DNA of 59,583 nucleotides from Anaerolineae bacterium. Lineage in GTDB: Bacteria > Chloroflexota > Anaerolineae > Aggregatilineales > Phototrophicaceae. Position 1 is the first letter of the stretch, and every line of letters starts with the position of its first letter. The stretch spans positions 1 to 59,583 of the forward strand of contig JAIOHN010000353.1 in the NCBI GenBank assembly GCA_019912985.1. The letters are read 5' to 3'. Below the pieces are notes generated by a model. The model was not told where the DNA came from. It was given only the letters and a program-made list of their open reading frames with translations, and did no database searches. Positions 1 through 59,583 of the stretch are shown here, one piece after another. Both the position numbers and the translations under genes were made by a program.

Positions 1-170
1 CGTGTACCTATGACTCCAACAAAAAACGGTATTAGATATTTGTGCAGAAGTTGATATTGATTTGCAGTATACTGATCGTGGACTGGTAAGTCAGCCGACA
101 TCGGTTCCCATGTCAGTTCCCATCAGTTCGCATTCTCGCTACCGGGGCAGCGTGGGGCGACACACACCAT

Positions 171-3100
171 ATGAAGTCACCCAGTTATCGGGATCAAGAT
201 TACGCTTTCGGCCAACGCATGCTCAGCCTGCGCAGCAAGATCGGTCTGACCCAGTCCGACCTTGCAGACATGCTAGGCGTCTCGCGGCGCTCGGTGGGCT
301 CCTGGGAAGCCGGCAGTAAGTATCCCAAACCTGAACATCTCCAGCACTTTATCACGCTGGCTGTCGAGCGGCGGGCTTTTCCTGCAGGCAAAGAAGCGGG
401 TGAAATTCGCGTGCTGTGGCAGCAGTCACAGCAGAAAGTCCTGCTTGACGAACAATGGCTGGCCGATCTGCTGATGCTCACCGAGCAGGACAACGACCCT
501 GCCATGCTAAGTATCCGAATGCGCGCATTGCACCGGTCAGGGTGGCTCGCCGCCGACCAGCATGACTTTGATGAGGCAATGCGCCTCTTTGAACAAAGCG
601 CAAACTTACGCCGTGCCCTTGGGGAAACCGTAAGCGAGACGGCTTCGCTCATCAATGCCGGGCTTCAGGCGCGGGCTGAAGGGCAGTATCAGCCCGCGAC
701 CATGCTGCTGGAAGATGCATTGTCACAACTTCGCGCGCAGGGTGATCGCGGCGGCTTGAGTACAGGTGGTATCGGCTATGCGTTGTATGCCCTGGCCTTG
801 ATCTGCCGAGAGCAAGGTGAGTTTGATCGAGCTTCAGCGCTGTTTACTGAGTGTATAGAGTTTCATCAAGCGATTGGAGAGCGGGAAGGGGTGGCACAGT
901 CTCAGCTTGGGTTGAGCGATGTGGCACGCGATATAGGTAATCCTGCGATGGTGCGCCATTATAGTGACACCAGCCTTGAGATCTTTCACGAATTCGAAAC
1001 CCAGTGGGCTATTGGTTTTACGCTCAATAATCTGGCACAGGCGTCCTATCAGGAAGGTGACTTTGACCAGGCCCTGGCCTTCGTGCAGGACAGCATCGCG
1101 CTCTTTCGCAGTATTAACAATGAAAGCGGGCTGGCTGAGGTACTTATTACGCAGGGCTATATTCAATTGGCGCGGCAGGAACTGGCAGCTGCGCACGACA
1201 CGATGGTCGAAGCGCTGCGTTTCGCTTGGACATTAGGCCCACGTCTGATGGTGGCGGCTGCACTGGAAGCCCTGGCAGCTGTGATGGCGGAATCTGGATC
1301 GCTGAGAAGTGCGATTCGTTGTCTGGCTGCATCATCAGTGATGCGCAGCGAGATGGGCACACCGGTACGGCTCGTTGACCGTCCAGTTCTGGAGCGTACA
1401 CAGGCACGGTTGCAATCCGAGTTGGAGATCAGCGACCTTGCGCTGGCCTGGTCTGAAGCCGGATCTTTGCCTCCAGAGCAGCTTGTCCAGGCTGTGATCG
1501 GCGAAGCGCAAGATATGCATCTACCAGCGGAACCTGCCCCCATTAGCCACTCAACCACGTCTGCGCCAGTACAGGCACAACTGCAGCAGTCGAAAGCAGC
1601 GCCGAACCCACAATGCGACTGGAATGATGCGCCCAGAATCTCGAACTTCTACGGACGCGAATGGGAACTGGATACATTGCGCGAGTGGATTATTGACGAA
1701 GACTGCCAGGTCGTGACTCTGTTGGGACTCGGCGGCATTGGCAAATCCACACTGGCGGTCAATGTGATGCACCGCCTGGCAAATCAATTTGAAGTCGTTA
1801 TCTGGCGTTCGCTGCAGGATATTCCCACGTGCTCCGTTTTGTCGAGCGATCTGGTACAGGTGCTGATTCCGGATGCGCCATCTGAAGCGACTGCCACATT
1901 CGAGCTGCGGATCAACCTGCTGTTGGAAGTGATGCGCAAACGGCGGGTGCTGATGGTGCTGGATAATGTCGAGGCGATCCTGGAAGAAGGCGAAGGTATC
2001 GGCGTCATTCTGCCTGACTATGAGGGATTTGATCGTTTTTTGCGATTAGTTGCCAGCACCAAACACCAGAGCTGTGTGCTGCTCACCAGCCGTGAGAAAC
2101 CGGATGCGTTGGTGCCCTATGAAGGCAGCAATGCCCCGGTGCGCGCACTGCGCCTCGCACAGCTGAATGCCGAAGCCTGCAATCAGTTGTTGTCTGAACG
2201 AGGTGTTGTGGGCAGTGCTGAAGAATGCAGGACATTGATTGAAGCTTATGCTGGAAACCCTCTGGCGCTGCGAATCGTCTCGCGTACTATCGTCGATTTG
2301 TTCAACGGCGAACTTGCCCCCTTTCTAGCCCAGGGTGAGGTGATTTTTGGCGGCATCCGCGACCTGCTCGGCCAGCAGTTCAACCGCCTCTCGGCTCTGG
2401 AACAAAGTCTGATGCTGTGGTTAGCCATCCTGCGCGAACCCGCTACTCTCGATGACCTGTTGACCTTGCAGGTTACGCCCGTGCCGGGTGCGCGCCTGTT
2501 AGAAGCAATCGAAGCGCTGCACCGCCGGTCACTGGTGGAGCGTGGTCACAGGCCAGGCAGTTTCACGCTGCAATCGGTAGTGATGGAATATGTGACGACT
2601 CGGCTTGTGACAGACGCGGTGACGGAGATCAACCAGGGGAAGCTCAATCGTCTGTTAGAACACGGCCTGGAGTTGGCCCATGCGCGAGAATATGTCCGTC
2701 ATACGCAAGAACGCTTGATTATTGCAGCGACTCTGGTGGGCTTACGCAACGCACAGCCCCATGAGGCAGCGATCGAGGACATGCTACGCGAGCTGTTGGA
2801 TCAACTGCGGCGGCAGCCACAGAAGAGCCAGGGTTACGGACCTGCCAACCTGATCGCGCTGCTGCGTTATTTGCGCGGCGACCTGCGCGGCCTGGATTTA
2901 TCCCATCTGCTGCTGCGCAACGCCTACCTTCAAGGGGTGGATATGCAGGACGCCTCACTTGCTGGGGCTGTGCTGCAAGACAGTATCTTCAGCGAAAGCT
3001 TTGGTATTGTGACAGCGGTCGCTGTCAGCAGCAGTGGGAAATATTGGGCTACGGCCAGTAAGCGCGGTGAGATTCGCGTTTGGGAAGCCGAGGGCCTGGT

Positions 3101-4883
3101 TCTCCATCTGGCATGGCGAGCACATGACGATATGGTCTGGTCGCTGGCTTTTAGCTCCGACGAAAGCACTTTAGCCAGTGCGAGTTGGGATGAGACGCTT
3201 AAAGTCTGGGATATTGCCAGCGGCGCGCTGCGTTGGTCTGGCAGACACACCAGCCATATCAACCGGGTCTGTTTCTCCCCTTCGGGTAAGTTACTTGCCA
3301 GTGGTGCGAATGACGCCACTGTCCAGCTCTGGGATGCAGACACAGGGACGGCGCTGCAAACCTTGTCGCAGCCTGACGCTGTTACTTCGTTGGCCTGGAG
3401 TCCTGACGAACAGTACATCGCCACCGGAGACCTTAAAGGCAGCGTGCGTTTGTGGGCTGTTGATGACCATGAGCCTTTGCATTGTGTCTTTTTGCTGACC
3501 GACCATCACAATTGTGTGGAGGGTTTGGCTTTTTCTCCAGATTCAAGCCACCTTGCCAGCGCCAGTTGGGATCACACAGTCAAGCTATGGGAAGTCAGTA
3601 CAGGTCGCCTGATCAAAACGCTTGCTGGACATACCGACCGCGTATTTCGTGTCGCCTGGAGTCCCGATAACCGCATTTTGGCTAGCGGTGGCCGCGACCA
3701 GACAATTGCGCTATGGGATATTGAAAAAGGCAGTTACCACGCTATGCTGCGCGGTCATCACTCCGGCTTAAGCGGCCTGGTGTTTACGCCCGATAGTCAG
3801 CGTTTGCTGAGTGGCAGCGAAGACGGGACATTACGGGTCTGGGATATGGCAAATGGCGAGTGTGTGCGTATTATCCAGGGCTACGCGACATCACTCTACG
3901 ATGTGGATTGGAGTCCGGATGGCAGACATCTTGTGGGCAGCAGCACAGATTATCTGGTGACCATCTACAGCGTGAATGGCGAGGAAGCCCCCCGCGTTTT
4001 TAGCGGTCATACCGGTGTTGTGTATGGCGTTGGCTGGAGTGCTGATGGACAGTGGTTAGCCAGCAGCGAATGGGATAATGCAATCTACTTATGGAAAACG
4101 ACTACTGGTGAGAAGCGATATGTCCGCCTCTCCCCGGATGATCCTGATAACTATTTCTATGGTCTGGCCTGGAGTCCTGATGGGCTGCGTTTGGCGGGTG
4201 GTACCTACAGGCAAGGTGTGTTGGTCTGGGACTGGGCGACGCAGCGTCTCTGTTGGGATGGTCAGGCAGTGTCAAGCTGGATTCGCACCGTGGCCTGGAG
4301 TCCCGATGGAAACCTGCTGGCGGGTGGCGGCGATGATGGCGTAGTGTATCTGGTGGACGCGAATGACGGTAGGCTGCTGCACCGCTTGGAAGGCCATCTC
4401 AGTATGGTGACGAGCCTGGCCTGGAATTCTGACGGCACAGGTTTGGCATCCAGCAGCCGAGGTACGGCGGGAAATAACCTGATCCTATGGGACATAAAAC
4501 GTCGCAAGCGCTTGACCACGTTTGAAGGTCAATCAACCATGATCTTCGCGGTGGTCTGGGGTGCGGGTGACAAACAATTGATCAGTGCGAATGGCAACGG
4601 TACGCTGTACTGGTGGGATGTTCACAGTGGCGCGTGTCTGCGAACTCGCCAGGCGCATCAGGGAGCAATTCATGCGCTCCGGCGCAGTCCGGACGGAACA
4701 CTGCTGGCAAGCTGCGGCGATGATGGGGCCATTATGCTCTGGGATAACGCCAGCGGTGAGCATCACCAAACTCTGCGGCGGGATCGTCCCTACGAACGGC
4801 TCAATATTCACGGTGTCAGCGGCCTGACCGAAGCACAAACTGCTACTCTGCGAGCGCTAGGGGCAATAGACCGTAAGCCTTAA
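171..4883 (+). CDS. STAND-type signalling protein: HTH-TPR-NB-ARC-pentapeptide-WD40
   Basis: A 1570-residue multidomain protein. Residues ~18-70 form an XRE-type HTH (TQSDLADMLGVSRRSVGSWE). Residues ~120-400 are TPR-like helical repeats. From ~497 there is an NB-ARC/STAND ATPase: entry motif FYGREWELDTL, P-loop LGGIGKST near 518-525, Walker B VLMVLDNVE, and GNPLALRI. A short pentapeptide-like stretch lies near 905-940. The rest, from ~945, is a WD40 beta-propeller array of roughly 14 blades with recurrent WSPDG and LWD motifs. STAND proteins are nucleotide-switch oligomerising platforms, and here the WD40 part is the probable sensor and the HTH the probable output. The ligand and targets cannot be read from sequence. 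The ATG at 171 has no clear Shine-Dalgarno. It sits alone upstream of the LtrA gene. Confidence 0.85.
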   Translation: MKSPSYRDQDYAFGQRMLSLRSKIGLTQSDLADMLGVSRRSVGSWEAGSKYPKPEHLQHFITLAVERRAFPAGKEAGEIRVLWQQSQQKVLLDEQWLADLLMLTEQDNDPAMLSIRMRALHRSGWLAADQHDFDEAMRLFEQSANLRRALGETVSETASLINAGLQARAEGQYQPATMLLEDALSQLRAQGDRGGLSTGGIGYALYALALICREQGEFDRASALFTECIEFHQAIGEREGVAQSQLGLSDVARDIGNPAMVRHYSDTSLEIFHEFETQWAIGFTLNNLAQASYQEGDFDQALAFVQDSIALFRSINNESGLAEVLITQGYIQLARQELAAAHDTMVEALRFAWTLGPRLMVAAALEALAAVMAESGSLRSAIRCLAASSVMRSEMGTPVRLVDRPVLERTQARLQSELEISDLALAWSEAGSLPPEQLVQAVIGEAQDMHLPAEPAPISHSTTSAPVQAQLQQSKAAPNPQCDWNDAPRISNFYGREWELDTLREWIIDEDCQVVTLLGLGGIGKSTLAVNVMHRLANQFEVVIWRSLQDIPTCSVLSSDLVQVLIPDAPSEATATFELRINLLLEVMRKRRVLMVLDNVEAILEEGEGIGVILPDYEGFDRFLRLVASTKHQSCVLLTSREKPDALVPYEGSNAPVRALRLAQLNAEACNQLLSERGVVGSAEECRTLIEAYAGNPLALRIVSRTIVDLFNGELAPFLAQGEVIFGGIRDLLGQQFNRLSALEQSLMLWLAILREPATLDDLLTLQVTPVPGARLLEAIEALHRRSLVERGHRPGSFTLQSVVMEYVTTRLVTDAVTEINQGKLNRLLEHGLELAHAREYVRHTQERLIIAATLVGLRNAQPHEAAIEDMLRELLDQLRRQPQKSQGYGPANLIALLRYLRGDLRGLDLSHLLLRNAYLQGVDMQDASLAGAVLQDSIFSESFGIVTAVAVSSSGKYWATASKRGEIRVWEAEGLVLHLAWRAHDDMVWSLAFSSDESTLASASWDETLKVWDIASGALRWSGRHTSHINRVCFSPSGKLLASGANDATVQLWDADTGTALQTLSQPDAVTSLAWSPDEQYIATGDLKGSVRLWAVDDHEPLHCVFLLTDHHNCVEGLAFSPDSSHLASASWDHTVKLWEVSTGRLIKTLAGHTDRVFRVAWSPDNRILASGGRDQTIALWDIEKGSYHAMLRGHHSGLSGLVFTPDSQRLLSGSEDGTLRVWDMANGECVRIIQGYATSLYDVDWSPDGRHLVGSSTDYLVTIYSVNGEEAPRVFSGHTGVVYGVGWSADGQWLASSEWDNAIYLWKTTTGEKRYVRLSPDDPDNYFYGLAWSPDGLRLAGGTYRQGVLVWDWATQRLCWDGQAVSSWIRTVAWSPDGNLLAGGGDDGVVYLVDANDGRLLHRLEGHLSMVTSLAWNSDGTGLASSSRGTAGNNLILWDIKRRKRLTTFEGQSTMIFAVVWGAGDKQLISANGNGTLYWWDVHSGACLRTRQAHQGAIHALRRSPDGTLLASCGDDGAIMLWDNASGEHHQTLRRDRPYERLNIHGVSGLTEAQTATLRALGAIDRKP

Positions 4884-5195
4884 GAGCTTGAAATACAGCC
4901 TACCAGCACGATCTGGCAATCCCCATACGCTACGATCTCCGGCTCCTCTATCACAGTAAGAGGCCCTCCCTTATCCTGTGTTGAACAGCGATCCGTACTA
5001 AATGAGGGGTACCACTGATGCTGTCCCAATCGAATTTGTCTATCATTGGCTCAGCATAGTGGTGAAACACAGTTGACAATATGCTGTCAACTGACTGCGG
5101 AGAGTCAATACTTATGACGTGAACTTCTTGTTGATGTGGCGGCATTTTATTAAAATCAGTGTCTACCCCACTCTACAGGCTCCGAGGTTAAGCTG
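4884..5195. other. intergenic stretch before the LtrA-like gene
   Basis: This 312-bp gap shows no convincing gene. A 64-codon minus-strand reading frame (4951-5145) lacks a Shine-Dalgarno and any recognisable motif. The only clear structure is the 22-bp dyad at 5071-5092, listed separately. Confidence 0.5.
5071..5092. promoter_or_regulatory. 22-bp dyad, candidate operator
   Basis: AGTTGACA, six bases, then TGTCAACT: a perfect 8-bp inverted repeat ending about 100 bp upstream of the LtrA-like gene. The left arm also contains TTGACA, but no good -10 follows at the right distance, so an operator is more likely than a promoter core. The binding protein is unknown. Confidence 0.35.
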
Positions 5196-6359
5196 ATGTC
5201 TGACATTGAGACCAGATCCCGACCCCGTTGGATACGTCCCATGGAACCGCGTTCGCCCGATGAGGTGCACCGGCAGGCAACACCACTTGAATTGTTCTTT
5301 GACCTGGTCTTTGTGGTTGCGATTGCCCAGGCTGCCAGCGCTTTACATCATGGCGTTGCGGAAGGCCATGCGGTCGAGTCGTTGGTCAGCTATGGGATCG
5401 TGTTTTTTGCTGTCTGGTGGGCCTGGATGAATTTTACCTGGTTCGCCTCCGGCTATGACAATGGCGATGTGCCCTATCGCATATTCGTTTTCATTCAGAT
5501 GACCGGCGCGCTCATCATGGCGTCTGGCGTCGAGCCTTTGTTTCTCCATCATGATTTCAGCGTCACGGTGTTCGGTTATGTCGTGATGCGGGTAGCGAAC
5601 GTCACGCAATATCTGCGGGCTGCTTATGCCGACCCGGTGCATCGTCCGGCAACCTTACGCTATGCAATCGGCATTGGTCTTGCTCAGGTTGGTTGGGTTC
5701 TGATGTTATTCCTGCCCCCACAGTGGCAGCTTCGTTATTTTATTTTAGGGGTGATTATCGAGCTTCTAGTACCAATATGGGCAAAACGTGCGTCGCCGAC
5801 AGCCTGGCACGCCGATCATATACGGGAACGGTATGGCTTATTCAACATTATCGTGCTGGGCGAAACCATTCTGTCTACCAGTATGGCTATTCAAACCGTC
5901 AGCAATGAAGGCATCTTGAACGCGAGTTTGATTACCACCATTGCAGGAAGCCTCCTGATCGCGTACAGCATGTGGTGGCTCTATTTTTACCAGCCTGCCG
6001 ATCATCTCGTGGAGTCACTTCACGACGCCCTTATCTGGGGGTACGGTCATTTCTTCATTTACAGCGCGACAGCCGCTGTGGGTGCGGGACTGGCGGTCGT
6101 GATCGATCAGATCACGCATCACGCTGAGATTAGCACAGTGGGTGCGGGACTGGCGGTGGCACTGCCGGTCTCGGTTTACGTGTTCAGCTTGTGGATACTC
6201 CATGAGCACCCCAACGCGGAGCACTTCATTGATAGGCTGCTGCATCCGATCATCATGGTACTCATTTTGCTGACCCCTTTTACGGGTCAGGCCGTGCTGT
6301 TGACGGGGATCCTACTCGTCTTCCTGGTTGCCGTCCGGCTGGTACGACATCTAGAATGA
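5196..6359 (+). CDS. ltrA: low temperature requirement protein A (LtrA) family membrane protein
   Basis: A 387-residue polytopic membrane protein. The family hallmark lies near the N-terminus (ATPLELFFDLVFVVAIAQ), followed by a run of hydrophobic helices to the C-terminus. A second family motif, FNIIVLGETIL, is near residue 220. LtrA was named from a Listeria low-temperature growth phenotype and its biochemical role is unknown. The ATG at 5196 follows GAGG in the leader (around 5186). The gene appears monocistronic, with a dyad about 100 bp upstream. Assignment to the family is secure; function is not. Confidence 0.88.
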   Translation: MSDIETRSRPRWIRPMEPRSPDEVHRQATPLELFFDLVFVVAIAQAASALHHGVAEGHAVESLVSYGIVFFAVWWAWMNFTWFASGYDNGDVPYRIFVFIQMTGALIMASGVEPLFLHHDFSVTVFGYVVMRVANVTQYLRAAYADPVHRPATLRYAIGIGLAQVGWVLMLFLPPQWQLRYFILGVIIELLVPIWAKRASPTAWHADHIRERYGLFNIIVLGETILSTSMAIQTVSNEGILNASLITTIAGSLLIAYSMWWLYFYQPADHLVESLHDALIWGYGHFFIYSATAAVGAGLAVVIDQITHHAEISTVGAGLAVALPVSVYVFSLWILHEHPNAEHFIDRLLHPIIMVLILLTPFTGQAVLLTGILLVFLVAVRLVRHLE

Positions 6360-6373
6360 TGCACCGGATAGTT

Positions 6374-6389
6374 GTTGTTCTAGAACAAC
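6374..6389. promoter_or_regulatory. perfect 16-bp palindrome
   Basis: GTTGTTCTAGAACAAC is fully self-complementary. It sits 15 bp after the stop of the LtrA-like gene and could be a protein-binding site. No T-tract follows, so a terminator is unlikely. No regulator can be assigned. Confidence 0.25.
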
Positions 6390-6601
6390 CCGGTTCTGGA
6401 ATCGTGCTCTAATATCGCGCGGGAGTGGGCTGGGCGACCATGAGCGAACATGCGAACGGTATTGAAGAGGATTTGATAGATGCAATAGACAGACGGCTAA
6501 TGGAAGCACTCCGTCGAGATTGGTTTGGGGTGTGAAGATCTGTCTATTACTGGAATGCTGCGCGGCAGTCGCCGACCTAATTCAACTGAAGGGCGTCATA
6601 A

Positions 6602-6656
6602 ACAAAAACCAGCACGTCGGCTGGTTGAGGGATGGACCTGAGAGTCTCTCAGGCCC
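6602..6656 (-). terminator. tandem hairpins, terminator of FAD oxidase gene
   Basis: Read on the minus strand there are two stem-loops. The first (6656-6634) has the core CCTGAGAG/CTCTCAGG, flanked by a G-U pair available only on this strand. The second (6626-6607) has AACCAGC/GCTGGTT and runs straight into a T-rich tract. They lie 70-120 bp beyond the oxidase stop codon. Confidence 0.6.
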
Positions 6657-6726
6657 ATTAACTAGGCATATACTCCACTTTGATATTCCCCTGCCAGCAT
6701 CACTCAGGTGTTATACAGGGTTAGGA

Positions 6727-8148
6727 TTACAACGCGGGTTTGATGTTCTGGTTCAGATGGAAAAGGTTGGTCGGATCATATTTGGTCTTAATCGCCACCA
6801 ATCGCTCATAGTTGCCGCCATAAGCCGCCCGTACCAGCGCATCCCCTTCTTCACCCATACCCGGGAAATTGAGATACGATCCGCCATCCGAAAATCGCTG
6901 CATACTCTGAACACCTTCGCGCGACCAGCGGATGCAATCCTCGGCATCAGTCGGATCGGACCATGTCGCATCAAAGGATAGCATGAAGGGTACCTTGCGG
7001 CTCCAGAACGCGGTTGCGGTGGGTTCCACGCGCCGGACTGCTCCCCCGAAGTGCCACAGCAATAATAAGGTATTTGGGGTGGGTTTTTGTGCGCCCATTC
7101 CAACAATGACATCAATCGCCTCATCGGTTAGATCGCTTAAGTGACTGGACTTCCAGTAGTAATTGAGATTTCCATGTGGGAAAAATGGATCCCACCCTGT
7201 CTGGGCTGTTAGGTAGGGTACTGCCCCGCTCAAGTCCAAAATTGCCTCACCCAGTTCGCGCATCGGGCGCGTATATTTCTCACCGACTTCGGGATCGCCG
7301 CAATAAACACCAAGGAGGCCGATCACATCACGTCCACGCGCTGCCTCAGGGAATACAGGCAGGTCGGGAATCGTCCAAAAGATAGCATTGGAGGTATATT
7401 CATCCGGCGCGGATGCCATGAAGTCGCGCCAGTGCCGTATGAAGTCGCCAGCCTGCTCCACAGGATAAAACGGCGCACAGCGGTAAATTGTAGTTCCTAT
7501 GGTATGGCAGCGAAATTCGAAGGAGGTGACGATACCAAAGTTTCCGCCTCCGCCACGCACTGCCCAGAACAGATCCGAATTCTCCTGCTCACTGGCTGTC
7601 AGCAGCCGTCCATCAGCAGTGACAATGTCGACAGAGAGTAAGTTATCGACAGTCAGCCCATACTTGCTGCGCAGGTGTCCATAGCCGCCGCCTAACGTTA
7701 AGCCAGCTACACCAGTCGTCGAAATATGACCATTGGGAACAGCCAACCCAAAGAGCTGGGTTTCGCGGTCCACATCCGACCAGATCGCGCCACCCTGAAC
7801 CTGCACCGAACGTGCCTGTGGGTTGACCCGCACGCCACGCATGAGCGATAAATCGATCATCATACCGTTGTCATTGACCGCATAACCAGCGACATTATGC
7901 CCACCGCCGCGTACCGAAATATCCAGTCCATGTTCGCGGGCAAAATTGACAGAGACGATGACATCGCTGGCACCCAGACACTGCACAATCACAGCGGGGC
8001 GTCGATTAATCACGCCGTTCCAGACACGCCGAATTTCCTCATAATCTTGATCTGCAGGCAGAATGACCTGCCCCCGTATATGTTGTTGTAAAGCCTGAGC
8101 AGCCTCGGTCAAGATGCTGGCTTGATTAGGGGAAATAGTGACTGACAT
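6727..8148 (-). CDS. FAD-linked oxidase, berberine-bridge-enzyme-like
   Basis: A 473-residue flavoenzyme. The FAD-binding PCMH fold runs over the N-terminal half. RGGGHN carries His84, the usual site of covalent 8-alpha-histidyl FAD attachment. GVAGLTLGGGYGHL follows, with no Cys at the second flavin-attachment site of bicovalent BBE-like enzymes. The C-terminus has the BBE motif (YDPTNLFHLNQNIKP). Family members oxidise sugars, alcohols or alkaloid-like amines with O2; the substrate here is unknown. Start ATG follows AGGAGAAAA. The gene is divergent from the LuxR-type regulator, with the shared 32-bp element between them, so it is probably controlled by that regulator. Confidence 0.88.
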   Translation of the reverse strand: MSVTISPNQASILTEAAQALQQHIRGQVILPADQDYEEIRRVWNGVINRRPAVIVQCLGASDVIVSVNFAREHGLDISVRGGGHNVAGYAVNDNGMMIDLSLMRGVRVNPQARSVQVQGGAIWSDVDRETQLFGLAVPNGHISTTGVAGLTLGGGYGHLRSKYGLTVDNLLSVDIVTADGRLLTASEQENSDLFWAVRGGGGNFGIVTSFEFRCHTIGTTIYRCAPFYPVEQAGDFIRHWRDFMASAPDEYTSNAIFWTIPDLPVFPEAARGRDVIGLLGVYCGDPEVGEKYTRPMRELGEAILDLSGAVPYLTAQTGWDPFFPHGNLNYYWKSSHLSDLTDEAIDVIVGMGAQKPTPNTLLLLWHFGGAVRRVEPTATAFWSRKVPFMLSFDATWSDPTDAEDCIRWSREGVQSMQRFSDGGSYLNFPGMGEEGDALVRAAYGGNYERLVAIKTKYDPTNLFHLNQNIKPAL

Positions 8149-8224
8149 TAGTTTTCTCCTATCCTAGATTCTTGGTTTGGTGTGGCGTTCTGCTACGCCA
8201 TATGCTTGTCAGTGTAGGCTAACA

Positions 8225-8256
8225 GGGGGTGGAGAAGTCATCACCCCTATGGGTGA
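8225..8256. promoter_or_regulatory. 32-bp operator copy 1 (oxidase/regulator side)
   Basis: It consists of GGGGGTGGAG, then AAG, then TCATCACCCCTATGGGTGA, whose end is a 16-bp dyad TCACCC-N4-GGGTGA (8241-8256). The reverse complement of copy 2 (10944-10974) matches it apart from a 1-nt indel and four substitutions. Its edge lies 76 bp from the start of the oxidase gene, in the same orientation as copy 2 relative to the propeller gene. Confidence 0.65.
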
Positions 8257-8287
8257 AACGGGCGCAGCAAAGAAAGATTCGAGTCCA

Positions 8288-8315
8288 TTGTCATATAATA
8301 TGCTTCATGTACAAT
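8288..8315 (+). promoter_or_regulatory. sigma-70-type promoter of the LuxR regulator
   Basis: TTGTCA (8288-8293), 16 bp, TACAAT (8310-8315). Transcription would start near 8322, downstream of the GTG at 8229 and just upstream of the well-spaced ribosome site at 8362-8370. This supports the start at 8376. Confidence 0.5.
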
Positions 8316-8375
8316 CTAGATGCTAAAGAGGGTCGGTTGTTTGCTTTTTTGCCGACGAACAAGAGAGGAGACCCG

Positions 8376-10934
8376 GTGTCCCATCGCGTTCCAGTACATA
8401 GGGGGGATTTGCCCCTTCAGCCTACTCAGTTTATTGGTCGAGAAGAGGAAACTGCACGAGTCATGGAGATGCTGGCGGATTCATACTGCCGCCTGCTAAC
8501 TCTGACAGGTGAAGGTGGCATCGGTAAATCACGTCTGGCGCTGGAAATTGCGTCGAAATCTCTGAGTTATTATCCCGACGGCGTCTATTTTGTGGATTTG
8601 CAGGCAATCTACACAAAAGATACGCTCATGCAAGCAGTTGCCGATGCGCTCAACTGTCCACTTTCGGGACACCATACAGTATTTGAACAGGTACTCCATT
8701 TCCTGCGCGAAAAAGACATGCTGCTTTTGCTCGACAACTTTGAGCAACTTCTGCCAGAGCAGGCGGAAGTGCTGGTGAGCGACTTGCTCAATGACTGCCT
8801 TGGCCTCACCATCATAGTGACATCAAGGGAAGTGCTAAATTTGAGACAGGAATGGGTGTGGCGTGTATCTGGGCTAGAATTTCCGCAGGAGCAAACGGTG
8901 GAATCTCCGAAAACATTCGATGCCGTGCGTTTATTCATGGAGCGCGCGCGTCGTGTTCGATCAGACTTCCTGGTCGAATACGACCTACCACATGTGCTTC
9001 ATATCTGTCGGCTTGTCGAAGGAATGCCGCTGGCGATTGAACTTGCCGCTTGCTGGCTCAAAGTGCTTCCCTGTAAAGCCATTGCCGAGGAAATTCGCCA
9101 AAGCCTGGATTTACTGAACAGTCATCAGCACGATTTACCGGAACGCCATCGTAGCATCCGAGCCGTGTTTGAACACGGCTGGAAACTCCTCTCACCTTCG
9201 GAACGCGAAACCATCAATCGTCTTTCGATTTTTAAAGGCGGTTTCCGCCGTGAAGCCGCTGAACAGGTGGCTGGTGCAGACCTGGCGACCCTGTTACTCC
9301 TCACCGACAAATCGCTGCTCCGGTTGGAAGCGAATGGCCGCTTTCACATTCACGAACTGGTGCGCCAGTACGCCGCCGAACAATTGGGTGATGTGGAAAC
9401 GTGGCTTGATATGCACTGCGCCCACTATGCGGATTTTCTTCAACACCGGGACGGAGATTTGAGCGGCGGTCGCCAGATTGAAGCGAGCGATGAAATAGGT
9501 GAAGAAATCGATAATATCCGGGCAGCCTGGGAACATGCGGTGAAGCGCGGTAATTTTCAGGCCCTGTCTCAGATGACCACCGCTTACTCTCTGTTCTGCC
9601 AGTTCCGTAGTCGTTATCAGGAGGCATACAACGCTTATTCGAGCGCAATCAAGTGTTTCCTGGGAACAGAAGTACCGCCTGAGGCTGATCGAATGCTGGG
9701 TACGCTGCTCTCGGCATTGGGTTGGATGTGTGTGCGTATGGGGCAGTTGGACAATGCTGAATCGGCATTTGAGCAGGCTGAAATGGCTTTCAACCGGCTT
9801 GGAATCGGTCTATCACTGGGATATGGTGGCGATCCCGCACTTGGGCGGGCGGTTGCAGCACTGGTACGCGGAGATTACGGTGAGGCGGAACGCCTGGCAG
9901 AGCAGGCAATACAAGCGAGTGAAACAGCCCATAACACCTCAAGTCTCATCATCGCCTGCCGTACCCTTGGGGAAGTCTATCTGCGCATGGGAAAACCCGA
10001 TATTGCTCATCAGCACGCCTTAAGAGCTTATCAGCTTTGTGAGGAAACGGGTGATCGCTGGTTCATGGCTTACTGTCTCACGACCCTAGGTGAAGTAGCA
10101 CTTGAGATGGAAGTTTATGCCGCCGCAAAAAAGCATTTTGAATCCGCCTATTTGTTACGACAGGAATTTCACGATCCCGAAGGCATGGCGATGGCGATGG
10201 CTTACCTGGGCGATATTGTTCTTCAGCAGCAGTCACTTGACGAAGCGCTCCATTGCTATAATGAGAGCCGGATGTTGTACCAGCAAATTAACGATCCGGG
10301 TGGGCTGGCACGGGTGCTATGTGGTCTGAGTCGCACGCATCTGTCATTGCGAGATTATCCGGCTGCGGCTGAAACCTGCCGGAAAGGGCTCCAGATCACT
10401 GTAAAGATTCAATATATACCCGTTTTGCTACAACTGCTGATTATCGCAGGTGAACTCTGCTATACAGTTCAAAACCAATCGAGAGGATTGGAAGTTCTGG
10501 CGCTAGTCGTGAATCATGCGGCATCTACTCATACCAACCGAACAGCAGTACAGCAGTTTCTTGCACGGCATAATATCGCCCAACTGCCCTCACTACTGAC
10601 TGGACACGATCTGCAAAATATCGGTTCCCTCCTTCAAATGGGGGTAAATATCGAATCAGTGCTTTTAGAGGTCGAAGATATTCAGGGTACAAAATCATTA
10701 CCTGATCCATCACCTGTACAAGCAAGTAACCAATCGCTCCTTGATCCCTTAACGCCGCGTGAGCTTGAAGTGCTGTCGTACATCATCACTGGACTTCAGA
10801 ATCGTGAGATAGCCGATAAGCTGGTTGTCTCACTGAATACAGTCAAAACACATATCAACAACATTTATTCAAAATTGAACATCACCAATCGGGTGCAAGC
10901 TGTCGCCCGTGCCCGAGAACTGGGCATTATCTAA
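8376..10934 (+). CDS. MalT-like LuxR family ATPase regulator
   Basis: An 852-residue transcription regulator. FIGREEE (residues ~19) opens an NB-ARC-like ATPase with P-loop GEGGIGKS (45-52), Walker B LLLLDNFEQ, sensor IVTSRE and GMPLAIEL. TPR-like helices fill the middle (~400-700). The last 61 residues are a LuxR/GerE HTH (LTPRELEVL to the C-terminus). I chose GTG 8376 because AGAGAGGAG (8362-8370) lies 5 nt upstream and a promoter ends at 8315. The longer frame from GTG 8229 would start inside the operator and lacks a ribosome site. It probably senses a small ligand through the TPR region and acts on the two flanking genes through the repeated element. Confidence 0.85.
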   Translation: MSHRVPVHRGDLPLQPTQFIGREEETARVMEMLADSYCRLLTLTGEGGIGKSRLALEIASKSLSYYPDGVYFVDLQAIYTKDTLMQAVADALNCPLSGHHTVFEQVLHFLREKDMLLLLDNFEQLLPEQAEVLVSDLLNDCLGLTIIVTSREVLNLRQEWVWRVSGLEFPQEQTVESPKTFDAVRLFMERARRVRSDFLVEYDLPHVLHICRLVEGMPLAIELAACWLKVLPCKAIAEEIRQSLDLLNSHQHDLPERHRSIRAVFEHGWKLLSPSERETINRLSIFKGGFRREAAEQVAGADLATLLLLTDKSLLRLEANGRFHIHELVRQYAAEQLGDVETWLDMHCAHYADFLQHRDGDLSGGRQIEASDEIGEEIDNIRAAWEHAVKRGNFQALSQMTTAYSLFCQFRSRYQEAYNAYSSAIKCFLGTEVPPEADRMLGTLLSALGWMCVRMGQLDNAESAFEQAEMAFNRLGIGLSLGYGGDPALGRAVAALVRGDYGEAERLAEQAIQASETAHNTSSLIIACRTLGEVYLRMGKPDIAHQHALRAYQLCEETGDRWFMAYCLTTLGEVALEMEVYAAAKKHFESAYLLRQEFHDPEGMAMAMAYLGDIVLQQQSLDEALHCYNESRMLYQQINDPGGLARVLCGLSRTHLSLRDYPAAAETCRKGLQITVKIQYIPVLLQLLIIAGELCYTVQNQSRGLEVLALVVNHAASTHTNRTAVQQFLARHNIAQLPSLLTGHDLQNIGSLLQMGVNIESVLLEVEDIQGTKSLPDPSPVQASNQSLLDPLTPRELEVLSYIITGLQNREIADKLVVSLNTVKTHINNIYSKLNITNRVQAVARARELGII

Positions 10935-10943
10935 TCCCCCTAA

Positions 10944-10974
10944 TCACCTGAAGGGGTGATGACACTCCACCCCC
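10944..10974. promoter_or_regulatory. 31-bp operator copy 2 (propeller side)
   Basis: TCACCTGAAGGGGTGA (dyad TCACC-N6-GGTGA, 10944-10959), then TGACACTCCACCCCC. It is the inverted counterpart of 8225-8256 and ends 65 bp before the secreted propeller gene. The word CATATGCT lies beside both copies (8199-8206 and 10982-10989). Confidence 0.65.
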
Positions 10975-11039
10975 GTTTCCTCATATGCTGGTGCTTGTAG
11001 TTTACACACGCACCTGAGTGTGCATATGGAGAAAACAAG

Positions 11040-12320
11040 ATGAACACGAAACACTTGACTCGAATTGCTGCGGCCCTGACTCTTTTAATGAGTCTGTTGG
11101 TGCTTAGCAGTGCGTCAATTAGCGCTCATGGCGGTGATAGTGGTATTGCACCCAATGGTTTGTTCTTCGTTGACTATCGCAATCTGAATGGCGGTGCCGA
11201 TGGAGTAGCACTAGTCAACCTCGATCCCGAGTCAGAAAGTTTTGGTGAATTTTTGCAGACCTTTGAATTGGGCGAGGGTGTGCTGCCACATCATCTCTAT
11301 TACAATCACGATCAATCGCGATTGTACAACACCACGCTTGCTGGCGAGTTCCTTTATGAATTGATGGTGGAACGTGATGAAAACGGCATGCCAACAATCA
11401 CAGGGGTCACACCAATTGATACAGGCGAGAGTATTGTCGGTGAGGACATGTTCTTCTCGGAAGATGGCGACTTCTTCTGGACAACCTTCATCGGTGGTTT
11501 GGGAGGCGAACGGGATGGATCAATTGGTATCTTTGACGCACAGACCAATGAGTTGGTCGATACGATCGTCGCACCCGAGCCGGGAAATCCATCAAACGGA
11601 CAGCCGTTCATCCTTTATCCACATGGGATCTCTGCAAATGAGGCCCTCGGTTACATGTTGGTGACTTCAACCGCACATCCGGATCTCACTACAGGTATTG
11701 GTAATACGGTCACGCTGATCGACATGGAAACAAACGAACCTGTGCAGACAGTTCTCGTAGCTGAGTCATGGGAGGATCTGAGCGAACCCGTGGAAGTACT
11801 GATGCTGCGTGATGGTCTCCCATCCTATGCACTGGCGACGACGGTGTATGGTGGTGATGTATGGATTGCACCGTTCGATGAGGAGACAGGGCGTCTAGGT
11901 GAGTTCACTGAAGCGTTTGATGGTAGCGCAAATGGTCTGCTGGTCGCCCTTGAATTCTACATTGGGCCTGGTGATGATCCTGAGAGTGATGAAGATCAAC
12001 TGCTCTATGTTAGCTTTGCCGTACCCGGTGTTGTGAATGCCTACAGCCTGGACAATCTGCCGGAGTTGGAACTGGTAAAGACCTACCAGGCAGAGCCAGG
12101 CACCCATCACTTCGGTTTCTTCCTGACCGAGACAGGGCGTGAAGCAATGGTGATTCAAAACAATCTGCTCAATGGCGAGGGAATCAACGCGGGAACATTA
12201 ACGATTGTAGACATCCACACTGGTGAGCAGTTAGGCAGACTTGACCTTGCCCTAGACGAAGGTCTGATGCCCGAATCCATCGAGTCGGCTATGGGAAACG
12301 CCCATTTCCTACATCACTAA
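11040..12320 (+). CDS. secreted beta-propeller protein, YncE/lactonase-like
   Basis: A 426-residue exported protein. Residues 1-29 are a signal peptide (Arg8, hydrophobic run, cleavage near SISAHG). The mature part has repeated beta-rich segments like YVTN/YncE or lactonase propellers. Histidine pairs recur at comparable places (VLPHHLYY, LYPHGIS, PGTHHFGF, and the C-terminal HFLHH), which could form a metal site as in methanethiol oxidase/SBP56-type propellers; that is inference. The protein is acidic, in keeping with secretion. ATG follows ATGGAGAAAAC, very like the oxidase leader. Operator copy 2 lies upstream, so it is likely co-regulated with the oxidase. Confidence 0.7.
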   Translation: MNTKHLTRIAAALTLLMSLLVLSSASISAHGGDSGIAPNGLFFVDYRNLNGGADGVALVNLDPESESFGEFLQTFELGEGVLPHHLYYNHDQSRLYNTTLAGEFLYELMVERDENGMPTITGVTPIDTGESIVGEDMFFSEDGDFFWTTFIGGLGGERDGSIGIFDAQTNELVDTIVAPEPGNPSNGQPFILYPHGISANEALGYMLVTSTAHPDLTTGIGNTVTLIDMETNEPVQTVLVAESWEDLSEPVEVLMLRDGLPSYALATTVYGGDVWIAPFDEETGRLGEFTEAFDGSANGLLVALEFYIGPGDDPESDEDQLLYVSFAVPGVVNAYSLDNLPELELVKTYQAEPGTHHFGFFLTETGREAMVIQNNLLNGEGINAGTLTIVDIHTGEQLGRLDLALDEGLMPESIESAMGNAHFLHH

Positions 12321-12336
12321 AGCCCCTGCAGATTAT

Positions 12337-12357
12337 GGGCGGGTTCACTACCCGCCC
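12337..12357 (+). terminator. hairpin after the propeller gene
   Basis: GGGCGGGT, five bases, ACCCGCCC: a perfect 8-bp GC-rich stem 17 nt after the stop codon. No T-tract follows, so the termination role is likely but not certain. Confidence 0.55.
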
Positions 12358-13073
12358 TCTGCACCTAGCCCTCAACCGCAACTACATGCCTTATCATTGC
12401 TATCCAAGTCTTTATCCGCGAATTTCCATCGCTGAATGCAATTTTATCTGCGGGGGTCTCAGTTCCGTTAACCAGACATTTGCTTCGCTTTGATATTCTC
12501 CTACTGGCCTCAACTGAGAGCAAGTTATCTAACCCCGGTAAAACCCCACTCCACGTTGATATTCTCGATTTGCGACAACAGGATATACAGTACCATCAGA
12601 TTAGGCGTGGGTCGGCCTGTACCGGACGCGGGCGCAGCAAATTATGAAAAAGGAGAACTGGGCTCACGGTTTTACAAGAGGAAATGATCGTACTTGATAC
12701 CGTGCCCCTGAGATGAGCAAGCTGATTACTGATGCCTCAACAATAACCGTTCCTCTACGAATCGGTGAGCATGGCGCGACCAGCATTCGCAAAACGCGCG
12801 TCCTGATCGAACTGGACATTCATGTGTCAGTACACGATGCGTTCTGGGCGGATTAGGATGATGCCCTGCGAAATCATTTATCGATGAAAATCCTGTCGAA
12901 CTATCCCAGGATGATCCGGCACCGGTCGAGGGTTGGAAATATTGGATTGAGAAGCGCTTTTCATCATTCGCCATTGGATGAAATGCACGGTGTACCGTTA
13001 TTTTTCACGATCAATATATGGTGTGGGGTAATCAAGGAAGACGAATTAATGTGAAGCCTAGTTTACAGAGGAA
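12358..13073. other. gene-poor stretch with decayed coding remnants
   Basis: Between the propeller gene and the tRNA there is no intact gene. It holds the DUF433-like remnant listed separately. Two copies of a TTGATATTCTC word (near 12490 and 12557) resemble TTGATATTCCC near 6680. No IS ends or direct repeats are visible. Confidence 0.45.
12713..12981 (+). pseudogene. decayed DUF433-like antitoxin gene
   Basis: The frame from ATG 12713 reads 47 codons to TAG 12854. Its start (STITVPLRIGEHGA, then KTRVLIELDIH) strongly recalls the N-terminal beta-strand and HTH entry of DUF433 proteins, which are usually ~75-110 residues and often paired with PIN-like toxins. The expected middle and C-terminus are absent. 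A second frame (12883-12981) gives an unrelated-looking tail (PVELSQDDPAPVEGWKYWIE), suggesting fused remnants of eroded genes. No partner toxin is visible. The identification rests on about 30 residues. Confidence 0.4.
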
Positions 13074-13146
<73 letters not shown>

Positions 13147-13352
13147 GGAATGTCGAAAATTGTATAACTGCTTGAAAAGGGTGTCAAGGTATAGTTCCTC
13201 TAGCGCTGACCTGTTACTATTTTGGTGACAAAAATTTACATCTTTTTGAAAGCTGTAAACGTTGCAGGGCCAGATACGGAGTGTTATAATCGCCCACAAA
13301 TGGAATTCTTACCATTTCTTCCTAAGATTCACCTTCCTCGGAGGAATATAAG

Positions 13353-14369
13353 TTGACTTCGCTTGTTACCACTGTAACAGAAACCCTCCGCTATCGCGGT
13401 GCAATTGGGCAGTGGAGTTGGGTGCTCCACCGCGTCTCTGGCCTGGGGGTTGTTTTGTTCTTTGTCCTTCACGTGATCGACACATCCTGGGCTGTTTTTT
13501 ACCCTGAGAAATATGTAGAAGCGATTGCCTCCTACCAGTCTCCCTTGTTTACAATAGGGGAGTTTTTCCTGGTGGCCGCAGTGGTTTACCACGCCATTAA
13601 TGGCCTGCGCATCATTTTCTTTGATTATCGCCCGCACCTATGGCGCTATCAACAGCGCGCAGCCATTTATGTGCTCATTATTACCGTGGTCATTCTGATC
13701 CCGGTATTCATTCTCATGTTCGGCCATGTGCTGAATTTCTATAATTCCAATCCTCAGATTCTGGGACTTGGAGAAGTGATTGCCGCCCAGCTGCCATTCC
13801 TGGGTGGCATGGCCGCCGCTTTAATCGTCGCCATTCTCTTTTCGGTGATTTATGGTTTGATCGCCGGAGATACTTCTACCAAATCTGTGGGTGAACGGAA
13901 CAGCGGTAGCCCAATCGAACGTTTCTGGTGGTCATTTATGCGTATCAGCGGTCTCTTGATCGTCCCGCTGGTATTTGGTCATTTGACTATTATGCATGTG
14001 CTTCAAGGCGTGTTTGATATTACCGCTGCGGGTTCGACAGTCGTTGGTACGGGTGGTGTCATTAATGAGACAGGTACCGCCGTAGAGTTCATTGCCAACC
14101 GCTGGAACTTGCTGATCGCAGGCGTTGCCATCTGGCGGTTTTATGATTTCGCGCTGCTGGCGCTGGTTGCCGCCCACGGCTTTAACGGTTTGCGCTATGT
14201 GCTGACCGATTACACCATGAGCAGTCCCGTTTTGCGCCGCGCAATGGTTTATTTGTGTGTGATTGCAGCCACCGTCCTGCTTACACTGGGTCTGGGCGCG
14301 CTGATCGGCACCATTGACAGTGGGGCAATTGAAATGGCTCAGGAGGCTGCGGCCAATCTCCATCCCTAA
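13353..14369 (+). CDS. sdhC: succinate dehydrogenase membrane anchor, SdhC-SdhD-like fusion
   Basis: A 338-residue membrane protein. The first part is SdhC-like: HRVSG at 26-30 (quinone-site Ser/Arg) and YHAINGLR with the probable haem ligand His80. After a connecting helix and a hydrophilic linker (~165-195), the second part resembles SdhD: more helices and [13 protein letters not shown]. One chain therefore seems to supply both anchor subunits, and no separate sdhD lies between this gene and sdhA. Start is TTG 13353, 7 nt after GGAGGA (13340-13345); no ATG fits the N-terminus. It is the first gene of sdhC-sdhA-sdhB and links succinate oxidation (or fumarate reduction) to the quinone pool in the cytoplasmic membrane. 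Confidence 0.85.
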
Positions 14370-14390
14370 GCATTTTTGAAGTGATTACAG

Positions 14391-14411
14391 GGGCGACTGA
14401 AGCGGTCGCCC
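14391..14411 (+). other. intercistronic hairpin sdhC-sdhA
   Basis: GGGCGAC, seven bases, GTCGCCC: a 7-bp perfect stem in the 83-nt gap between sdhC and sdhA. It is probably an mRNA processing or stability element, since the operon continues. Confidence 0.4.
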
Positions 14412-14452
14412 TTGCTATCTATGAATTTCTGGTTTTAGGAGTAGTGTTTACC

Positions 14453-16276
14453 ATGCAAACACATCAGTTTGATGCCATTATTGTCGGCGCGGGTGGTGCT
14501 GGCTTAATGGCAGCATTGTATGCCAGCCAGGGAGGGGCGAACGTGGCGGTGGTCAGCAAGTTGTACCCCACACGCAGCCACACTGGTGCGGCACTGGGCG
14601 GCATTGGTGCAGCCCTGGGAAACCTGGATGAAGATAAACCGCTGTGGCATGCCTATGACACGGTTAAAGGTGGTGATTATCTGGCTGACCAGGACGCGGT
14701 AAAGGTTCTATCGGAAGAAGCGATCGATGCGGTCATCGAGTTGGAGCATATGGGGCTGCCTTTCGACCGCACGCCGGATGGCCGCATCAGTCAGCGGCGA
14801 TTCGGTGGTCATACCAGTAATTTTGGTGAAAAAGCGGTGCGCCGAGCCTGTAACGCGGCTGATCGCACTGGTCATATGATCCTCCAAACGCTGTATCAGC
14901 AGTGCATCAAAAATAACGTGCGCTTTTTTGACGAGTATCATGTGGTTGACCTGCTCATGAATCAGGGCCGCGCGGTGGGCATCGTGGCGATTCAGCTTGG
15001 CACAGGTGAATTTCATGTGTTTCAAGCCAAAGCGATGCTGTTTGCGACTGGCGGTTGGGGGCGCGTCTGGCAGATTACCAGTAATGCCCACAGCCTGACG
15101 GGTGACGGCACGGCGATCCTCTTCCGCCGAGGGGTTCCCCTGCAAGATATGGAATTCTTCCAATTCCATCCAACCGGCCTCTATGGATTAGGCGTGCTGC
15201 TCACTGAAGGTATTCGTGGTGAGGGTGGCGTCTTGCTTAATCGCAACGGGGAACGCTTTATGGAGCGTTACGCCCCATCGATTAAAGACCTTGCCAGCCG
15301 TGATGTGGTGAGCCGGGCGATTTACATGGAGATCCGAGAAGGCCGGGGGATTCAGGGCAAGAATTATGTCCACCTCGATATTCGACCGGAGACCGTAAAT
15401 CGTTATCTGGCGGAAGCGGGCGAGTCACGACGTATTGACGATGCCTATGTTGCTAAAAATCTGGCGGAAACATTGGATGTCTGCCGCACATACGTGGGTG
15501 TTGATCCATTGAAAGACCCGATGCCAGTGCATCCGACAGCCCATTATGCGATGGGTGGTATTCCCACCAATGTCGATGCCGAAGTCGTCATTGATGAGAA
15601 TCAGACCGTCCTGCCGGGGTTGTATGCAGCGGGTGAATGCGCCTGTGTAAGCTGCCATGGCGCAAATCGTCTGGGCACGAACTCATTGGTGGACCTGGTG
15701 GTGTTTGGTCGTCGTGGTGGCAAGGCAATTGCGGAATTTGTGAAACATGCTGATTTCACACCGCTGCCCGACAATCCTACTGGAGAGATCGAGGCGGAGT
15801 TCGAACGGCTGCGCAGCAGCAAAGGGAAAACCCGTCCCGGTGAACTGCGCCACATGATGCAGCAGACGATGATGGATGATGTCGGCGTGTTCCGTATCGA
15901 GGAAGGTATGGAGCAGGGGATTGAGAAAGTTCGTGATATGCGCGAGCGCTATCAGAATGATCTCCACATTGACGACCAGGGCCACACCTTTAATACTGAC
16001 CTGATGGAAGCCTGGGAATTGGGTTGCCTGCTTGATCTGGCGCAGGTGACTGCCAAGAGTGCTTTGCAGCGCAAAGAAAGCCGGGGCGCGCACAGCCGTG
16101 AAGATTATAAGAAGCGCGATGATGAGAATTGGATGGTTCACACGCTGGTCTCCACGACACATGAGGAAGCCTATCCAAAGGGTACGCTTGATCTCAATGT
16201 GAATCTGAATAAGAAGGTCAACACATCGCTGGCGGATGAAGACCCACGTTTCCTGCCGAAAGAGCGTGTCTATTAG
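14453..16276 (+). CDS. sdhA: succinate dehydrogenase/fumarate reductase flavoprotein subunit
   Basis: A 607-residue flavoprotein. The N-terminal FAD-binding GAGGAG lies at 12-17. [10 protein letters not shown] holds His43, the covalent FAD attachment site. Active-site motifs follow: [29 protein letters not shown] and [15 protein letters not shown]. The C-terminal helical domain is complete. It oxidises succinate to fumarate (or the reverse) and passes electrons to SdhB. I start at ATG 14453 because TAGGAG lies upstream and FAD-binding starts six residues in. A longer in-frame reading to 14381 would cover the intercistronic hairpin. Confidence 0.95.
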
Positions 16277-16310
16277 TGGCGTGACTTTCGCGCCCTGAGT
16301 GAATAAATCC

Positions 16311-16341
16311 ATAAGGGTGGCTGGTGGCTGGACACCCTTAT
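16311..16341 (+). other. intercistronic hairpin sdhA-sdhB
   Basis: ATAAGGGTG, 13 bases, CACCCTTAT: a perfect 9-bp stem ending 26 nt before sdhB. Only a weak T-rich tail follows, so partial termination or mRNA stabilisation is plausible. Confidence 0.4.
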
Positions 16342-16367
16342 CTCTGTAGAATTGACGAGGAGTCGTA

Positions 16368-17117
16368 ATGGAAGTTACATTCAAAATTCGACGCTATAAC
16401 CCGGATGATAGTAACGCCAAGCCTTACTGGCAGGAATTTACTTTACAGGATGTGGAGCCGCATCACCGTGTTCTGGAAATGCTGCACCGGGTGAAATGGG
16501 AGCAGGATGGCACCCTGTCTTTCCGCCGCTCATGCTCCAGCGGCATTTGCGGTTCTGATGCAATGCGCATCAACGGTCGTAATGCGCTGGCCTGCAAGAT
16601 GTTGATCCGGGATGTAGGGGCCAAAATCCAGATCGAGCCGATTTTGGGCCTGCCGGTGATTAAAGACCTGATTGTTGATATGGAACCCTTCTTCGCGCAC
16701 TATCGTGAAGTGATGCCTTATTTTGTGAACAACGATCCTGTTCCAGCGGACGGACGCGAGCGCCTGCAATCGCCGGAAGATCGCATCATTTATGATAACA
16801 CCACGAACTGCATCCTGTGCGCGGCCTGCACCACATCCTGCCCCAGCTTCTGGGCTAATGGGAAGTATGTAGGGCCGGCGGCCATCGTGCAGGCGCATCG
16901 GTTTATCTTTGATAGCCGTGATCAGGCGGCGGCGGAGCGTCTGGATGTGCTGGCAGAACCCAACGGTGTCTGGCGCTGCCGCACAATCTACAACTGCACC
17001 CCGGCCTGCCCGCGTGGTATTGAAGTCACCCGTGCCATTGGCGAGGTCAAGCTGGCGATCCGCAAAGGATCACCCAACAATATCATTGATCCGGCGAACG
17101 TCACTATCCACGAATAG
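16368..17117 (+). CDS. sdhB: succinate dehydrogenase/fumarate reductase iron-sulfur subunit
   Basis: A 249-residue iron-sulfur protein. The [2Fe-2S] ligands are Cys56, Cys61, Asp64 and Cys76; Asp at the third position is also found in E. coli SdhB. The [4Fe-4S] motif is CILCAACTTSCP, and the [3Fe-4S] motif is CRTIYNCTPACPRG with its upstream partner. It relays electrons from SdhA FAD to the quinone site in the membrane anchor. ATG follows GAGGAG. It is the last gene of the operon, followed directly by a strong terminator. Confidence 0.95.
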   Translation: MEVTFKIRRYNPDDSNAKPYWQEFTLQDVEPHHRVLEMLHRVKWEQDGTLSFRRSCSSGICGSDAMRINGRNALACKMLIRDVGAKIQIEPILGLPVIKDLIVDMEPFFAHYREVMPYFVNNDPVPADGRERLQSPEDRIIYDNTTNCILCAACTTSCPSFWANGKYVGPAAIVQAHRFIFDSRDQAAAERLDVLAEPNGVWRCRTIYNCTPACPRGIEVTRAIGEVKLAIRKGSPNNIIDPANVTIHE

Positions 17118-17126
17118 AAACCAGAT

Positions 17127-17152
17127 GGGGCGCATACAAGCGCCCCGTTTTG
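17127..17152. terminator. terminator between sdhB and the isomerase gene
   Basis: GGGGCGC, six bases, GCGCCCC, then GTTTTGTT on the plus strand. It serves sdhB, and the convergent gene ends just beyond it. Confidence 0.8.
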
Positions 17153-18022
17153 TTAACATCCCTTCAAAAACTGCGCACCCAATGTAATTCCGAGTTTCTC
17201 ACCAGTTTCGGTGCCATTGAAGTTCTGATCTTCCAGTTCAACCGATACCATGCCCTGATAGTTGTGGTCTTTCAGGATGCGGAACACCTCTACCCAACTG
17301 GTGACGCCGTGACCGGGGATGGTATAGCGCCACGCCATTGACCCAAACGCATAGGGCTTGGCAAAAGTAGGCGGCTGCTCATGACCATACTCGTAAGCGT
17401 TCTCGGGGAACAGCTCGGTGTCTTTGCCGTGGACATGGTAAACGCGATTCGCAAATTCACGCAGGAAACGCAAAGGGTCGATACCCATGCGGATCAGATG
17501 CGAAGGGTCATAGTTGATGCCCATCGAGGGCGAGGGGACACGCTGAAACAGGGCGCGATAGCCTTCTGGTGTACAGCAGAGCGCACCCGGTCCCGGCCAG
17601 CCTTCGATTACGATACGCGCGTGGTTGGCTTCAAGTGTGGGGGCCAACATCGCAAAACTCTCGACCATGTAATCGAAATTCTCTGCACGTGGCAGGTCGG
17701 GCCTTTCCGGCAGCATAACGATAAAGAAATTGTTCACACCGGCAGCGGCGCAGGCTTCGATATAGCTGGCATTGCGTTCGACCGCCATGGCGCGTGTCTC
17801 GCCTTTGGGAGAGATCATGCCCTGCCACTCCGCCAAATCCACTGAGCCGACGCGTAACCCGGCATCAATCACTTTTTGTGTGATTTTGTCGCCATCCTTG
17901 CCCAGGTCCATCACTTCTAATTCATTTTTGATCGCCCATTGAATAGTGGTGTTTAAGTCTTTTTGCCAGTCCGACCAGCCGCGCCGGAAGCCAATGGGAT
18001 AACCGCCTGTTCTTGTCTGCAT
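17153..18022 (-). CDS. sugar phosphate isomerase/epimerase (xylose isomerase-like TIM barrel)
   Basis: A 289-residue protein of the AP2Ec/xylose-isomerase-like barrel family. Candidate metal ligands are in VIEGWPG, NYDPSHL, VYHVHGKDT and VSVELEDQ, the usual Glu/Asp/His/Glu set at the barrel's C-terminal face. The start MQTRTGGYPIGFR (18022) follows AAAAGGA, and upstream in-frame codons look non-coding. Relatives include inosose, hydroxypyruvate and tagatose/xylulose isomerases, so the substrate is open. The gene is alone and convergent with sdh. Confidence 0.8.
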   Translation of the reverse strand: MQTRTGGYPIGFRRGWSDWQKDLNTTIQWAIKNELEVMDLGKDGDKITQKVIDAGLRVGSVDLAEWQGMISPKGETRAMAVERNASYIEACAAAGVNNFFIVMLPERPDLPRAENFDYMVESFAMLAPTLEANHARIVIEGWPGPGALCCTPEGYRALFQRVPSPSMGINYDPSHLIRMGIDPLRFLREFANRVYHVHGKDTELFPENAYEYGHEQPPTFAKPYAFGSMAWRYTIPGHGVTSWVEVFRILKDHNYQGMVSVELEDQNFNGTETGEKLGITLGAQFLKGC

Positions 18023-18159
18023 GAGTAGTCCTTTTATGCAAAAGCGCAATTTTGCGTCCATTCTGACTCGGGTGGGCGCGCTTTGCTAGAGACGATGACC
18101 AAGTGTAGACTTCCACCTGCTTTGGGACTATACTGCTGGCGCGGAACGGATGAGGAAGA

Positions 18160-19176
18160 ATGATGGCCGATATCATGCAGTTCGTGCCGGTGTTGATTGT
18201 GGGGTTCGCCGCTTCACTGGGGCTAACGCCGATCTCACGACAGATTGCCATGCGGCTTGGGGTGGTAGATAAGCCCAACCAGCGAAAAATCCATCTCGAC
18301 CACAAACCCCTGATGGGCGGCTTGGCGATTTACGTGGCGCTGTCATTGGCACTGCTGCTGTTCAGCCCACCGCGTTATCTGGCGCAGTTCGGCGCTGTCC
18401 TGGCCGGGGCGGCTTTTCTGGCGCTGGTGGGGCTGGTGGATGATCGTTACAGCCTGCCTGCACGGACACGTTTTCTGGCGCAGATTCTCGCCGCACTTGG
18501 GCTTGCGCTGATAGGTATTCGCATGAACCTGACTGGCCTGGCGCTGGTCGATATTCCCGTGACGATCTTCTGGGTGGCGGCGATCACCAATGCGGCCAAT
18601 TTCATGGACAACATGGACGGGCTGACCGCCAGCATGAGCGCGACGGCGGCCCTGTTCTTTTTGCTCATCGCGTTAACCCAGGGCCTGAGTCTCGTCAGTA
18701 TGCTGGCGGCGGCGGTGTTGGGGAGTGCACTCGGCTTTCTGGTGTACAATTTCAATCCTTCGAGCACCTTTATGGGCGATATGGGCGCGCTGCCGCTAGG
18801 ATTTATCCTGGCGGTGCTGGCGATCAAGGCCCAGTTTGACCAGCCCTTTTCGGTTTTGTGGGTTGTCCCGGTGTTTGTGCTGGCGCTGCCTGTTTTTGAC
18901 ATTAATCTGGTGGTGTTCACGCGCCTGTTGGAAGGGCGATCACCGGGCGAGGCAGGGAAAGATCACACCTCACACCGGCTGATGAGCCTCGGATTTAGCC
19001 AGCGGCAGACGCTGGTCCTCCTGATTCTGTCTAGTGTCGTGTTCGGGTTGTTGGCACTGTTGGTGAGTGCGTCTCCGGCGGATGTGGCGCTGAAGCTGGC
19101 GATTTTCGGTGTGGGGCTGCTGCTGGTGTTGTTTGGCTTGATGATGTGGGTGCGGCAGCGTTATCAACGCTCATAA
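18160..19176 (+). CDS. undecaprenyl-phosphate sugar-1-phosphate transferase (WecA/MraY family)
   Basis: A 338-residue polytopic membrane enzyme with the family signatures in order: PNQRKIHLDHKPLMGGL, VGLVDDRY, NAANFMDNMDGL, FNPSSTFMGDMGALPLG and the HTSHRL cytoplasmic loop. It transfers a UDP-sugar phosphate to a polyprenyl phosphate, the first membrane step of a glycan. Size and motifs fit WecA/TagO better than MraY. It begins a plus-strand group of sugar genes to 24113 and so probably primes that polysaccharide. Starts at ATG 18160 or 18163 after GAGGAAG. Confidence 0.88.
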   Translation: MMADIMQFVPVLIVGFAASLGLTPISRQIAMRLGVVDKPNQRKIHLDHKPLMGGLAIYVALSLALLLFSPPRYLAQFGAVLAGAAFLALVGLVDDRYSLPARTRFLAQILAALGLALIGIRMNLTGLALVDIPVTIFWVAAITNAANFMDNMDGLTASMSATAALFFLLIALTQGLSLVSMLAAAVLGSALGFLVYNFNPSSTFMGDMGALPLGFILAVLAIKAQFDQPFSVLWVVPVFVLALPVFDINLVVFTRLLEGRSPGEAGKDHTSHRLMSLGFSQRQTLVLLILSSVVFGLLALLVSASPADVALKLAIFGVGLLLVLFGLMMWVRQRYQRS

Positions 19177-19248
19177 GCGGACATTTAGCCTGTTGTAAAC
19201 TCCCTGTTCGATAATCAAGTTCTTATTGACTTACCGTTAAGGGAAATC

Positions 19249-20187
19249 ATGACAGAAACCTATGTAGTTACAGGCGGCGCAGGATTCATCGGCTCTCATC
19301 TGGTCGAGCGGCTGCTCAAAGACGGCCATCGTGTGCGCGTGGTGGATAATCTCTCGACCGGCAAGCGAAGCAACCTTGCGCACCTTTCCGGGTATGAGTT
19401 TTACGAAGTCAGCATTACCGATAAAGACGCGCTGCTGCCCGCTTTCCAGGGTGCGGATTATGTGCTGCATCAAGCCGCACTGCCCTCGGTCCCGCGCAGT
19501 GTGGCCGATCCGCTGGAAACGAACGAGCATTGCGTCACTGGCACACTCAATGTGCTGCTGGCCGCACGTGATGCTGGCGTGAAGCGAGTGGTGTATGCGG
19601 CCTCGTCGTCCGCTTACGGCGATGTCGAAGCGGAGTTTAAGGTCGAGACGATGCCGCCGAGTCCGTTGTCACCCTATGGGGTCGCCAAGCTGGCAGGCGA
19701 GTATTATTGCAAGGCATTCACAGAATGTTATGGACTGGAAACGGTCTGCCTGCGTTATTTTAATGTGTTTGGGCCGCGTCAGGACCCGATGTCGAAGTAC
19801 GCGGCGGTGATTCCGCTGTTTATTACGTCCATGCTGGATGACCAGCCGCCGACCATTCATGGCGATGGCTTGCAGTCACGGGACTTCACTTATATTGATA
19901 ACGTGGTCCATGGGAATCTACTGGCGGCCAAAGCCGGATCAGCCGCTGCTGGTGAAACGATGAATATGGCGACAGGTGGGCGCGTGAATTTGCTGGAGCT
20001 GGTCGCCAAGATCAATCACGCGCTGGATAAAGACATCGCACCGATTCATGGCCCTGAGCGCTCCGGTGACATCAAACATTCGCGTGCCGATATTCATAAG
20101 GCACAATCGCTGCTGCACTATGAGCCGGTAGTGGAATTTGATACCGGGCTGGCACGAACCATCGATTGGTACCGCAACCAGAGTTAA
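19249..20187 (+). CDS. NAD-dependent nucleotide-sugar epimerase (extended SDR)
   Basis: 312 residues. The Rossmann motif GGAGFIGSH is at the N-terminus, followed by VDNLSTG. The catalytic Ser lies in AASSSAYGD and the Tyr/Lys pair in SPYGVAKLAGEYY. A substrate-binding segment FNVFGPRQDP follows. This is the UDP-glucose/UDP-GlcNAc 4-epimerase-like group, and the exact sugar is not resolved. It is the second gene of the glycan cluster and its stop is 7 nt before the next start. Confidence 0.88.
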   Translation: MTETYVVTGGAGFIGSHLVERLLKDGHRVRVVDNLSTGKRSNLAHLSGYEFYEVSITDKDALLPAFQGADYVLHQAALPSVPRSVADPLETNEHCVTGTLNVLLAARDAGVKRVVYAASSSAYGDVEAEFKVETMPPSPLSPYGVAKLAGEYYCKAFTECYGLETVCLRYFNVFGPRQDPMSKYAAVIPLFITSMLDDQPPTIHGDGLQSRDFTYIDNVVHGNLLAAKAGSAAAGETMNMATGGRVNLLELVAKINHALDKDIAPIHGPERSGDIKHSRADIHKAQSLLHYEPVVEFDTGLARTIDWYRNQS

Positions 20188-20194
20188 GGCGAAT

Positions 20195-21319
20195 ATGCGC
20201 GTTCTTCACATCATCAAGGTTACAGGAATCGCCGGGGCAGAAACCCATTTGCTCACGCTGCTGCCCGGTCTGCGCGAACAGGGGGTCGAGCCAGAACTGG
20301 TGGTGCTGGTCGAACCCGGTAAGCCCATGACCGAATACTGTGATCTGATACGTACGCAGGGTGTGCCGGTTGAACAGGTTGAAATCAGGCGTGATGTGGC
20401 CCCGGCGCTGTACCGGCGGCTGCGGTCTGTGATTCGCGCCCATGCGCCGCGCATCGTTCACACGCATCTGCTGCACGCTGATCTGTACGGCATTCCAGCG
20501 GCACGACTGGCGCGCGTACCTGTGATCATCAGCAGCCGCCACAACGAAAATGCCTTTCGCCGTCGCTTCCCCTACCGCCAGATCAATGGCCTGCTATGGC
20601 GCAATCTCAAAGCTGGCATCGCCATCTCGGATTCGGTGAAGCATTTTGCGATTCAGGTTGAAGGCGCACCAGCATACAAAGTGCATACCATCTACTACGG
20701 CCTGCCGCATGACCCGCAACGTGCTGCCGAGCGCCCGCAAGTGCGTGCCGCCAAACGTGCCGAACTGGGCCTGAGCGCCGACGAAGTGGTGGTGGGTATG
20801 GCCTGCCGCCTGGTCGCACAGAAGGGTGTGGACTATGGGCTGCGGGCTTTTGAGCATATTGCGCCGCGTATTCCTCAGGCGCGGCTGGTGATTGCTGGTG
20901 ATGGGCCGCTGCGCCAGAATCTGGAAAAAGAGGTTCAGCAGTCGCAATATATGCGTGAACGGGTGCAGTTTCTGGGCTGGCGCGATGATGTGCCGGACTT
21001 GATGGCGGCATTTGATGTGCTGCTGATGCCCAGCCTGTGGGAAGGGTTTGGATTGGTCGCGCTGGAAGCGATGGGGGAACGTGTGCCAGTGGTCGCGAGC
21101 ACGGTGAGTTCGCTGCCGGAGATCGTGATGCCGGGCGAAACCGGTCTGCTGGTGCCGCCGCAGGATGCCTACGCGCTGGCAGAGGCGCTCACGACGCTGT
21201 TGAGTGATCGCCCGCTGCGGCAGCACATGGGTCTGATGGCCGAAGACCGCCTGGAAACGCAGTTCAGTGCTGAGCGCATGATCTCACAGACGGCGCGCCT
21301 TTATCACCTGCTGACCTAA
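20195..21319 (+). CDS. GT4 glycosyltransferase
   Basis: 374 residues with a GT-B fold. The N-terminal domain opens MRVLHIIKVTGIAGAETHL. The C-terminal donor site has the EX7E-type motif (WEGFGLVALEAMGE) after VAQKGVDYGLRAF and IAGDGPLR. It likely adds a sugar from a nucleotide donor to the lipid-linked chain. The start at 20195 is 7 nt after the epimerase stop, next to AAGGCGAA. Donor and linkage cannot be read from sequence. Confidence 0.88.
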   Translation: MRVLHIIKVTGIAGAETHLLTLLPGLREQGVEPELVVLVEPGKPMTEYCDLIRTQGVPVEQVEIRRDVAPALYRRLRSVIRAHAPRIVHTHLLHADLYGIPAARLARVPVIISSRHNENAFRRRFPYRQINGLLWRNLKAGIAISDSVKHFAIQVEGAPAYKVHTIYYGLPHDPQRAAERPQVRAAKRAELGLSADEVVVGMACRLVAQKGVDYGLRAFEHIAPRIPQARLVIAGDGPLRQNLEKEVQQSQYMRERVQFLGWRDDVPDLMAAFDVLLMPSLWEGFGLVALEAMGERVPVVASTVSSLPEIVMPGETGLLVPPQDAYALAEALTTLLSDRPLRQHMGLMAEDRLETQFSAERMISQTARLYHLLT

Positions 21320-21335
21320 GTGGTAGAATGGCTTT

Positions 21336-21815
21336 ATGAAAAGGAATGAACAAGGCATGGTAGAGGTGGAACCCGCACGTCGCATACTCGACGCGATCAG
21401 CCAGGATTCATCCCGTACAACTGGCCCGCTGCTGCGCCGGCTGACGCTGACGCTGCTGCCACCGCTGGTGCTGTTTCTGATCACGATGATCGCTGGCGGT
21501 TATCTGCGTGTTTATCTGGAACTGGAATTTCAGGACAGCAGCCTCAATACACTTACGGCTATTTCAACTTCGCTGCTTACGCTGGTCGTCGCGTGGTGGG
21601 CGATACGCTGGACGGAGAATCGCTTCCACGGGCTGAAGAGTTTGCGCCAGTTGATACAGGTGCTGGGCAGTGCGCGTGTGCTAGAGCGAGAAATGACCAG
21701 TCAATCTCCAGGCATGGATACGGAAGCCGATGCTGCACAAGCCTGGCAAGATTACTGCGTTTTTGTCGAAAATCTGGGACTGACCCCACCTGCTGCTGAC
21801 CCGATCAGGGAATAA
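21336..21815 (+). CDS. small two-TM membrane protein in glycan cluster
   Basis: 159 residues with no recognised family. Two hydrophobic helices (about 40-62 and 73-91) are flanked by charged cytoplasmic-looking segments. It lies 16 nt after one glycosyltransferase and one base before the next, so it is translated with the cluster. It might organise the enzymes at the membrane; that is a guess. A second ATG at 21357 is an alternative start. Confidence 0.65.
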   Translation: MKRNEQGMVEVEPARRILDAISQDSSRTTGPLLRRLTLTLLPPLVLFLITMIAGGYLRVYLELEFQDSSLNTLTAISTSLLTLVVAWWAIRWTENRFHGLKSLRQLIQVLGSARVLEREMTSQSPGMDTEADAAQAWQDYCVFVENLGLTPPAADPIRE

Positions 21816-21816
21816 C

Positions 21817-22956
21817 GTGCCGCGCCTGCTGTATCTTGTGAATATCCCCCGCTTTTTTGTGTCCCACCGGCTGCCGCTGGCACTGGCGGCGCGGGATGCC
21901 GGATATGATGTGCATGTCGCCACATCGAACGATGACGCAGTGCATGTCAACACCATCCTGAAGGCGGGGCTGCCGTTTCATCCGCTGCCGCTTAGCCAAC
22001 ATGGGACAAATCCGCAGATGGAAGTCGCCACGATTCGCGCGATTGACCGGCTGTATGGGCAGCTGGAGCCGGACATTGTGCATCAGGTGACGATTAAAGC
22101 CATCCTTTATGGTGGCATGGCGGCACGTCGTCATCGAGTTCCGGCGGTGGTGAATGCGGTCAGTGGGTTAGGATCAATCTTCACCACGCCAGGATTCAAA
22201 GCCGCATTAATGCGCGGTGGTGCGAAAACTGCGTACCAACTGGCACTGAATCACCCCAATTCATACACCATTTTCCAGAATCCTGACGATAAAGCGTTGT
22301 TTGTCCGCAGTGGTTTGATCGCGGAGGCGCGCACACGTGTGATTAAGGGCTCAGGTGTGGATATGGATATCTTCCAGCCCCAGCCTGAACCGGAAGGCAC
22401 GCCGGTCGTGCTGTTTGCGGGACGGCTGCTGTGGCAGAAGGGTGTGGGCGAATTTGTCGAGGCGGCGAAAGCCCTGCGTGATGCTGATGTGCAGGCACGT
22501 TTCGTGATCGCCGGCTACAGTGAACCCAGTAGTCCAGATGCGGTCCCGCCGGAAACACTGGAAGCATGGCAGGCCAGCGGCGCGATCGAATGGTGGGGCA
22601 AGCGCGAGGATATGCCCACCGTCTTTGCTCAATCGCATATTGTCTGCCTGCCATCATCCTATGGTGAGGGTGTGCCGAAAGTGTTGATCGAAGCCGCTGC
22701 CTGCGGGCGTCCCCTGGTTACGACTGACAGCCCGGGCTGCCGTGAAATCGCGCATCACGAGGATAACGGCCTGTTGGTTCCTGTGGGTGATGGGGCCGCA
22801 CTGGTCGCCGCGTTACGCCGTTTGATCGAGAATCCGACCCTGCGCCAGCAGATGGGCCGCCGCAGCCGCCAGATCGCTGAGCGCGAGTTCTCCCTGGAGC
22901 ATGTTTGCAGCGCGACCCTGGCCCTGTACACGGAACTACTGGAGCGGCGTTCGTGA
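21817..22956 (+). CDS. GT4 glycosyltransferase (capsule-type)
   Basis: 379 residues with a GT-B fold. The N-terminus MPRLLYLVNIPRFFVSHRLPLA resembles capsule-type GT4 enzymes. The donor domain has AGRLLWQKGVGEFVEAA and SYGEGVPKVLIEAAACGRP (EX7E-like). Start is GTG 21817, one base after the preceding stop, which indicates coupled translation. The last four bases overlap the next gene. Confidence 0.85.
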   Translation: MPRLLYLVNIPRFFVSHRLPLALAARDAGYDVHVATSNDDAVHVNTILKAGLPFHPLPLSQHGTNPQMEVATIRAIDRLYGQLEPDIVHQVTIKAILYGGMAARRHRVPAVVNAVSGLGSIFTTPGFKAALMRGGAKTAYQLALNHPNSYTIFQNPDDKALFVRSGLIAEARTRVIKGSGVDMDIFQPQPEPEGTPVVLFAGRLLWQKGVGEFVEAAKALRDADVQARFVIAGYSEPSSPDAVPPETLEAWQASGAIEWWGKREDMPTVFAQSHIVCLPSSYGEGVPKVLIEAAACGRPLVTTDSPGCREIAHHEDNGLLVPVGDGAALVAALRRLIENPTLRQQMGRRSRQIAEREFSLEHVCSATLALYTELLERRS

Positions 22957-24113
22957 AACCTATTCGCATCATGTATATCATCACACGGCTGAGTATCGGC
23001 AGCCCGGCGATGCATGTCACACTGCTGGCGGAGAAGATGGGCGCGCCAGATTATGAGAGCATGCTCGTCTGTGGCATGAGCGAACCCCACGGCGGTGATA
23101 TGCGCTATTTCGCGGAGGAACATGGTGTTCAGCCCGTGTTTATCCCCAACCTCGGCGGGCCGATCAATCCGCTAACCTATATAAGGGTAATCCGGCAGCT
23201 TTACGGTTTGATGCGTGAATATCAGCCCGATATCGTCCACACCCATCTGGCGAAGGCAGGCTTTGCCGGGCGAATGGCTGCGATGCTGGTGGGGGTGCCG
23301 GTGGTGGTGCATACCTTCCATACCCATAGTTACTACAATCACTTTGGGCCGGTGATGACTCGCGTGCTGACCCTGCTGGAACGACTGCTGGCCCGCCGGA
23401 CGGATTCGATTATCACGCTGACGCAGAATCTGCGCCGCGAGCTGGCGGATCACTATCACATCACACGCAAAAGCCGGATTACCGTGCTGCCGCTGGGGTT
23501 GGATCTTTCGCGCTTTGCTCAAACCCCGCGCAAGCAAGGGGTGTTCCGCCAGCAGTGGGGCATTCCATCAGATGTGCCGCTGGTGGGCATTGTGGGACAA
23601 CTCAGCCCGGTCAAAGATCCGCTGCTTTTTCTGGATGCCGCCGCGCTGGTGCGCCAGCAGATGCCAACCTGCCGCTTTGTCATTGTTGGCGATGGTGAAA
23701 TCCGCGCGGAGATTGAAGCGAAAATCCAGGTGCTGAACCTGCAATCGGCGGTCACGATGACCGGGTGGCTATCTGATCTAACCTCGCTGTACAGCGATCT
23801 CGACTTGTTGGTCAACAGCAGCACCACCGAAGGCACGCCGACTCCGATCATGGAAGCGCTGACCGCAGGTGTACCAGTGGTCGCGACTGCCGTGGGTGGT
23901 GTACCGGATATGCTCGACCACGGGCGGCTGGGGCTGCTGGTATTCGCGCACCATCCTGAAACACTGGCGGATGCGATCCAACTGGCGCTCAGTGACCCGC
24001 AGGATACCCAGGCGGGCCAGGAAATCATGCTCAACCGCTATGGGATTGACCGCCTGATTCGTGACCTCGATAGTCTGTATCGTGGTTTGCTGGCGAAAAA
24101 AGGCCGGATTTAG
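22953..24113 (+). CDS. GT4 glycosyltransferase
   Basis: 386 residues. It opens VKPIRIMYIITRLSIGSPAMH. VHTHLAKAGFAGRMAA and VHTFHTHSYYNHF form the acceptor side. GIVGQLSPVKDP and SSTTEGTPTPIMEALTAG form the donor site with the EX7E-like pair. The start is GTG 22953, overlapping the previous stop in a GTGA junction. This is the last gene of the glycan cluster. A 160-bp gap with no obvious terminator separates it from the metal exporter. Confidence 0.87.
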   Translation: MKPIRIMYIITRLSIGSPAMHVTLLAEKMGAPDYESMLVCGMSEPHGGDMRYFAEEHGVQPVFIPNLGGPINPLTYIRVIRQLYGLMREYQPDIVHTHLAKAGFAGRMAAMLVGVPVVVHTFHTHSYYNHFGPVMTRVLTLLERLLARRTDSIITLTQNLRRELADHYHITRKSRITVLPLGLDLSRFAQTPRKQGVFRQQWGIPSDVPLVGIVGQLSPVKDPLLFLDAAALVRQQMPTCRFVIVGDGEIRAEIEAKIQVLNLQSAVTMTGWLSDLTSLYSDLDLLVNSSTTEGTPTPIMEALTAGVPVVATAVGGVPDMLDHGRLGLLVFAHHPETLADAIQLALSDPQDTQAGQEIMLNRYGIDRLIRDLDSLYRGLLAKKGRI

Positions 24114-24273
24114 GCCACTCCATATCCCAAGCAACCCCTGCCAAATAATGAAATAAGATAAACCTAATAATCCTGTTCCGTCTTGTCGAAACAGGCACTT
24201 TCGCCATACGATAGATGGGTATCAAGCGCACAGCGCCAATTTCCGCTCTGTAGAAGTATGAGGCATTACACAC

Positions 24274-25509
24274 ATGCAACAAGCCACAAATCGCGCTCAA
24301 GTGCGACGGGTGTTGACTATTACACTGGTGCTGAACCTGACGGTTGCCATCAGTAAAATCATTATCGGCCTTGTCAGTGGAGCGCTCGCTATCACTGCGG
24401 ACGGCCTGCATTCCATTATTGACGGTTCTGGCAATATCGTTGGCCTGATTGCGGTACGCCTGGCGGACCGTCCGCCGGATGAAGATCATCCCTATGGACA
24501 CAGCCGCTTTGAGACGCTGGCTGCGCTGACGATCGGTGTCCTGCTGCTGTTGACCGCCACCGAGATTATTCGCGGCGCGATTGAGCGCCTGACAGGTGGT
24601 GAAGCGCCGGAGATTACACCGCTGGCGTTTATCGTGATGACGGGTACGCTGCTGGTGAACGTGTTCGTCAGCCGCTACCAGATTCGCGAAGGCAAGCGCT
24701 TGGAGTCGCAGGTGCTGCTGGCCGATGCCGCTAATACCAGCGCCGATGTATTTGTCACACTCTCGGTGATCGTCAGCATGGGGTTAGTCGCATGGCTGGG
24801 TTGGGAGTGGGCCCGCAGCCGAGGTGCAGCCAGTGCTGCGCATATTGATGTTGATGTCCAGGTTGCGCCAGAGATGACCGCCAACCAATCCGCGGCCATT
24901 GCGGATGCCATCCGGGATAAACTGCAAAACAGCCTGCCAGGGATTGACGAGGTCGAAGTGCATTTCGCGCCACAGCAGCGTGCCGAGCCGGATTATTTGC
25001 TGACCGCGCGTGCGCGTGCGGATGCGCTGGGGCTTGCGACGCATGAGGTACGGCTTTCGGATGGACCAGCAGGCAAAGTGCTGGAAATGCATGTGGAAGT
25101 CCCGGCAGACCAGACACTGGATGCTGCGCATGATCAGGTGAGCTTGCTGGAACAGGATGTGCAGACCAGCCTGCCAGATGTGGTGGAAGTGATTACGCAT
25201 ATCGAGCCTGCGCTGTCGCAAGCGGAACGTATGCAGGATGACTTGTTGGAAGATCATGCGCAGGCGCTAGAACGAGAGGCGATGGCGCTGCTGCGAGCCG
25301 AGCATGATGACCTGGATTGGCATGATCTGCGTGTGCAGCCGTGTCAAACCGGCTTTAGCCTGTCGATGCATGTGACACTGCCCCCACAGATCAGCGTGGA
25401 GGCGGCGCATCGCGTGGCCGAAAGTGCGGAAACCCTGCTGCGCAACCAGATGCCAGAACTGGAACGGGTGATGATCCACACAGAACCGCCGGAGAAGGTC
25501 TTTAGCTAA
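24274..25509 (+). CDS. cation diffusion facilitator with three tandem dimerisation-like domains
   Basis: 411 residues. The N-terminal six-helix CDF core has the metal motifs ADGLHSIIDG and LLADAANTSADV plus the HPYGHSRFETLAAL loop. It would export Zn, Fe or Mn by proton antiport. The usual single cytoplasmic ZT-dimer domain is present (VDVQVAPEM, IDEVEVHFAP). Two more copies follow (MHVEVPADQ with VVEVITHIEP, and MHVTLPPQI with LERVMIHTEP), making the protein about 110 residues longer than typical members. It is monocistronic and ends at a strong terminator. Confidence 0.88.
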   Translation: MQQATNRAQVRRVLTITLVLNLTVAISKIIIGLVSGALAITADGLHSIIDGSGNIVGLIAVRLADRPPDEDHPYGHSRFETLAALTIGVLLLLTATEIIRGAIERLTGGEAPEITPLAFIVMTGTLLVNVFVSRYQIREGKRLESQVLLADAANTSADVFVTLSVIVSMGLVAWLGWEWARSRGAASAAHIDVDVQVAPEMTANQSAAIADAIRDKLQNSLPGIDEVEVHFAPQQRAEPDYLLTARARADALGLATHEVRLSDGPAGKVLEMHVEVPADQTLDAAHDQVSLLEQDVQTSLPDVVEVITHIEPALSQAERMQDDLLEDHAQALEREAMALLRAEHDDLDWHDLRVQPCQTGFSLSMHVTLPPQISVEAAHRVAESAETLLRNQMPELERVMIHTEPPEKVFS

Positions 25510-25537
25510 ACCTTCCGCGAGATAGGCATGTGATTCA

Positions 25538-25570
25538 ACAGGGCGCTCTATCGCAGAAGCGCCCTGTTTT
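25538..25570 (+). terminator. terminator after the CDF gene
   Basis: ACAGGGCGCT, ten bases, AGCGCCCTGT, then TTT: a perfect 10-bp stem 28 nt after the stop codon. Confidence 0.85.
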
Positions 25571-25839
25571 GTTGTGCCAATGGGTTATCTGAAAAAAGTC
25601 AATTCAAATCATAAATTCCTTAATTGTAATTTCATGGAAATTAATGCCATAATGGATATTGTAAGCATGGTTTCTTGATTGACAAACCTCGCGGTCGGCT
25701 GAGAACTGTGCTTCTTTCCCCAGCAAAGGCCGCCTGAGATCGCAGTTTGCGATGCACACTTCAGGCAGCCTCCACGCTGGTGGCATATAAAACCCAAATC
25801 CATTGTGCGGAGTAAGCCCTTGTGCTTGCTCTGTTCATT
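25571..25839. other. non-coding gap between convergent units
   Basis: Most of this gap shows no gene. Two overlapping minus-strand frames (25604-25803) have no ribosome site or recognisable motif. An AT-rich part (25590-25670) adjoins the stem-loop structure at 25727-25771. Confidence 0.5.
25727..25771 (-). ncRNA. two-tier stem-loop, candidate 3' structure of the eleven-gene operon
   Basis: On the minus strand, AGGCTGCCTGA pairs with TCAGGCGGCCT (11 bp, one G-U). It encloses a second perfect hairpin, ATCGCA-AAC-TGCGAT. The imperfect position is a G-U wobble only on the minus strand and a C-A mismatch on the plus strand, so the structure favours minus-strand RNA. It starts about 70 nt past the last paralogue's stop. 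It could be a terminator without a T-tract, an mRNA 3' stabiliser or a small RNA. Confidence 0.4.
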
Positions 25840-26448
25840 TTAGCGGCAGGGTTGCAAATCCATCCAATCCGCCATGGTGTAGTCGAATGCGAAGTAGGTT
25901 GTGCGCAAAAGACGATACTGTACCTCGACCGGTGTGTACCAGAAGCTATCACTGCGCATGGGGCAGCGAGTCAGGCCGCTGATCTCCGCCCCGTTGATTT
26001 CAAAGCGCACGGTGTGACCCAGGCCAGAGGTATTGAGCGGCGTATAGATGATGCCGGTTTCGGGGGAGCCGAGGAGTGCGAAGATCATCCCATTCGAGAG
26101 TGTGGTCCGAATGCGAATTGCTTCAACCACCGAGCCAGACGCGCGAAAGTGACCATCGAAATCCGTATCAATCCACGCCGGTTGGCGGCCACTCCACTCA
26201 AAATCGTAGAAGCTGGCGCTTTTATGGACTGCTGTAATCCACTCGTGATTTTCCAGCAGCCGCACTGCCTCGTCGACTGATGTCCAACCGGGGCGAACAC
26301 CCAGCCAGCAGGGAGCAGGGCAGCCAGCAGGTGGGAGAAAAAAAGTGCGCAGATCCGCGTCACCCACTGGCTGAAGATGGATAATCAGGAGAGGTACCAG
26401 CGCCAGCGGTGTGATTCGCGTCAGGAGATGCCACCATAATCGCAGCAC
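25840..26448 (-). CDS. four-Cys membrane-anchored paralogue 7
   Basis: 202 residues, unknown family, last gene of the operon. The N-terminal hydrophobic helix (~12-26) predicts a membrane anchor or signal with the body outside. Family marks are CPAPCW (Cys43, Cys47), VRPGWTSVDEA, FEWSGRQP, SNGMIFALLGSP, Cys162 with Trp170, and C-terminal Cys201. Four conserved cysteines suggest two disulfides. HEWI replaces the usual HPWV. It starts 16 nt after paralogue 6. Together with paralogue 4 it is among the most divergent copies. Confidence 0.8.
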   Translation of the reverse strand: MLRLWWHLLTRITPLALVPLLIIHLQPVGDADLRTFFLPPAGCPAPCWLGVRPGWTSVDEAVRLLENHEWITAVHKSASFYDFEWSGRQPAWIDTDFDGHFRASGSVVEAIRIRTTLSNGMIFALLGSPETGIIYTPLNTSGLGHTVRFEINGAEISGLTRCPMRSDSFWYTPVEVQYRLLRTTYFAFDYTMADWMDLQPCR

Positions 26449-26464
26449 AGGTATTCACCCCTAC

Positions 26465-27106
26465 TCAACACAGTTTCAGATATTGCGAATGAGGCGCGAA
26501 GCTGGCCCCGCGCATGGGCCCCTGGCTGAGCGTGATGGTGGGTTGAATGTGCCAGTACGATTGACGCGCCATCGGGCAATCGACCTCAATCAGCAGCGTG
26601 AGATGTTCACGCGGGTAAGAATACTGGATGAAGGCTTCGTGCTGGTAACGGCCACGGCTTCCCCAGAATGGCGCGCCAAACAGCAACTGCAAATCACCCA
26701 TGCCGATATTCAGCGGTAGGGTTAGCGAAAAAACGCGGCCATTGCTGAGAACCGCCTGGCCGGGCGTGGTCGAGTCGATCAATGCGGGCTGCATGCCGCT
26801 CCACTGCCAGCATAACTTGTTACGGTCGAAACGCTCAATACTCTCCGATTGCACCCAGGGATCAGTTTGCAGCAGACGTATAAATTCTTCAGTCGTGGTC
26901 TCGCCGGGGCGGATATGATGCCAGCAGGGCTTCGGGCAGTTCGCTGGTGATTGCAGCAGGTGACGCAACGGGTCGTCGCGGTAGGGCTGCGCACGGATGA
27001 GGCCAATACACAGAGCGAACAGGCTGCTGGCAATCACGCCGTACTTCAGCAGCGCCAGCCGCCAGTCGCCGCGCTCAAGCCGAAGCGGTATCCACTGCTC
27101 AGGCAT
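26465..27106 (-). CDS. four-Cys membrane-anchored paralogue 6
   Basis: 213 residues, unknown family. A charged N-terminal extension of ~18 residues precedes the hydrophobic helix (~19-38), which leads into IRAQPYRDDPLRHLL. Family marks are CPKPCW (Cys57, Cys61), IRPGETTTEEF, DPWV, WQWSGMQP, MGDLQLLFGAP, Cys177 with Trp185, and a final Cys213 as the last residue. Two further cysteines (33, 99) are specific to this copy. ATG 27106 overlaps the end of paralogue 5; a GTG immediately before it is an alternative. Confidence 0.8.
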   Translation of the reverse strand: MPEQWIPLRLERGDWRLALLKYGVIASSLFALCIGLIRAQPYRDDPLRHLLQSPANCPKPCWHHIRPGETTTEEFIRLLQTDPWVQSESIERFDRNKLCWQWSGMQPALIDSTTPGQAVLSNGRVFSLTLPLNIGMGDLQLLFGAPFWGSRGRYQHEAFIQYSYPREHLTLLIEVDCPMARQSYWHIQPTITLSQGPMRGASFAPHSQYLKLC

Positions 27107-27725
27107 CACAGGTCATCACCTGCCCCGGCATCAGCCCCGGTATTTTGCCAACCCCATTGATGCCATCCACCCAGTAGATGCTCACAGGCGTCTGCCAGAA
27201 TTCCATGATGGAGGCTGTGCAGGAAACCTGGAACAGAATGAAGAACGAGCGGCTGACATAGGCGCTGTTGACCTGAATGAGCGTATCGCCGAGGGGATAG
27301 ACATTGGACCAATCGGGATCGCCCAGGAAGAGCAGCATCACCCCCAGCGGTACCGTCGTGCGGATTTCAATGTTCTTAACCATGTTGCGGTTATCAACCC
27401 ACAGGCTGTTGGAGTTTTCTTCAGGGATGAACGCGGGTTTATCCGGCGACCAGCGCCAGTGCATCCAGCCTTCGCCGTAGTCCGCATAAAGATCAGGGAT
27501 GATCTGCGCGACCCAGGGATGAGCGCGCAGCCGTGGCAGCGCCTCATCTTTGCTGGTCACACCGGGGCGAATACCTTCCCAGCAGGGCGCAGGACAATCA
27601 GCCAGCAGCACACGCGCCAGCGCGGGATTGGCAGATTGTGGCTGCATTCTCACGAGGCCCACCCCGGCAGCAAATAGAACCAGCAGCAGCATGAACGGTT
27701 TCCAGAGCAGGTGAAGGAGGGTCAT
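27099..27725 (-). CDS. four-Cys membrane-anchored paralogue 5
   Basis: 208 residues, unknown family. Hydrophobic helix ~10-26 then VRMQPQ. Family marks are CPAPCW (Cys44, Cys48), IRPGVTSKDEA, HPWV, WRWSPDKP (in place of WSGQQP), LGVMLLFLGDP, Cys169 with Trp177, and Cys206 three residues from the end. It starts 3 nt after paralogue 4. The linker between the tryptophan motif and the GxxLLFLG motif is longer than in most copies. Confidence 0.8.
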   Translation of the reverse strand: MTLLHLLWKPFMLLLVLFAAGVGLVRMQPQSANPALARVLLADCPAPCWEGIRPGVTSKDEALPRLRAHPWVAQIIPDLYADYGEGWMHWRWSPDKPAFIPEENSNSLWVDNRNMVKNIEIRTTVPLGVMLLFLGDPDWSNVYPLGDTLIQVNSAYVSRSFFILFQVSCTASIMEFWQTPVSIYWVDGINGVGKIPGLMPGQVMTCDA

Positions 27726-27728
27726 GAT

Positions 27729-28364
27729 TCAGCACAACTCGTCTGGTAGCCAGCCGCGCAGGTCGGACGGGGCGTAGGGAGTCATCCACGCGCCGACATA
27801 ACGCGGGATGCGGCCAATAATGACTGCGGTCAGCGAATGCCACAGATCCACAGCACGCGCGCTGCACGTGATCTGGCTCTCGACGTAGATGTCACCGTCA
27901 TATACCGAGAGATAGATCAGGCGGTTCGAATCGTGGAGCATATCACGATAAATCTGCACCTCGCGCGGCTTACCGAGCAGCATCCACACATCGACATAGG
28001 CGCGAAAACCGGGCAAATAAATCTGCGTCACGCGGTCTTCGTCCAGCCAGACATAAGCCAGTTGGGCGATGCGGCGTTGAATAGGTTGTAACGTGCTCCA
28101 CTGCCAGTAAATCTGACCGGGGTTCTGGCCCAGATGGTAGCCAAGCTCTCCGGCAGGGGCGTATGAAGCGAGGATCGTCGAGGCTTCGGTGACGGTCGTA
28201 TCGTGCAGGCGGATGGCGTTCCAGCAGGGCAGCCAGCAGCCCGGTTGCGGGGCCAGCAGCTTTTGCAAGCCGCCATCGTCATAAGGCTGGGCGCGGATCG
28301 TGCCGATCAAGCTGGCGAACAGGAGCGCCAGCAGCGCGGCTGTTTTCACCAGCGGGCGGATCAT
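27729..28364 (-). CDS. four-Cys membrane-anchored paralogue 4
   Basis: 211 residues, unknown family. Hydrophobic helix ~6-22 then IRAQPYDDGGLQKLL. It keeps CWLPCW (Cys43, Cys47), WQWSTLQP, VDVWMLLGKP, Cys167 with Trp175, and a final Cys211. It lacks the PG of the IxPG motif and the HPWV box, so it is diverged but not broken. Its start overlaps the phosphatase stop by 4 nt. Confidence 0.8.
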   Translation of the reverse strand: MIRPLVKTAALLALLFASLIGTIRAQPYDDGGLQKLLAPQPGCWLPCWNAIRLHDTTVTEASTILASYAPAGELGYHLGQNPGQIYWQWSTLQPIQRRIAQLAYVWLDEDRVTQIYLPGFRAYVDVWMLLGKPREVQIYRDMLHDSNRLIYLSVYDGDIYVESQITCSARAVDLWHSLTAVIIGRIPRYVGAWMTPYAPSDLRGWLPDELC

Positions 28365-28939
28365 GCCGTTCCCCCGGCGGCAAACTCTCGAATGCTGGCG
28401 CGCTGGCGGCGGTTGGGCCAGATGAAGGGGCGCACTTTACGGATTTGTGCCCAGGCTTGTTCGGGTGTCAGGCCGGTGCTGACGAGATAGGCGGCGGCCA
28501 GAGTCGGCGCGCGCCCGACGCCAACGCCACAGTGGATGTAAACGCCGCCGCCCTGTTCGACCTGCTGGCGAATAAAATCGACGCCGGTACGCAGGGTTTC
28601 CTGGGTTGGCGCGGTGTTGTCTTCGGTGGGGAGATGCAGATACTGCGACAGGCCGACTCCGGCGGCAGCATCGTCAAATTCGCGGCGCAGGTTGATGACG
28701 GCGGTGATGCCTCGCCCTTCCAGGGCAGGTAGTCCCTGCGGCCAGTGCTGGCCGCCGACATGCAAATGCGGGGTGATTTGGCTGTAACGCTCCAACGGCG
28801 CGCCGGTCAGACGGCGGTAAAGCTGATCATAGACGCGCAGCGAAATGACCGCGGGTGTGCGCTTGGTCAGCCAATCCCACGCCATGCGCAGCGGAGAATG
28901 GGTAATTTCGCGTTGGGGTGCCTGGCTTATCTCTGACAT
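28361..28939 (-). CDS. dual-specificity protein phosphatase-like
   Basis: 192 residues. The HCX5R signature is HCGVGVGRAPT (Cys137, Arg143), with Asp107 (PTEDNTAP) as probable general acid. This is the cysteine-phosphatase fold that cleaves phospho-Ser/Thr/Tyr or non-protein phosphates. There is no signal peptide, so it is cytoplasmic. It interrupts the paralogue array and is translationally tied to both neighbours: its start overlaps paralogue 3 and its stop overlaps paralogue 4. ATG 28939 is preferred (GAGAG upstream), with 28960 as alternative. Its substrate is unknown. No kinase is adjacent, but a STAS-like gene is in the same operon. Confidence 0.85.
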   Translation of the reverse strand: MSEISQAPQREITHSPLRMAWDWLTKRTPAVISLRVYDQLYRRLTGAPLERYSQITPHLHVGGQHWPQGLPALEGRGITAVINLRREFDDAAAGVGLSQYLHLPTEDNTAPTQETLRTGVDFIRQQVEQGGGVYIHCGVGVGRAPTLAAAYLVSTGLTPEQAWAQIRKVRPFIWPNRRQRASIREFAAGGTA

Positions 28940-29550
28940 ACGGAAATCTCTCGTCGCCATTGTGGCGCATCATAATTGACAAAATCGGCAATTCGCCGGT
29001 TGTGGTCGATCAGGTCGTGCTCCATGATTAATGATACCGGCTGTGTCCAAATATGACCGACATGGATCGGGCAGGAGAGGCGGCTGTACAGCGCGAACTC
29101 CTGGTAGACTGCCGTGTGGACGATGTAAGGTGTGCCGCGCAGAGCGACATACGAGGCTTCTAACGGCTGCTCGAATGCCAGCAGCACCTCGCCAAATGTC
29201 AGCCGGGTGGGGATCATCACGCTGATGACGCGATCCCATCGTGTCGCCAGTGACCCCCGGCGTGTGCTGTCGATGTAGCCGGGCTGCTGGCCGCTCCAGG
29301 CCCAGGTGATGGTAGGACTGCTTAAATCCAATCCCATGACCCAGGGGTGTGTCTGAAGGATACGAATGGCCCGCGTGACCTCGCTTTCGCCGGGGACGAT
29401 CCCCTGCCAGCAGGGCATGGCGCAGGGTTCCGTGACCAGCGCATTTAAAGCACTGTCATCCGCCTGATGGCTGTTGATGACGCCGATCATGAGCGCAAAT
29501 GCCAGGCTCAAGCCGCCGGTCAGGGTCCACCAATCACGCAGACGCAGCAT
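28927..29550 (-). CDS. four-Cys membrane-anchored paralogue 3
   Basis: 207 residues, unknown family. Hydrophobic helix ~9-26. Family marks are CAMPCW (Cys43, Cys47), IVPGESEVTRA, HPWV, WAWSGQQP, FGEVLLAFEQP, Cys160 with Trp168, and Cys205 two residues from the end. The start 29550 lies 4 nt after paralogue 2 and fits the family's N-terminus; upstream in-frame codons do not match any sibling. The 3' end overlaps the phosphatase start. Confidence 0.8.
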   Translation of the reverse strand: MLRLRDWWTLTGGLSLAFALMIGVINSHQADDSALNALVTEPCAMPCWQGIVPGESEVTRAIRILQTHPWVMGLDLSSPTITWAWSGQQPGYIDSTRRGSLATRWDRVISVMIPTRLTFGEVLLAFEQPLEASYVALRGTPYIVHTAVYQEFALYSRLSCPIHVGHIWTQPVSLIMEHDLIDHNRRIADFVNYDAPQWRREISVCQR

Positions 29551-29554
29551 GGCT

Positions 29555-30166
29555 CTACCGCAGCCGATCACAAATGGTCCGGCGTACATGGGCCATATCA
29601 TAGTATTCACTACCCGGAGGGAGTTGATACTGCCGGGTGCTGATGAAGACATCCGAGCGGGCAGTCCAGAAATGGGTGCAGCTGGCACGGGCGCGGATCG
29701 AAAACCCCTGCGCCGTGTACTCCGCGAAATGATACACCGAGTCAATCGCGCCGCGTTCCGGTGCGCCGAAAATGAGCCAGATATCGCCCATTGTCAGGGT
29801 GGTTGGCAGGCTGATGCTGGTGATCATGTTCCCCTGTGCGGCGGATGTGCCGGAGCGCAGGCCGTTGAAAAAAGGCGGCTGCTGGCCGTTCCAGCGCCAG
29901 TTGATCGTCTGGTTGTCACCAGCACTTTCCGTGATGTACACCGCCCGCACCCAGGCATGGTGATTGAGCTTATCCAGCGCAGTCTGGGTATCCATCCCTG
30001 TGTACAGTCCCATAAAACACAGTGCAGGGCAGTCCTCATGGCCGATGAACAGTGTGCGCACCAGCTCGATGCTGCTGTAATCGTACGGCAGCACATGGAT
30101 GATCCCCACCAGCGGTGCCAAACCTCCCAGCAGCAGCAGTATCAACCGGGTCACGATTGCAGCCAT
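29555..30166 (-). CDS. four-Cys membrane-anchored paralogue 2
   Basis: 203 residues, unknown family. Hydrophobic helix ~7-25 then HVLPYDYSSIELVRTLF. Family marks are CPALCF (Cys46, Cys50), WRWNGQQP, MGDIWLIFGAP, FSIRARASC (Cys163) with Trp167, and VRRTIC (Cys199). Closest sibling by eye is paralogue 1: both have Phe after the second Cys and the VRRxxC tail. It starts 2 nt after paralogue 1. Confidence 0.82.
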   Translation of the reverse strand: MAAIVTRLILLLLGGLAPLVGIIHVLPYDYSSIELVRTLFIGHEDCPALCFMGLYTGMDTQTALDKLNHHAWVRAVYITESAGDNQTINWRWNGQQPPFFNGLRSGTSAAQGNMITSISLPTTLTMGDIWLIFGAPERGAIDSVYHFAEYTAQGFSIRARASCTHFWTARSDVFISTRQYQLPPGSEYYDMAHVRRTICDRLR

Positions 30167-30168
30167 GA

Positions 30169-30759
30169 TTACCCCCGCTGACAGACCTGACGCCGCACCT
30201 GTGGCAGGTCGTAGTCTGTCGGCATAAACTGATCCTTGATGATGAGTGTACCGCGACTCCGCCAGAAATTCCGGCAGCTTGCCAGGGTCCGCAGCGAAAA
30301 ATAGTGCGCCGGGTAATCTGCCAGGTGATACTGTGCGGCGATTCCTTTTTGAGGTGCGCCCAAAGCCAGCCAGAGATCGCCAAAGGAAAAGGCTGTGTGG
30401 ACGAAGACGTAATCGAGCCGGTTGGAAGCCAGTTCAATGCCGCCTGTTTCGCTGGCGTCGATGAATGTAGGCTGCTGACCGCTCCAATTCCAGGAAATGG
30501 TCGCGATGCCCAGCGACGACCGGCGTGTATCAAGTTCCGCCACCCAGGGATTGTGTTTCAGAATATCCAGCATATCAGATGGGGTGAGGCCGGGATAGAT
30601 GCCGAGGAAGCAGGGTTGGGGGCAATCTGGTGGGGTGTTGAGGAAGGCGCGGAGGCGCTGCGAATAACTTTCGTTGTAGGCCAGCCCTCGCAGAGTCGCC
30701 ATCAGTATTAGCAGGACGATCACGCTGCGCAGGCTCAAACGCCAGACGATGATCAGCAT
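30169..30759 (-). CDS. four-Cys membrane-anchored paralogue 1
   Basis: 196 residues, unknown family, first of the array. Hydrophobic helix ~8-27. Family marks are CPQPCF (Cys46, Cys50), IYPGLTPSDML, NPWV, WNWSGQQP (90-97), FGDLWLALGAP, FSLRTLASC (Cys162) with Trp166, and VRRQVC (Cys193). The N-terminal helix and paired cysteines suggest an oxidised domain outside the membrane. It starts 6 nt after the flippase gene, so it belongs to the same transcript. Confidence 0.82.
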   Translation of the reverse strand: MLIIVWRLSLRSVIVLLILMATLRGLAYNESYSQRLRAFLNTPPDCPQPCFLGIYPGLTPSDMLDILKHNPWVAELDTRRSSLGIATISWNWSGQQPTFIDASETGGIELASNRLDYVFVHTAFSFGDLWLALGAPQKGIAAQYHLADYPAHYFSLRTLASCRNFWRSRGTLIIKDQFMPTDYDLPQVRRQVCQRG

Positions 30760-30765
30760 TACGCC

Positions 30766-32250
30766 TTACCAATTCACGGCCACATCACGCTTCCAGTAGC
30801 GCAGGATGAACGTGCCGCCGGGCATGGCGGCCAGGAGCCGGTAGAGCAGGTCCCAATCGGTGGGAGTCAACACCCGTGCCAGCCCGAAAGCGTAGACCAC
30901 CGCCCCGGCCACGATCCCAAGCAGGAAATGCACCTGCCCTGCTGCCAGCATCACCGCCGCCACCACCAGCGCCACGCCGCCAAGGCGCAGCCAGTGCGTG
31001 AGGATGCGCCGCTGCTCCCATCCCGGCGCGTGGAAACCGTAGAGGAGCACTGTCAGCACCAGGATTTCCGCCAGCAGTGAGGCCACCGCCGCACCACTGA
31101 TTCCCAACGGGATAATCAAGAGGATGTTCATGATGATGTTGCTGCCCAGTCCTATCGCGCGGACGACAAGCAGTCGCCGCTGCCGATTCTGCGTGACCAA
31201 TGCCTGGGCGAAGACATTGGTGACCATTGCTGCGGTGGCGTACCAGATCAAAATCCGCAGGACCGTGACAGTCGGGCTGTAGTTCGCGCCAAACAGAGGA
31301 ATGATGATGTGCGAGGCGAACAGCGACAGCACCAGCGCAATCGGCAGGCTGATAACGAGGGTGAAGAATGCCAGCTTCTCGACGATAAAGCCGAAGGTTT
31401 CGCCCTCGCCGTGGTAGCGTGACATCATCGGGTAAGTCGCGGTCAGAATGGTGGTGTTGAGCAGTTCGATCACGCCAAAGATAACGACAAAAGCCGCGGT
31501 CAGATAACCGGTCTGCGTGGTGTCGATGAGGCGGGTGGTCATGAGCTTGTCGGCGTGCTGGTAGGCCAGTGATAAAAAGGCCGAGGCCGCCAGCGGTGCA
31601 CCGTTGACCAGTAGAGGCCGAGCGATGCTGCGGTCCAGCCGTTGAAGGCGAACGCCGCCGCGCAGCACCAGCGCCCACAACAGGCTGGAGCGGATTAATC
31701 CCGCCAGCAGGGTGGCGATATAGACTCCAAGCAGGCCGTAATTCAGCGTCAGCGCCAACGCCGCCAGTCCGATCAAAATGAAGATGTGGCAGATGGCAAC
31801 CAGCGACGATGCCAGCATCCGTTCCTGCGCCAGCAGGACGTCGTTGGTCATGTTGCCGAGGATGTCTACCAGCAGGCTGATGCTCGCGATGGTGAGGTAA
31901 TACTGGATGTCGGCAGGGTAGCCACCCAGCAATGCTGCGCTGTTGACCAATGCATAAGCCGCCACGGCCAGCAGGCTTTGCATGATGAGGGTGGCTGTCA
32001 GGTATTTACCGGCCTGCGCAGGATTGCGGGCGACATCGCGGATGACGATTGGCCCCATGCCGAAGTTCACGATGGCGGTACCGACCGCAATAAACGAGCT
32101 GACTGTGCCGTAGATGCCGTAATGGGTTTCGCCCAGCGCCCGTGCAAGCACGATGTACCAGACGAATAATACGCCTTTGCTGATGACGCTGGCAGCGGCG
32201 ATGGCCCCGGCGTTGCGCGCAGCGCGGCGCGCTTCAGCGGGCGAGATCAA
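30766..32250 (-). CDS. polysaccharide flippase (MOP/Wzx superfamily)
   Basis: A 494-residue protein with 12-14 predicted membrane helices. It opens SVISKGVLFVWYIVLARALG and YGIYGTVSSFIAVGTAIVNFG, as in oligosaccharide flippases. Such proteins move lipid-linked glycans across the membrane. No glycosyltransferase is in this operon; the nearest sugar cluster ends at 24113 on the other strand. It sits between the STAS-like gene (18-nt gap) and the paralogue array (6-nt gap), so an export role linked to the paralogues is possible. Confidence 0.88.
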   Translation of the reverse strand: MISPAEARRAARNAGAIAAASVISKGVLFVWYIVLARALGETHYGIYGTVSSFIAVGTAIVNFGMGPIVIRDVARNPAQAGKYLTATLIMQSLLAVAAYALVNSAALLGGYPADIQYYLTIASISLLVDILGNMTNDVLLAQERMLASSLVAICHIFILIGLAALALTLNYGLLGVYIATLLAGLIRSSLLWALVLRGGVRLQRLDRSIARPLLVNGAPLAASAFLSLAYQHADKLMTTRLIDTTQTGYLTAAFVVIFGVIELLNTTILTATYPMMSRYHGEGETFGFIVEKLAFFTLVISLPIALVLSLFASHIIIPLFGANYSPTVTVLRILIWYATAAMVTNVFAQALVTQNRQRRLLVVRAIGLGSNIIMNILLIIPLGISGAAVASLLAEILVLTVLLYGFHAPGWEQRRILTHWLRLGGVALVVAAVMLAAGQVHFLLGIVAGAVVYAFGLARVLTPTDWDLLYRLLAAMPGGTFILRYWKRDVAVNW

Positions 32251-32268
32251 TTTGTGCGCCTCCGCTGC

Positions 32269-32649
32269 TCACGACAGCCATTCTTCCAGCACAGCCTGTG
32301 CGGCCTCGTCGGTGGGGACGAAGCGAATCAGTCGCTCAGAGTCTTGGTACACTCCCTGTTCACCGCCAATCTGCCGGGCAAGCGTCTCATCCAATCCGAT
32401 AATTACCACGCGGTCGCGGCCATTGGGGTGGATTTTCTTGCCGAGGCTGCGGATGTGACCGAAAGCACCGGCAGGCAGTTTATGGCTGGCGCGCAGATCG
32501 ATCACCAACTCCACCGGATGATCGACTGAATCGAGCCAGAAGGTCATGCGGCGCAGGTTTTTGTGGAAATCATTCCAGTTCCATGTTCCGTCGACGACCA
32601 TGCGAATCACGGTCTGAGCGTCATTGTCCCAACGATATTCAATGCCCAT
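32269..32649 (-). CDS. STAS/SpoIIAA-like domain protein
   Basis: 126 residues. The alternating beta-alpha pattern fits SpoIIAA-like/STAS folds: IEYRWDNDAQTVIRMVVDG, then HPVELVIDLRASHKLP, and VVIIGLDETLARQIG. Such domains act as phospho-switch antagonists or lipid-binding modules. No Ser in a clear DSxG-type phosphorylation site is visible, so it is not a plain anti-sigma antagonist. It lies 5 nt after the SH3b gene. A phosphatase further down the same operon makes a regulatory link conceivable but unproven. Confidence 0.65.
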   Translation of the reverse strand: MGIEYRWDNDAQTVIRMVVDGTWNWNDFHKNLRRMTFWLDSVDHPVELVIDLRASHKLPAGAFGHIRSLGKKIHPNGRDRVVIIGLDETLARQIGGEQGVYQDSERLIRFVPTDEAAQAVLEEWLS

Positions 32650-32654
32650 GATGC

Positions 32655-33605
32655 TCAGCCCGGAATATTCGATACAGGTCGGAAACGCCGAATCCAGTAA
32701 TCACCGGGGCCGCCCTCGGCCAGCCAGCCGATCACATCAGGCCGGGTGATAACCTGAATCTGCCACCAGTTGAGATTGTTGGCGCAGACTGGCCCGGCGA
32801 TGATGTTAAATGCCACGCCATCGACCATTGTGTACAGCACAGGCGAGTCGGTGCCGGGATCGCTGCGGATGCGGCGCGGGATGTTGGTTTTGGCCGCGTT
32901 GACATAGGCTTTCGTGCCGACTCCCAGTCCGTGCAGCGGCGGTGCGCACAAATTCCCCGCTTCAAGCGAAGGACCGGGCGGCAGTGCCAGCCAGGGGATA
33001 GCACCCCCGTAGCCCTCGGCTACCCAACCGCGCACCAGGACATCGCTGGTCGGGCTGGCCGGGACTGTGATCTCCCACCAGTTGAATTCGTCCACACACA
33101 GCGGCCCGCCGACAATCGTCACATCGGTATCAATCAAGGCGACTGTCAGCACCAGTGATTCCAACCCCGGTTCCGCGCGGACACGCAGCCCGCCGCTGGT
33201 AACTGGCACGGTTTGACCGATGCTGAGCGGGATCGGTTCGCTGCATAGGGTGGATGGATCCGGGTCCGCCCGGAAGATCAGATAACGCCCGCCAGGGCTT
33301 TCTTTTTCGGCGATCCAGCCGGGGTTGTAGTTGATCGGCCCGCGCACATGCCACCAGTTAATGCCGTCGGCGCACACCGGGCCGTCGGTAATACGGAAGG
33401 TGATGCTGCTATCCAGATATTCGACGATGCCGCCGGAGATGGTCGGCAGATTGCGGATATAAATGCCAGGGCGTGTATGAATGCGCAGTCCTGGCCCCAG
33501 GTCAAGCGGCTGTCCACAGCCGGTCCCTTGAGCGGCAGCGGGCAGCGAGGCACTCAACAGGGCAACGATCAGCAGCAGGAATAAAAATGGATGGCGTTTC
33601 GGCAT
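32655..33605 (-). CDS. secreted protein with three SH3b-like repeats
   Basis: 316 residues. Signal peptide 1-25 (hydrophobic core, AAAQ cleavage). Three tandem bacterial SH3-like domains follow, each with a VRAEPG/IHTRPG/IRSDPG-type arginine-proline turn, a central GP[VL]C segment and an NWW[EHQ][VI] strand. Such domains bind cell-wall or other surface ligands. It is the first gene of the eleven-gene operon, with a promoter 24-52 bp upstream and GGGAGGTG as ribosome site. Confidence 0.8.
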   Translation of the reverse strand: MPKRHPFLFLLLIVALLSASLPAAAQGTGCGQPLDLGPGLRIHTRPGIYIRNLPTISGGIVEYLDSSITFRITDGPVCADGINWWHVRGPINYNPGWIAEKESPGGRYLIFRADPDPSTLCSEPIPLSIGQTVPVTSGGLRVRAEPGLESLVLTVALIDTDVTIVGGPLCVDEFNWWEITVPASPTSDVLVRGWVAEGYGGAIPWLALPPGPSLEAGNLCAPPLHGLGVGTKAYVNAAKTNIPRRIRSDPGTDSPVLYTMVDGVAFNIIAGPVCANNLNWWQIQVITRPDVIGWLAEGGPGDYWIRRFRPVSNIPG

Positions 33606-33628
33606 AGTTCACCTCCCTCAGTGCTTCC

Positions 33629-33657
33629 ATTGTAGCGCAAGTGTGCAGCCCCTGAAA
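33629..33657 (-). promoter_or_regulatory. promoter of the eleven-gene minus-strand operon
   Basis: On the minus strand: TTTCAG (33657-33652), 17 bp, TACAAT (33634-33629). The leader to the SH3b gene is short. No other good promoter is visible in the tight junctions down to 25840. Confidence 0.55.
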
Positions 33658-33740
33658 TTGCCGAGCTTTCCTATTTCGGGCAGGCGGAAAGTTTGACGCT
33701 ATAATCAGGTGACGATCCTACAAAATGAGGCGGCCCGTTG

Positions 33741-34982
33741 ATGCGTGATGATCAGATTATTGAAGTAGAGCTGACTGCAATGGCTCATGGCGGCAGTGCG
33801 TTGGGGCGGCATGGTCAGCAAATTATCTTCGTGCCGTATACCATCCCCGGTGAGCGTGTGGAGGCACGCATCGTCAATTCACGTGGGCGCGTAGCTTTCG
33901 CGGATGGTGTGCGGCTGCTGGATGCTTCGGTGGACCGCGTGTTTCCGGTATGCAAGCACTTTGGCCCGCATAAATGCGGTCGCTGTCACTGGCAGCACAT
34001 TGATTACAGTGCGCAGCTGCTGATCAAGCAGGATGTGCTGGCGGACCAACTGGCGCGCATCGGTGGGTTTGAAGATGTGGATGTCCAGCCGGTGATTCCC
34101 AGCCCGCAGCAGTGGGGTTACAACTATCACATGACAATGGTGGCTGGGGAGGATGGGATTCCCGGCTTCGTCTCGGTGGATGATGATCGCATCATCATGA
34201 TCGACGAATGCACCATCATGCATCCTGACCTGCTGGCGCTTTACGAGTCGCTGGATTTACAGTTTGATGGCCTGCGGCAGCTGCGCTTGCAATTGGGCAG
34301 CGATGGCAACCCCATGCTGATTTTGACGATGGCTAACGACGATGCGCCGGAACTGGAAACCGATATACCCACCAGTGTGAACATGCTGCTAACCGATCAC
34401 GAGCCGGTCAACCTGATTGGTGAATCGCACTCGCGCTATGTGGTGCAGGGTCGCACACTGCGTGTGACTGCGGGCAGTGAATTTCGCTCGAATGTGGCGC
34501 AGCTGGGCAATCTGGTGACAGTGGTGACAGATGCGCTCGACCTCAACGGTGATGAAGCCGTGCTCGATCTGTATGGTGGCGTCGGTTTATTCAGCGCTTT
34601 TCTGGAGGAGCGTGCCGGACTCGTGACACTGGTCGAGAGCTTTCCCCCTGCTGCGACCGATGCCGATGAAAATCTGGCTGAGTATGATCACATTGATATT
34701 GTGGAAGGCACGGTCGAGGATGTGCTGTCGGACATTGATGGCTTTTATGATGCGGCGGTGATTGATCCCCCCTCCAGCGGGATCAGTGTCGAGGCGGTGG
34801 ATCAGATCGCAGACCTGGGCATTCCACATCTGGTCTATGTGAGTAGCGATCCGGCGACCCTGGCGCGGGATGCCAAGCGACTGGCCGGACACGGTTATCA
34901 ACTGGTCAGCGTCCAGCCGATTGACCTCGCGCCACAAACCTACTACATCGATTCGGTGGCGGTGCTGCGGCATATTCCATGA
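33741..34982 (+). CDS. RlmD/TrmA-family RNA methyltransferase homologue lacking the catalytic Cys
   Basis: 413 residues. An N-terminal TRAM domain (~5-60) is followed by an iron-sulfur-type cluster motif (CKHFGPHKCGRC, with DECTIMHP as fourth ligand) and a C-terminal Rossmann methyltransferase (LDLYGGVGLFSAFL). In RlmC/RlmD/TrmA the nucleophile lies in a YVSCNP motif; here it reads YVSSDP, Ser369 in place of Cys. The final catalytic Glu motif (HxE) reads YYID. The usual DPPRxG is DPPSSG. The fold is intact, but the m5U mechanism looks compromised. ATG 33741 follows GAGG; TTG 33738 is an alternative start. Confidence 0.8.
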   Translation: MRDDQIIEVELTAMAHGGSALGRHGQQIIFVPYTIPGERVEARIVNSRGRVAFADGVRLLDASVDRVFPVCKHFGPHKCGRCHWQHIDYSAQLLIKQDVLADQLARIGGFEDVDVQPVIPSPQQWGYNYHMTMVAGEDGIPGFVSVDDDRIIMIDECTIMHPDLLALYESLDLQFDGLRQLRLQLGSDGNPMLILTMANDDAPELETDIPTSVNMLLTDHEPVNLIGESHSRYVVQGRTLRVTAGSEFRSNVAQLGNLVTVVTDALDLNGDEAVLDLYGGVGLFSAFLEERAGLVTLVESFPPAATDADENLAEYDHIDIVEGTVEDVLSDIDGFYDAAVIDPPSSGISVEAVDQIADLGIPHLVYVSSDPATLARDAKRLAGHGYQLVSVQPIDLAPQTYYIDSVAVLRHIP

Positions 34983-34993
34983 AACAAAAACGC

Positions 34994-35023
34994 TTGACAA
35001 CTTTGATTACTCTGGAATACACT
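34994..35023 (+). promoter_or_regulatory. promoter of cold-shock gene
   Basis: TTGACA (34994-34999), 18 bp, TACACT (35018-35023). It gives a leader of about 85 nt before the GTG start, of the size common in cold-shock mRNAs. Confidence 0.5.
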
Positions 35024-35114
35024 TTGTAATGCTAGCCCGCACAACAAGGTCAAATAAACCCGTGATGTACTGGCTGCACTAGTCTCACTATATTAGCAAC
35101 AGGAGTTTTTTGAA

Positions 35115-35324
35115 GTGTCTCAACGTGTACGTGGCGTTGTCAAGTGGTTCAGCGCCGAAAAAGGATATGGGTTCATCACGCAGGATAATGGACCGGATAT
35201 TTTTGTTCATTATTCAGCCATCCAGTCTTCCGGGTACCGCAAACTTGAAGAAGGAGAGACCGTCGAGTTCGAAATTACCGAGGGTCCCAAAGGAAAACAG
35301 GCTAGCGCCGTTACACCGGTATAA
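35115..35324 (+). CDS. cold-shock protein (CSD)
   Basis: 69 residues, the full length of a bacterial Csp. RNP1 is KGYGFIT and RNP2 is DIFVHY, the aromatic face for single-stranded nucleic acid. WFSAEKGYG and EGETVEFEI are typical. It probably melts RNA structure and aids translation. Start GTG 35115 follows AACAGGAG. The gene is a single cistron between a consensus-like promoter and a strong terminator. Confidence 0.93.
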
Positions 35325-35361
35325 TTCTTTAACAGCATCAAACAATTAGTTTGAATATAAT

Positions 35362-35389
35362 AGACCCATCAATTTTGATGGGTCTTTTT
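35362..35389 (+). terminator. terminator after the cold-shock gene
   Basis: AGACCCATCA, four bases, TGATGGGTCT, then TTTT. Textbook intrinsic terminator, ending 14 bp before the next start codon. Confidence 0.88.
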
Positions 35390-35403
35390 GATTCGAGGAG
35401 CCA

Positions 35404-36192
35404 ATGAATCTACAAGTTGTACGCGGGACAGTCACCGGCATCGCCTATCAGGCCGGGCAAGAAGTGATGCGTTATTTCAACCAGCCGCATGAGCTTGAAA
35501 CCAAGGGCAGTGCGTTTGATTTCGCCACGGAAGCGGATGTTGCCTCAGAACGCCTGATCAGTGATGCGCTGCTAGCCGCTTTCCCCGATCATCATCTGGT
35601 TGGCGAAGAGGGTGGCGGCAGAGGCGCGCCAGCGGAAAGCGCTGAGTATTTCTGGTTCGTGGACCCTATTGATGGCACCAGTAACTTCGCCAGCGGCATT
35701 CCCTTCTTTTCTATCAGCATCGCGCTGACCGACCGTGCCGGGGATTTGCTGGTCGGGGTGGTTTACAATCCGGTGGCTCAGAAGGTATTTAGCGCGGAAC
35801 GCGGGCAAGGAGCCACACTCAATGGTCAGCCATTACAAGTCTCTGGCAATACTGCTCTGGACCAGGCCATGCTGTGCAGCGGCTTTCCTTATGATCGCAG
35901 CAACCCACGCTATAACATTAATCGCTGGATGGCCTTCTTGCCGCTGGCACGTGGCCTGCGGCGATTTGGATCGGCGGCGCTGGAATTATGCTGGGTCGCG
36001 GCAGGTCGTCTGGACGGTTACTGGGAAGGCCCGCTGAATTACTGGGATTACTACGCTGGTATGTTGATTGTGCAGGAGGCCGGTGGCAAAGTCAGCGACT
36101 ATGCGGGCGGCAAGCCACAGGCGGAAATTCTTGCCAGTAACGGTCATTTGCATGACCAGATGCTGCAAATCATCGCCGCCGCAGGCGACTGA
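35404..36192 (+). CDS. inositol monophosphatase family phosphatase
   Basis: 262 residues. Metal-binding motifs in order: VGEEGGG, WFVDPIDGTSNFASG (DPxDGTxN) and the C-terminal WDYYAGMLIVQEAGG (WDxxA). Li-sensitive Mg-dependent phosphomonoesterase fold, as in SuhB/IMPase, CysQ or histidinol phosphatase relatives. The substrate is unresolved. ATG follows GAGGAGCC, only 14 nt past the cold-shock terminator. It ends 13 nt before the next gene, so they are probably co-transcribed. Confidence 0.87.
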   Translation: MNLQVVRGTVTGIAYQAGQEVMRYFNQPHELETKGSAFDFATEADVASERLISDALLAAFPDHHLVGEEGGGRGAPAESAEYFWFVDPIDGTSNFASGIPFFSISIALTDRAGDLLVGVVYNPVAQKVFSAERGQGATLNGQPLQVSGNTALDQAMLCSGFPYDRSNPRYNINRWMAFLPLARGLRRFGSAALELCWVAAGRLDGYWEGPLNYWDYYAGMLIVQEAGGKVSDYAGGKPQAEILASNGHLHDQMLQIIAAAGD

Positions 36193-36205
36193 GGAGTGTG
36201 AATTG

Positions 36206-36814
36206 ATGGAGTTATTGATTGCTACAGGGAATCCGGGCAAAGTCCGTGAGTATGAGGAAATGCTGGCGACGCTGCCTGTGAAACTATTTGGCCTGCGTGA
36301 TATTGGGCTTGGGGACATGGATGTCGAGGAAACCGGCACCACACTCGAAGAAAATGCCCGTCTTAAAGCCCAGGCTTATGCCCAGGCCAGCGGCATGATC
36401 GCACTGGCGGATGACAGCGGGCTGTTTGTCGATGCGCTCGATGGTGCTCCTGGCGTTTATTCGGCGCGCTATGGTGGATACGACCTGACAATGGCAGATC
36501 GGCGGGCGCTGCTATTAAGCCAGTTGCAGGCTATATCAGTAGATGCACGCAGCGCACGTTTCCGCTGTGTGATTGCGGTCGCGAACCCAACCAATGGCGA
36601 GTTACAGATGGCCGAAGGTGTCTGCGAAGGGCATATCGCGCAGGAAGAAGATAATGGTGGCGCGGGCTTTGGCTACGATGCTATTTTTATCCCGGCGGGT
36701 TATGCTCAGAATTTCAGTCATATCCCACCGGCAGAGAAGAACCGAATCAGTCACCGGGGACGTGCAGCCCAGGCAGCGGTCCCATTGTTACAGAAGCTGA
36801 TGAACCACACTTAG
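36206..36814 (+). CDS. rdgB: XTP/dITP diphosphatase (RdgB/HAM1)
   Basis: 202 residues, normal for the family. The N-terminal substrate motif is LLIATGNPGKVREY. Metal-binding acidic residues lie in EENARLKAQAYAQASG and ALADDSGLFVDALDG. GGAGFGYDAIF and the C-terminal ISHRGRAAQA complete the family pattern. It hydrolyses non-canonical purine triphosphates (XTP, dITP, ITP) to monophosphates. ATG 36206 follows GAGGAG. Its last bases overlap the convergent end of dnaA by 4 bp. Confidence 0.94.
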   Translation: MELLIATGNPGKVREYEEMLATLPVKLFGLRDIGLGDMDVEETGTTLEENARLKAQAYAQASGMIALADDSGLFVDALDGAPGVYSARYGGYDLTMADRRALLLSQLQAISVDARSARFRCVIAVANPTNGELQMAEGVCEGHIAQEEDNGGAGFGYDAIFIPAGYAQNFSHIPPAEKNRISHRGRAAQAAVPLLQKLMNHT

Positions 36815-38250
36815 CGGTCGCGCGCGGCGAGCTTTTCACGCAGGCCCATTAGCTCATAGCGGAAAACCTCATCCTCCATGATCATCTCGGCCACTTTGTT
36901 GTAACCGTGCAGGACGGTGGTGTGGCTGCGCCCGCCCAGGGCATCGCCGATTTGCGGCAGCGAGCATTCCGTCAATTCGCGGGCCAGATACATCACAACC
37001 TGCCGGGCGTGGTTGATGCGCCCTGTGCGGCGTTTACTGGTCAGGTCTTTGATTTTCAGGTCATGGTGAACGGCTGTGACTTCGAGAATCTCCTCAATTG
37101 AGATTGCACGACGGCCATGCTGGCGTGGGCGCTCGAACGCCTCGACCATCGTCTCGACCGTGTTGAGCGTCAGCGGTTGGCTGCCCAGACGCGCCTTGGC
37201 GACGACCTGTGTAAAGAGCCCTTCCAGTTCGCGAATATTGGAGTGAGCACGGTCGGCAATCATCTCGCAAACCGAGCGTGGGACATGAATGTCACGCTCC
37301 TGCGCCCAGCCTTCGAGGATCGCCACCCGTGCCTCAAATTCGGGTAGCTGGACATCCATCACCAGCCCGCCTTCAAAGCGCGAGCGCAGCCGGTCTTCCA
37401 GCAGCTCCAGTTCACGTGGATGCCGGTCGGAGGCCAGCACAATTTGCTTATTAAAGGTATAGAGCGCGTTGAAGGTGTGGAAAAATTCCTCCTGTGTGCT
37501 CTCTTTTCCGGCAATAAACTGGATGTCATCGACCAGCAGCACATCGACCGAGCGGTATTTTTCGCGGAACATGGCGGTTGTGCGCTGGCGGATGGCCCCC
37601 ACAAGATCGTTAATGAACGCCTCGGAGGGGATGTAGATCACCCGCAGGCCTTTTTGCTGGCAGGCGTGAGCGATTGCCTGGAGCAGGTGTGTTTTTCCCA
37701 GCCCAACCCCGCCGTAAACCACAAACGGGTTGTAAATGCTGGAAGGATTCTCGGCCACGGCCAGCGCTGCCGAGTAGGTCAGGTTGTTGTTGTTCGCCAC
37801 GACGAAGCGATCAAACGTGAGCCGTGGGTTCAGCTCGCATTCCGGAAGCTCGGCCCGTTCTGGACGTGCCACCTGTTGATGCAAGGGCATCGGCACAGAC
37901 ATCTCTTCTGTTACTGGCGGCGTCTGTTGGGATAAAAAGCGGAAAAGCGGTTTTTCCTGGTCATCCGCGAGGGGCGCTTTTTCCGTGGGGTGGTGAACCT
38001 CGAATTGGATGGTGACCGCGCTGCCATAGACATCACTCAGAATGCGGCGCACGGTGCGGTAGAGCCGGTGCTGAAGCATATCGACTGCGTAGCTGTTGCG
38101 CACGCCGATGGTGAATAACGGCTCTTCATCGCTTTCCTCTATGCCCAGGCACACTGCACCGCGCAGCCAGGTCTCAAAACTGGCGCGATCCAGTTGTACT
38201 TCAAGTTGGTTCAGAGCAGTATTCCAAAGGGTTAGAGGGTCCACAAGCAT
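36811..38250 (-). CDS. dnaA: chromosomal replication initiator DnaA
   Basis: 479 residues. Domain I ~1-85; variable linker ~86-140; AAA+ domain with P-loop GGVGLGKTH (~180-188), Walker B LLVDDIQFI and sensor ASDRHPREL; C-terminal DNA-binding domain ending in the signature GGRSHTTVLHGYNK. In most DnaA proteins this reads GGRDHTT; here Ser442 replaces the Asp, a major-groove contact in E. coli (Asp433). Start ATG 38250 (MLVDPLTLWN) is chosen because it matches normal DnaA N-termini and GGAAAG precedes it. No dnaN follows; the next gene is convergent rdgB. Confidence 0.95.
   Translation of the reverse strand: MLVDPLTLWNTALNQLEVQLDRASFETWLRGAVCLGIEESDEEPLFTIGVRNSYAVDMLQHRLYRTVRRILSDVYGSAVTIQFEVHHPTEKAPLADDQEKPLFRFLSQQTPPVTEEMSVPMPLHQQVARPERAELPECELNPRLTFDRFVVANNNNLTYSAALAVAENPSSIYNPFVVYGGVGLGKTHLLQAIAHACQQKGLRVIYIPSEAFINDLVGAIRQRTTAMFREKYRSVDVLLVDDIQFIAGKESTQEEFFHTFNALYTFNKQIVLASDRHPRELELLEDRLRSRFEGGLVMDVQLPEFEARVAILEGWAQERDIHVPRSVCEMIADRAHSNIRELEGLFTQVVAKARLGSQPLTLNTVETMVEAFERPRQHGRRAISIEEILEVTAVHHDLKIKDLTSKRRTGRINHARQVVMYLARELTECSLPQIGDALGGRSHTTVLHGYNKVAEMIMEDEVFRYELMGLREKLAARDR
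37927..37935 (-). repeat. TTATCCCAA word inside dnaA
   Basis: TTGGGATAAAAAG on the plus strand, the same 13 bases as at 38736-38748. A possible DnaA site inside the gene's linker-coding region. Confidence 0.3.
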
Positions 38251-38865
38251 TCTTTCCAATGATCGATATAGGCCAGGACGACCCGTCAGCTGGCAATACA
38301 AAACTACCAGCCGTAGGCGTGCCGTTTGGCGTATCCAGTATAGGTGTCGTATTTGTTCCTGCAGAACAGGGTGATGGGTGTTCGATGCGTGTGCTGGCTA
38401 ACACACTGATGCATACAGTATAGCGAATCCCGCTCGGAGTCTCAACTGATTCCGGCTTAAAATCGCGCTGGAATCGAAGATTTTAAGGTTGGGATAATTC
38501 CTGCATAACAGTGCTTTGTTTTGGGATATTGAAAAGCTTTAACATGCCGAGTCATACCTGACTTAATCGCTATATGTGTGGTTTTTGCTGCTGACTCCCC
38601 CTATATCTATAGTAATGTGAGAAAATTGGCTGTTTTCAATCAATTTACGCAACAATGTGTCTATTTTTTAACATTGGGATATCTACCGCATGTACACTGC
38701 TTCACAAATCGACTTTGGAATAAACTGGGGATATTTTGGGATAAAAAGAACAAATGAGCGTATCTAGCGCGGTGCTGTTGGACGAAAAGGGGGATTTCAT
38801 GTAGAATAGAGCTTGTAGGACTTAAGTTATTTGTTATTACATTTTTAGAGAACGGCACATAAAAT
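38251..38865. other. candidate oriC upstream of dnaA
   Basis: A 615-bp non-coding gap between divergent dnaA and spoVS. It holds six same-direction words close to TTGGGATAA: 38489-38497 and 38736-38744 exact; 38521-38529 and 38674-38682 TTGGGATAT; 38715-38723 TTGGAATAA; 38726-38734 TGGGGATAT. On the dnaA coding strand these read TTATCCCAA, versus the classical box TTATCCACA. No TTATCCACA or TGTGGATAA is present. AT-rich segments (38580-38700, 38821-38865) could serve as the unwinding element. Dispersed single TTGGGATA words at 43452 and 48668 show the 8-mer alone is not unique. Confidence 0.5.
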
Positions 38866-39225
38866 ATGGTTGATCAATATAATCGTAGTACCTTTTCCTC
38901 GCCACCCGATGCCACTAGCCTGACGGAAGCTGCCACCATGAATAATGATGATGATTCACGCAAAAATGACGTCATTAAAGTCTCAGCAAAGTCCCGTTCG
39001 ACAGCAGTCGCAGGCGCTATCGCAGCCGTTATCCGTGAACAACGGTTGGCAGAAGTCCAGGCTATTGGCGCTGGTGCTGTGAATCAAGCGGTGAAAGCGC
39101 TTGCAATTGCGCGCGGCTATCTGACCCGTGACGAGATCGACATTATTTTCATCCCTTACTTCACCGAAGTCGATATTGATGGACAGGAGCGAACCGCTGT
39201 ACGGTTCCGAGTAGAAACTCGTTAA
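38866..39225 (+). CDS. spoVS: stage V sporulation protein S (SpoVS) homologue
   Basis: 119 residues. The C-terminal ~85 residues match SpoVS closely: VIKVSAKSRSTAVAGAIAA, then AEVQAIGAGAVNQAVKALA, and the IDIIFIPYFTEVDI strand. It is an Alba-like nucleic-acid-binding fold found widely outside spore-formers. The first ~35 residues are polar and low-complexity; ATG 38938 would give a shorter form of more usual length. It flanks the candidate origin and its stop overlaps the next start (TAATG). Confidence 0.9.
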   Translation: MVDQYNRSTFSSPPDATSLTEAATMNNDDDSRKNDVIKVSAKSRSTAVAGAIAAVIREQRLAEVQAIGAGAVNQAVKALAIARGYLTRDEIDIIFIPYFTEVDIDGQERTAVRFRVETR

Positions 39226-40058
39226 TGCTGGACTTGCATACGCACACCACTGCCTCTGATGGGCAGTTAACACCTGCACAACTGGTTGAACTGGCCCGAG
39301 AGATCGGGCTAGACACTATCGCCATTACCGACCACGACACGACCAGCGGCATTATCCAGGCACAGGAGGCTGCTCCATCGGGTTTTGAGGTGATTGCTGG
39401 CATTGAGCTGAGCGCAGAGGATGCCGGTGGTGATGTGCATATGCTGGGGTACTGCATTGATCTTGACAATGCGATCTTTCAGACAGCCTTAGAAGAATTT
39501 CGCAGCCGTCGCTATTTTCGTGCGCAGAAGATCGCCGAGAAGCTGGCCGCGCTGGAGCTGCCTGTGGAATGGGATCGCATTGAAGCTATCGCGGAGGGTG
39601 GAGCGATTGGCCGCCCTCATATCGCCCGCGCCATGATGGAAGCTGGTTATGTGACCTCCGTAAAGGAAGCTTTTGAACGCTTTTTAGAAAACGGCGGGCC
39701 AGCTTATGTTGCCCGAAAGCGACTTTCACCCGAAGAATCGGTAGAGTTGATTCATATAGCCGGCGGTGCAGCCGTGCTGGCACACCCGGTTTATGTGAAA
39801 GATCATCGCGCCATGATCGACCGGTTGCTGCCGGTTGGCCTGGATGGTATCGAAGTAGTTTACCCCGATCATCCCCCGGCGTTGCAGGCTGAACTGCGCG
39901 CGATCGCCCAGGCGCATGACCTCATCATGACGGGTGGCTCCGATTTCCATGGCCTGAATCTCCCCGGCAAAGCGATGCTTGGCTCGGTGACACCGCCAGC
40001 AGACGCGGTTCAGGCGTTGAAAGCCCGCGCGGCAGATTATTCCCAACATCGAGCTTAG
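39225..40058 (+). CDS. PHP-domain phosphoesterase (TrpH/nucleoside 3',5'-bisphosphate phosphatase-like)
   Basis: 277 residues. Metal ligands are in LDLHTHTTASDGQLTP, AITDHDTTSG, GIELSAEDAGGDVHMLGY, GRPHIARAM, LAHPVY and GGSDFHG. Relatives hydrolyse 3',5'-nucleoside bisphosphates (pAp) or the 5' ends of short RNAs. Complete length. It is translationally coupled to spoVS by a TAATG overlap. The 3' end is convergent with holB. Confidence 0.9.
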   Translation: MLDLHTHTTASDGQLTPAQLVELAREIGLDTIAITDHDTTSGIIQAQEAAPSGFEVIAGIELSAEDAGGDVHMLGYCIDLDNAIFQTALEEFRSRRYFRAQKIAEKLAALELPVEWDRIEAIAEGGAIGRPHIARAMMEAGYVTSVKEAFERFLENGGPAYVARKRLSPEESVELIHIAGGAAVLAHPVYVKDHRAMIDRLLPVGLDGIEVVYPDHPPALQAELRAIAQAHDLIMTGGSDFHGLNLPGKAMLGSVTPPADAVQALKARAADYSQHRA

Positions 40059-40074
40059 TCTGGTATTGGCGGAT

Positions 40075-41091
40075 TTATTCGTGCTTGAGGCCCGGATAAT
40101 CGAGGAATAAGGTTTCCAGCGCCAGGCGTAAATTCAAGTTATACGACAGATTATGCAGCAGTTCGCGTGTGACCCGTAGGGCGCGCAGGGCTTCCTCTTC
40201 CGTCATCGCCAGTGACAGCCGCTGAAGCTGCACACTGCGATCGGTATTGGCGACTTTGACTCGCGTATCGCCGGATTTGAGCAGTACCAGATCACGCCAG
40301 TAGGTTTGCCATAGTTCCAGCACTTCCGCCAGCACCAGCTTATCCCGCCCCAAATCCTGTGCGAGATTGAATCGCTCGGCGCGGGTCCAGTCCAGGCTGT
40401 TTTCCAGCAAGTTCAGCGCGTTTTCACGCTGTTCCAGCAGGTGTGGTTCGTGGGCTGCCTGGATTGCCCAACCGATGCGCCCGCCGCTGAGCCGTGCCAG
40501 CAGTTCCGCCTGCTCACCTTCTACCTGAAAGTGTTCAATCAGTACATCGCGCACCTGAACCAGTGGCACCGGGCGCAGGTTGATCACCTGGCTGCGGCTG
40601 GTGATGGTCGAGAGCAGCGCTTCAGTTGAGCGAGCGAGCAGAATCAGCACGGCGGTGGGGGGCGGTTCTTCCAGTGTTTTGAGCAGGGCGTCCTGGGCGC
40701 GGGGTTGTGCCCGGTCAAAGTATGGGAAGAGAGCGACCCGGTAGCGGGCTTCGAACGGCTTCATCGCCAGACCGCGTGTGACATTGCGGATGGCCTCGAT
40801 CTTCAGCGCGCCCGTGTTTTCATCGACTTCACTGTAGAGCATATCGGGATGATTGCCGCTGTAGATCAGCTTGCAGGAGCGGCACTGCCCGCAGGGACGC
40901 TCATTTTCGTCGGGATGGGTGCAGTTGAGCGCCATCGCAAAGGCGTGTGCCAGCGTGTTTTTGCCAACGGAATCCGCGCCGGTAATGAGATAGGCGTGAC
41001 GCACCCGGCCAAAGGCGATGCTCTTGCGGAGTTGTTCGACGGCCCAATCATGGCCGAAAACCGGCCAGTGATGTGTAACGGTGTCAATCAT
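40075..41091 (-). CDS. holB: DNA polymerase III delta prime subunit
   Basis: 338 residues, a clamp-loader AAA+ protein. It opens VFGHDWAVEQLRKSI, then P-loop GADSVGKNTLAHAFA. The zinc module CX8CX2CX2C-like (CTHPDENERPCGQCRSC) and GNHPDMLY follow. DALLKTLEEPPPTAVLIL and RSQVINLRPV complete the family pattern. It helps load the sliding clamp. Its start overlaps the stop of the upstream DinB gene by 4 nt, an odd partner for a replication gene. Confidence 0.9.
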   Translation of the reverse strand: MIDTVTHHWPVFGHDWAVEQLRKSIAFGRVRHAYLITGADSVGKNTLAHAFAMALNCTHPDENERPCGQCRSCKLIYSGNHPDMLYSEVDENTGALKIEAIRNVTRGLAMKPFEARYRVALFPYFDRAQPRAQDALLKTLEEPPPTAVLILLARSTEALLSTITSRSQVINLRPVPLVQVRDVLIEHFQVEGEQAELLARLSGGRIGWAIQAAHEPHLLEQRENALNLLENSLDWTRAERFNLAQDLGRDKLVLAEVLELWQTYWRDLVLLKSGDTRVKVANTDRSVQLQRLSLAMTEEEALRALRVTRELLHNLSYNLNLRLALETLFLDYPGLKHE

Positions 41092-41591
41092 TTTGCTGCC
41101 AGTGTCTTATTGATCTGGTCGATATGAAGCTGCCCGTGTCCCGCATAATATCGCACCATATCAGCCAGCGTGACCAGCCCAAGCTCCAGGTGATTGCCAT
41201 GCACAGCCGACCAATCACGGTCTTCCGCCCATTCCAGCAGATGCGCCCATCGGGGATGCAGTCCATCCAGAATCAACAACGAATCGGCAATTGGCGCGCT
41301 TTGGGCATCCGGTGTGACCGCCCAATCATCCTGCTCATAGGGCTTGATCATAGGCGTATCCTCGGTCAGCATGAGCTTCATGCGAACGTAGGAATTCATA
41401 TGCACATCGGCCAGATGGTGGATGTTCTGCGCGACAGTCCATTCGCCTGGGAGATAGGCGGTGTACAGATCCATATCGCTCAGTGGTTGTACAAGTACGC
41501 GTAACATTGGCGGGAAGTTGCGGATTTGCGCGATCAATGCCCGGCGTTCGTCCAGGTTCATAACTTTGTCTGTCTTCGCGGTTGCCTGCAT
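41088..41591 (-). CDS. DinB/YfiT-like putative metal-dependent protein
   Basis: 167 residues, a DinB-fold four-helix protein. Probable metal His residues lie in IHHLADVHMNSY and in GHGQLHIDQI near the C-terminus. EWTVAQN precedes the first His pair. DinB-like proteins include thiol transferases and DNA-damage-induced proteins of unknown activity. It is a clear paralogue of the gene just upstream (shared DLYTAYLPxEWTVAQN). ATG 41591 or 41561 are both possible starts. It is 5 nt from its paralogue. Confidence 0.82.
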   Translation of the reverse strand: MQATAKTDKVMNLDERRALIAQIRNFPPMLRVLVQPLSDMDLYTAYLPGEWTVAQNIHHLADVHMNSYVRMKLMLTEDTPMIKPYEQDDWAVTPDAQSAPIADSLLILDGLHPRWAHLLEWAEDRDWSAVHGNHLELGLVTLADMVRYYAGHGQLHIDQINKTLAAK

Positions 41592-41596
41592 GGGGA

Positions 41597-42064
41597 TCAG
41601 CCTTTCGCTGCCAGGGTGCGCTGCATCTGGTCGAGATGCGCTTCACCGTGGTCGGAATAAATATCGAGGAATCGGTCAAGCGAAACTTCGCCCAATTCCG
41701 GGTGGATGACGGTGCGCGCCCAGTCGGAGTCGGACGCACTTTCCAATAACTGCACCCAACGCGTATGCAGCCCTTTGAGCAGCGTCAGCGAACTTTCGAT
41801 AGGTAATTTACTGGCATCCGGAGTTTGCGCCCAGGCATCCTGATCATATGGCTTGATGGTTGGCTTATCTTCCGTCAGCAGCAGCTTGATGCGGATGAAC
41901 GAGTTCATGTGCGAATCGGCCAGATGATGGACGTTCTGCGCGACAGTCCATTCGTCCGGTAGGTAAGCGGTGTACAGATCCGCGTCACTGAGATCTTTAA
42001 CCAGTGCTTCGACCTGCGCGGGGAGCACGCGGATTTTCTCGATTTTTTCCTGTCGGTTCGCCAT
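41597..42064 (-). CDS. DinB/YfiT-like putative metal-dependent protein, paralogue
   Basis: 155 residues, same fold and arrangement as its neighbour: DLYTAYLPDEWTVAQN, VHHLADSHMNSF, and the C-terminal SDHGEAHLDQM histidines. Start 42064 (MANRQEKIEK) follows AAGGAG with good spacing; longer in-frame readings overlap the GNAT gene. The two copies look like a local tandem duplication. Confidence 0.83.
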   Translation of the reverse strand: MANRQEKIEKIRVLPAQVEALVKDLSDADLYTAYLPDEWTVAQNVHHLADSHMNSFIRIKLLLTEDKPTIKPYDQDAWAQTPDASKLPIESSLTLLKGLHTRWVQLLESASDSDWARTVIHPELGEVSLDRFLDIYSDHGEAHLDQMQRTLAAKG

Positions 42065-42146
42065 GGACTGACACTCCTTCGATTGGTAGGCCCTTGTTCC
42101 CATCATACGTTGTGCGATGACCAAGAACCATCCGGTTCTTGCGCGC

Positions 42147-43271
42147 CTAGAACCAATCCCAGGGCGCAATCATGGCAGGTGAGGTGCCGAACAATGGGCG
42201 CAGCTCAACGGGTGCCTGATTCAAACCAGTGAGCAGTTGGAAGAATGCATTCGGACTGACTCGCGTACTGGCCCCAGCATACTGGATTTCGATTTGATCA
42301 TCATCGACCAGACTCAGACTCGCCGTGCCATCCACTCGCGCTTGCAGCACAGGTGCAACCTGTTCCAGCAGCGCCTGCGGGTTGAGAACGCGGCCCATCC
42401 AACCGGCGTTGTGATGATAGTGAATCTGCACTTTGACATCGCAAAGCTGGCGCACATACTCGACTAAGGGATCATCAGGTGGCATTCGCCAATAGATGGT
42501 GGATTCACCTTGCTCACGGTAGAGTGATCCTGAATAGGCCAGCAGGCTTTGAGTGGCTTCAACATCCGCGACGACCACTTCGGCCACGGACGAAGTGGGA
42601 CCACGCCCGGAGAGATACCCGTGCACCTGACCAGCGGCATCCACTGCGACCAGTGTGCTGCGCGGTGCGCCTTCTCCCAAACGCCAGCCCCACAGCGCTG
42701 CTGTACGAGCCAGTGTAGGCCGTCGCTCAGGCCAGACGCAATCATAAAGTGCCTGCATGCCTGCCTGATCAGCGAGAGTCGCCGGGCGTACCTCAAGCGG
42801 GGATGGCTGCGCCGAGGCATCTTGTGCCGAAATTTCGATCATGTAATCAGGGATAACCGGCACAAAGCTGAAACGGTGATAATAATTGCCAATGCCGTTG
42901 AGCATGGCAATCGGCGCGAGTCCCTCCTGCTGGAACCGCTGCATACAGTCGTGCAAGAGGGCCGCATTGTAGCCCATCCCACGATAACGCAGTACGGTCG
43001 CAACCGCCCCTAAGCCGACCATTTTGATTTGGGCGGAGCCATACTGCCAGGGATAGGTTTCGAAGATCGCATGCGAGACGATGCGCCCATCCGCAACCAG
43101 GATCCAGCGGTCACGGTAGGTGAAGCCAACGCGTTCCTGAGCGCGGGTTCCACTGGCGACTATCATCTTGTAAGCCTGGTGGTCGCCATTTGAGAATGTC
43201 TCTGCGGCCAGGTGAACTGCCTCGGCATATTCTTCGGCAGTTTCTATCGGTTTGATTACAAAGTTGCTCAT
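42147..43271 (-). CDS. GNAT N-acetyltransferase, Eis-like
   Basis: 374 residues. The N-terminal GNAT domain has the acetyl-CoA loop in VATVLRYRGMGYNAALLHDCM (R-GxG-x-A) and LNGIGNYYHRFSFVP. The middle (~155-270) is a second GNAT-like half, and the C-terminus has the SCP2-like end (TRVSPNAFFQLLTG). This layout is that of Eis-type enzymes that acetylate aminoglycosides or other amines; the native substrate is not known. It heads the run GNAT-dinB-dinB-holB on the minus strand. Confidence 0.82.
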   Translation of the reverse strand: MSNFVIKPIETAEEYAEAVHLAAETFSNGDHQAYKMIVASGTRAQERVGFTYRDRWILVADGRIVSHAIFETYPWQYGSAQIKMVGLGAVATVLRYRGMGYNAALLHDCMQRFQQEGLAPIAMLNGIGNYYHRFSFVPVIPDYMIEISAQDASAQPSPLEVRPATLADQAGMQALYDCVWPERRPTLARTAALWGWRLGEGAPRSTLVAVDAAGQVHGYLSGRGPTSSVAEVVVADVEATQSLLAYSGSLYREQGESTIYWRMPPDDPLVEYVRQLCDVKVQIHYHHNAGWMGRVLNPQALLEQVAPVLQARVDGTASLSLVDDDQIEIQYAGASTRVSPNAFFQLLTGLNQAPVELRPLFGTSPAMIAPWDWF

Positions 43272-43290
43272 GATTCCAACCTGGAATGCA

Positions 43291-43312
43291 AACGCGCCCC
43301 AAGAGGCGCGTT
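43291..43312 (-). terminator. hairpin after the peptide ABC operon
   Basis: AACGCGCC, six bases, GGCGCGTT: a perfect 8-bp stem 31 nt past the permease stop codon, just upstream of the GNAT start. A T-tract is lacking. Confidence 0.55.
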
Positions 43313-43342
43313 ATATGAAAATGTGAGGCTAATTATATCGTG

Positions 43343-44731
43343 TTAGTCGACACCGCGCATGCGTGGGTCAAGCGCGTCACGCAGGCCATCGCCCAGGAAG
43401 TTAAAGGCGAACATAATCAGGAACAGCATCAGGGCTGAGAAAAGTGCCTGATTGGGATAGGACCGGATGACGTTTGCACCTTCAGAGATCATCGCACCCC
43501 AACTTGGTGTCGGTGGATTGACACCCAGGCCGATGAAGCTCAGAAAGGCTTCAAAACGGATGTAGGTCGGGATGGTGAGCGTTTCAGCCACAACAATCGG
43601 CCCCAGAATATTGGGGAAGATGTGGCGAAACATGAGGCCGCGTGTGTTGAGTCCCAACGACTCCGCTGCAATCACGTAATCGGCTTCGCGTGCGGAAAGC
43701 ACCTGACCGCGTGTGAGGCGGGCCAACTGCATCCATGATGTGAGGCCAATGCCCACGAAGATAAAAAGCATACCACCACTGGCGCTGTCAAAGCGTGCCA
43801 GCGCATTACCGATTGGCCCTAAGTCCGAACTGGAACCGCCGAAACTCGACCGGAAAAAGGCCATGAGCAAAATAATAAGCAGCAGGGTGGGGAAGCCATA
43901 GAGGACGTCAATAAAGCGCATCATCAGGTTATCCAGGCGACCACCGCTGTAGCCTGCGATCAGGCCGAAGGGGACACCGATCAAGAAGCTCACTAACGGA
44001 CCCACAAAAGCCACCAACAGCGATACACGCGCACCATAGATCAAACGGCTGAGCAGATCGCGGCCCAGACCGTCGGCACCCAGGGTATAATTGTTGCGCA
44101 CTGGCACATAACCACTGATCATGCTGCGCAGGACAATCCGCTCATCCTCGACAAGATACACTTTGCCGTCGAAAGGTGCTTCCAGCAGTGCAACGCCCCG
44201 GTTATCTACAACCAGCGCATCGCCAGTAATCACCGTTGCGCCATCCTCTACCGCGAGTGTGCCTCCGGCAGGGATGTCCATACGTGAGACATCGGATTTG
44301 GTGACGACGACGTTGGTCCCGTCAATAAACGCCGTGCCATCCATATTCGATACCAGCACCTCGTCACTCTCGGTATCCTCAACCAGAGGGGTGCCAGTTT
44401 TTACACTTTCCCCGGTGGTCACTACAGGCTCCCAACCACGAGCGATGCGGAAATTCTCGTCACGGGGGGTCATGGTGGGGAACATGCTGATGATCCATTC
44501 CGGCGCACCGTTGTTGTCTTCCAACACCTGAGTGGCGTAATCCTTGGGGGCCAGGACATTGGCGAAGACTGCCAGAAGGCAGTAAGCAATAATCACGAAC
44601 AGGCCCATCATCGCGGCTCGATTACGGATTAGCCGCTTCCAGGCATCTGCCCACAGGCTCTGACCCTCGTCCTTCGTCTCCAGCTTGGCGACTGGAGCGC
44701 GGTCTTTATTTTCTGCTACGGATGAAGCCAT
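43343..44731 (-). CDS. peptide-type ABC transporter permease (OppC/DppC) with large insertion
   Basis: 462 residues versus ~300 for typical OppC. TM1 is at ~40-60. The usual LGADGLGRDLLSR motif comes only at ~217-229. Between them lies an extra ~110-residue segment (~95-205), beta-rich, with repeated GxxVxxGxxL units (TGESVKTGTPLVE, DGATVITGDALVV) like a barrel-sandwich hybrid. It should face outward. The remaining TMs and the cytoplasmic loop (ESLGLNTRGLMFRHIFPN) are normal. It partners with the next permease and the binding protein; no ATPase genes are present. Confidence 0.87.
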   Translation of the reverse strand: MASSVAENKDRAPVAKLETKDEGQSLWADAWKRLIRNRAAMMGLFVIIAYCLLAVFANVLAPKDYATQVLEDNNGAPEWIISMFPTMTPRDENFRIARGWEPVVTTGESVKTGTPLVEDTESDEVLVSNMDGTAFIDGTNVVVTKSDVSRMDIPAGGTLAVEDGATVITGDALVVDNRGVALLEAPFDGKVYLVEDERIVLRSMISGYVPVRNNYTLGADGLGRDLLSRLIYGARVSLLVAFVGPLVSFLIGVPFGLIAGYSGGRLDNLMMRFIDVLYGFPTLLLIILLMAFFRSSFGGSSSDLGPIGNALARFDSASGGMLFIFVGIGLTSWMQLARLTRGQVLSAREADYVIAAESLGLNTRGLMFRHIFPNILGPIVVAETLTIPTYIRFEAFLSFIGLGVNPPTPSWGAMISEGANVIRSYPNQALFSALMLFLIMFAFNFLGDGLRDALDPRMRGVD

Positions 44732-44743
44732 GTTTCTAAATCC

Positions 44744-45754
44744 TTAATCAAAGCGAATGCGGGGGTCGAGCCAGGCATACATAAGATCGACCAGCGTATT
44801 GGCGATGACGAGAATAGTCGCATACAGAAGTACCGTGCCCATCACAACCGGATAGTCGCGATTGCCAATGCTGGTAATGAAAAAGCGTCCCACGCCGGGA
44901 ATAGCGAAGATGATCTCGGTGACAAACGAGCCTGTCACCAGGGCAGCAGCCAATGGACCTAAAATAGTCACAACCGGGATCATGGCATTCTTCAAGGCGT
45001 GGAGGGTAATCACGGTGCGTTCGTGCAAGCCTTTGGCACGAGCGGTACGTACATAATCTTCATGAAGCACTTGCAGCAAGCTGGCGCGGGTGAGCCTGGC
45101 GATAATGGCGGCCTGGGCAAACCCGAGCGAGAATACCGGCAGCACCATCTGGTCCCATTCGCCCCAACCGGTTAAGGGGAGCCAGCCTAATCGGACGCCG
45201 ATGAAATACTGCAAGAAGGGTCCCATGATAATCACCGGAACCGATACACCAACAATGGCGACCCCCATGCCTGCGTAGTCATAAATCGTGTTGCGTCGCA
45301 GGGCGGCCATCATTCCCAGGGGCAGGCCAATCGCCAGGGCGACCACCAGGGCCAGAATGCCCAATTGGAACGAGATGGGGAAGTTATCGCGGAACAGGTC
45401 ATTGACTGTTCGGCTGCGGTTGGCAAAGCTGGGACCAAAGTTCATCCAACGGAGTGCTTGTTCACCACCCGGCAGGGGGATGTTGATCAGGTAGTCCTCT
45501 GTCGCCGACCGGCGCTGACCGGCTTCGGTGATGACAGGGATGAGAATATTGCCCATATAACTAATGTATTGCTCGGTAATGGGTGCATCCAGGTTGTAGC
45601 GGGCGTTGATATTAGCCTGAATTACTTCGGGGAGTTCACGTTCGCGGTCGAACGGGCCGCCGGGGATGGCTCGGAGAACAAAAAACGTAATCAGAGAGAT
45701 TACGAATAACACCAGGAGCATCCACAAAAACCGCCGGATAATGAATACGGTCAT
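44744..45754 (-). CDS. peptide-type ABC transporter permease (OppB/DppB)
   Basis: 336 residues, standard size for the family. TM1 is at the N-terminus (RRFLWMLLVLFVISLITFFV), followed by the periplasmic-type segment and five more helices. The EAA-like loop is RTARAKGLHERTVITLHALKNA. With the neighbouring permease it forms the membrane channel. It lies 12 nt before the OppC-like gene and 84 bp after the binding-protein gene, across a stem-loop. Confidence 0.92.
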   Translation of the reverse strand: MTVFIIRRFLWMLLVLFVISLITFFVLRAIPGGPFDRERELPEVIQANINARYNLDAPITEQYISYMGNILIPVITEAGQRRSATEDYLINIPLPGGEQALRWMNFGPSFANRSRTVNDLFRDNFPISFQLGILALVVALAIGLPLGMMAALRRNTIYDYAGMGVAIVGVSVPVIIMGPFLQYFIGVRLGWLPLTGWGEWDQMVLPVFSLGFAQAAIIARLTRASLLQVLHEDYVRTARAKGLHERTVITLHALKNAMIPVVTILGPLAAALVTGSFVTEIIFAIPGVGRFFITSIGNRDYPVVMGTVLLYATILVIANTLVDLMYAWLDPRIRFD

Positions 45755-45784
45755 AACGACATCTACCTACTTATCTAAACGATA

Positions 45785-45812
45785 GGAAGGGGCAGGTTTC
45801 CCCGCCCCTTCC
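45785..45812 (-). terminator. intra-operon hairpin after the binding-protein gene
   Basis: GGAAGGGGC, ten bases, GCCCCTTCC: a perfect 9-bp stem between the binding-protein gene and the first permease. Partial termination here would give more binding protein than permease, as is usual for ABC importers. Confidence 0.6.
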
Positions 45813-45838
45813 TTTGCTGTGATCGATCTAAGTGGAAA

Positions 45839-47527
45839 CTAGTTGATGCTCCACTTGTAGTAATTCTCACCTGTCTGGAGTGAGAAGGTGCGCTCAATGT
45901 TCGGCTTGGTCATGTTCAGCTTGGTACCCCAGTAGATCGGGATGATGGCCGCGCCTTCGAAGACCAGAATTTGCTCAGCCTGCGCGTACAGTTCACGGCG
46001 GGCGTCGTTATCGGTCAGAGCGGCGGCTTCGTCGATCAGGGAGTCCATTTCTTCGCTGGCAAACCAGGTGTCGTTATTTTCAGAGGTGGACTTGAACACG
46101 TCACCGATGAAGTTGGCGGCATCAGGATAGTCCGCACCCCAGCCGGCACGCCAGATCGGGAAGTCCTGACGGCTGTCCAGGTAAACTGCGAATTCCTGAT
46201 TGGTCAACTGCACATCGAGACCCAGCTCATCAGCCCACATCTGCTGGATGGCTTCCGCAATACGGGCATGGTTCTCGCTGGTGTTGAAGAGCAGGGTAAT
46301 GGTCGGGACTTCTTCTGCCGAGGCATAGCCCATTTCTTCGAGTGCGGTTGCCAGATATTCACGTGCCAGGTCTGGATCATATTCCACACCCATGTCGGGG
46401 TTGGATTCCAGGGTTGGTGCAGCAGCCAGCGCAGGGGTGGAGAACCAGCGAGCCGGGATCTGGCCGCCCTTGACCACGTTGTCAATCAGTGACTGACGAT
46501 CAACGGCATAGGACAGCGCACGGCGCAGGTTCACGTTACCGGTCAGGCTCTCGGTACGAGTGTCAAAACCATAGTAGTAGGTGCTGGTGCTGGGGGTGAT
46601 GGTGAATTCTGATGACAGGGCCGGGTCTGATTTCAGGCGGTCGATGTCGTTGGACGGCACAGTGTCAAGGTGATCAAGATCACCGGCTTCGTACTGTGAC
46701 AGGGCGACACTCTCGTCAAGGAAGTAGAACTGAATCTCGTCAATGCCGGCCTGCGGCACGCTCTCAATGCCAGGCCAGAACGGGTTCTTCACGATGGTCA
46801 GGGACTCATCATGCGACCAATCCATGACGGCATAAGGGCCGTAGCTCTGGAAGTTCTCGGCCTCAATCCAGAAGTCGCCATATTCCTCAATTGCCCACTG
46901 CGGTTGCGGACGAGCCATCCACAGACCGTAGATTGCTGTTTGCGGGGCGAACAGGGCCGGGGCGGTGACTTCCAGGGTGTAGTCATCGACCGCAGAAATC
47001 GCGACATCATCGGCAGTACCGTCGCCGGTGTTGAAGGCATCACCACCAACCACCTGCGGAGACAGCACATAGGCATACTCAGCAGCGGTCGCGGGATCAA
47101 GTGTACGCTTCCAGCCATAGACGAAGTCATTGGCGGTCACCATGCGAACGTTGCCGTCAGCATCGGTCACTTCAACTACTTCGCCACTGTCGGCATCGTA
47201 GCGAACCCAGGGTATGTCCTGCATCAGGCTGAAGGTAAAGGTGACGGTGCCGTCATCATTCTCGGCCGTCTCCCAACTGGTCGCCATGCCGCTCTGCGTA
47301 TCCAGGGTTTCTTCATCAAGAACCGTCAAGCCAATGTATGTTTGACCTAAAATCTGGATTGAACTGGAGTCCGTTGCCAGAGCGGGATCAAGCGTAGGCA
47401 CATCGGTTGAACCAAGACGCGCACGCAGGACCGACATATCCTGGGCCTGGGCACTAATGACCAGCGGCAGCATCATGGCAAAGGCCATAACGACGCCAAT
47501 GATCCGAAGGGCTTTCTTAGAACGCAT
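45839..47527 (-). CDS. ABC transporter substrate-binding protein, family 5
   Basis: 562 residues. Signal peptide 1-28 (MRSKKALRIIGVVMAFAM, ending AQAQ); no lipobox Cys. The mature body is an SBP_bac_5 protein: DVPTLDPALATDSSS, NDFVYGWKRTLDP, NVNLRRALSYAVDRQSLID and the RAGWGADYPDAANF ligand region. Such proteins bind oligopeptides or similar solutes for import. Start 47527 follows CAGGAGGAAG. It is the first gene of the operon. Confidence 0.9.
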   Translation of the reverse strand: MRSKKALRIIGVVMAFAMMLPLVISAQAQDMSVLRARLGSTDVPTLDPALATDSSSIQILGQTYIGLTVLDEETLDTQSGMATSWETAENDDGTVTFTFSLMQDIPWVRYDADSGEVVEVTDADGNVRMVTANDFVYGWKRTLDPATAAEYAYVLSPQVVGGDAFNTGDGTADDVAISAVDDYTLEVTAPALFAPQTAIYGLWMARPQPQWAIEEYGDFWIEAENFQSYGPYAVMDWSHDESLTIVKNPFWPGIESVPQAGIDEIQFYFLDESVALSQYEAGDLDHLDTVPSNDIDRLKSDPALSSEFTITPSTSTYYYGFDTRTESLTGNVNLRRALSYAVDRQSLIDNVVKGGQIPARWFSTPALAAAPTLESNPDMGVEYDPDLAREYLATALEEMGYASAEEVPTITLLFNTSENHARIAEAIQQMWADELGLDVQLTNQEFAVYLDSRQDFPIWRAGWGADYPDAANFIGDVFKSTSENNDTWFASEEMDSLIDEAAALTDNDARRELYAQAEQILVFEGAAIIPIYWGTKLNMTKPNIERTFSLQTGENYYKWSIN

Positions 47528-47708
47528 AAACTTCCTCCTGAAAGGATAAACTGGGTTTGAAATTGGATTTAACGAAATCACTTAAAGTTGCTTAACATAC
47601 CAGTATCCTAACGCACTCGTTCAAAAATTGCACGGAATTGGTACAGTTTTTACTAAAAAGATGGTCTTAAACTGAGCAAATCGTATAGGCTGAGAAGTTG
47701 AGACGCTT

Positions 47709-48338
47709 TCAATCCGGTTTTATCTGTGCTGGTGGGCGTACAAGCTCGAAAAGATCATTGACACGGGTGTAGCCACTGCCGGTGAGGCGGCCAATCGGCT
47801 GGTAAGCTGCAAAATCGATATAGTTTCCCTCGCGGTAGATGCTGTCGCCGAAATACATGTGGACAATTGTGCCAATGATGATATAGCCACCACCCGGTTC
47901 CTCACTGATGGTGACAATCTCGCGCAGTTTGCATTCAAAGTGAATGGGGCTTTCGACCACATGCGGCACACGAACCTGTTTACCCGGCCCAGAGGTTAGC
48001 CCGGCCTTTTCAAACTCGTTGACCTCGGCAGGTAGCTCGGTGGCGGTGATGTTCATGGCTGCTGCCAGCCGCTCCGTCACAAAGTTGATGACAAATTCGC
48101 CTGTAGCGCGCACGTTGTGGTAAGTATCTTTGGGAGATTGGTCGGCTCCACGGATACCTGTGCAAAAAAGGACAGTGGGCGGGTTGGAGCAGACAGCGTT
48201 GAAAAAACTGAAAGGGGCGAGATTGGGCTGACCATCGCTGCTCACGGTGCTGACCCAGGCGATGGGGCGCGGCACTACAGCCCCGGTAATCAGTTTGTAC
48301 ACTTCGCGTGAGGGGTAATCGTTTGGGTTGATGTCCAC
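47709..48338 (-). CDS. flavin reductase-like domain protein
   Basis: 209 residues. An FMN-binding split barrel: VVPRPIAWVSTVSSDGQPNLAPFSFF near the N-terminus, NVRATGEFVINF, and HFECKLREI with GGYIIIGTIVHMY. Relatives are NAD(P)H:flavin oxidoreductases and DIM6/NTAB-type proteins; many bind FMN with unknown partners. It stands alone between the ABC operon promoter region and a small unknown gene. Confidence 0.85.
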   Translation of the reverse strand: MDINPNDYPSREVYKLITGAVVPRPIAWVSTVSSDGQPNLAPFSFFNAVCSNPPTVLFCTGIRGADQSPKDTYHNVRATGEFVINFVTERLAAAMNITATELPAEVNEFEKAGLTSGPGKQVRVPHVVESPIHFECKLREIVTISEEPGGGYIIIGTIVHMYFGDSIYREGNYIDFAAYQPIGRLTGSGYTRVNDLFELVRPPAQIKPD

Positions 48339-48408
48339 CAGGGTTCGCTCCTGCCATTCGCTAATCAGTCAACACAGCGCCAGATTATGACGGCATTGGC
48401 GGATTTGC

Positions 48409-48891
48409 TCAAGCATTCCCTTGCAGCATCTTTGGCATAACACGATCCATGAGTTGCGCGGTATCTTCCATAGATTGGTAATCATCGGCGTAAGAAAGCA
48501 CGTTCAATTGTGGGTCGAAGCTCCAGAACCCGGCGATGTCATACAGGAAGCGAATGTAGGTGTAGCAGATGCCGAGCACCACTCGCGAATAGATACTGTA
48601 GGCCATATAGGGAAAGAAGATCACCACGCCGCGATCATGAATGTAGAGGACAATGCCCAACTGATCATTGGGATAGTGCAGCTCGACATCCCCGCCCGGC
48701 CCCTGGATGGGATCAAGATCGGGATCGAGATAGAGCATCCGCCGGGCGAGCGCCCTGGTCTTGATGCGACGGACCGGCCAGTATGCTTCAGGTTGGTCTG
48801 TGCTCTGACCGTATTCGTAAAGCCATTCGAGCATCGATGGGGTGAGTTTGCCTGTTTTGGGGACATACAGATGGATTTCGTACATCTGCAT
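48409..48891 (-). CDS. uncharacterised protein
   Basis: 160 residues, no family recognised. Mixed alpha/beta with a hydrophobic aromatic-rich middle (VVIFFPYMAYSIYSR) that is too short and polar at its edges to be a confident membrane helix. It is translated with the upstream hydrolase (one-base overlap), which is the main support for its being real. The role is unknown. Confidence 0.65.
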   Translation of the reverse strand: MQMYEIHLYVPKTGKLTPSMLEWLYEYGQSTDQPEAYWPVRRIKTRALARRMLYLDPDLDPIQGPGGDVELHYPNDQLGIVLYIHDRGVVIFFPYMAYSIYSRVVLGICYTYIRFLYDIAGFWSFDPQLNVLSYADDYQSMEDTAQLMDRVMPKMLQGNA

Positions 48892-49748
48892 CAGGCAAAT
48901 ACCTCCTGCAAAAAATCCCGAACACGCATGACGTACTGCTCATGATACTCACGGCGGATGTTGTGGCTGGCTCCTTCGATATGAGCCACACGCAGGTTAG
49001 GGTTGAGCTGCATGGCTTCATCGACAAGCTGCTCCGTGACGATGGCACCTTTATCCACATCGCCAGTCACCAGCAGCGCGGGACATTGGATGGCGCTGAC
49101 CGTCTTCTTCCAGGTTTGCGGGACTGGCATATCTTTCTGCTTCAAGGCGGAAAACACAGCCAGATTGAACTGGTGCTTGGAATCGACCCAGGGTTCGAAT
49201 TCGCCTTCGGGCCAGTCCGGTGCTTCCGCGCGTTGTTTCGCCAGCAGTGCTTCGCGCGAGGTTTTTTGCAGGTCTAGAATCCATTTTTCAAAATGATTTT
49301 CAGGCGGAGACTCCTGAGTCTCAAGTTCACGTATATATCGCTCAACATCCGCTTCATCAGCCCAATCCGCCCGCCACGGCGGATCTTCAAGCACGATACC
49401 TCGCACCAATTGAGGATATTTCCCGGCGGTGAGGGCGGCTGTCTGCGCGCCCATCGAATGACCGATGATGACCGGACGCTGCAAGTCCAGGGCAGTAATC
49501 AACCCGGCCAGGTCGTCGGCATGATGCAGGTCTGAATAACCAGTTTCCGGCCCGTCCGATTGTCCATGACCACGGGCGTCATACATGATGACGTCATAAT
49601 CTGATTCCAATGCCTGAACGATTGGCGTCCAGCACAGACCGTTATCACTAAAGCCATGAGACATCACCACAGGCGGTTTATTACCGCCCGTACGATAATA
49701 ATGTAGTTGAATGCCATTGGCAGTGATGTCGCTTTCTGTCCACATCAT
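48891..49748 (-). CDS. alpha/beta hydrolase
   Basis: 285 residues. The oxyanion region is MSHGFSDNG, the nucleophile elbow is GHSMGA (Ser98), the acid probably lies in VTGDVDKGAIV, and His is in EGASHNIRREYH. The cap domain (~130-200) is rich in Trp/Glu. It acts on an ester, epoxide or haloalkane-type substrate that cannot be named from sequence. Start ATG 49748 or 49745 follows CAGGAG. It is the first gene of a two-gene unit. Confidence 0.87.
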   Translation of the reverse strand: MMWTESDITANGIQLHYYRTGGNKPPVVMSHGFSDNGLCWTPIVQALESDYDVIMYDARGHGQSDGPETGYSDLHHADDLAGLITALDLQRPVIIGHSMGAQTAALTAGKYPQLVRGIVLEDPPWRADWADEADVERYIRELETQESPPENHFEKWILDLQKTSREALLAKQRAEAPDWPEGEFEPWVDSKHQFNLAVFSALKQKDMPVPQTWKKTVSAIQCPALLVTGDVDKGAIVTEQLVDEAMQLNPNLRVAHIEGASHNIRREYHEQYVMRVRDFLQEVFA

Positions 49749-49828
49749 TCAGTCTCCTGATACATAATTTCATGTCAGTATAGTTGATTTTGGGCTGTCT
49801 GCTGAGGGAATTGCGAAGCGAATAGCGA

Positions 49829-49856
49829 GGGTCAACCAGGACGCCCTGGTTGACCC
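49829..49856 (-). terminator. 12-bp stem hairpin
   Basis: GGGTCAACCAGG, four bases, CCTGGTTGACCC: a perfect stem 64 nt past the stop of the lipoprotein gene on the minus strand and before the hydrolase gene. It is a likely terminator, though without a T-tract. Confidence 0.6.
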
Positions 49857-49920
49857 GTAATGATCGCCGTGTTTGTTTTGTGATCAATATGCCATCGGTA
49901 TGAACTGATGAACGCACAGA

Positions 49921-50838
49921 TCAGCCTTCGCTTACCTCAGACACGATCAGGTTATCGAACTCAACCGTTACACCCAGACGGGTGGCGGCACTCGCCATCA
50001 ACGCGACCTGCCCGGCGCTGAAGGCGTCATCTGTGGCGTCGGCGACAAACTGTCCATTGATGTAAAAGGCCAGATAATCATCGACACAAACTGCACGCAG
50101 TTCATTGGTCGCCTGCCCCTGGTGAATGGCACTGCTGGCGGTCCAATTGACCAACGGCTGCACATCGCGCCCGCTGGCGCGCATGATCGCATAGGAGCCG
50201 GTTCCCTGGATAAGGAACAAATAGCCGCTGCCATCTGCGATTTCCTGGGGCTCCAGTGGTGCAACTGAAACCGCACCTTCTTCAAACGCTTCAGTAGCTT
50301 CTGCGGTAGCCTCGGTGGTCGCTTCGGCTTCTACCGTTGCTTCAGCAGTGGCCTCTTCGGTGACTTCAGCAGTGGCTTCCGTTGTTGCTTCAGGCGTGCT
50401 TTCTTCAGTCGCCTCGATAGTTGCTTCTGCAGTAGCTTCGGCATCGTTACCAGCGACCATGGCAGCCAGTTCGCTGTCGGCAGCCGTTGTTTGTCCGACC
50501 GCACCGCTCATGCGGCAGCCTATCCCAAAAGCATTCTCGTTGCGTTCGCTGATTTGCTCGACAGTGACATCAATTACGACGTTATCCAGGGTGTCGCCTC
50601 CCTGTCCCCACCACAATTCATTATCGCCACGGGTCAGCCGGATGCGATAGACATCATCAATGACCTGTAAAAAGGCGTTGCCATACAGCCCTTCTTCAAA
50701 GCGGGTGCCTTCAGAGAAGTCGTAGGTTTCGATGGGATCACCGACTGTAAAACTCCTGACCGGAGCAGCAGGCGCGCAGGCTGCCAGTGTCAGTAATCCG
50801 GCCAGAAGAACGCATGCAAATTGTATGCCCTTCGTCAC
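49921..50838 (-). CDS. lipoprotein with Ala/Glu/Thr-rich repeat and LamG-like halves
   Basis: 305 residues. Signal with lipobox LAAC, then PAAP. The start is GTG 50838, chosen for AAGGAGC upstream. Two beta-rich parts (YDFSEGTRFEEG to FGIGCRM, and GYLFLIQG to the C-terminus, ending EFDNLIVSEV) resemble one concanavalin-like/DUF1080-type sandwich. They are split by ~75 residues of EATAEAT-type repeat. The repeat probably forms a flexible outward loop and may vary in length between strains. No partner gene is apparent. Confidence 0.75.
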   Translation of the reverse strand: MTKGIQFACVLLAGLLTLAACAPAAPVRSFTVGDPIETYDFSEGTRFEEGLYGNAFLQVIDDVYRIRLTRGDNELWWGQGGDTLDNVVIDVTVEQISERNENAFGIGCRMSGAVGQTTAADSELAAMVAGNDAEATAEATIEATEESTPEATTEATAEVTEEATAEATVEAEATTEATAEATEAFEEGAVSVAPLEPQEIADGSGYLFLIQGTGSYAIMRASGRDVQPLVNWTASSAIHQGQATNELRAVCVDDYLAFYINGQFVADATDDAFSAGQVALMASAATRLGVTVEFDNLIVSEVSEG

Positions 50839-50994
50839 GTGAGTGCTCCTTTGTGAAAGTTCGTTTCCACACTTTACCATTATAACGAGTCGTAAGAAAA
50901 CTTTGGATGTATCTGGCTACGATACGATTGGAGCACAACATGACAGGCCGTGCTACAATTTCTGTGTGAGTGTAACTAGGGAAAGGGATCTGTA

Positions 50995-52056
50995 ATGGCA
51001 AATGGACAGGATGTTTTCCAGGCGCAAGCCGCCGTTCAGGACGAATTTATGTCCCGCGAGAATGTCGTTGGAGTGGCGGTCGGTTTTAAGGAAGACAAAA
51101 CCGCAACGCAAGGAGAGGTTTCGGTTGTTGTGCTGGTCGAGCAGAAAAAGCCGCTGGCCGCGCTTTCCGCGCGGGATGTGATTCCTCCAAATGTCGATGG
51201 TGTCCGCACAGATGTTTATGAGGTGGGCTATCTACGTGCATTCGCTACCCCGCGTGATCGTTTCCGCCCCACGATTCCCAGTGGCGTAAGCATCGGTCAT
51301 TACAAGATCACCGCTGGTACATTGGGTACGATCGTTACTGATCGCATCAGCGGCGAAAAGCTCATTTTGTCCAATAATCATGTGCTGGCGAACAGTAACA
51401 GTGCTGAGATTGGCGATCCCATCTTGCAACCTGGCCCCACCGATGGCGGCCAGAATCCGGCTGATACGGTCGCTCGCCTGGAACGTTTTGTGCGTATCCG
51501 CTTCCCTGGTGATGATGATCCCGGCCCGTTACCACCGACCCCACCCGGAGAAGGCGGCTGCCTGCTGGCGCTGGTTAATCTGTTGAATGCACTCTCAGGC
51601 TTGCTGGGCCAGGAGAAGCAAGTTGCAGTGGTTCCCAAAGAACAGGCGCAAGAAAATCCAAAAGTGCAGGCTGTCGATAATATGGTCGATGCAGCCGTTG
51701 CCAAGCCGCTGGACCCCAATATGTTCACGGGGGAAATCCGCAATATCGGTATGGTCAGCGGCACGAAGCCTGCTGCATTGGGTATGGGGGTGCGCAAAAG
51801 TGGGCGTACAACGGATTTTACGACTGGAACCGTCACATTGGTGAATGCCACGGTGAATATTTCTTATGGGTCACAGTCAGCCCGGTTTGTCAATCAGGTC
51901 ATCACAACTGCGATGAGTCAGGGCGGAGACTCCGGCTCGCTGATTGTCGATGGCACTGAAAATAAGGCGGTAGGCCTGTTGTTTGCTGGGTCTACGCAGG
52001 CAACCATTTTCAATCCGATTGATCTCGTCCTGAATGAGCTCCAAATTGATATTTAG
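50995..52056 (+). CDS. chymotrypsin-fold serine protease with N-terminal prodomain-like module
   Basis: 353 residues. Catalytic triad candidates are His129 (LSNNHVLAN), Asp232 (DNMVDAAVA) and Ser313 (QGGDSGSLI). Residues ~1-82 form a separate alpha/beta module ending DVYEVGYLRA. Pro/Gly-rich and Leu-rich stretches (~175-205) lie between the first beta barrel and the Asp. No signal peptide is seen, so it is either cytoplasmic or exported by another route. ATG 50995 follows AGGGAAAGGGATC. The next gene repeats the N-terminal module alone. Confidence 0.82.
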   Translation: MANGQDVFQAQAAVQDEFMSRENVVGVAVGFKEDKTATQGEVSVVVLVEQKKPLAALSARDVIPPNVDGVRTDVYEVGYLRAFATPRDRFRPTIPSGVSIGHYKITAGTLGTIVTDRISGEKLILSNNHVLANSNSAEIGDPILQPGPTDGGQNPADTVARLERFVRIRFPGDDDPGPLPPTPPGEGGCLLALVNLLNALSGLLGQEKQVAVVPKEQAQENPKVQAVDNMVDAAVAKPLDPNMFTGEIRNIGMVSGTKPAALGMGVRKSGRTTDFTTGTVTLVNATVNISYGSQSARFVNQVITTAMSQGGDSGSLIVDGTENKAVGLLFAGSTQATIFNPIDLVLNELQIDI

Positions 52057-52068
52057 AGGGTGTGGGCG

Positions 52069-52335
52069 ATGACTACCGAGTCTGAGGCGCAAACGGAACG
52101 CGCGGTTGAAGTCCAGGAAAAATACAGCCATGAGTTGATGGAAAAGGCCAATGTCCAGGGCACTGCGGTAGGGCTGGCGAAGAAGGAGGGCAACTATACC
52201 GATATCATCGCGGTGGTGGTGTTGGTGAGTGTTAAACTGCCTGAATCGGAGCTGGCACCAGAGGATATTTGCCCGAAAGAACTGGAAGGCGTGCGTGTCG
52301 ATGTGCAGGAAGTTGGCTTTCTGAGCGCGCAGTAA
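52069..52335 (+). CDS. stand-alone copy of the protease N-terminal domain
   Basis: 88 residues. It matches residues ~15-82 of the upstream protease (NVQGTAVGLAKKEG against NVVGVAVGFKEDK, and GVRVDVQEVGFLSA against GVRTDVYEVGYLRA). No other domain is present. It starts 12 nt after the protease stop, so the two are co-expressed. If the protease module is a prodomain, this could be a folding chaperone or inhibitor acting in trans; the alternative is a substrate-binding or assembly subunit. ATG 52069 is preferred over GTG 52060. Confidence 0.75.
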   Translation: MTTESEAQTERAVEVQEKYSHELMEKANVQGTAVGLAKKEGNYTDIIAVVVLVSVKLPESELAPEDICPKELEGVRVDVQEVGFLSAQ

Positions 52336-52436
52336 CACCAAACGGTTTCTCTACGATTTCACATCGTAACTCGCATAATTCGCGGGCTTGCGCTAGATTC
52401 TTCTGGTTATAGCGCGAACAAGACCAGGAGTTATTT

Positions 52437-53702
52437 ATGGAAAAGATTGCCAGGCCGGGTCATTACTACAAGTTTCGCCATGCTCTTTGGCTGATTGTGC
52501 TGCTGCTGGCAGCCTGCAATCTGAACAATACTTCGGATGCAATCCCGAACGTGTTTGATGGGCCGCCAACCGTGCAGATCGCCGCGCCGCTGCCTAACGC
52601 GACGTTTCTCGATGGGGTAACGGTCAACATCCAGGCTCGTGTGAGCAATGCTGGTACGGGTGTGAATCGAGTGGATGTGGCGGTGGATGACGCCGTCATC
52701 GCGGAGATCAGCGATCCGAATACGGCTGGAGTCCCGGCATTCAGCATTACCCAGTCCTGGCCGGCAGCGGGAACCGGCTCGCATACGATCAGCGTCACCG
52801 CTTATCGTGTGGATGGCACTGCCAGTGATCCGGCTTCCGTCACGATCAATGTGGTGGGACAGGCAGGGAGTTCGACCTCGGAAAGCACGGAAGAACCTGA
52901 TTCGAGTAGCGGCCCGCCGCCTGCCGTCGGGAATGAGCCGGATAGTGGTGATAACAATGCGGCTGTGCCGATCCCATCACTGGCACCCACTGATGAGCCT
53001 GAGCCGACGACTGCGCCAGAACCATCTCTCACGCCGACACCAAGTGTGCCAATGGCAACCTTTACGACAGGTGTCAATGTGCGCCGGGGGCCTGGGACTG
53101 TCTTTGAACCACCGATCGGCTCGTTTGCGGCCAACGACACCAGCGAGATCCTGGCAATCAGCCCAGATCAAAGCTGGTATAAAGTGAAATACTACAATGG
53201 CGAAGGATGGGTCTTTGCCAATCTGATGAGCATCGCTGGTGATACATCCAACCTGCCTGTGGATGCAGGTCCACCGACACCGATTCCGGTAACGAATACG
53301 CCCATCCCGCCGACTGCGGTTCCCGCGACAGCTACACCTGCGCTGAGCATCAATCTGGTAGCAGGCAATGTTCGTACCGATCCTGATCCACCACGGTGTA
53401 AGCGAACCTTCAATGTCAGCTTTGATGTGCTCAATGCGGGTACGGATCGTTGGCCGGGTGGTGGCACTATTCGTGTGGTCGATTCGGCAAGTGGCAACTC
53501 GACCAGTACCAGTGGTGCGATCCCGCCGATTGAACCCGGTCAGACGGTATCGGTTGGACCAATTCCGCTGACAGTGGAGTTCAACTTTGAGGAAGAACAT
53601 ACGCTGACGCTGACGATTGACCCGGATAATCAGGTGCCTGAAACCAACGACGGCGATAATCAGGGACAGAAGAAATATACGCTGCGCAAGGGCGATTGCT
53701 AA
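52437..53702 (+). CDS. lipoprotein with Ig-like, SH3b and CARDB-like domains
   Basis: 421 residues. Lipobox LLAAC with Cys27. An Ig-like beta domain covers ~40-140 (PPTVQIAAPLPNATFLDG). A Ser/Pro/Thr-rich linker runs ~145-205. An SH3b domain follows (GVNVRRGPGTVFEPPIG, ending GWVFANLM), then a second Pro/Thr linker. A C-terminal CARDB-like sandwich (FNVSFDVLNAGTDRWPGG, LTIDPDNQVPETNDGDN) ends the protein. It is cell-surface anchored and may bind the envelope; the ligand is unknown. Confidence 0.8.
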   Translation: MEKIARPGHYYKFRHALWLIVLLLAACNLNNTSDAIPNVFDGPPTVQIAAPLPNATFLDGVTVNIQARVSNAGTGVNRVDVAVDDAVIAEISDPNTAGVPAFSITQSWPAAGTGSHTISVTAYRVDGTASDPASVTINVVGQAGSSTSESTEEPDSSSGPPPAVGNEPDSGDNNAAVPIPSLAPTDEPEPTTAPEPSLTPTPSVPMATFTTGVNVRRGPGTVFEPPIGSFAANDTSEILAISPDQSWYKVKYYNGEGWVFANLMSIAGDTSNLPVDAGPPTPIPVTNTPIPPTAVPATATPALSINLVAGNVRTDPDPPRCKRTFNVSFDVLNAGTDRWPGGGTIRVVDSASGNSTSTSGAIPPIEPGQTVSVGPIPLTVEFNFEEEHTLTLTIDPDNQVPETNDGDNQGQKKYTLRKGDC

Positions 53703-53741
53703 AGACGACCGGCGCGGATAATCACATCAAAGTACGTTTAT

Positions 53742-53764
53742 GGGACGCCGCATCGCGGCGTCCC
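53742..53764 (+). terminator. 10-bp stem hairpin after the lipoprotein gene
   Basis: GGGACGCCGC, three bases, GCGGCGTCCC: a perfect stem 40 nt past the stop codon and 26 nt before the aminotransferase gene. No T-tract. Confidence 0.6.
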
Positions 53765-53789
53765 TGGTTCATATCGACAGAAGGATGAG

Positions 53790-55145
53790 ATGATGGGAAC
53801 CATTAAACTGCTGACGGAGCTGCCTGGGCCGAACAGCCAGGCGTTGGTGGCCCGACGTGAGGCGGCAACACCACGTGGTGCGTCCAAGCTGACCCCAATT
53901 GCGATTGAGCAGGCCTCGGGTGCGGTGCTGACGGATGTCGATGGTAATGTGCTGATTGATCTGGCAGGTGGGATTGGTGTGCTGGCAGTAGGACACTGCC
54001 CGCCGACCGTGGTCAATGCTATTCACGATCAGGTTGAAAAGCTGATTCACCTGTGCGCGATTGTTGGCACGTATGAATCCTATGTGCGCGTGGCGGAATT
54101 GATGAACGAAGTTACACCGGGCGACTTTGCCAAAAAGACGGTGCTGCTCAACAGCGGTGCAGAAGCGCTCGAAAGCTGTGTCAAAATCAGCCGCAGTTAT
54201 ACCGGCAGATCGGCCATCGTCGTGTTTGAGGGTGCTTATCATGGCCGGACGAACATGACCCTGTCGATGACCAGTAAGTACGGCCTGTTCAAGAAAGGGT
54301 TTGGCCCTTTCGCGCCCGAAATCTATCGTCTGCCGTTTCCCAATCTCTACCGCCGCCCGGCAGGCATGTCAGAAGAAGAATACATTGATGACTGCATCGC
54401 GCGACTGGAGAATGCGTTTATCGCCCAGGTAGATCCCTCGGCGGTGGCGGCCATCGTGATCGAACCGGTGCAGGGTGAAGGTGGTTTTATCCCCACGCCG
54501 CTGCGCTTCTTGCAGCGCATCCGCGAGTTGTGTGATGAGCATGGCATCGTCATGGTGTGCGACGAAGTGCAGTGCGGTTTTGGCCGCACCGGGCGGTTGT
54601 TTGCGGTGGAGCATTACGGCATTGTGCCGGATTTGATCGCGACAGCCAAGTCGATTGCCGCCGGGATGCCGCTGGCTGCCGTGACGGGTAAAGCGGAAAT
54701 TATGGATGGTCCGCATCCTGGTGGATTGGGCGGCACGTACAGTGGCAATCCGCTGGCCTGCGTCGCGGCAATAGAAGCGATCAATATGATCCGTCAGCCG
54801 GAATTTTTACAGCGGGCGCAGCAGGTGGGGGATCGAATCCGCGAATATCTGCTGGCGCTGCAAGCTGAGGTGCCGCTGATCGGGGATGTGCGCGGTCTGG
54901 GCGCGATGGTGTTGATGGAACTGGTGACGGACCCGGAAACCAAAACCCCGGCAGCGCAGGAAACACTCGAGGTGACGCTGGAAGCGCTCAAGCGCGGTGT
55001 GATCTGCATCCGGGCTGGTTTGTATAGTAATGGTATTCGCTTTCTGCCACCGCTGAACATCAGCGATGACGAACTGGACGAAGCACTGGCTGTGATTGGC
55101 GAAGCGGTGCGTGTGGTGGGTGCAAAGCTGCAAACACCAGTTTGA
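53790..55145 (+). CDS. class III aminotransferase, 4-aminobutyrate-type
   Basis: 451 residues. PLP-enzyme motifs: LLNSGAEALESCVKIS, VVFEGAYHGRTNMTL, VIEPVQGEGGFIPTP, VMVCDEVQCGFGRTGRLFA and the Schiff-base Lys in TAKSIAAGMPLAAV, then GGTYSGNPLA. The best fit is GabT-like enzymes, which move an omega-amino group to 2-oxoglutarate; ornithine-type relatives are possible. MM start (53790/53793) after AGAAGGATG. Single cistron ending at a strong terminator. Confidence 0.88.
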   Translation: MMGTIKLLTELPGPNSQALVARREAATPRGASKLTPIAIEQASGAVLTDVDGNVLIDLAGGIGVLAVGHCPPTVVNAIHDQVEKLIHLCAIVGTYESYVRVAELMNEVTPGDFAKKTVLLNSGAEALESCVKISRSYTGRSAIVVFEGAYHGRTNMTLSMTSKYGLFKKGFGPFAPEIYRLPFPNLYRRPAGMSEEEYIDDCIARLENAFIAQVDPSAVAAIVIEPVQGEGGFIPTPLRFLQRIRELCDEHGIVMVCDEVQCGFGRTGRLFAVEHYGIVPDLIATAKSIAAGMPLAAVTGKAEIMDGPHPGGLGGTYSGNPLACVAAIEAINMIRQPEFLQRAQQVGDRIREYLLALQAEVPLIGDVRGLGAMVLMELVTDPETKTPAAQETLEVTLEALKRGVICIRAGLYSNGIRFLPPLNISDDELDEALAVIGEAVRVVGAKLQTPV

Positions 55146-55191
55146 GTAGGCCGACAGACAGCATGCCATCATCAAGCAAGATTGATCATTT

Positions 55192-55215
55192 AGCCGGGAG
55201 TGCATCCCGGCTTTT
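55192..55215 (+). terminator. terminator after the aminotransferase
   Basis: AGCCGGGA, five bases, TCCCGGCT, then TTT. Perfect 8-bp stem 46 nt after the stop codon. Confidence 0.8.
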
Positions 55216-55256
55216 CATTTATTCAAGTTTCTACGATGATGGTATAGGGCTATTGG

Positions 55257-55277
55257 GCCGCTTGACTTGAAAGCGGC
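55257..55277 (+). promoter_or_regulatory. leader hairpin before the SLATT-like pair
   Basis: GCCGCTT, seven bases, AAGCGGC: a 7-bp perfect stem 33 nt before the start codon. It may influence the leader; no riboswitch class is recognised. Confidence 0.25.
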
Positions 55278-55310
55278 TCGTGTCTAGCATGGATGCAAAG
55301 GGAGGAGCCT

Positions 55311-55967
55311 ATGAGCGAAGTGAAAACACCTACCGAAGAAGCAGTGACGCATGCAGCGCCCGCCACGCAGGAAAAATCAGGATTTCGTGAACATTGGCCG
55401 GTATGGATGCAGCAGCTCCCGCGGCTGCAATTCAGTACAGAGCCAAACCCGAATTTCCAGTTAATTGACCGGAAAAAACTGAGAGCACTGCTGGAAGAAA
55501 AAAAGGCTGACCCAGAGGCAATTGAAAAAATCCAGGCTGATCTCGATTTTCTCGATCATGAACTGCTGCGTTTGTTTCGCGAGCGGGACCACCAGGCTAA
55601 ATATGATCAGAATCGCTACCGTCTTTATCAAATTTTGTTTATGTTGCTGGCTGCGATAGCGACCATTATCGGTTCGATTCAGGCGTTGTTGATGAACGGT
55701 CAGGCCGATCTGGTGCCGTTTTTCTCACTGATCGAGACGATGATCGCGCTGGGTACTACCTACCTGGCGACGATCAGTGGGCGCGAAGCTCCACTGCCAT
55801 CCTGGCTGAATAACCGACGGCGTGCGGAGTCACTACGGCGGGAGTACTTCCGTTACCTTGTTAATCTGCCACCTTATGATGTGGTGGAAGGTTATGAGCG
55901 CCGCCAGCTACTCTCGACCCGGACGGCGAATATCAACCGGGGCGCGTACCCCGACTCTAATGAATAG
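55311..55967 (+). CDS. SLATT/DUF4231-like two-TM protein
   Basis: 218 residues. A charged helical N-terminus (~60-105) leads to two membrane helices (about 110-132 and 143-163). After them comes the basic segment NNRRRAESLRREYFRYLVNLPPY, characteristic by eye of the DUF4231/SLATT group. SLATT proteins are predicted 2TM pore-forming effectors in nucleotide-signal conflict systems. No nucleotidyltransferase, SLOG or TIR sensor lies nearby. ATG 55311 follows GGGAGGAG. It is 9 nt from its partner gene. Confidence 0.72.
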   Translation: MSEVKTPTEEAVTHAAPATQEKSGFREHWPVWMQQLPRLQFSTEPNPNFQLIDRKKLRALLEEKKADPEAIEKIQADLDFLDHELLRLFRERDHQAKYDQNRYRLYQILFMLLAAIATIIGSIQALLMNGQADLVPFFSLIETMIALGTTYLATISGREAPLPSWLNNRRRAESLRREYFRYLVNLPPYDVVEGYERRQLLSTRTANINRGAYPDSNE

Positions 55968-55976
55968 GAGGCAGGG

Positions 55977-56840
55977 ATGACGACAGGACACAGACGGCAC
56001 AACCAAATTTACAATCGCAAAGATATGGAAGCGCGTTACGAAATGTTCGACGCTTTTGCGCTCAACGACCAGCGCAACTACTATAATGCTGCGATGCGCA
56101 AATTTCATCGATCAGCGGCCCAGGTCAATCGGGTGCGGGCGCTGGCCGCCTTCTTAACTGGCTTGTTTGCAGCACTATCCGGATACATTGTTCAAACTCA
56201 TTTTGTAACCGGTGCGGCCTGCGCAGCAGGAACCACCCCCATGCCGGATTATTGTAGTTCATGGAGTATTTTTTTAGGCGTTTTTCTCGCCCTCTCAGTG
56301 GCGATGCCAGCGGTTGGGGCATTTTTTAACACCCTGGCAGACCTCTATCAGTGGGACCGGCAAATTACGATTTATGATGCCGCGCGAGAAAATGTCGAGC
56401 TAGCGGATGCCCGGTCGCCTCTATCGGAGATGGATGATCTCACCTACCGGGCCAGCTTGCGCGCCTTTGCTGAGGGAACGCTGTTGGTGATGGAGGATGA
56501 AACCACCCAATGGGGGCAGGCTATCCGCACACCGCCGCAGTTGGAACGCTATATCGCCGAGGAGATGGTCAAGGCGAGTGCTGCAAGTACGCAAAAGACG
56601 CGCTTGGATAAGACCGAAGCCGAGACGCAGGCAGCAAAAGATGTGGTTGATCCGAATATATTGTCAGCACGCTTCGATGAATACATGGCGGACATTGAAG
56701 CACGGGAACAGGCCGAGCGGATTCAACGGCGGCGCGCATTGGATGCCCTGAATCCACCCGCCTCTAATCCAGAGGACACACCCCCTGCATCCACGCCACC
56801 TTCTACACCACCCGATGACAAAGACCCGAGCGAGGGGTAA
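55977..56840 (+). CDS. SLATT-like two-TM protein, partner of the preceding gene
   Basis: 287 residues. Helical N-terminus (FALNDQRNYYNAAMRKFHRS), TM1 ~52-72, TM2 ~95-115, then FFNTLADLYQWDRQITIYDAA and RAFAEGTLLVMEDETTQWGQ. This order (helix, two TMs, amphipathic helices with a late acidic ETTQW motif) fits a second SLATT-type domain. The C-terminal ~40 residues are Pro/Ser/Thr-rich and disordered. Start ATG follows GGAGGCAGGG. The two genes likely form a hetero-oligomer. Confidence 0.68.
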   Translation: MTTGHRRHNQIYNRKDMEARYEMFDAFALNDQRNYYNAAMRKFHRSAAQVNRVRALAAFLTGLFAALSGYIVQTHFVTGAACAAGTTPMPDYCSSWSIFLGVFLALSVAMPAVGAFFNTLADLYQWDRQITIYDAARENVELADARSPLSEMDDLTYRASLRAFAEGTLLVMEDETTQWGQAIRTPPQLERYIAEEMVKASAASTQKTRLDKTEAETQAAKDVVDPNILSARFDEYMADIEAREQAERIQRRRALDALNPPASNPEDTPPASTPPSTPPDDKDPSEG

Positions 56841-56844
56841 CACA

Positions 56845-58209
56845 TCAGATGACTTCGTAAGTGTAACCCCAGCGTAGAATCGCGTCGGCCAGGATGGATT
56901 GTGTGCCTACAATCAACACCGTTCCATTCTGGCCCGCCTGGTTGAGCGCGTCATCAACCGCCTGATTGAAATCGGCGTTATAGGTCACATTGGGATTATG
57001 CATCGTGGCAGCGTTGATGGCGGTATCCGGTGACGGGAAGCGCAGGATAGGATTGCGTTCCGTCTGTGTCAGGATCATCGCGTCACTGACCGGACCCAGA
57101 GCGGTATAGACACCCTGATAGTCCTTGTCTTCAGGCACAGCGATCACCGTGATGACGGGGGACTGCAAATCCGGCTTCAGGCTTTCGACCAGCGACACAG
57201 CAGAATCTGCATTGATCGCTCCGTCGAGATAGACCGCCGGGTTGGATTGCAGCTTCTGACAGCGTCCGGGCCATATGACATCCGCCAGACCTGCTCGAAT
57301 ACGCTCGATATATTCCGGCGAACTATGGGCGATACCGGGCAAGCGGGCATGGATATTGCCTGCCGCAATCACCGATAGCGTGGCATTGGCGATCTGATAG
57401 CGTCCCCGTAATGACAGCAAAACTTCGCCGTAGCGTCCCAGGTTCATACGGATACCGTGTTCATTCTCACCCAAGTATTGGCCCATATCCAGCGGCGCAA
57501 TCCAATCGAATTGCGCATCCTGCATTTCAGCCTCACGGGCCAGCACTTCCATGACTTCGGGTGATTGCGGCACGCTGTAGGCGTGGCTGTGCGGCTTGAT
57601 AATCCCGGCTTTGTGCCAGGCAATCCGCGCCAGTGTAGGGCCGAGATGCTGGACATGCTCCAGGGAGATGGGCGTAAACAGCGCCAGCTTGTTCGAAACA
57701 ACGGCGATGTCATCATAGCGTCCGCCTCGTCCGACTTCCAGCACTGCCGCATCAACCTCGTTTTCTGCAAACCAGCGCAGCGCAATTGCCAGGAAAATGC
57801 CCTGCGGGCTGAAATACTGTGTCTCGTTCAGCGAGTCTTCGATCTGGTCGATGGCTGGCGCAATATCGTTCACGATACGCAGGAAGTCCGGCTCTGGAAT
57901 GGCACGGCCATTTACGCGGATGCGCTCACGCCAGCTCGCCAGGTGCGGGCTGGTGATGGTGCCGACGGTGTGATCCAGATGCTGGAGCAGCTTGGCTGTG
58001 ATGATGGTGGTCGAGCCTTTGCCTTTGCTGCCAGTGACGACCGCGTATTCGCGCGAGGAAGTCGATAGATCGAGCAGGTTAAGCAGGCGTCGGGTGGGGC
58101 CGGGATCGCGAAAAAACTCGTCGTAACCATGCTCCTGCCCACGGAGCTTACGCAAAGAGCGAAAAATATAGGTTACGGCTTCTGCTTCGTTGGTCAATAA
58201 AGTTGTCAT
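56845..58209 (-). CDS. folC: bifunctional folylpolyglutamate/dihydrofolate synthase-like Mur ligase
   Basis: 454 residues. The N-terminal P-loop is VTGSKGKGSTT, followed by TSPHLASWRERIRVNGRAI, both typical of FolC. EVGRGGRYDDIAVV and the Mur-ligase His/Lys region (ISLEHVQHLGPTLARIAWHKAGI) are present. The C-terminal domain has YLDGAINADSAVSLVESL. It adds glutamate to folates (or dihydropteroate) in the cytoplasm using ATP. It is convergent with the SLATT-like pair and divergent from the SH3b gene. Confidence 0.88.
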   Translation of the reverse strand: MTTLLTNEAEAVTYIFRSLRKLRGQEHGYDEFFRDPGPTRRLLNLLDLSTSSREYAVVTGSKGKGSTTIITAKLLQHLDHTVGTITSPHLASWRERIRVNGRAIPEPDFLRIVNDIAPAIDQIEDSLNETQYFSPQGIFLAIALRWFAENEVDAAVLEVGRGGRYDDIAVVSNKLALFTPISLEHVQHLGPTLARIAWHKAGIIKPHSHAYSVPQSPEVMEVLAREAEMQDAQFDWIAPLDMGQYLGENEHGIRMNLGRYGEVLLSLRGRYQIANATLSVIAAGNIHARLPGIAHSSPEYIERIRAGLADVIWPGRCQKLQSNPAVYLDGAINADSAVSLVESLKPDLQSPVITVIAVPEDKDYQGVYTALGPVSDAMILTQTERNPILRFPSPDTAINAATMHNPNVTYNADFNQAVDDALNQAGQNGTVLIVGTQSILADAILRWGYTYEVI

Positions 58210-58310
58210 AGCGTGTGGTTGTCGTTGTCGTATAATGAGCGTCAGGTCATCGCCTGATAGATGCGGCTGTGTGCGGCTAGAATATGTTTATTTAGACTCT
58301 GAGACAGGAC

Positions 58311-58736
58311 ATGATACAACTTATCCTGCTGTTGCTTCTCATTATACCTCTTTCTGATACGGCAATCACTCAGACACAAGCCTGTCCTGAAGCGCCACCT
58401 CCACGGCTGCTGCCAGGGATGGAAGGGGTGGTCGCGCCGGGGATGGTAGGCCTGCACCTGCGGTCACTGCCTGCGATTGGTACCGGCACTGTGGCCTCTA
58501 TGAACGCAGGAACCCCTTTTACGGTCATCTCCGGCCCCAGTTGCAACGGCGGCTATAACTGGTGGCGGGTGCGCATCAGTGGGGATCGCATCGGCTGGGC
58601 GGCTGAGGCGACCTGGGCAGAATATTATCTGACGCCCGCCTGGGAAAATCCGCCTTCTGGCTGCAATCGCGGTAGCAACCCCTGGGCGCAGACCTTTCTG
58701 GCCCCGCTGTGCTATTTTGCCCACGACAGTAATTAA
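58311..58736 (+). CDS. small secreted SH3b-domain protein
   Basis: 141 residues. Signal peptide of ~20 residues (MIQLILLLLLIIPLSDT). One SH3b-like domain: GLHLRSLPAIGTGTVASMN, GPSCNGGYNWWRVRISGDRIGW. Same strand pattern as the repeats of the large SH3b protein at 32655-33605. Ends with three further cysteines. ATG follows ACAGGAC. It probably sits in or at the envelope; the ligand is unknown. Confidence 0.78.
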   Translation: MIQLILLLLLIIPLSDTAITQTQACPEAPPPRLLPGMEGVVAPGMVGLHLRSLPAIGTGTVASMNAGTPFTVISGPSCNGGYNWWRVRISGDRIGWAAEATWAEYYLTPAWENPPSGCNRGSNPWAQTFLAPLCYFAHDSN

Positions 58737-58842
58737 CATGTCAGAATTGGACTTATGACGGTCAGTTGCGGCTGATGCTTTGTTTTGGCTAGAATGAATT
58801 ACTTCACCACCTGTCCGTACATTTAAAAGTATACGAGCCTTC

Positions 58843-59583
58843 ATGCAAACTCACAAAGATTCCCCTCCGCTGCTTCGTCTGCTTGGTTATGCACGCAAGC
58901 ATCGCCGCCGTGTGGTTTTTGCGACACTCTTCTCTGTCCTGAACAAAATTGTTGATCTTGCGCCACCTGCTTTGATCGGTGTGGCGGTTGATATTGTCGT
59001 GGCCCAGGAGAACTCTCTGCTGGCGAAACTGGGCGTGGTGGATGTCACGCAGCAACTGTTGGTGCTGGGTGTGGTCACGCTCATTGTGTGGTCGCTGGAA
59101 TCGCTGTTCGATTATCTCAACCGCCTTATCTGGCGTAATCTGGCGCAGACGATGGAACATGAAATGCGCCTGGAGACTTATTCGCATGTGCAGGAACTGG
59201 ACCTGGCTTACTTTGAGGACCAGAGCACTGGCGGCTTGATGTCGATCATCAATGATGATGTCAACCAGCTGGAACGCTTTCTGGACATCGGCGCGAACAG
59301 CCTGATTCAAGTGGCAACCACCGTGATTATCATCGGCGGCGCGTTCTTTTATCTGGCACCGAGTGTGGCCTGGCTTGCCATGTTACCGATTCCGGTGATT
59401 ATTTACGGCTCGGTCTGGTTCCAGAAGCAGATTGGCCCACGTTACCGGGCGGTGCGTGAACAGGTGGGCATCCTCAACAGCCAGCTTTCCAATAACCTCA
59501 GCGGGATCGCCACCATCAAGAGTTTTACGGCGGAAGCGCGCGAGGTTGATCGCATTAACGAAGACAGCGAAGCATACCAGGAT
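58843..59583 (+). CDS. ABC exporter (MsbA/MDR type), 5' part
   Basis: 247 residues, open at the window edge. Only the type 1 exporter transmembrane domain is present: [20 protein letters not shown], several helices, and the coupling regions [19 protein letters not shown] and [17 protein letters not shown]. The nucleotide-binding domain must lie beyond the window. Such half-transporters export lipids, peptides or drugs. ATG 58843 has only weak ribosome-site similarity (ACGAGCC). Confidence 0.88.

Follow-up and report, generated by a model that had tools for sequence, protein, structure and literature searches.

Seven Four-Cysteine, Predicted Membrane-Anchored Paralogues beside a Wzx-Type Flippase Gene in an Anaerolineae Genome

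Locus

The window analysed here, a 59,583-nucleotide stretch of Anaerolineae bacterium DNA (Chloroflexota; GenBank assembly GCA_019912985.1, contig JAIOHN010000353.1, positions 1 to 59,583), carries seven minus-strand genes (25840-30759) for ~200-residue paralogues with pairwise identities of 20-36%. Together with a Wzx-type flippase gene and a dual-specificity phosphatase gene they form an operon-like run (Table 1). A preliminary description had called the seven genes adjacent; seven open reading frames with the plan it described are present, all on one strand, but the phosphatase gene separates the fourth copy from the fifth in order of ascending coordinate. The end of the phosphatase gene runs 4 bp into the start of the following copy (27729 copy), one of the most divergent. 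At least five further copies lie elsewhere in the same genome, on contigs C105 (three), C228, and C954. No Pfam match was obtained for the 126-residue STAS-like protein.

Table 1. Features of the locus, in order of coordinate
Feature	Coordinates	Strand	Remarks
Divergently oriented glycan-synthesis genes	18160..24113	+	WecA-type sugar-phosphate transferase, nucleotide-sugar epimerase (by sequence), GT4 glycosyltransferases
Paralogue 7	25840..26448	-	202 aa; AlphaFold model mb63c1865b7fa, pLDDT 91.6
Paralogue 6	26465..27109	-	213-214 aa; reciprocal best match L047_8187; additional Cys33 (within membrane helix) and Cys99
Paralogue 5	27099..27725	-	208 aa; reciprocal best matches L047_8776, L056_7332, L062_7116
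Paralogue 4	27729..28364	-	211 aa; AlphaFold model mf0676329878d, pLDDT 89.8; reciprocal best matches L047_7346, L100_7144
Dual-specificity phosphatase	28361..28960	-	DSPc E = 2e-18; inside array
Paralogue 3	28927..29550	-	~207 aa; reciprocal best match L047_6118; ORF as listed extends to 29745, start at ~29550 plausible
Paralogue 2	29555..30166	-	203 aa
Paralogue 1	30169..30759	-	196 aa; adjoins flippase; reciprocal best match L048_6842
Wzx/MATE-type polysaccharide flippase	30766..32250	-	Polysacc_synt_3 E = 6e-21; 6 bp upstream of paralogue 1; conserved partner
STAS-like protein	32269..32649	-	126 aa; label from the preliminary description; conserved upstream of flippase
Secreted SH3_3-repeat protein	32655..33605	-	also upstream of flippase in genome G022 (L048)

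Sequence family and cysteines

A profile built from other contigs and genomes only, with the window left out, recovered all seven copies at E = 5e-44 to 7e-55, and the best of 3,500 shuffled controls reached only E = 0.63; the similarity among the seven is therefore not due to chance, and the single four-cysteine family proposed earlier is borne out. Invariant in the seven-copy alignment are C43, C47, L65, W85, P90, P129, C162, W170, and C201 (25840-copy numbering), which include the four cysteines and the tryptophan said to occur in every copy. The other motifs of that plan (HPWV, IxPG, and W-x-W-[SN]-G-x-Q-P) are present in the majority but are not universal, the 27729 copy having IRLHD, no HPWV, and WSTLQP.

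No family was recognised in Pfam, NCBIfam, PHROGs, PADLOC, or PDB sequences, and isolated database matches of single members, at E around 0.001-0.1, were put down to chance. Judged by its sequences, the family is new, has no name, and hardly occurs outside a single bacterial family. Copy number ranges from 1 to 20 per genome, many genomes having only one or two full-length copies, and a locus search with a closer member set returned 14 loci, mostly ones already known. Wider Anaerolineae proteins with a CxxPCWxGIxPG motif (e.g., L084) have the first ~168 model positions and the N-terminal cysteine pair in common with the family but lack the C-terminal Cys3/Cys4 part; at least one of them (L084) is lipoprotein-like.

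Exactly four ectodomain cysteines were found in 115 of 124 homologues. Cys3 and Cys4 are both absent from two proteins (L054_7957 and L046_6558); where Cys3 is absent otherwise (seven proteins, from two distinct groups of the tree), a new cysteine stands 3-4 residues before Cys4. Cys3 and Cys4 thus disappear jointly or give way to a cysteine pair at the C terminus, implying predicted disulfides Cys1-Cys2 and Cys3-Cys4, and the disulfide stabilisation suggested at the outset agrees, as a prediction, with this co-variation. A thiol-redox or metal role for the CxxxC pair was set aside, since the joint loss or replacement is in keeping with structural disulfides, and no fold of an oxidoreductase was seen.

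Predicted topology and fold

A hydrophobic 17-mer close to the N terminus (mean hydropathy, 2.3) is flanked by mean net charges of +1.2 before and -0.3 after, and the N-terminal cytoplasmic tails comprise just a few residues in most copies. The proteins are accordingly predicted to be single-pass and extracytoplasmic with an N-in/C-out topology in the cell; the preliminary description had likewise expected membrane-anchored, extracytoplasmic proteins. A lipobox-like motif occurs in 1 of 124 members, so that the lipobox cysteine ending a signal peptide, which would mark lipoproteins, is not a feature of the family.

AlphaFold models of two copies (25840 and 27729; 20% identical; pLDDT 92 and 90) agree with each other, each with a single N-terminal membrane helix followed by an ectodomain with core elements in the same order, and share the same five best structures (4ygt, 2qzb, 4ifa, 9a4o, and 4h0a). 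The top-ranked match in both is Bacillus subtilis YjgB (DUF4309, PF14172; PDB 4ygt), with Z 10.1 (3.0 Å over 125 residues) and Z 9.5 (3.5 Å over 127) at 10-11% identity; both are extracytoplasmic alpha/beta domains, but the paralogue array and four-cysteine frame set the present family apart. The second-best match, Escherichia coli YfeY (2qzb; Z 8.0 and 7.5; 7-9% identity), is the product of a lone lipoprotein gene and is not known to belong to an array. CAP-associated N-terminal domains follow (4ifa, Z 6.8 and 6.1; 4h0a, Z 6.2 and 5.5), which are fused to an SCP domain that the present family lacks. The C-terminal ectodomain of TagH, a teichoic-acid exporter ATPase (9a4o), is a weaker match (Z 6.4 and 6.0), 9a4o being an integrative model and Z 6 a value that can reflect a common arrangement; it is likewise membrane-tethered and part of a surface-glycan export system, but is fused to an ABC ATPase. 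Foldseek alone found nothing in the PDB below E = 0.009 (best match, 4ifa, E = 9e-3), and one match among viral structures (E = 2.6e-4; TM 0.4; rmsd 13.7) was set aside.

The ectodomain is thus predicted to adopt a YjgB/DUF4309-like (BLIP-like) alpha/beta fold, on two models rather than solved structures; the sequence family is new, but its fold is probably a known one. The earlier statement that no named family has this signature holds for sequence, whereas the nearest solved fold is that of DUF4309/YjgB: a Pfam scan of all 98 alignment members gave no DUF4309 (PF14172) match, and the DUF4309 HMM found no copy in this genome (best score, 12 bits, on another contig). The order of elements in both models is compatible with two halves, as in the tandem alpha/beta4 half-domains of the BLIP-like superfamily, a reading that rests on structure, since hhalign detected no internal sequence repeat between them; a BLIP half-domain aligns to model residues 48-114 with a weak Z of 4.6, matching one half only. 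To our knowledge, no function has been established for DUF4309, YfeY, or CAP-associated domains, so the fold itself predicts none. Literature searches on DUF4309, YjgB, and YfeY mostly turned up an E. coli alcohol dehydrogenase that shares the name YjgB but is unrelated, and nothing relevant was found on Anaerolineae paralogues and flippases.

Neighbourhood and orthology

The Wzx-like flippase, an AsnB-type amidotransferase, and the phosphatase recur near the copies much more often than chance predicts. Of 28 genomes, 9 had a flippase orthologue no more than 5 kb from a copy (0.12 expected); at the same distance the counts were 9 of 22 for AsnB (0.10 expected) and 7 of 21 for the phosphatase (0.08 expected), with related genomes counted as independent in the probabilities. 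The preliminary description had asked beforehand whether other genomes place copies near flippase and phosphatase genes; they do, and the linkage to flippase and glycan genes expected of a surface-polysaccharide export operon component was likewise found. The STAS-like protein and a small membrane protein are further conserved neighbours. Many copies, including a 12-gene run in genome G008, adjoin AsnB without a flippase; near many of the lone copies no glycan gene was recognised. Genes for signalling proteins (Ser/Thr kinase and histidine kinase) occur in the same contexts, and the operon may concern signalling.

Five of the seven window copies are reciprocal best matches of copies in G022, a member of another genus, where L048_6842 likewise adjoins the flippase and the phosphatase lies between the same two copies. 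The matches of paralogue 4 each lie directly 3' of a phosphatase gene, in two other genera. In the tree, copies from the window cluster with those of other genera instead of with adjacent copies (29555 and 30169, as a pair, come nearest to an exception); recent local amplification was rejected on this intermixing. The array is old, and operon order is partly conserved.

Proposed role

The place of the copies in a glycan-flippase operon suggests a role in building or controlling surface polysaccharide. Alongside the computed features (family unity, predicted fold, cysteine co-variation, an old orthologous array, and a conserved neighbourhood), we propose, at a probability of about one half, that they are membrane-tethered, disulfide-locked adaptor or regulator subunits for surface-polysaccharide assembly, acting with the flippase and phosphatase. 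Each copy would bind a specific partner through its fold, putatively a glycan segment or an enzyme that polymerises, amidates, or attaches glycan, on the outside of the membrane, where polysaccharide delivered by the flippase would be put together. Precedents come from the BLIP-like superfamily (BLIP, SmpA_OmlA, PepSY, and DUF2874), which is found in the kind of cell compartment predicted for the present family: most of its members are binding or inhibitory domains of the envelope (PMC2954215), and CopD, with an ectodomain assigned to it, controls PBP1a and PBP2b (PMC10653890). The copies would form a fixed set, and the cytoplasmic phosphatase would tune the same pathway and so the glycan output. 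A bolder version, which we consider unlikely, would make the arrays a new class of modular outer-face polysaccharide machinery of Chloroflexota, with each disulfide-locked, YjgB-like subunit of a family-restricted set reading or holding a different part of the exported glycan and no counterpart in the Wzx/Wzy or ABC-type export of other bacteria.

Surface-glycan biology is little known in Chloroflexota, and this family-restricted, high-copy extracytoplasmic set, tied to flippase, amidotransferase, and phosphatase, is a concrete handle on envelope building. The DUF4309/YfeY/CAP-associated fold gains a large branch that sequence profiles miss, and the many orthologous copies give sufficient sequence depth for locating binding surfaces.

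A doubtful alternative is a BLIP-like inhibitor or immunity set, every member of which would block a single extracytoplasmic enzyme: an autolysin, protease, or glycan hydrolase of the cell itself, or a competitor toxin. In its favour, immunity loci typically hold arrays of diverged paralogues, and the closest structures are members of the BLIP-like superfamily or resemble it, a superfamily that has been proposed to be inhibitory (PMC2954215). No toxin or lytic-enzyme gene is among the conserved neighbours, however, PADLOC-DB gave no match to an anti-phage defence protein, and orthologues are kept across genera, unlike fast-turnover immunity genes.

Less probable still, the copies could be sensor ectodomains of a switch that relays envelope state through the phosphatase and a Ser/Thr kinase. 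The embedded, overlapping phosphatase gene, the upstream STAS-like protein, and a G022 Ser/Thr kinase with an SH3 region, ending 2 bp ahead of the array, fit such a switch; but most cytoplasmic tails are too short for a signalling domain, and that kinase was found at one locus. Marginally less credible again is one hetero-oligomeric outer-surface assembly with a fixed position per copy, glycan genes being adjacent by accident of co-regulation: ordered, anciently diverged, tightly spaced paralogues suggest fixed stoichiometry, yet the genomes with one or two full-length copies require no fixed set, and no secretion or assembly ATPase is linked.

The preliminary description envisaged variable surfaces, as in ligand-recognition or self/non-self sets. 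A set diversifying in this way would account for a fixed cysteine frame amid strong divergence and for the range in copy number, but is very improbable, since copies have orthologues at the same operon position in other genera, with which they cluster, and close orthologues are under purifying selection (ectodomain dN/dS, 0.08-0.39).

Seven open reading frames on the minus strand of the window (25840-30759; products, 196 to 214 residues; identity, 20 to 36%) keep Cys43, Cys47, Trp85, Pro90, Pro129, Cys162, Trp170, and Cys201 invariant (numbering of the 25840 copy; cysteines hereafter Cys1 to Cys4). A family profile made only from homologues outside the window matched all seven copies at E = 7e-55 to 5e-44, whereas none of 3,500 shuffled controls did better than E = 0.63. 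The preliminary description of seven adjacent paralogues on one motif plan is accurate in general, except that a phosphatase gene interrupts the row and several motifs occur in most copies but not in all. By ORF coordinates, genes are 2 to 16 bp apart or overlap slightly throughout the array (4 bp between phosphatase gene and 27729 copy), and the flippase lies 6 bp from the first copy; such tight spacing along the whole array suggests a single putative operon.

Matches (E <= 1e-3) were found in 91 of 101 genomes, at up to 20 copies each; the sample was the window's own draft genome (7.3 Mb, 93% complete, 8% contaminated) plus 100 relatives. Those relatives of the locus that bear a name are genomes from Anaerolineae metagenomes (e.g., Anaerolineae bacterium CFX9). 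Within the sample examined full-length four-Cys members occurred only in the window's own taxonomic family. Class- and phylum-wide samples gave >100 bits inside that family and <=66 bits outside it, where matches were limited to model positions 1 to ~168 and lacked the Cys3/Cys4 part; the array family thus appears to elaborate, at the family level, a broader set of CxxPCWxGIxPG proteins. The family is unrecognized by Pfam, NCBIfam, PHROGs, PADLOC, and PDB sequences; what is new is the sequence family, an array-forming variant, restricted to one lineage, of a fold type already known.

Among 124 homologues, the ectodomain has four cysteines in 115, two in 4, six in 3, and five in 2. Wherever Cys3 is missing, either Cys4 is missing as well or a new Cys stands 3 to 4 residues ahead of Cys4 (seven proteins, two separate tree groups), and this co-variation points to predicted Cys1-Cys2 and Cys3-Cys4 disulfides. 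The 26465 copy, one of the two members with an odd count, carries an additional, unpaired Cys in the ectodomain (Cys99) and a further Cys in the membrane helix. Positive charge is higher before the hydrophobic segment than after it, and a lipobox-like motif occurs in only 1 of 124 members, which fits a predicted signal anchor with the C-terminus outside.

The AlphaFold2 model of the 25840 copy (98-member alignment; pLDDT, 91.6) has a long N-terminal helix followed by a compact alpha/beta ectodomain; the model of the 27729 copy (20% identical; pLDDT, 89.8) has its core elements in the same order, although the alignments share many members and the models are not fully independent. PDB matches from Foldseek were all weak, the best at E = 9e-3. 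The top VIA match of both models was Bacillus subtilis YjgB (DUF4309; Z, 10.1 and 9.5; ~125 residues, 3.0 to 3.5 A), followed by YfeY (8.0 and 7.5), with the CAP-associated domain (4ifa, 6.8 and 6.1; 4h0a, 6.2 and 5.5) and the TagH ectodomain (6.4 and 6.0) below; every match ranked below YjgB, YfeY included, has a Z at which it may simply reflect a common arrangement. The identical five matches in identical order for two models are more persuasive than any one Z. BLIP aligns with only one half of the model (Z, 4.6), and sequence did not place the family in DUF4309.

In a tree of the 124 members (the program's quick tree, which does not settle deep forks), the window copies form no single clade and are interspersed with copies from other genera. 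The window and relative G022 share five reciprocal best pairs, each outscoring any paralogue from the genome that holds the window (e.g., 172 versus 60 bits; for the 30169 copy, only 134 versus 124). The same two orthologues flank the phosphatase in both genomes, the phosphatase also directly precedes a 27729-type copy in G026, and ectodomain dN/dS between close orthologues is 0.08 to 0.39. The array is therefore old, consists largely of orthologues, and evolves under purifying selection; this argues against the rapidly varying recognition set proposed earlier.

Orthologues of the window flippase lie <=5 kb from a family member in 9 of 28 genomes, AsnB-type amidotransferase in 9 of 22, and the phosphatase in 7 of 21 (~0.1 expected for each); co-location probabilities are indicative only, as related genomes are not independent. 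The composite order, complete in no single genome, is SH3 protein, STAS-like protein, flippase, copies, phosphatase, copies, AsnB, and C3 (an unnamed membrane-anchored protein of ~160 residues, recurrent at the array end, often adjoining AsnB, with no Pfam family above cut-off). Relatives G009 and G027 have STAS-like protein, flippase, and phosphatase in a row without copies between (L102 and L103, apparently the array-less operon), a pattern suggesting either insertion of copies into an older unit or their loss from it. Divergent glycan-synthesis genes (WecA-type transferase, epimerase, glycosyltransferases) adjoin in the window. This context is informative, not decisive, and on present evidence the array is not a new kind of system. 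In G022, a Ser/Thr protein kinase gene just ahead of the array puts a kinase alongside the array's phosphatase.

The computational results support a binding-type fold that faces outward and is locked by disulfides, a conserved flippase operon, and copies that are old, distinct, and constrained. We infer, at a probability of about 0.5, that these are tethered adaptors or regulators on the membrane's outer face in surface-polysaccharide assembly, where every copy would have its own glycan or enzyme partner. BLIP-like-fold envelope proteins are thought to work through partner binding (PMC2954215; CopD, PMC10653890), and an extracellular domain of the TagGH exporter has been described (PMC11466899); the TagH ectodomain, matched here by fold comparison, is thus a precedent for a glycan exporter with a tethered domain of this kind. 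An inhibitor set, a sensor module, a structural assembly, and self/non-self recognition jointly take most of the remaining probability.

Genes of the window and of relatives (G, genome; L, locus), with tree groupings of the copies, each called by its lowest coordinate
Feature	Position	Strand	Remark
STAND-type protein (predicted)	171-4883	plus	1570 aa; XRE-type HTH, TPR-like region, NB-ARC-like NTPase, WD40 repeats
NB-ARC/TPR regulator (predicted)	8229-10934	plus	901 aa; C-terminal LuxR-type HTH
25840 copy	25840	minus	with G008 copy; SH-aLRT 81
26465 copy	26465-27109	minus	with G022 copy; SH-aLRT 98
27099 copy	27099	minus	with G022 and a set mostly of one other genus; SH-aLRT 92
27729 copy	27729	minus	with G022 and G026 copies; SH-aLRT 99
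Dual-specificity phosphatase	28361-28960		between fourth and fifth copies; DSPc E = 2e-18
28927 copy	28927	minus	with G022 and G023 copies; SH-aLRT 87
29555 copy	29555	minus	with G022 copy; SH-aLRT 80
30169 copy	30169	minus	with G005 copy; SH-aLRT 90
Flippase	30766-32250	minus	
C3	L047:12747-13262; L053:9965-10441; L054:6122-6592		
Ser/Thr protein kinase (G022)	L047:2255-6115		SH3 region, possible lectin-like region; ends 2 bp ahead of array
Uma2-type putative endonuclease (G005)	L063:9562-10137		between family copy and AsnB
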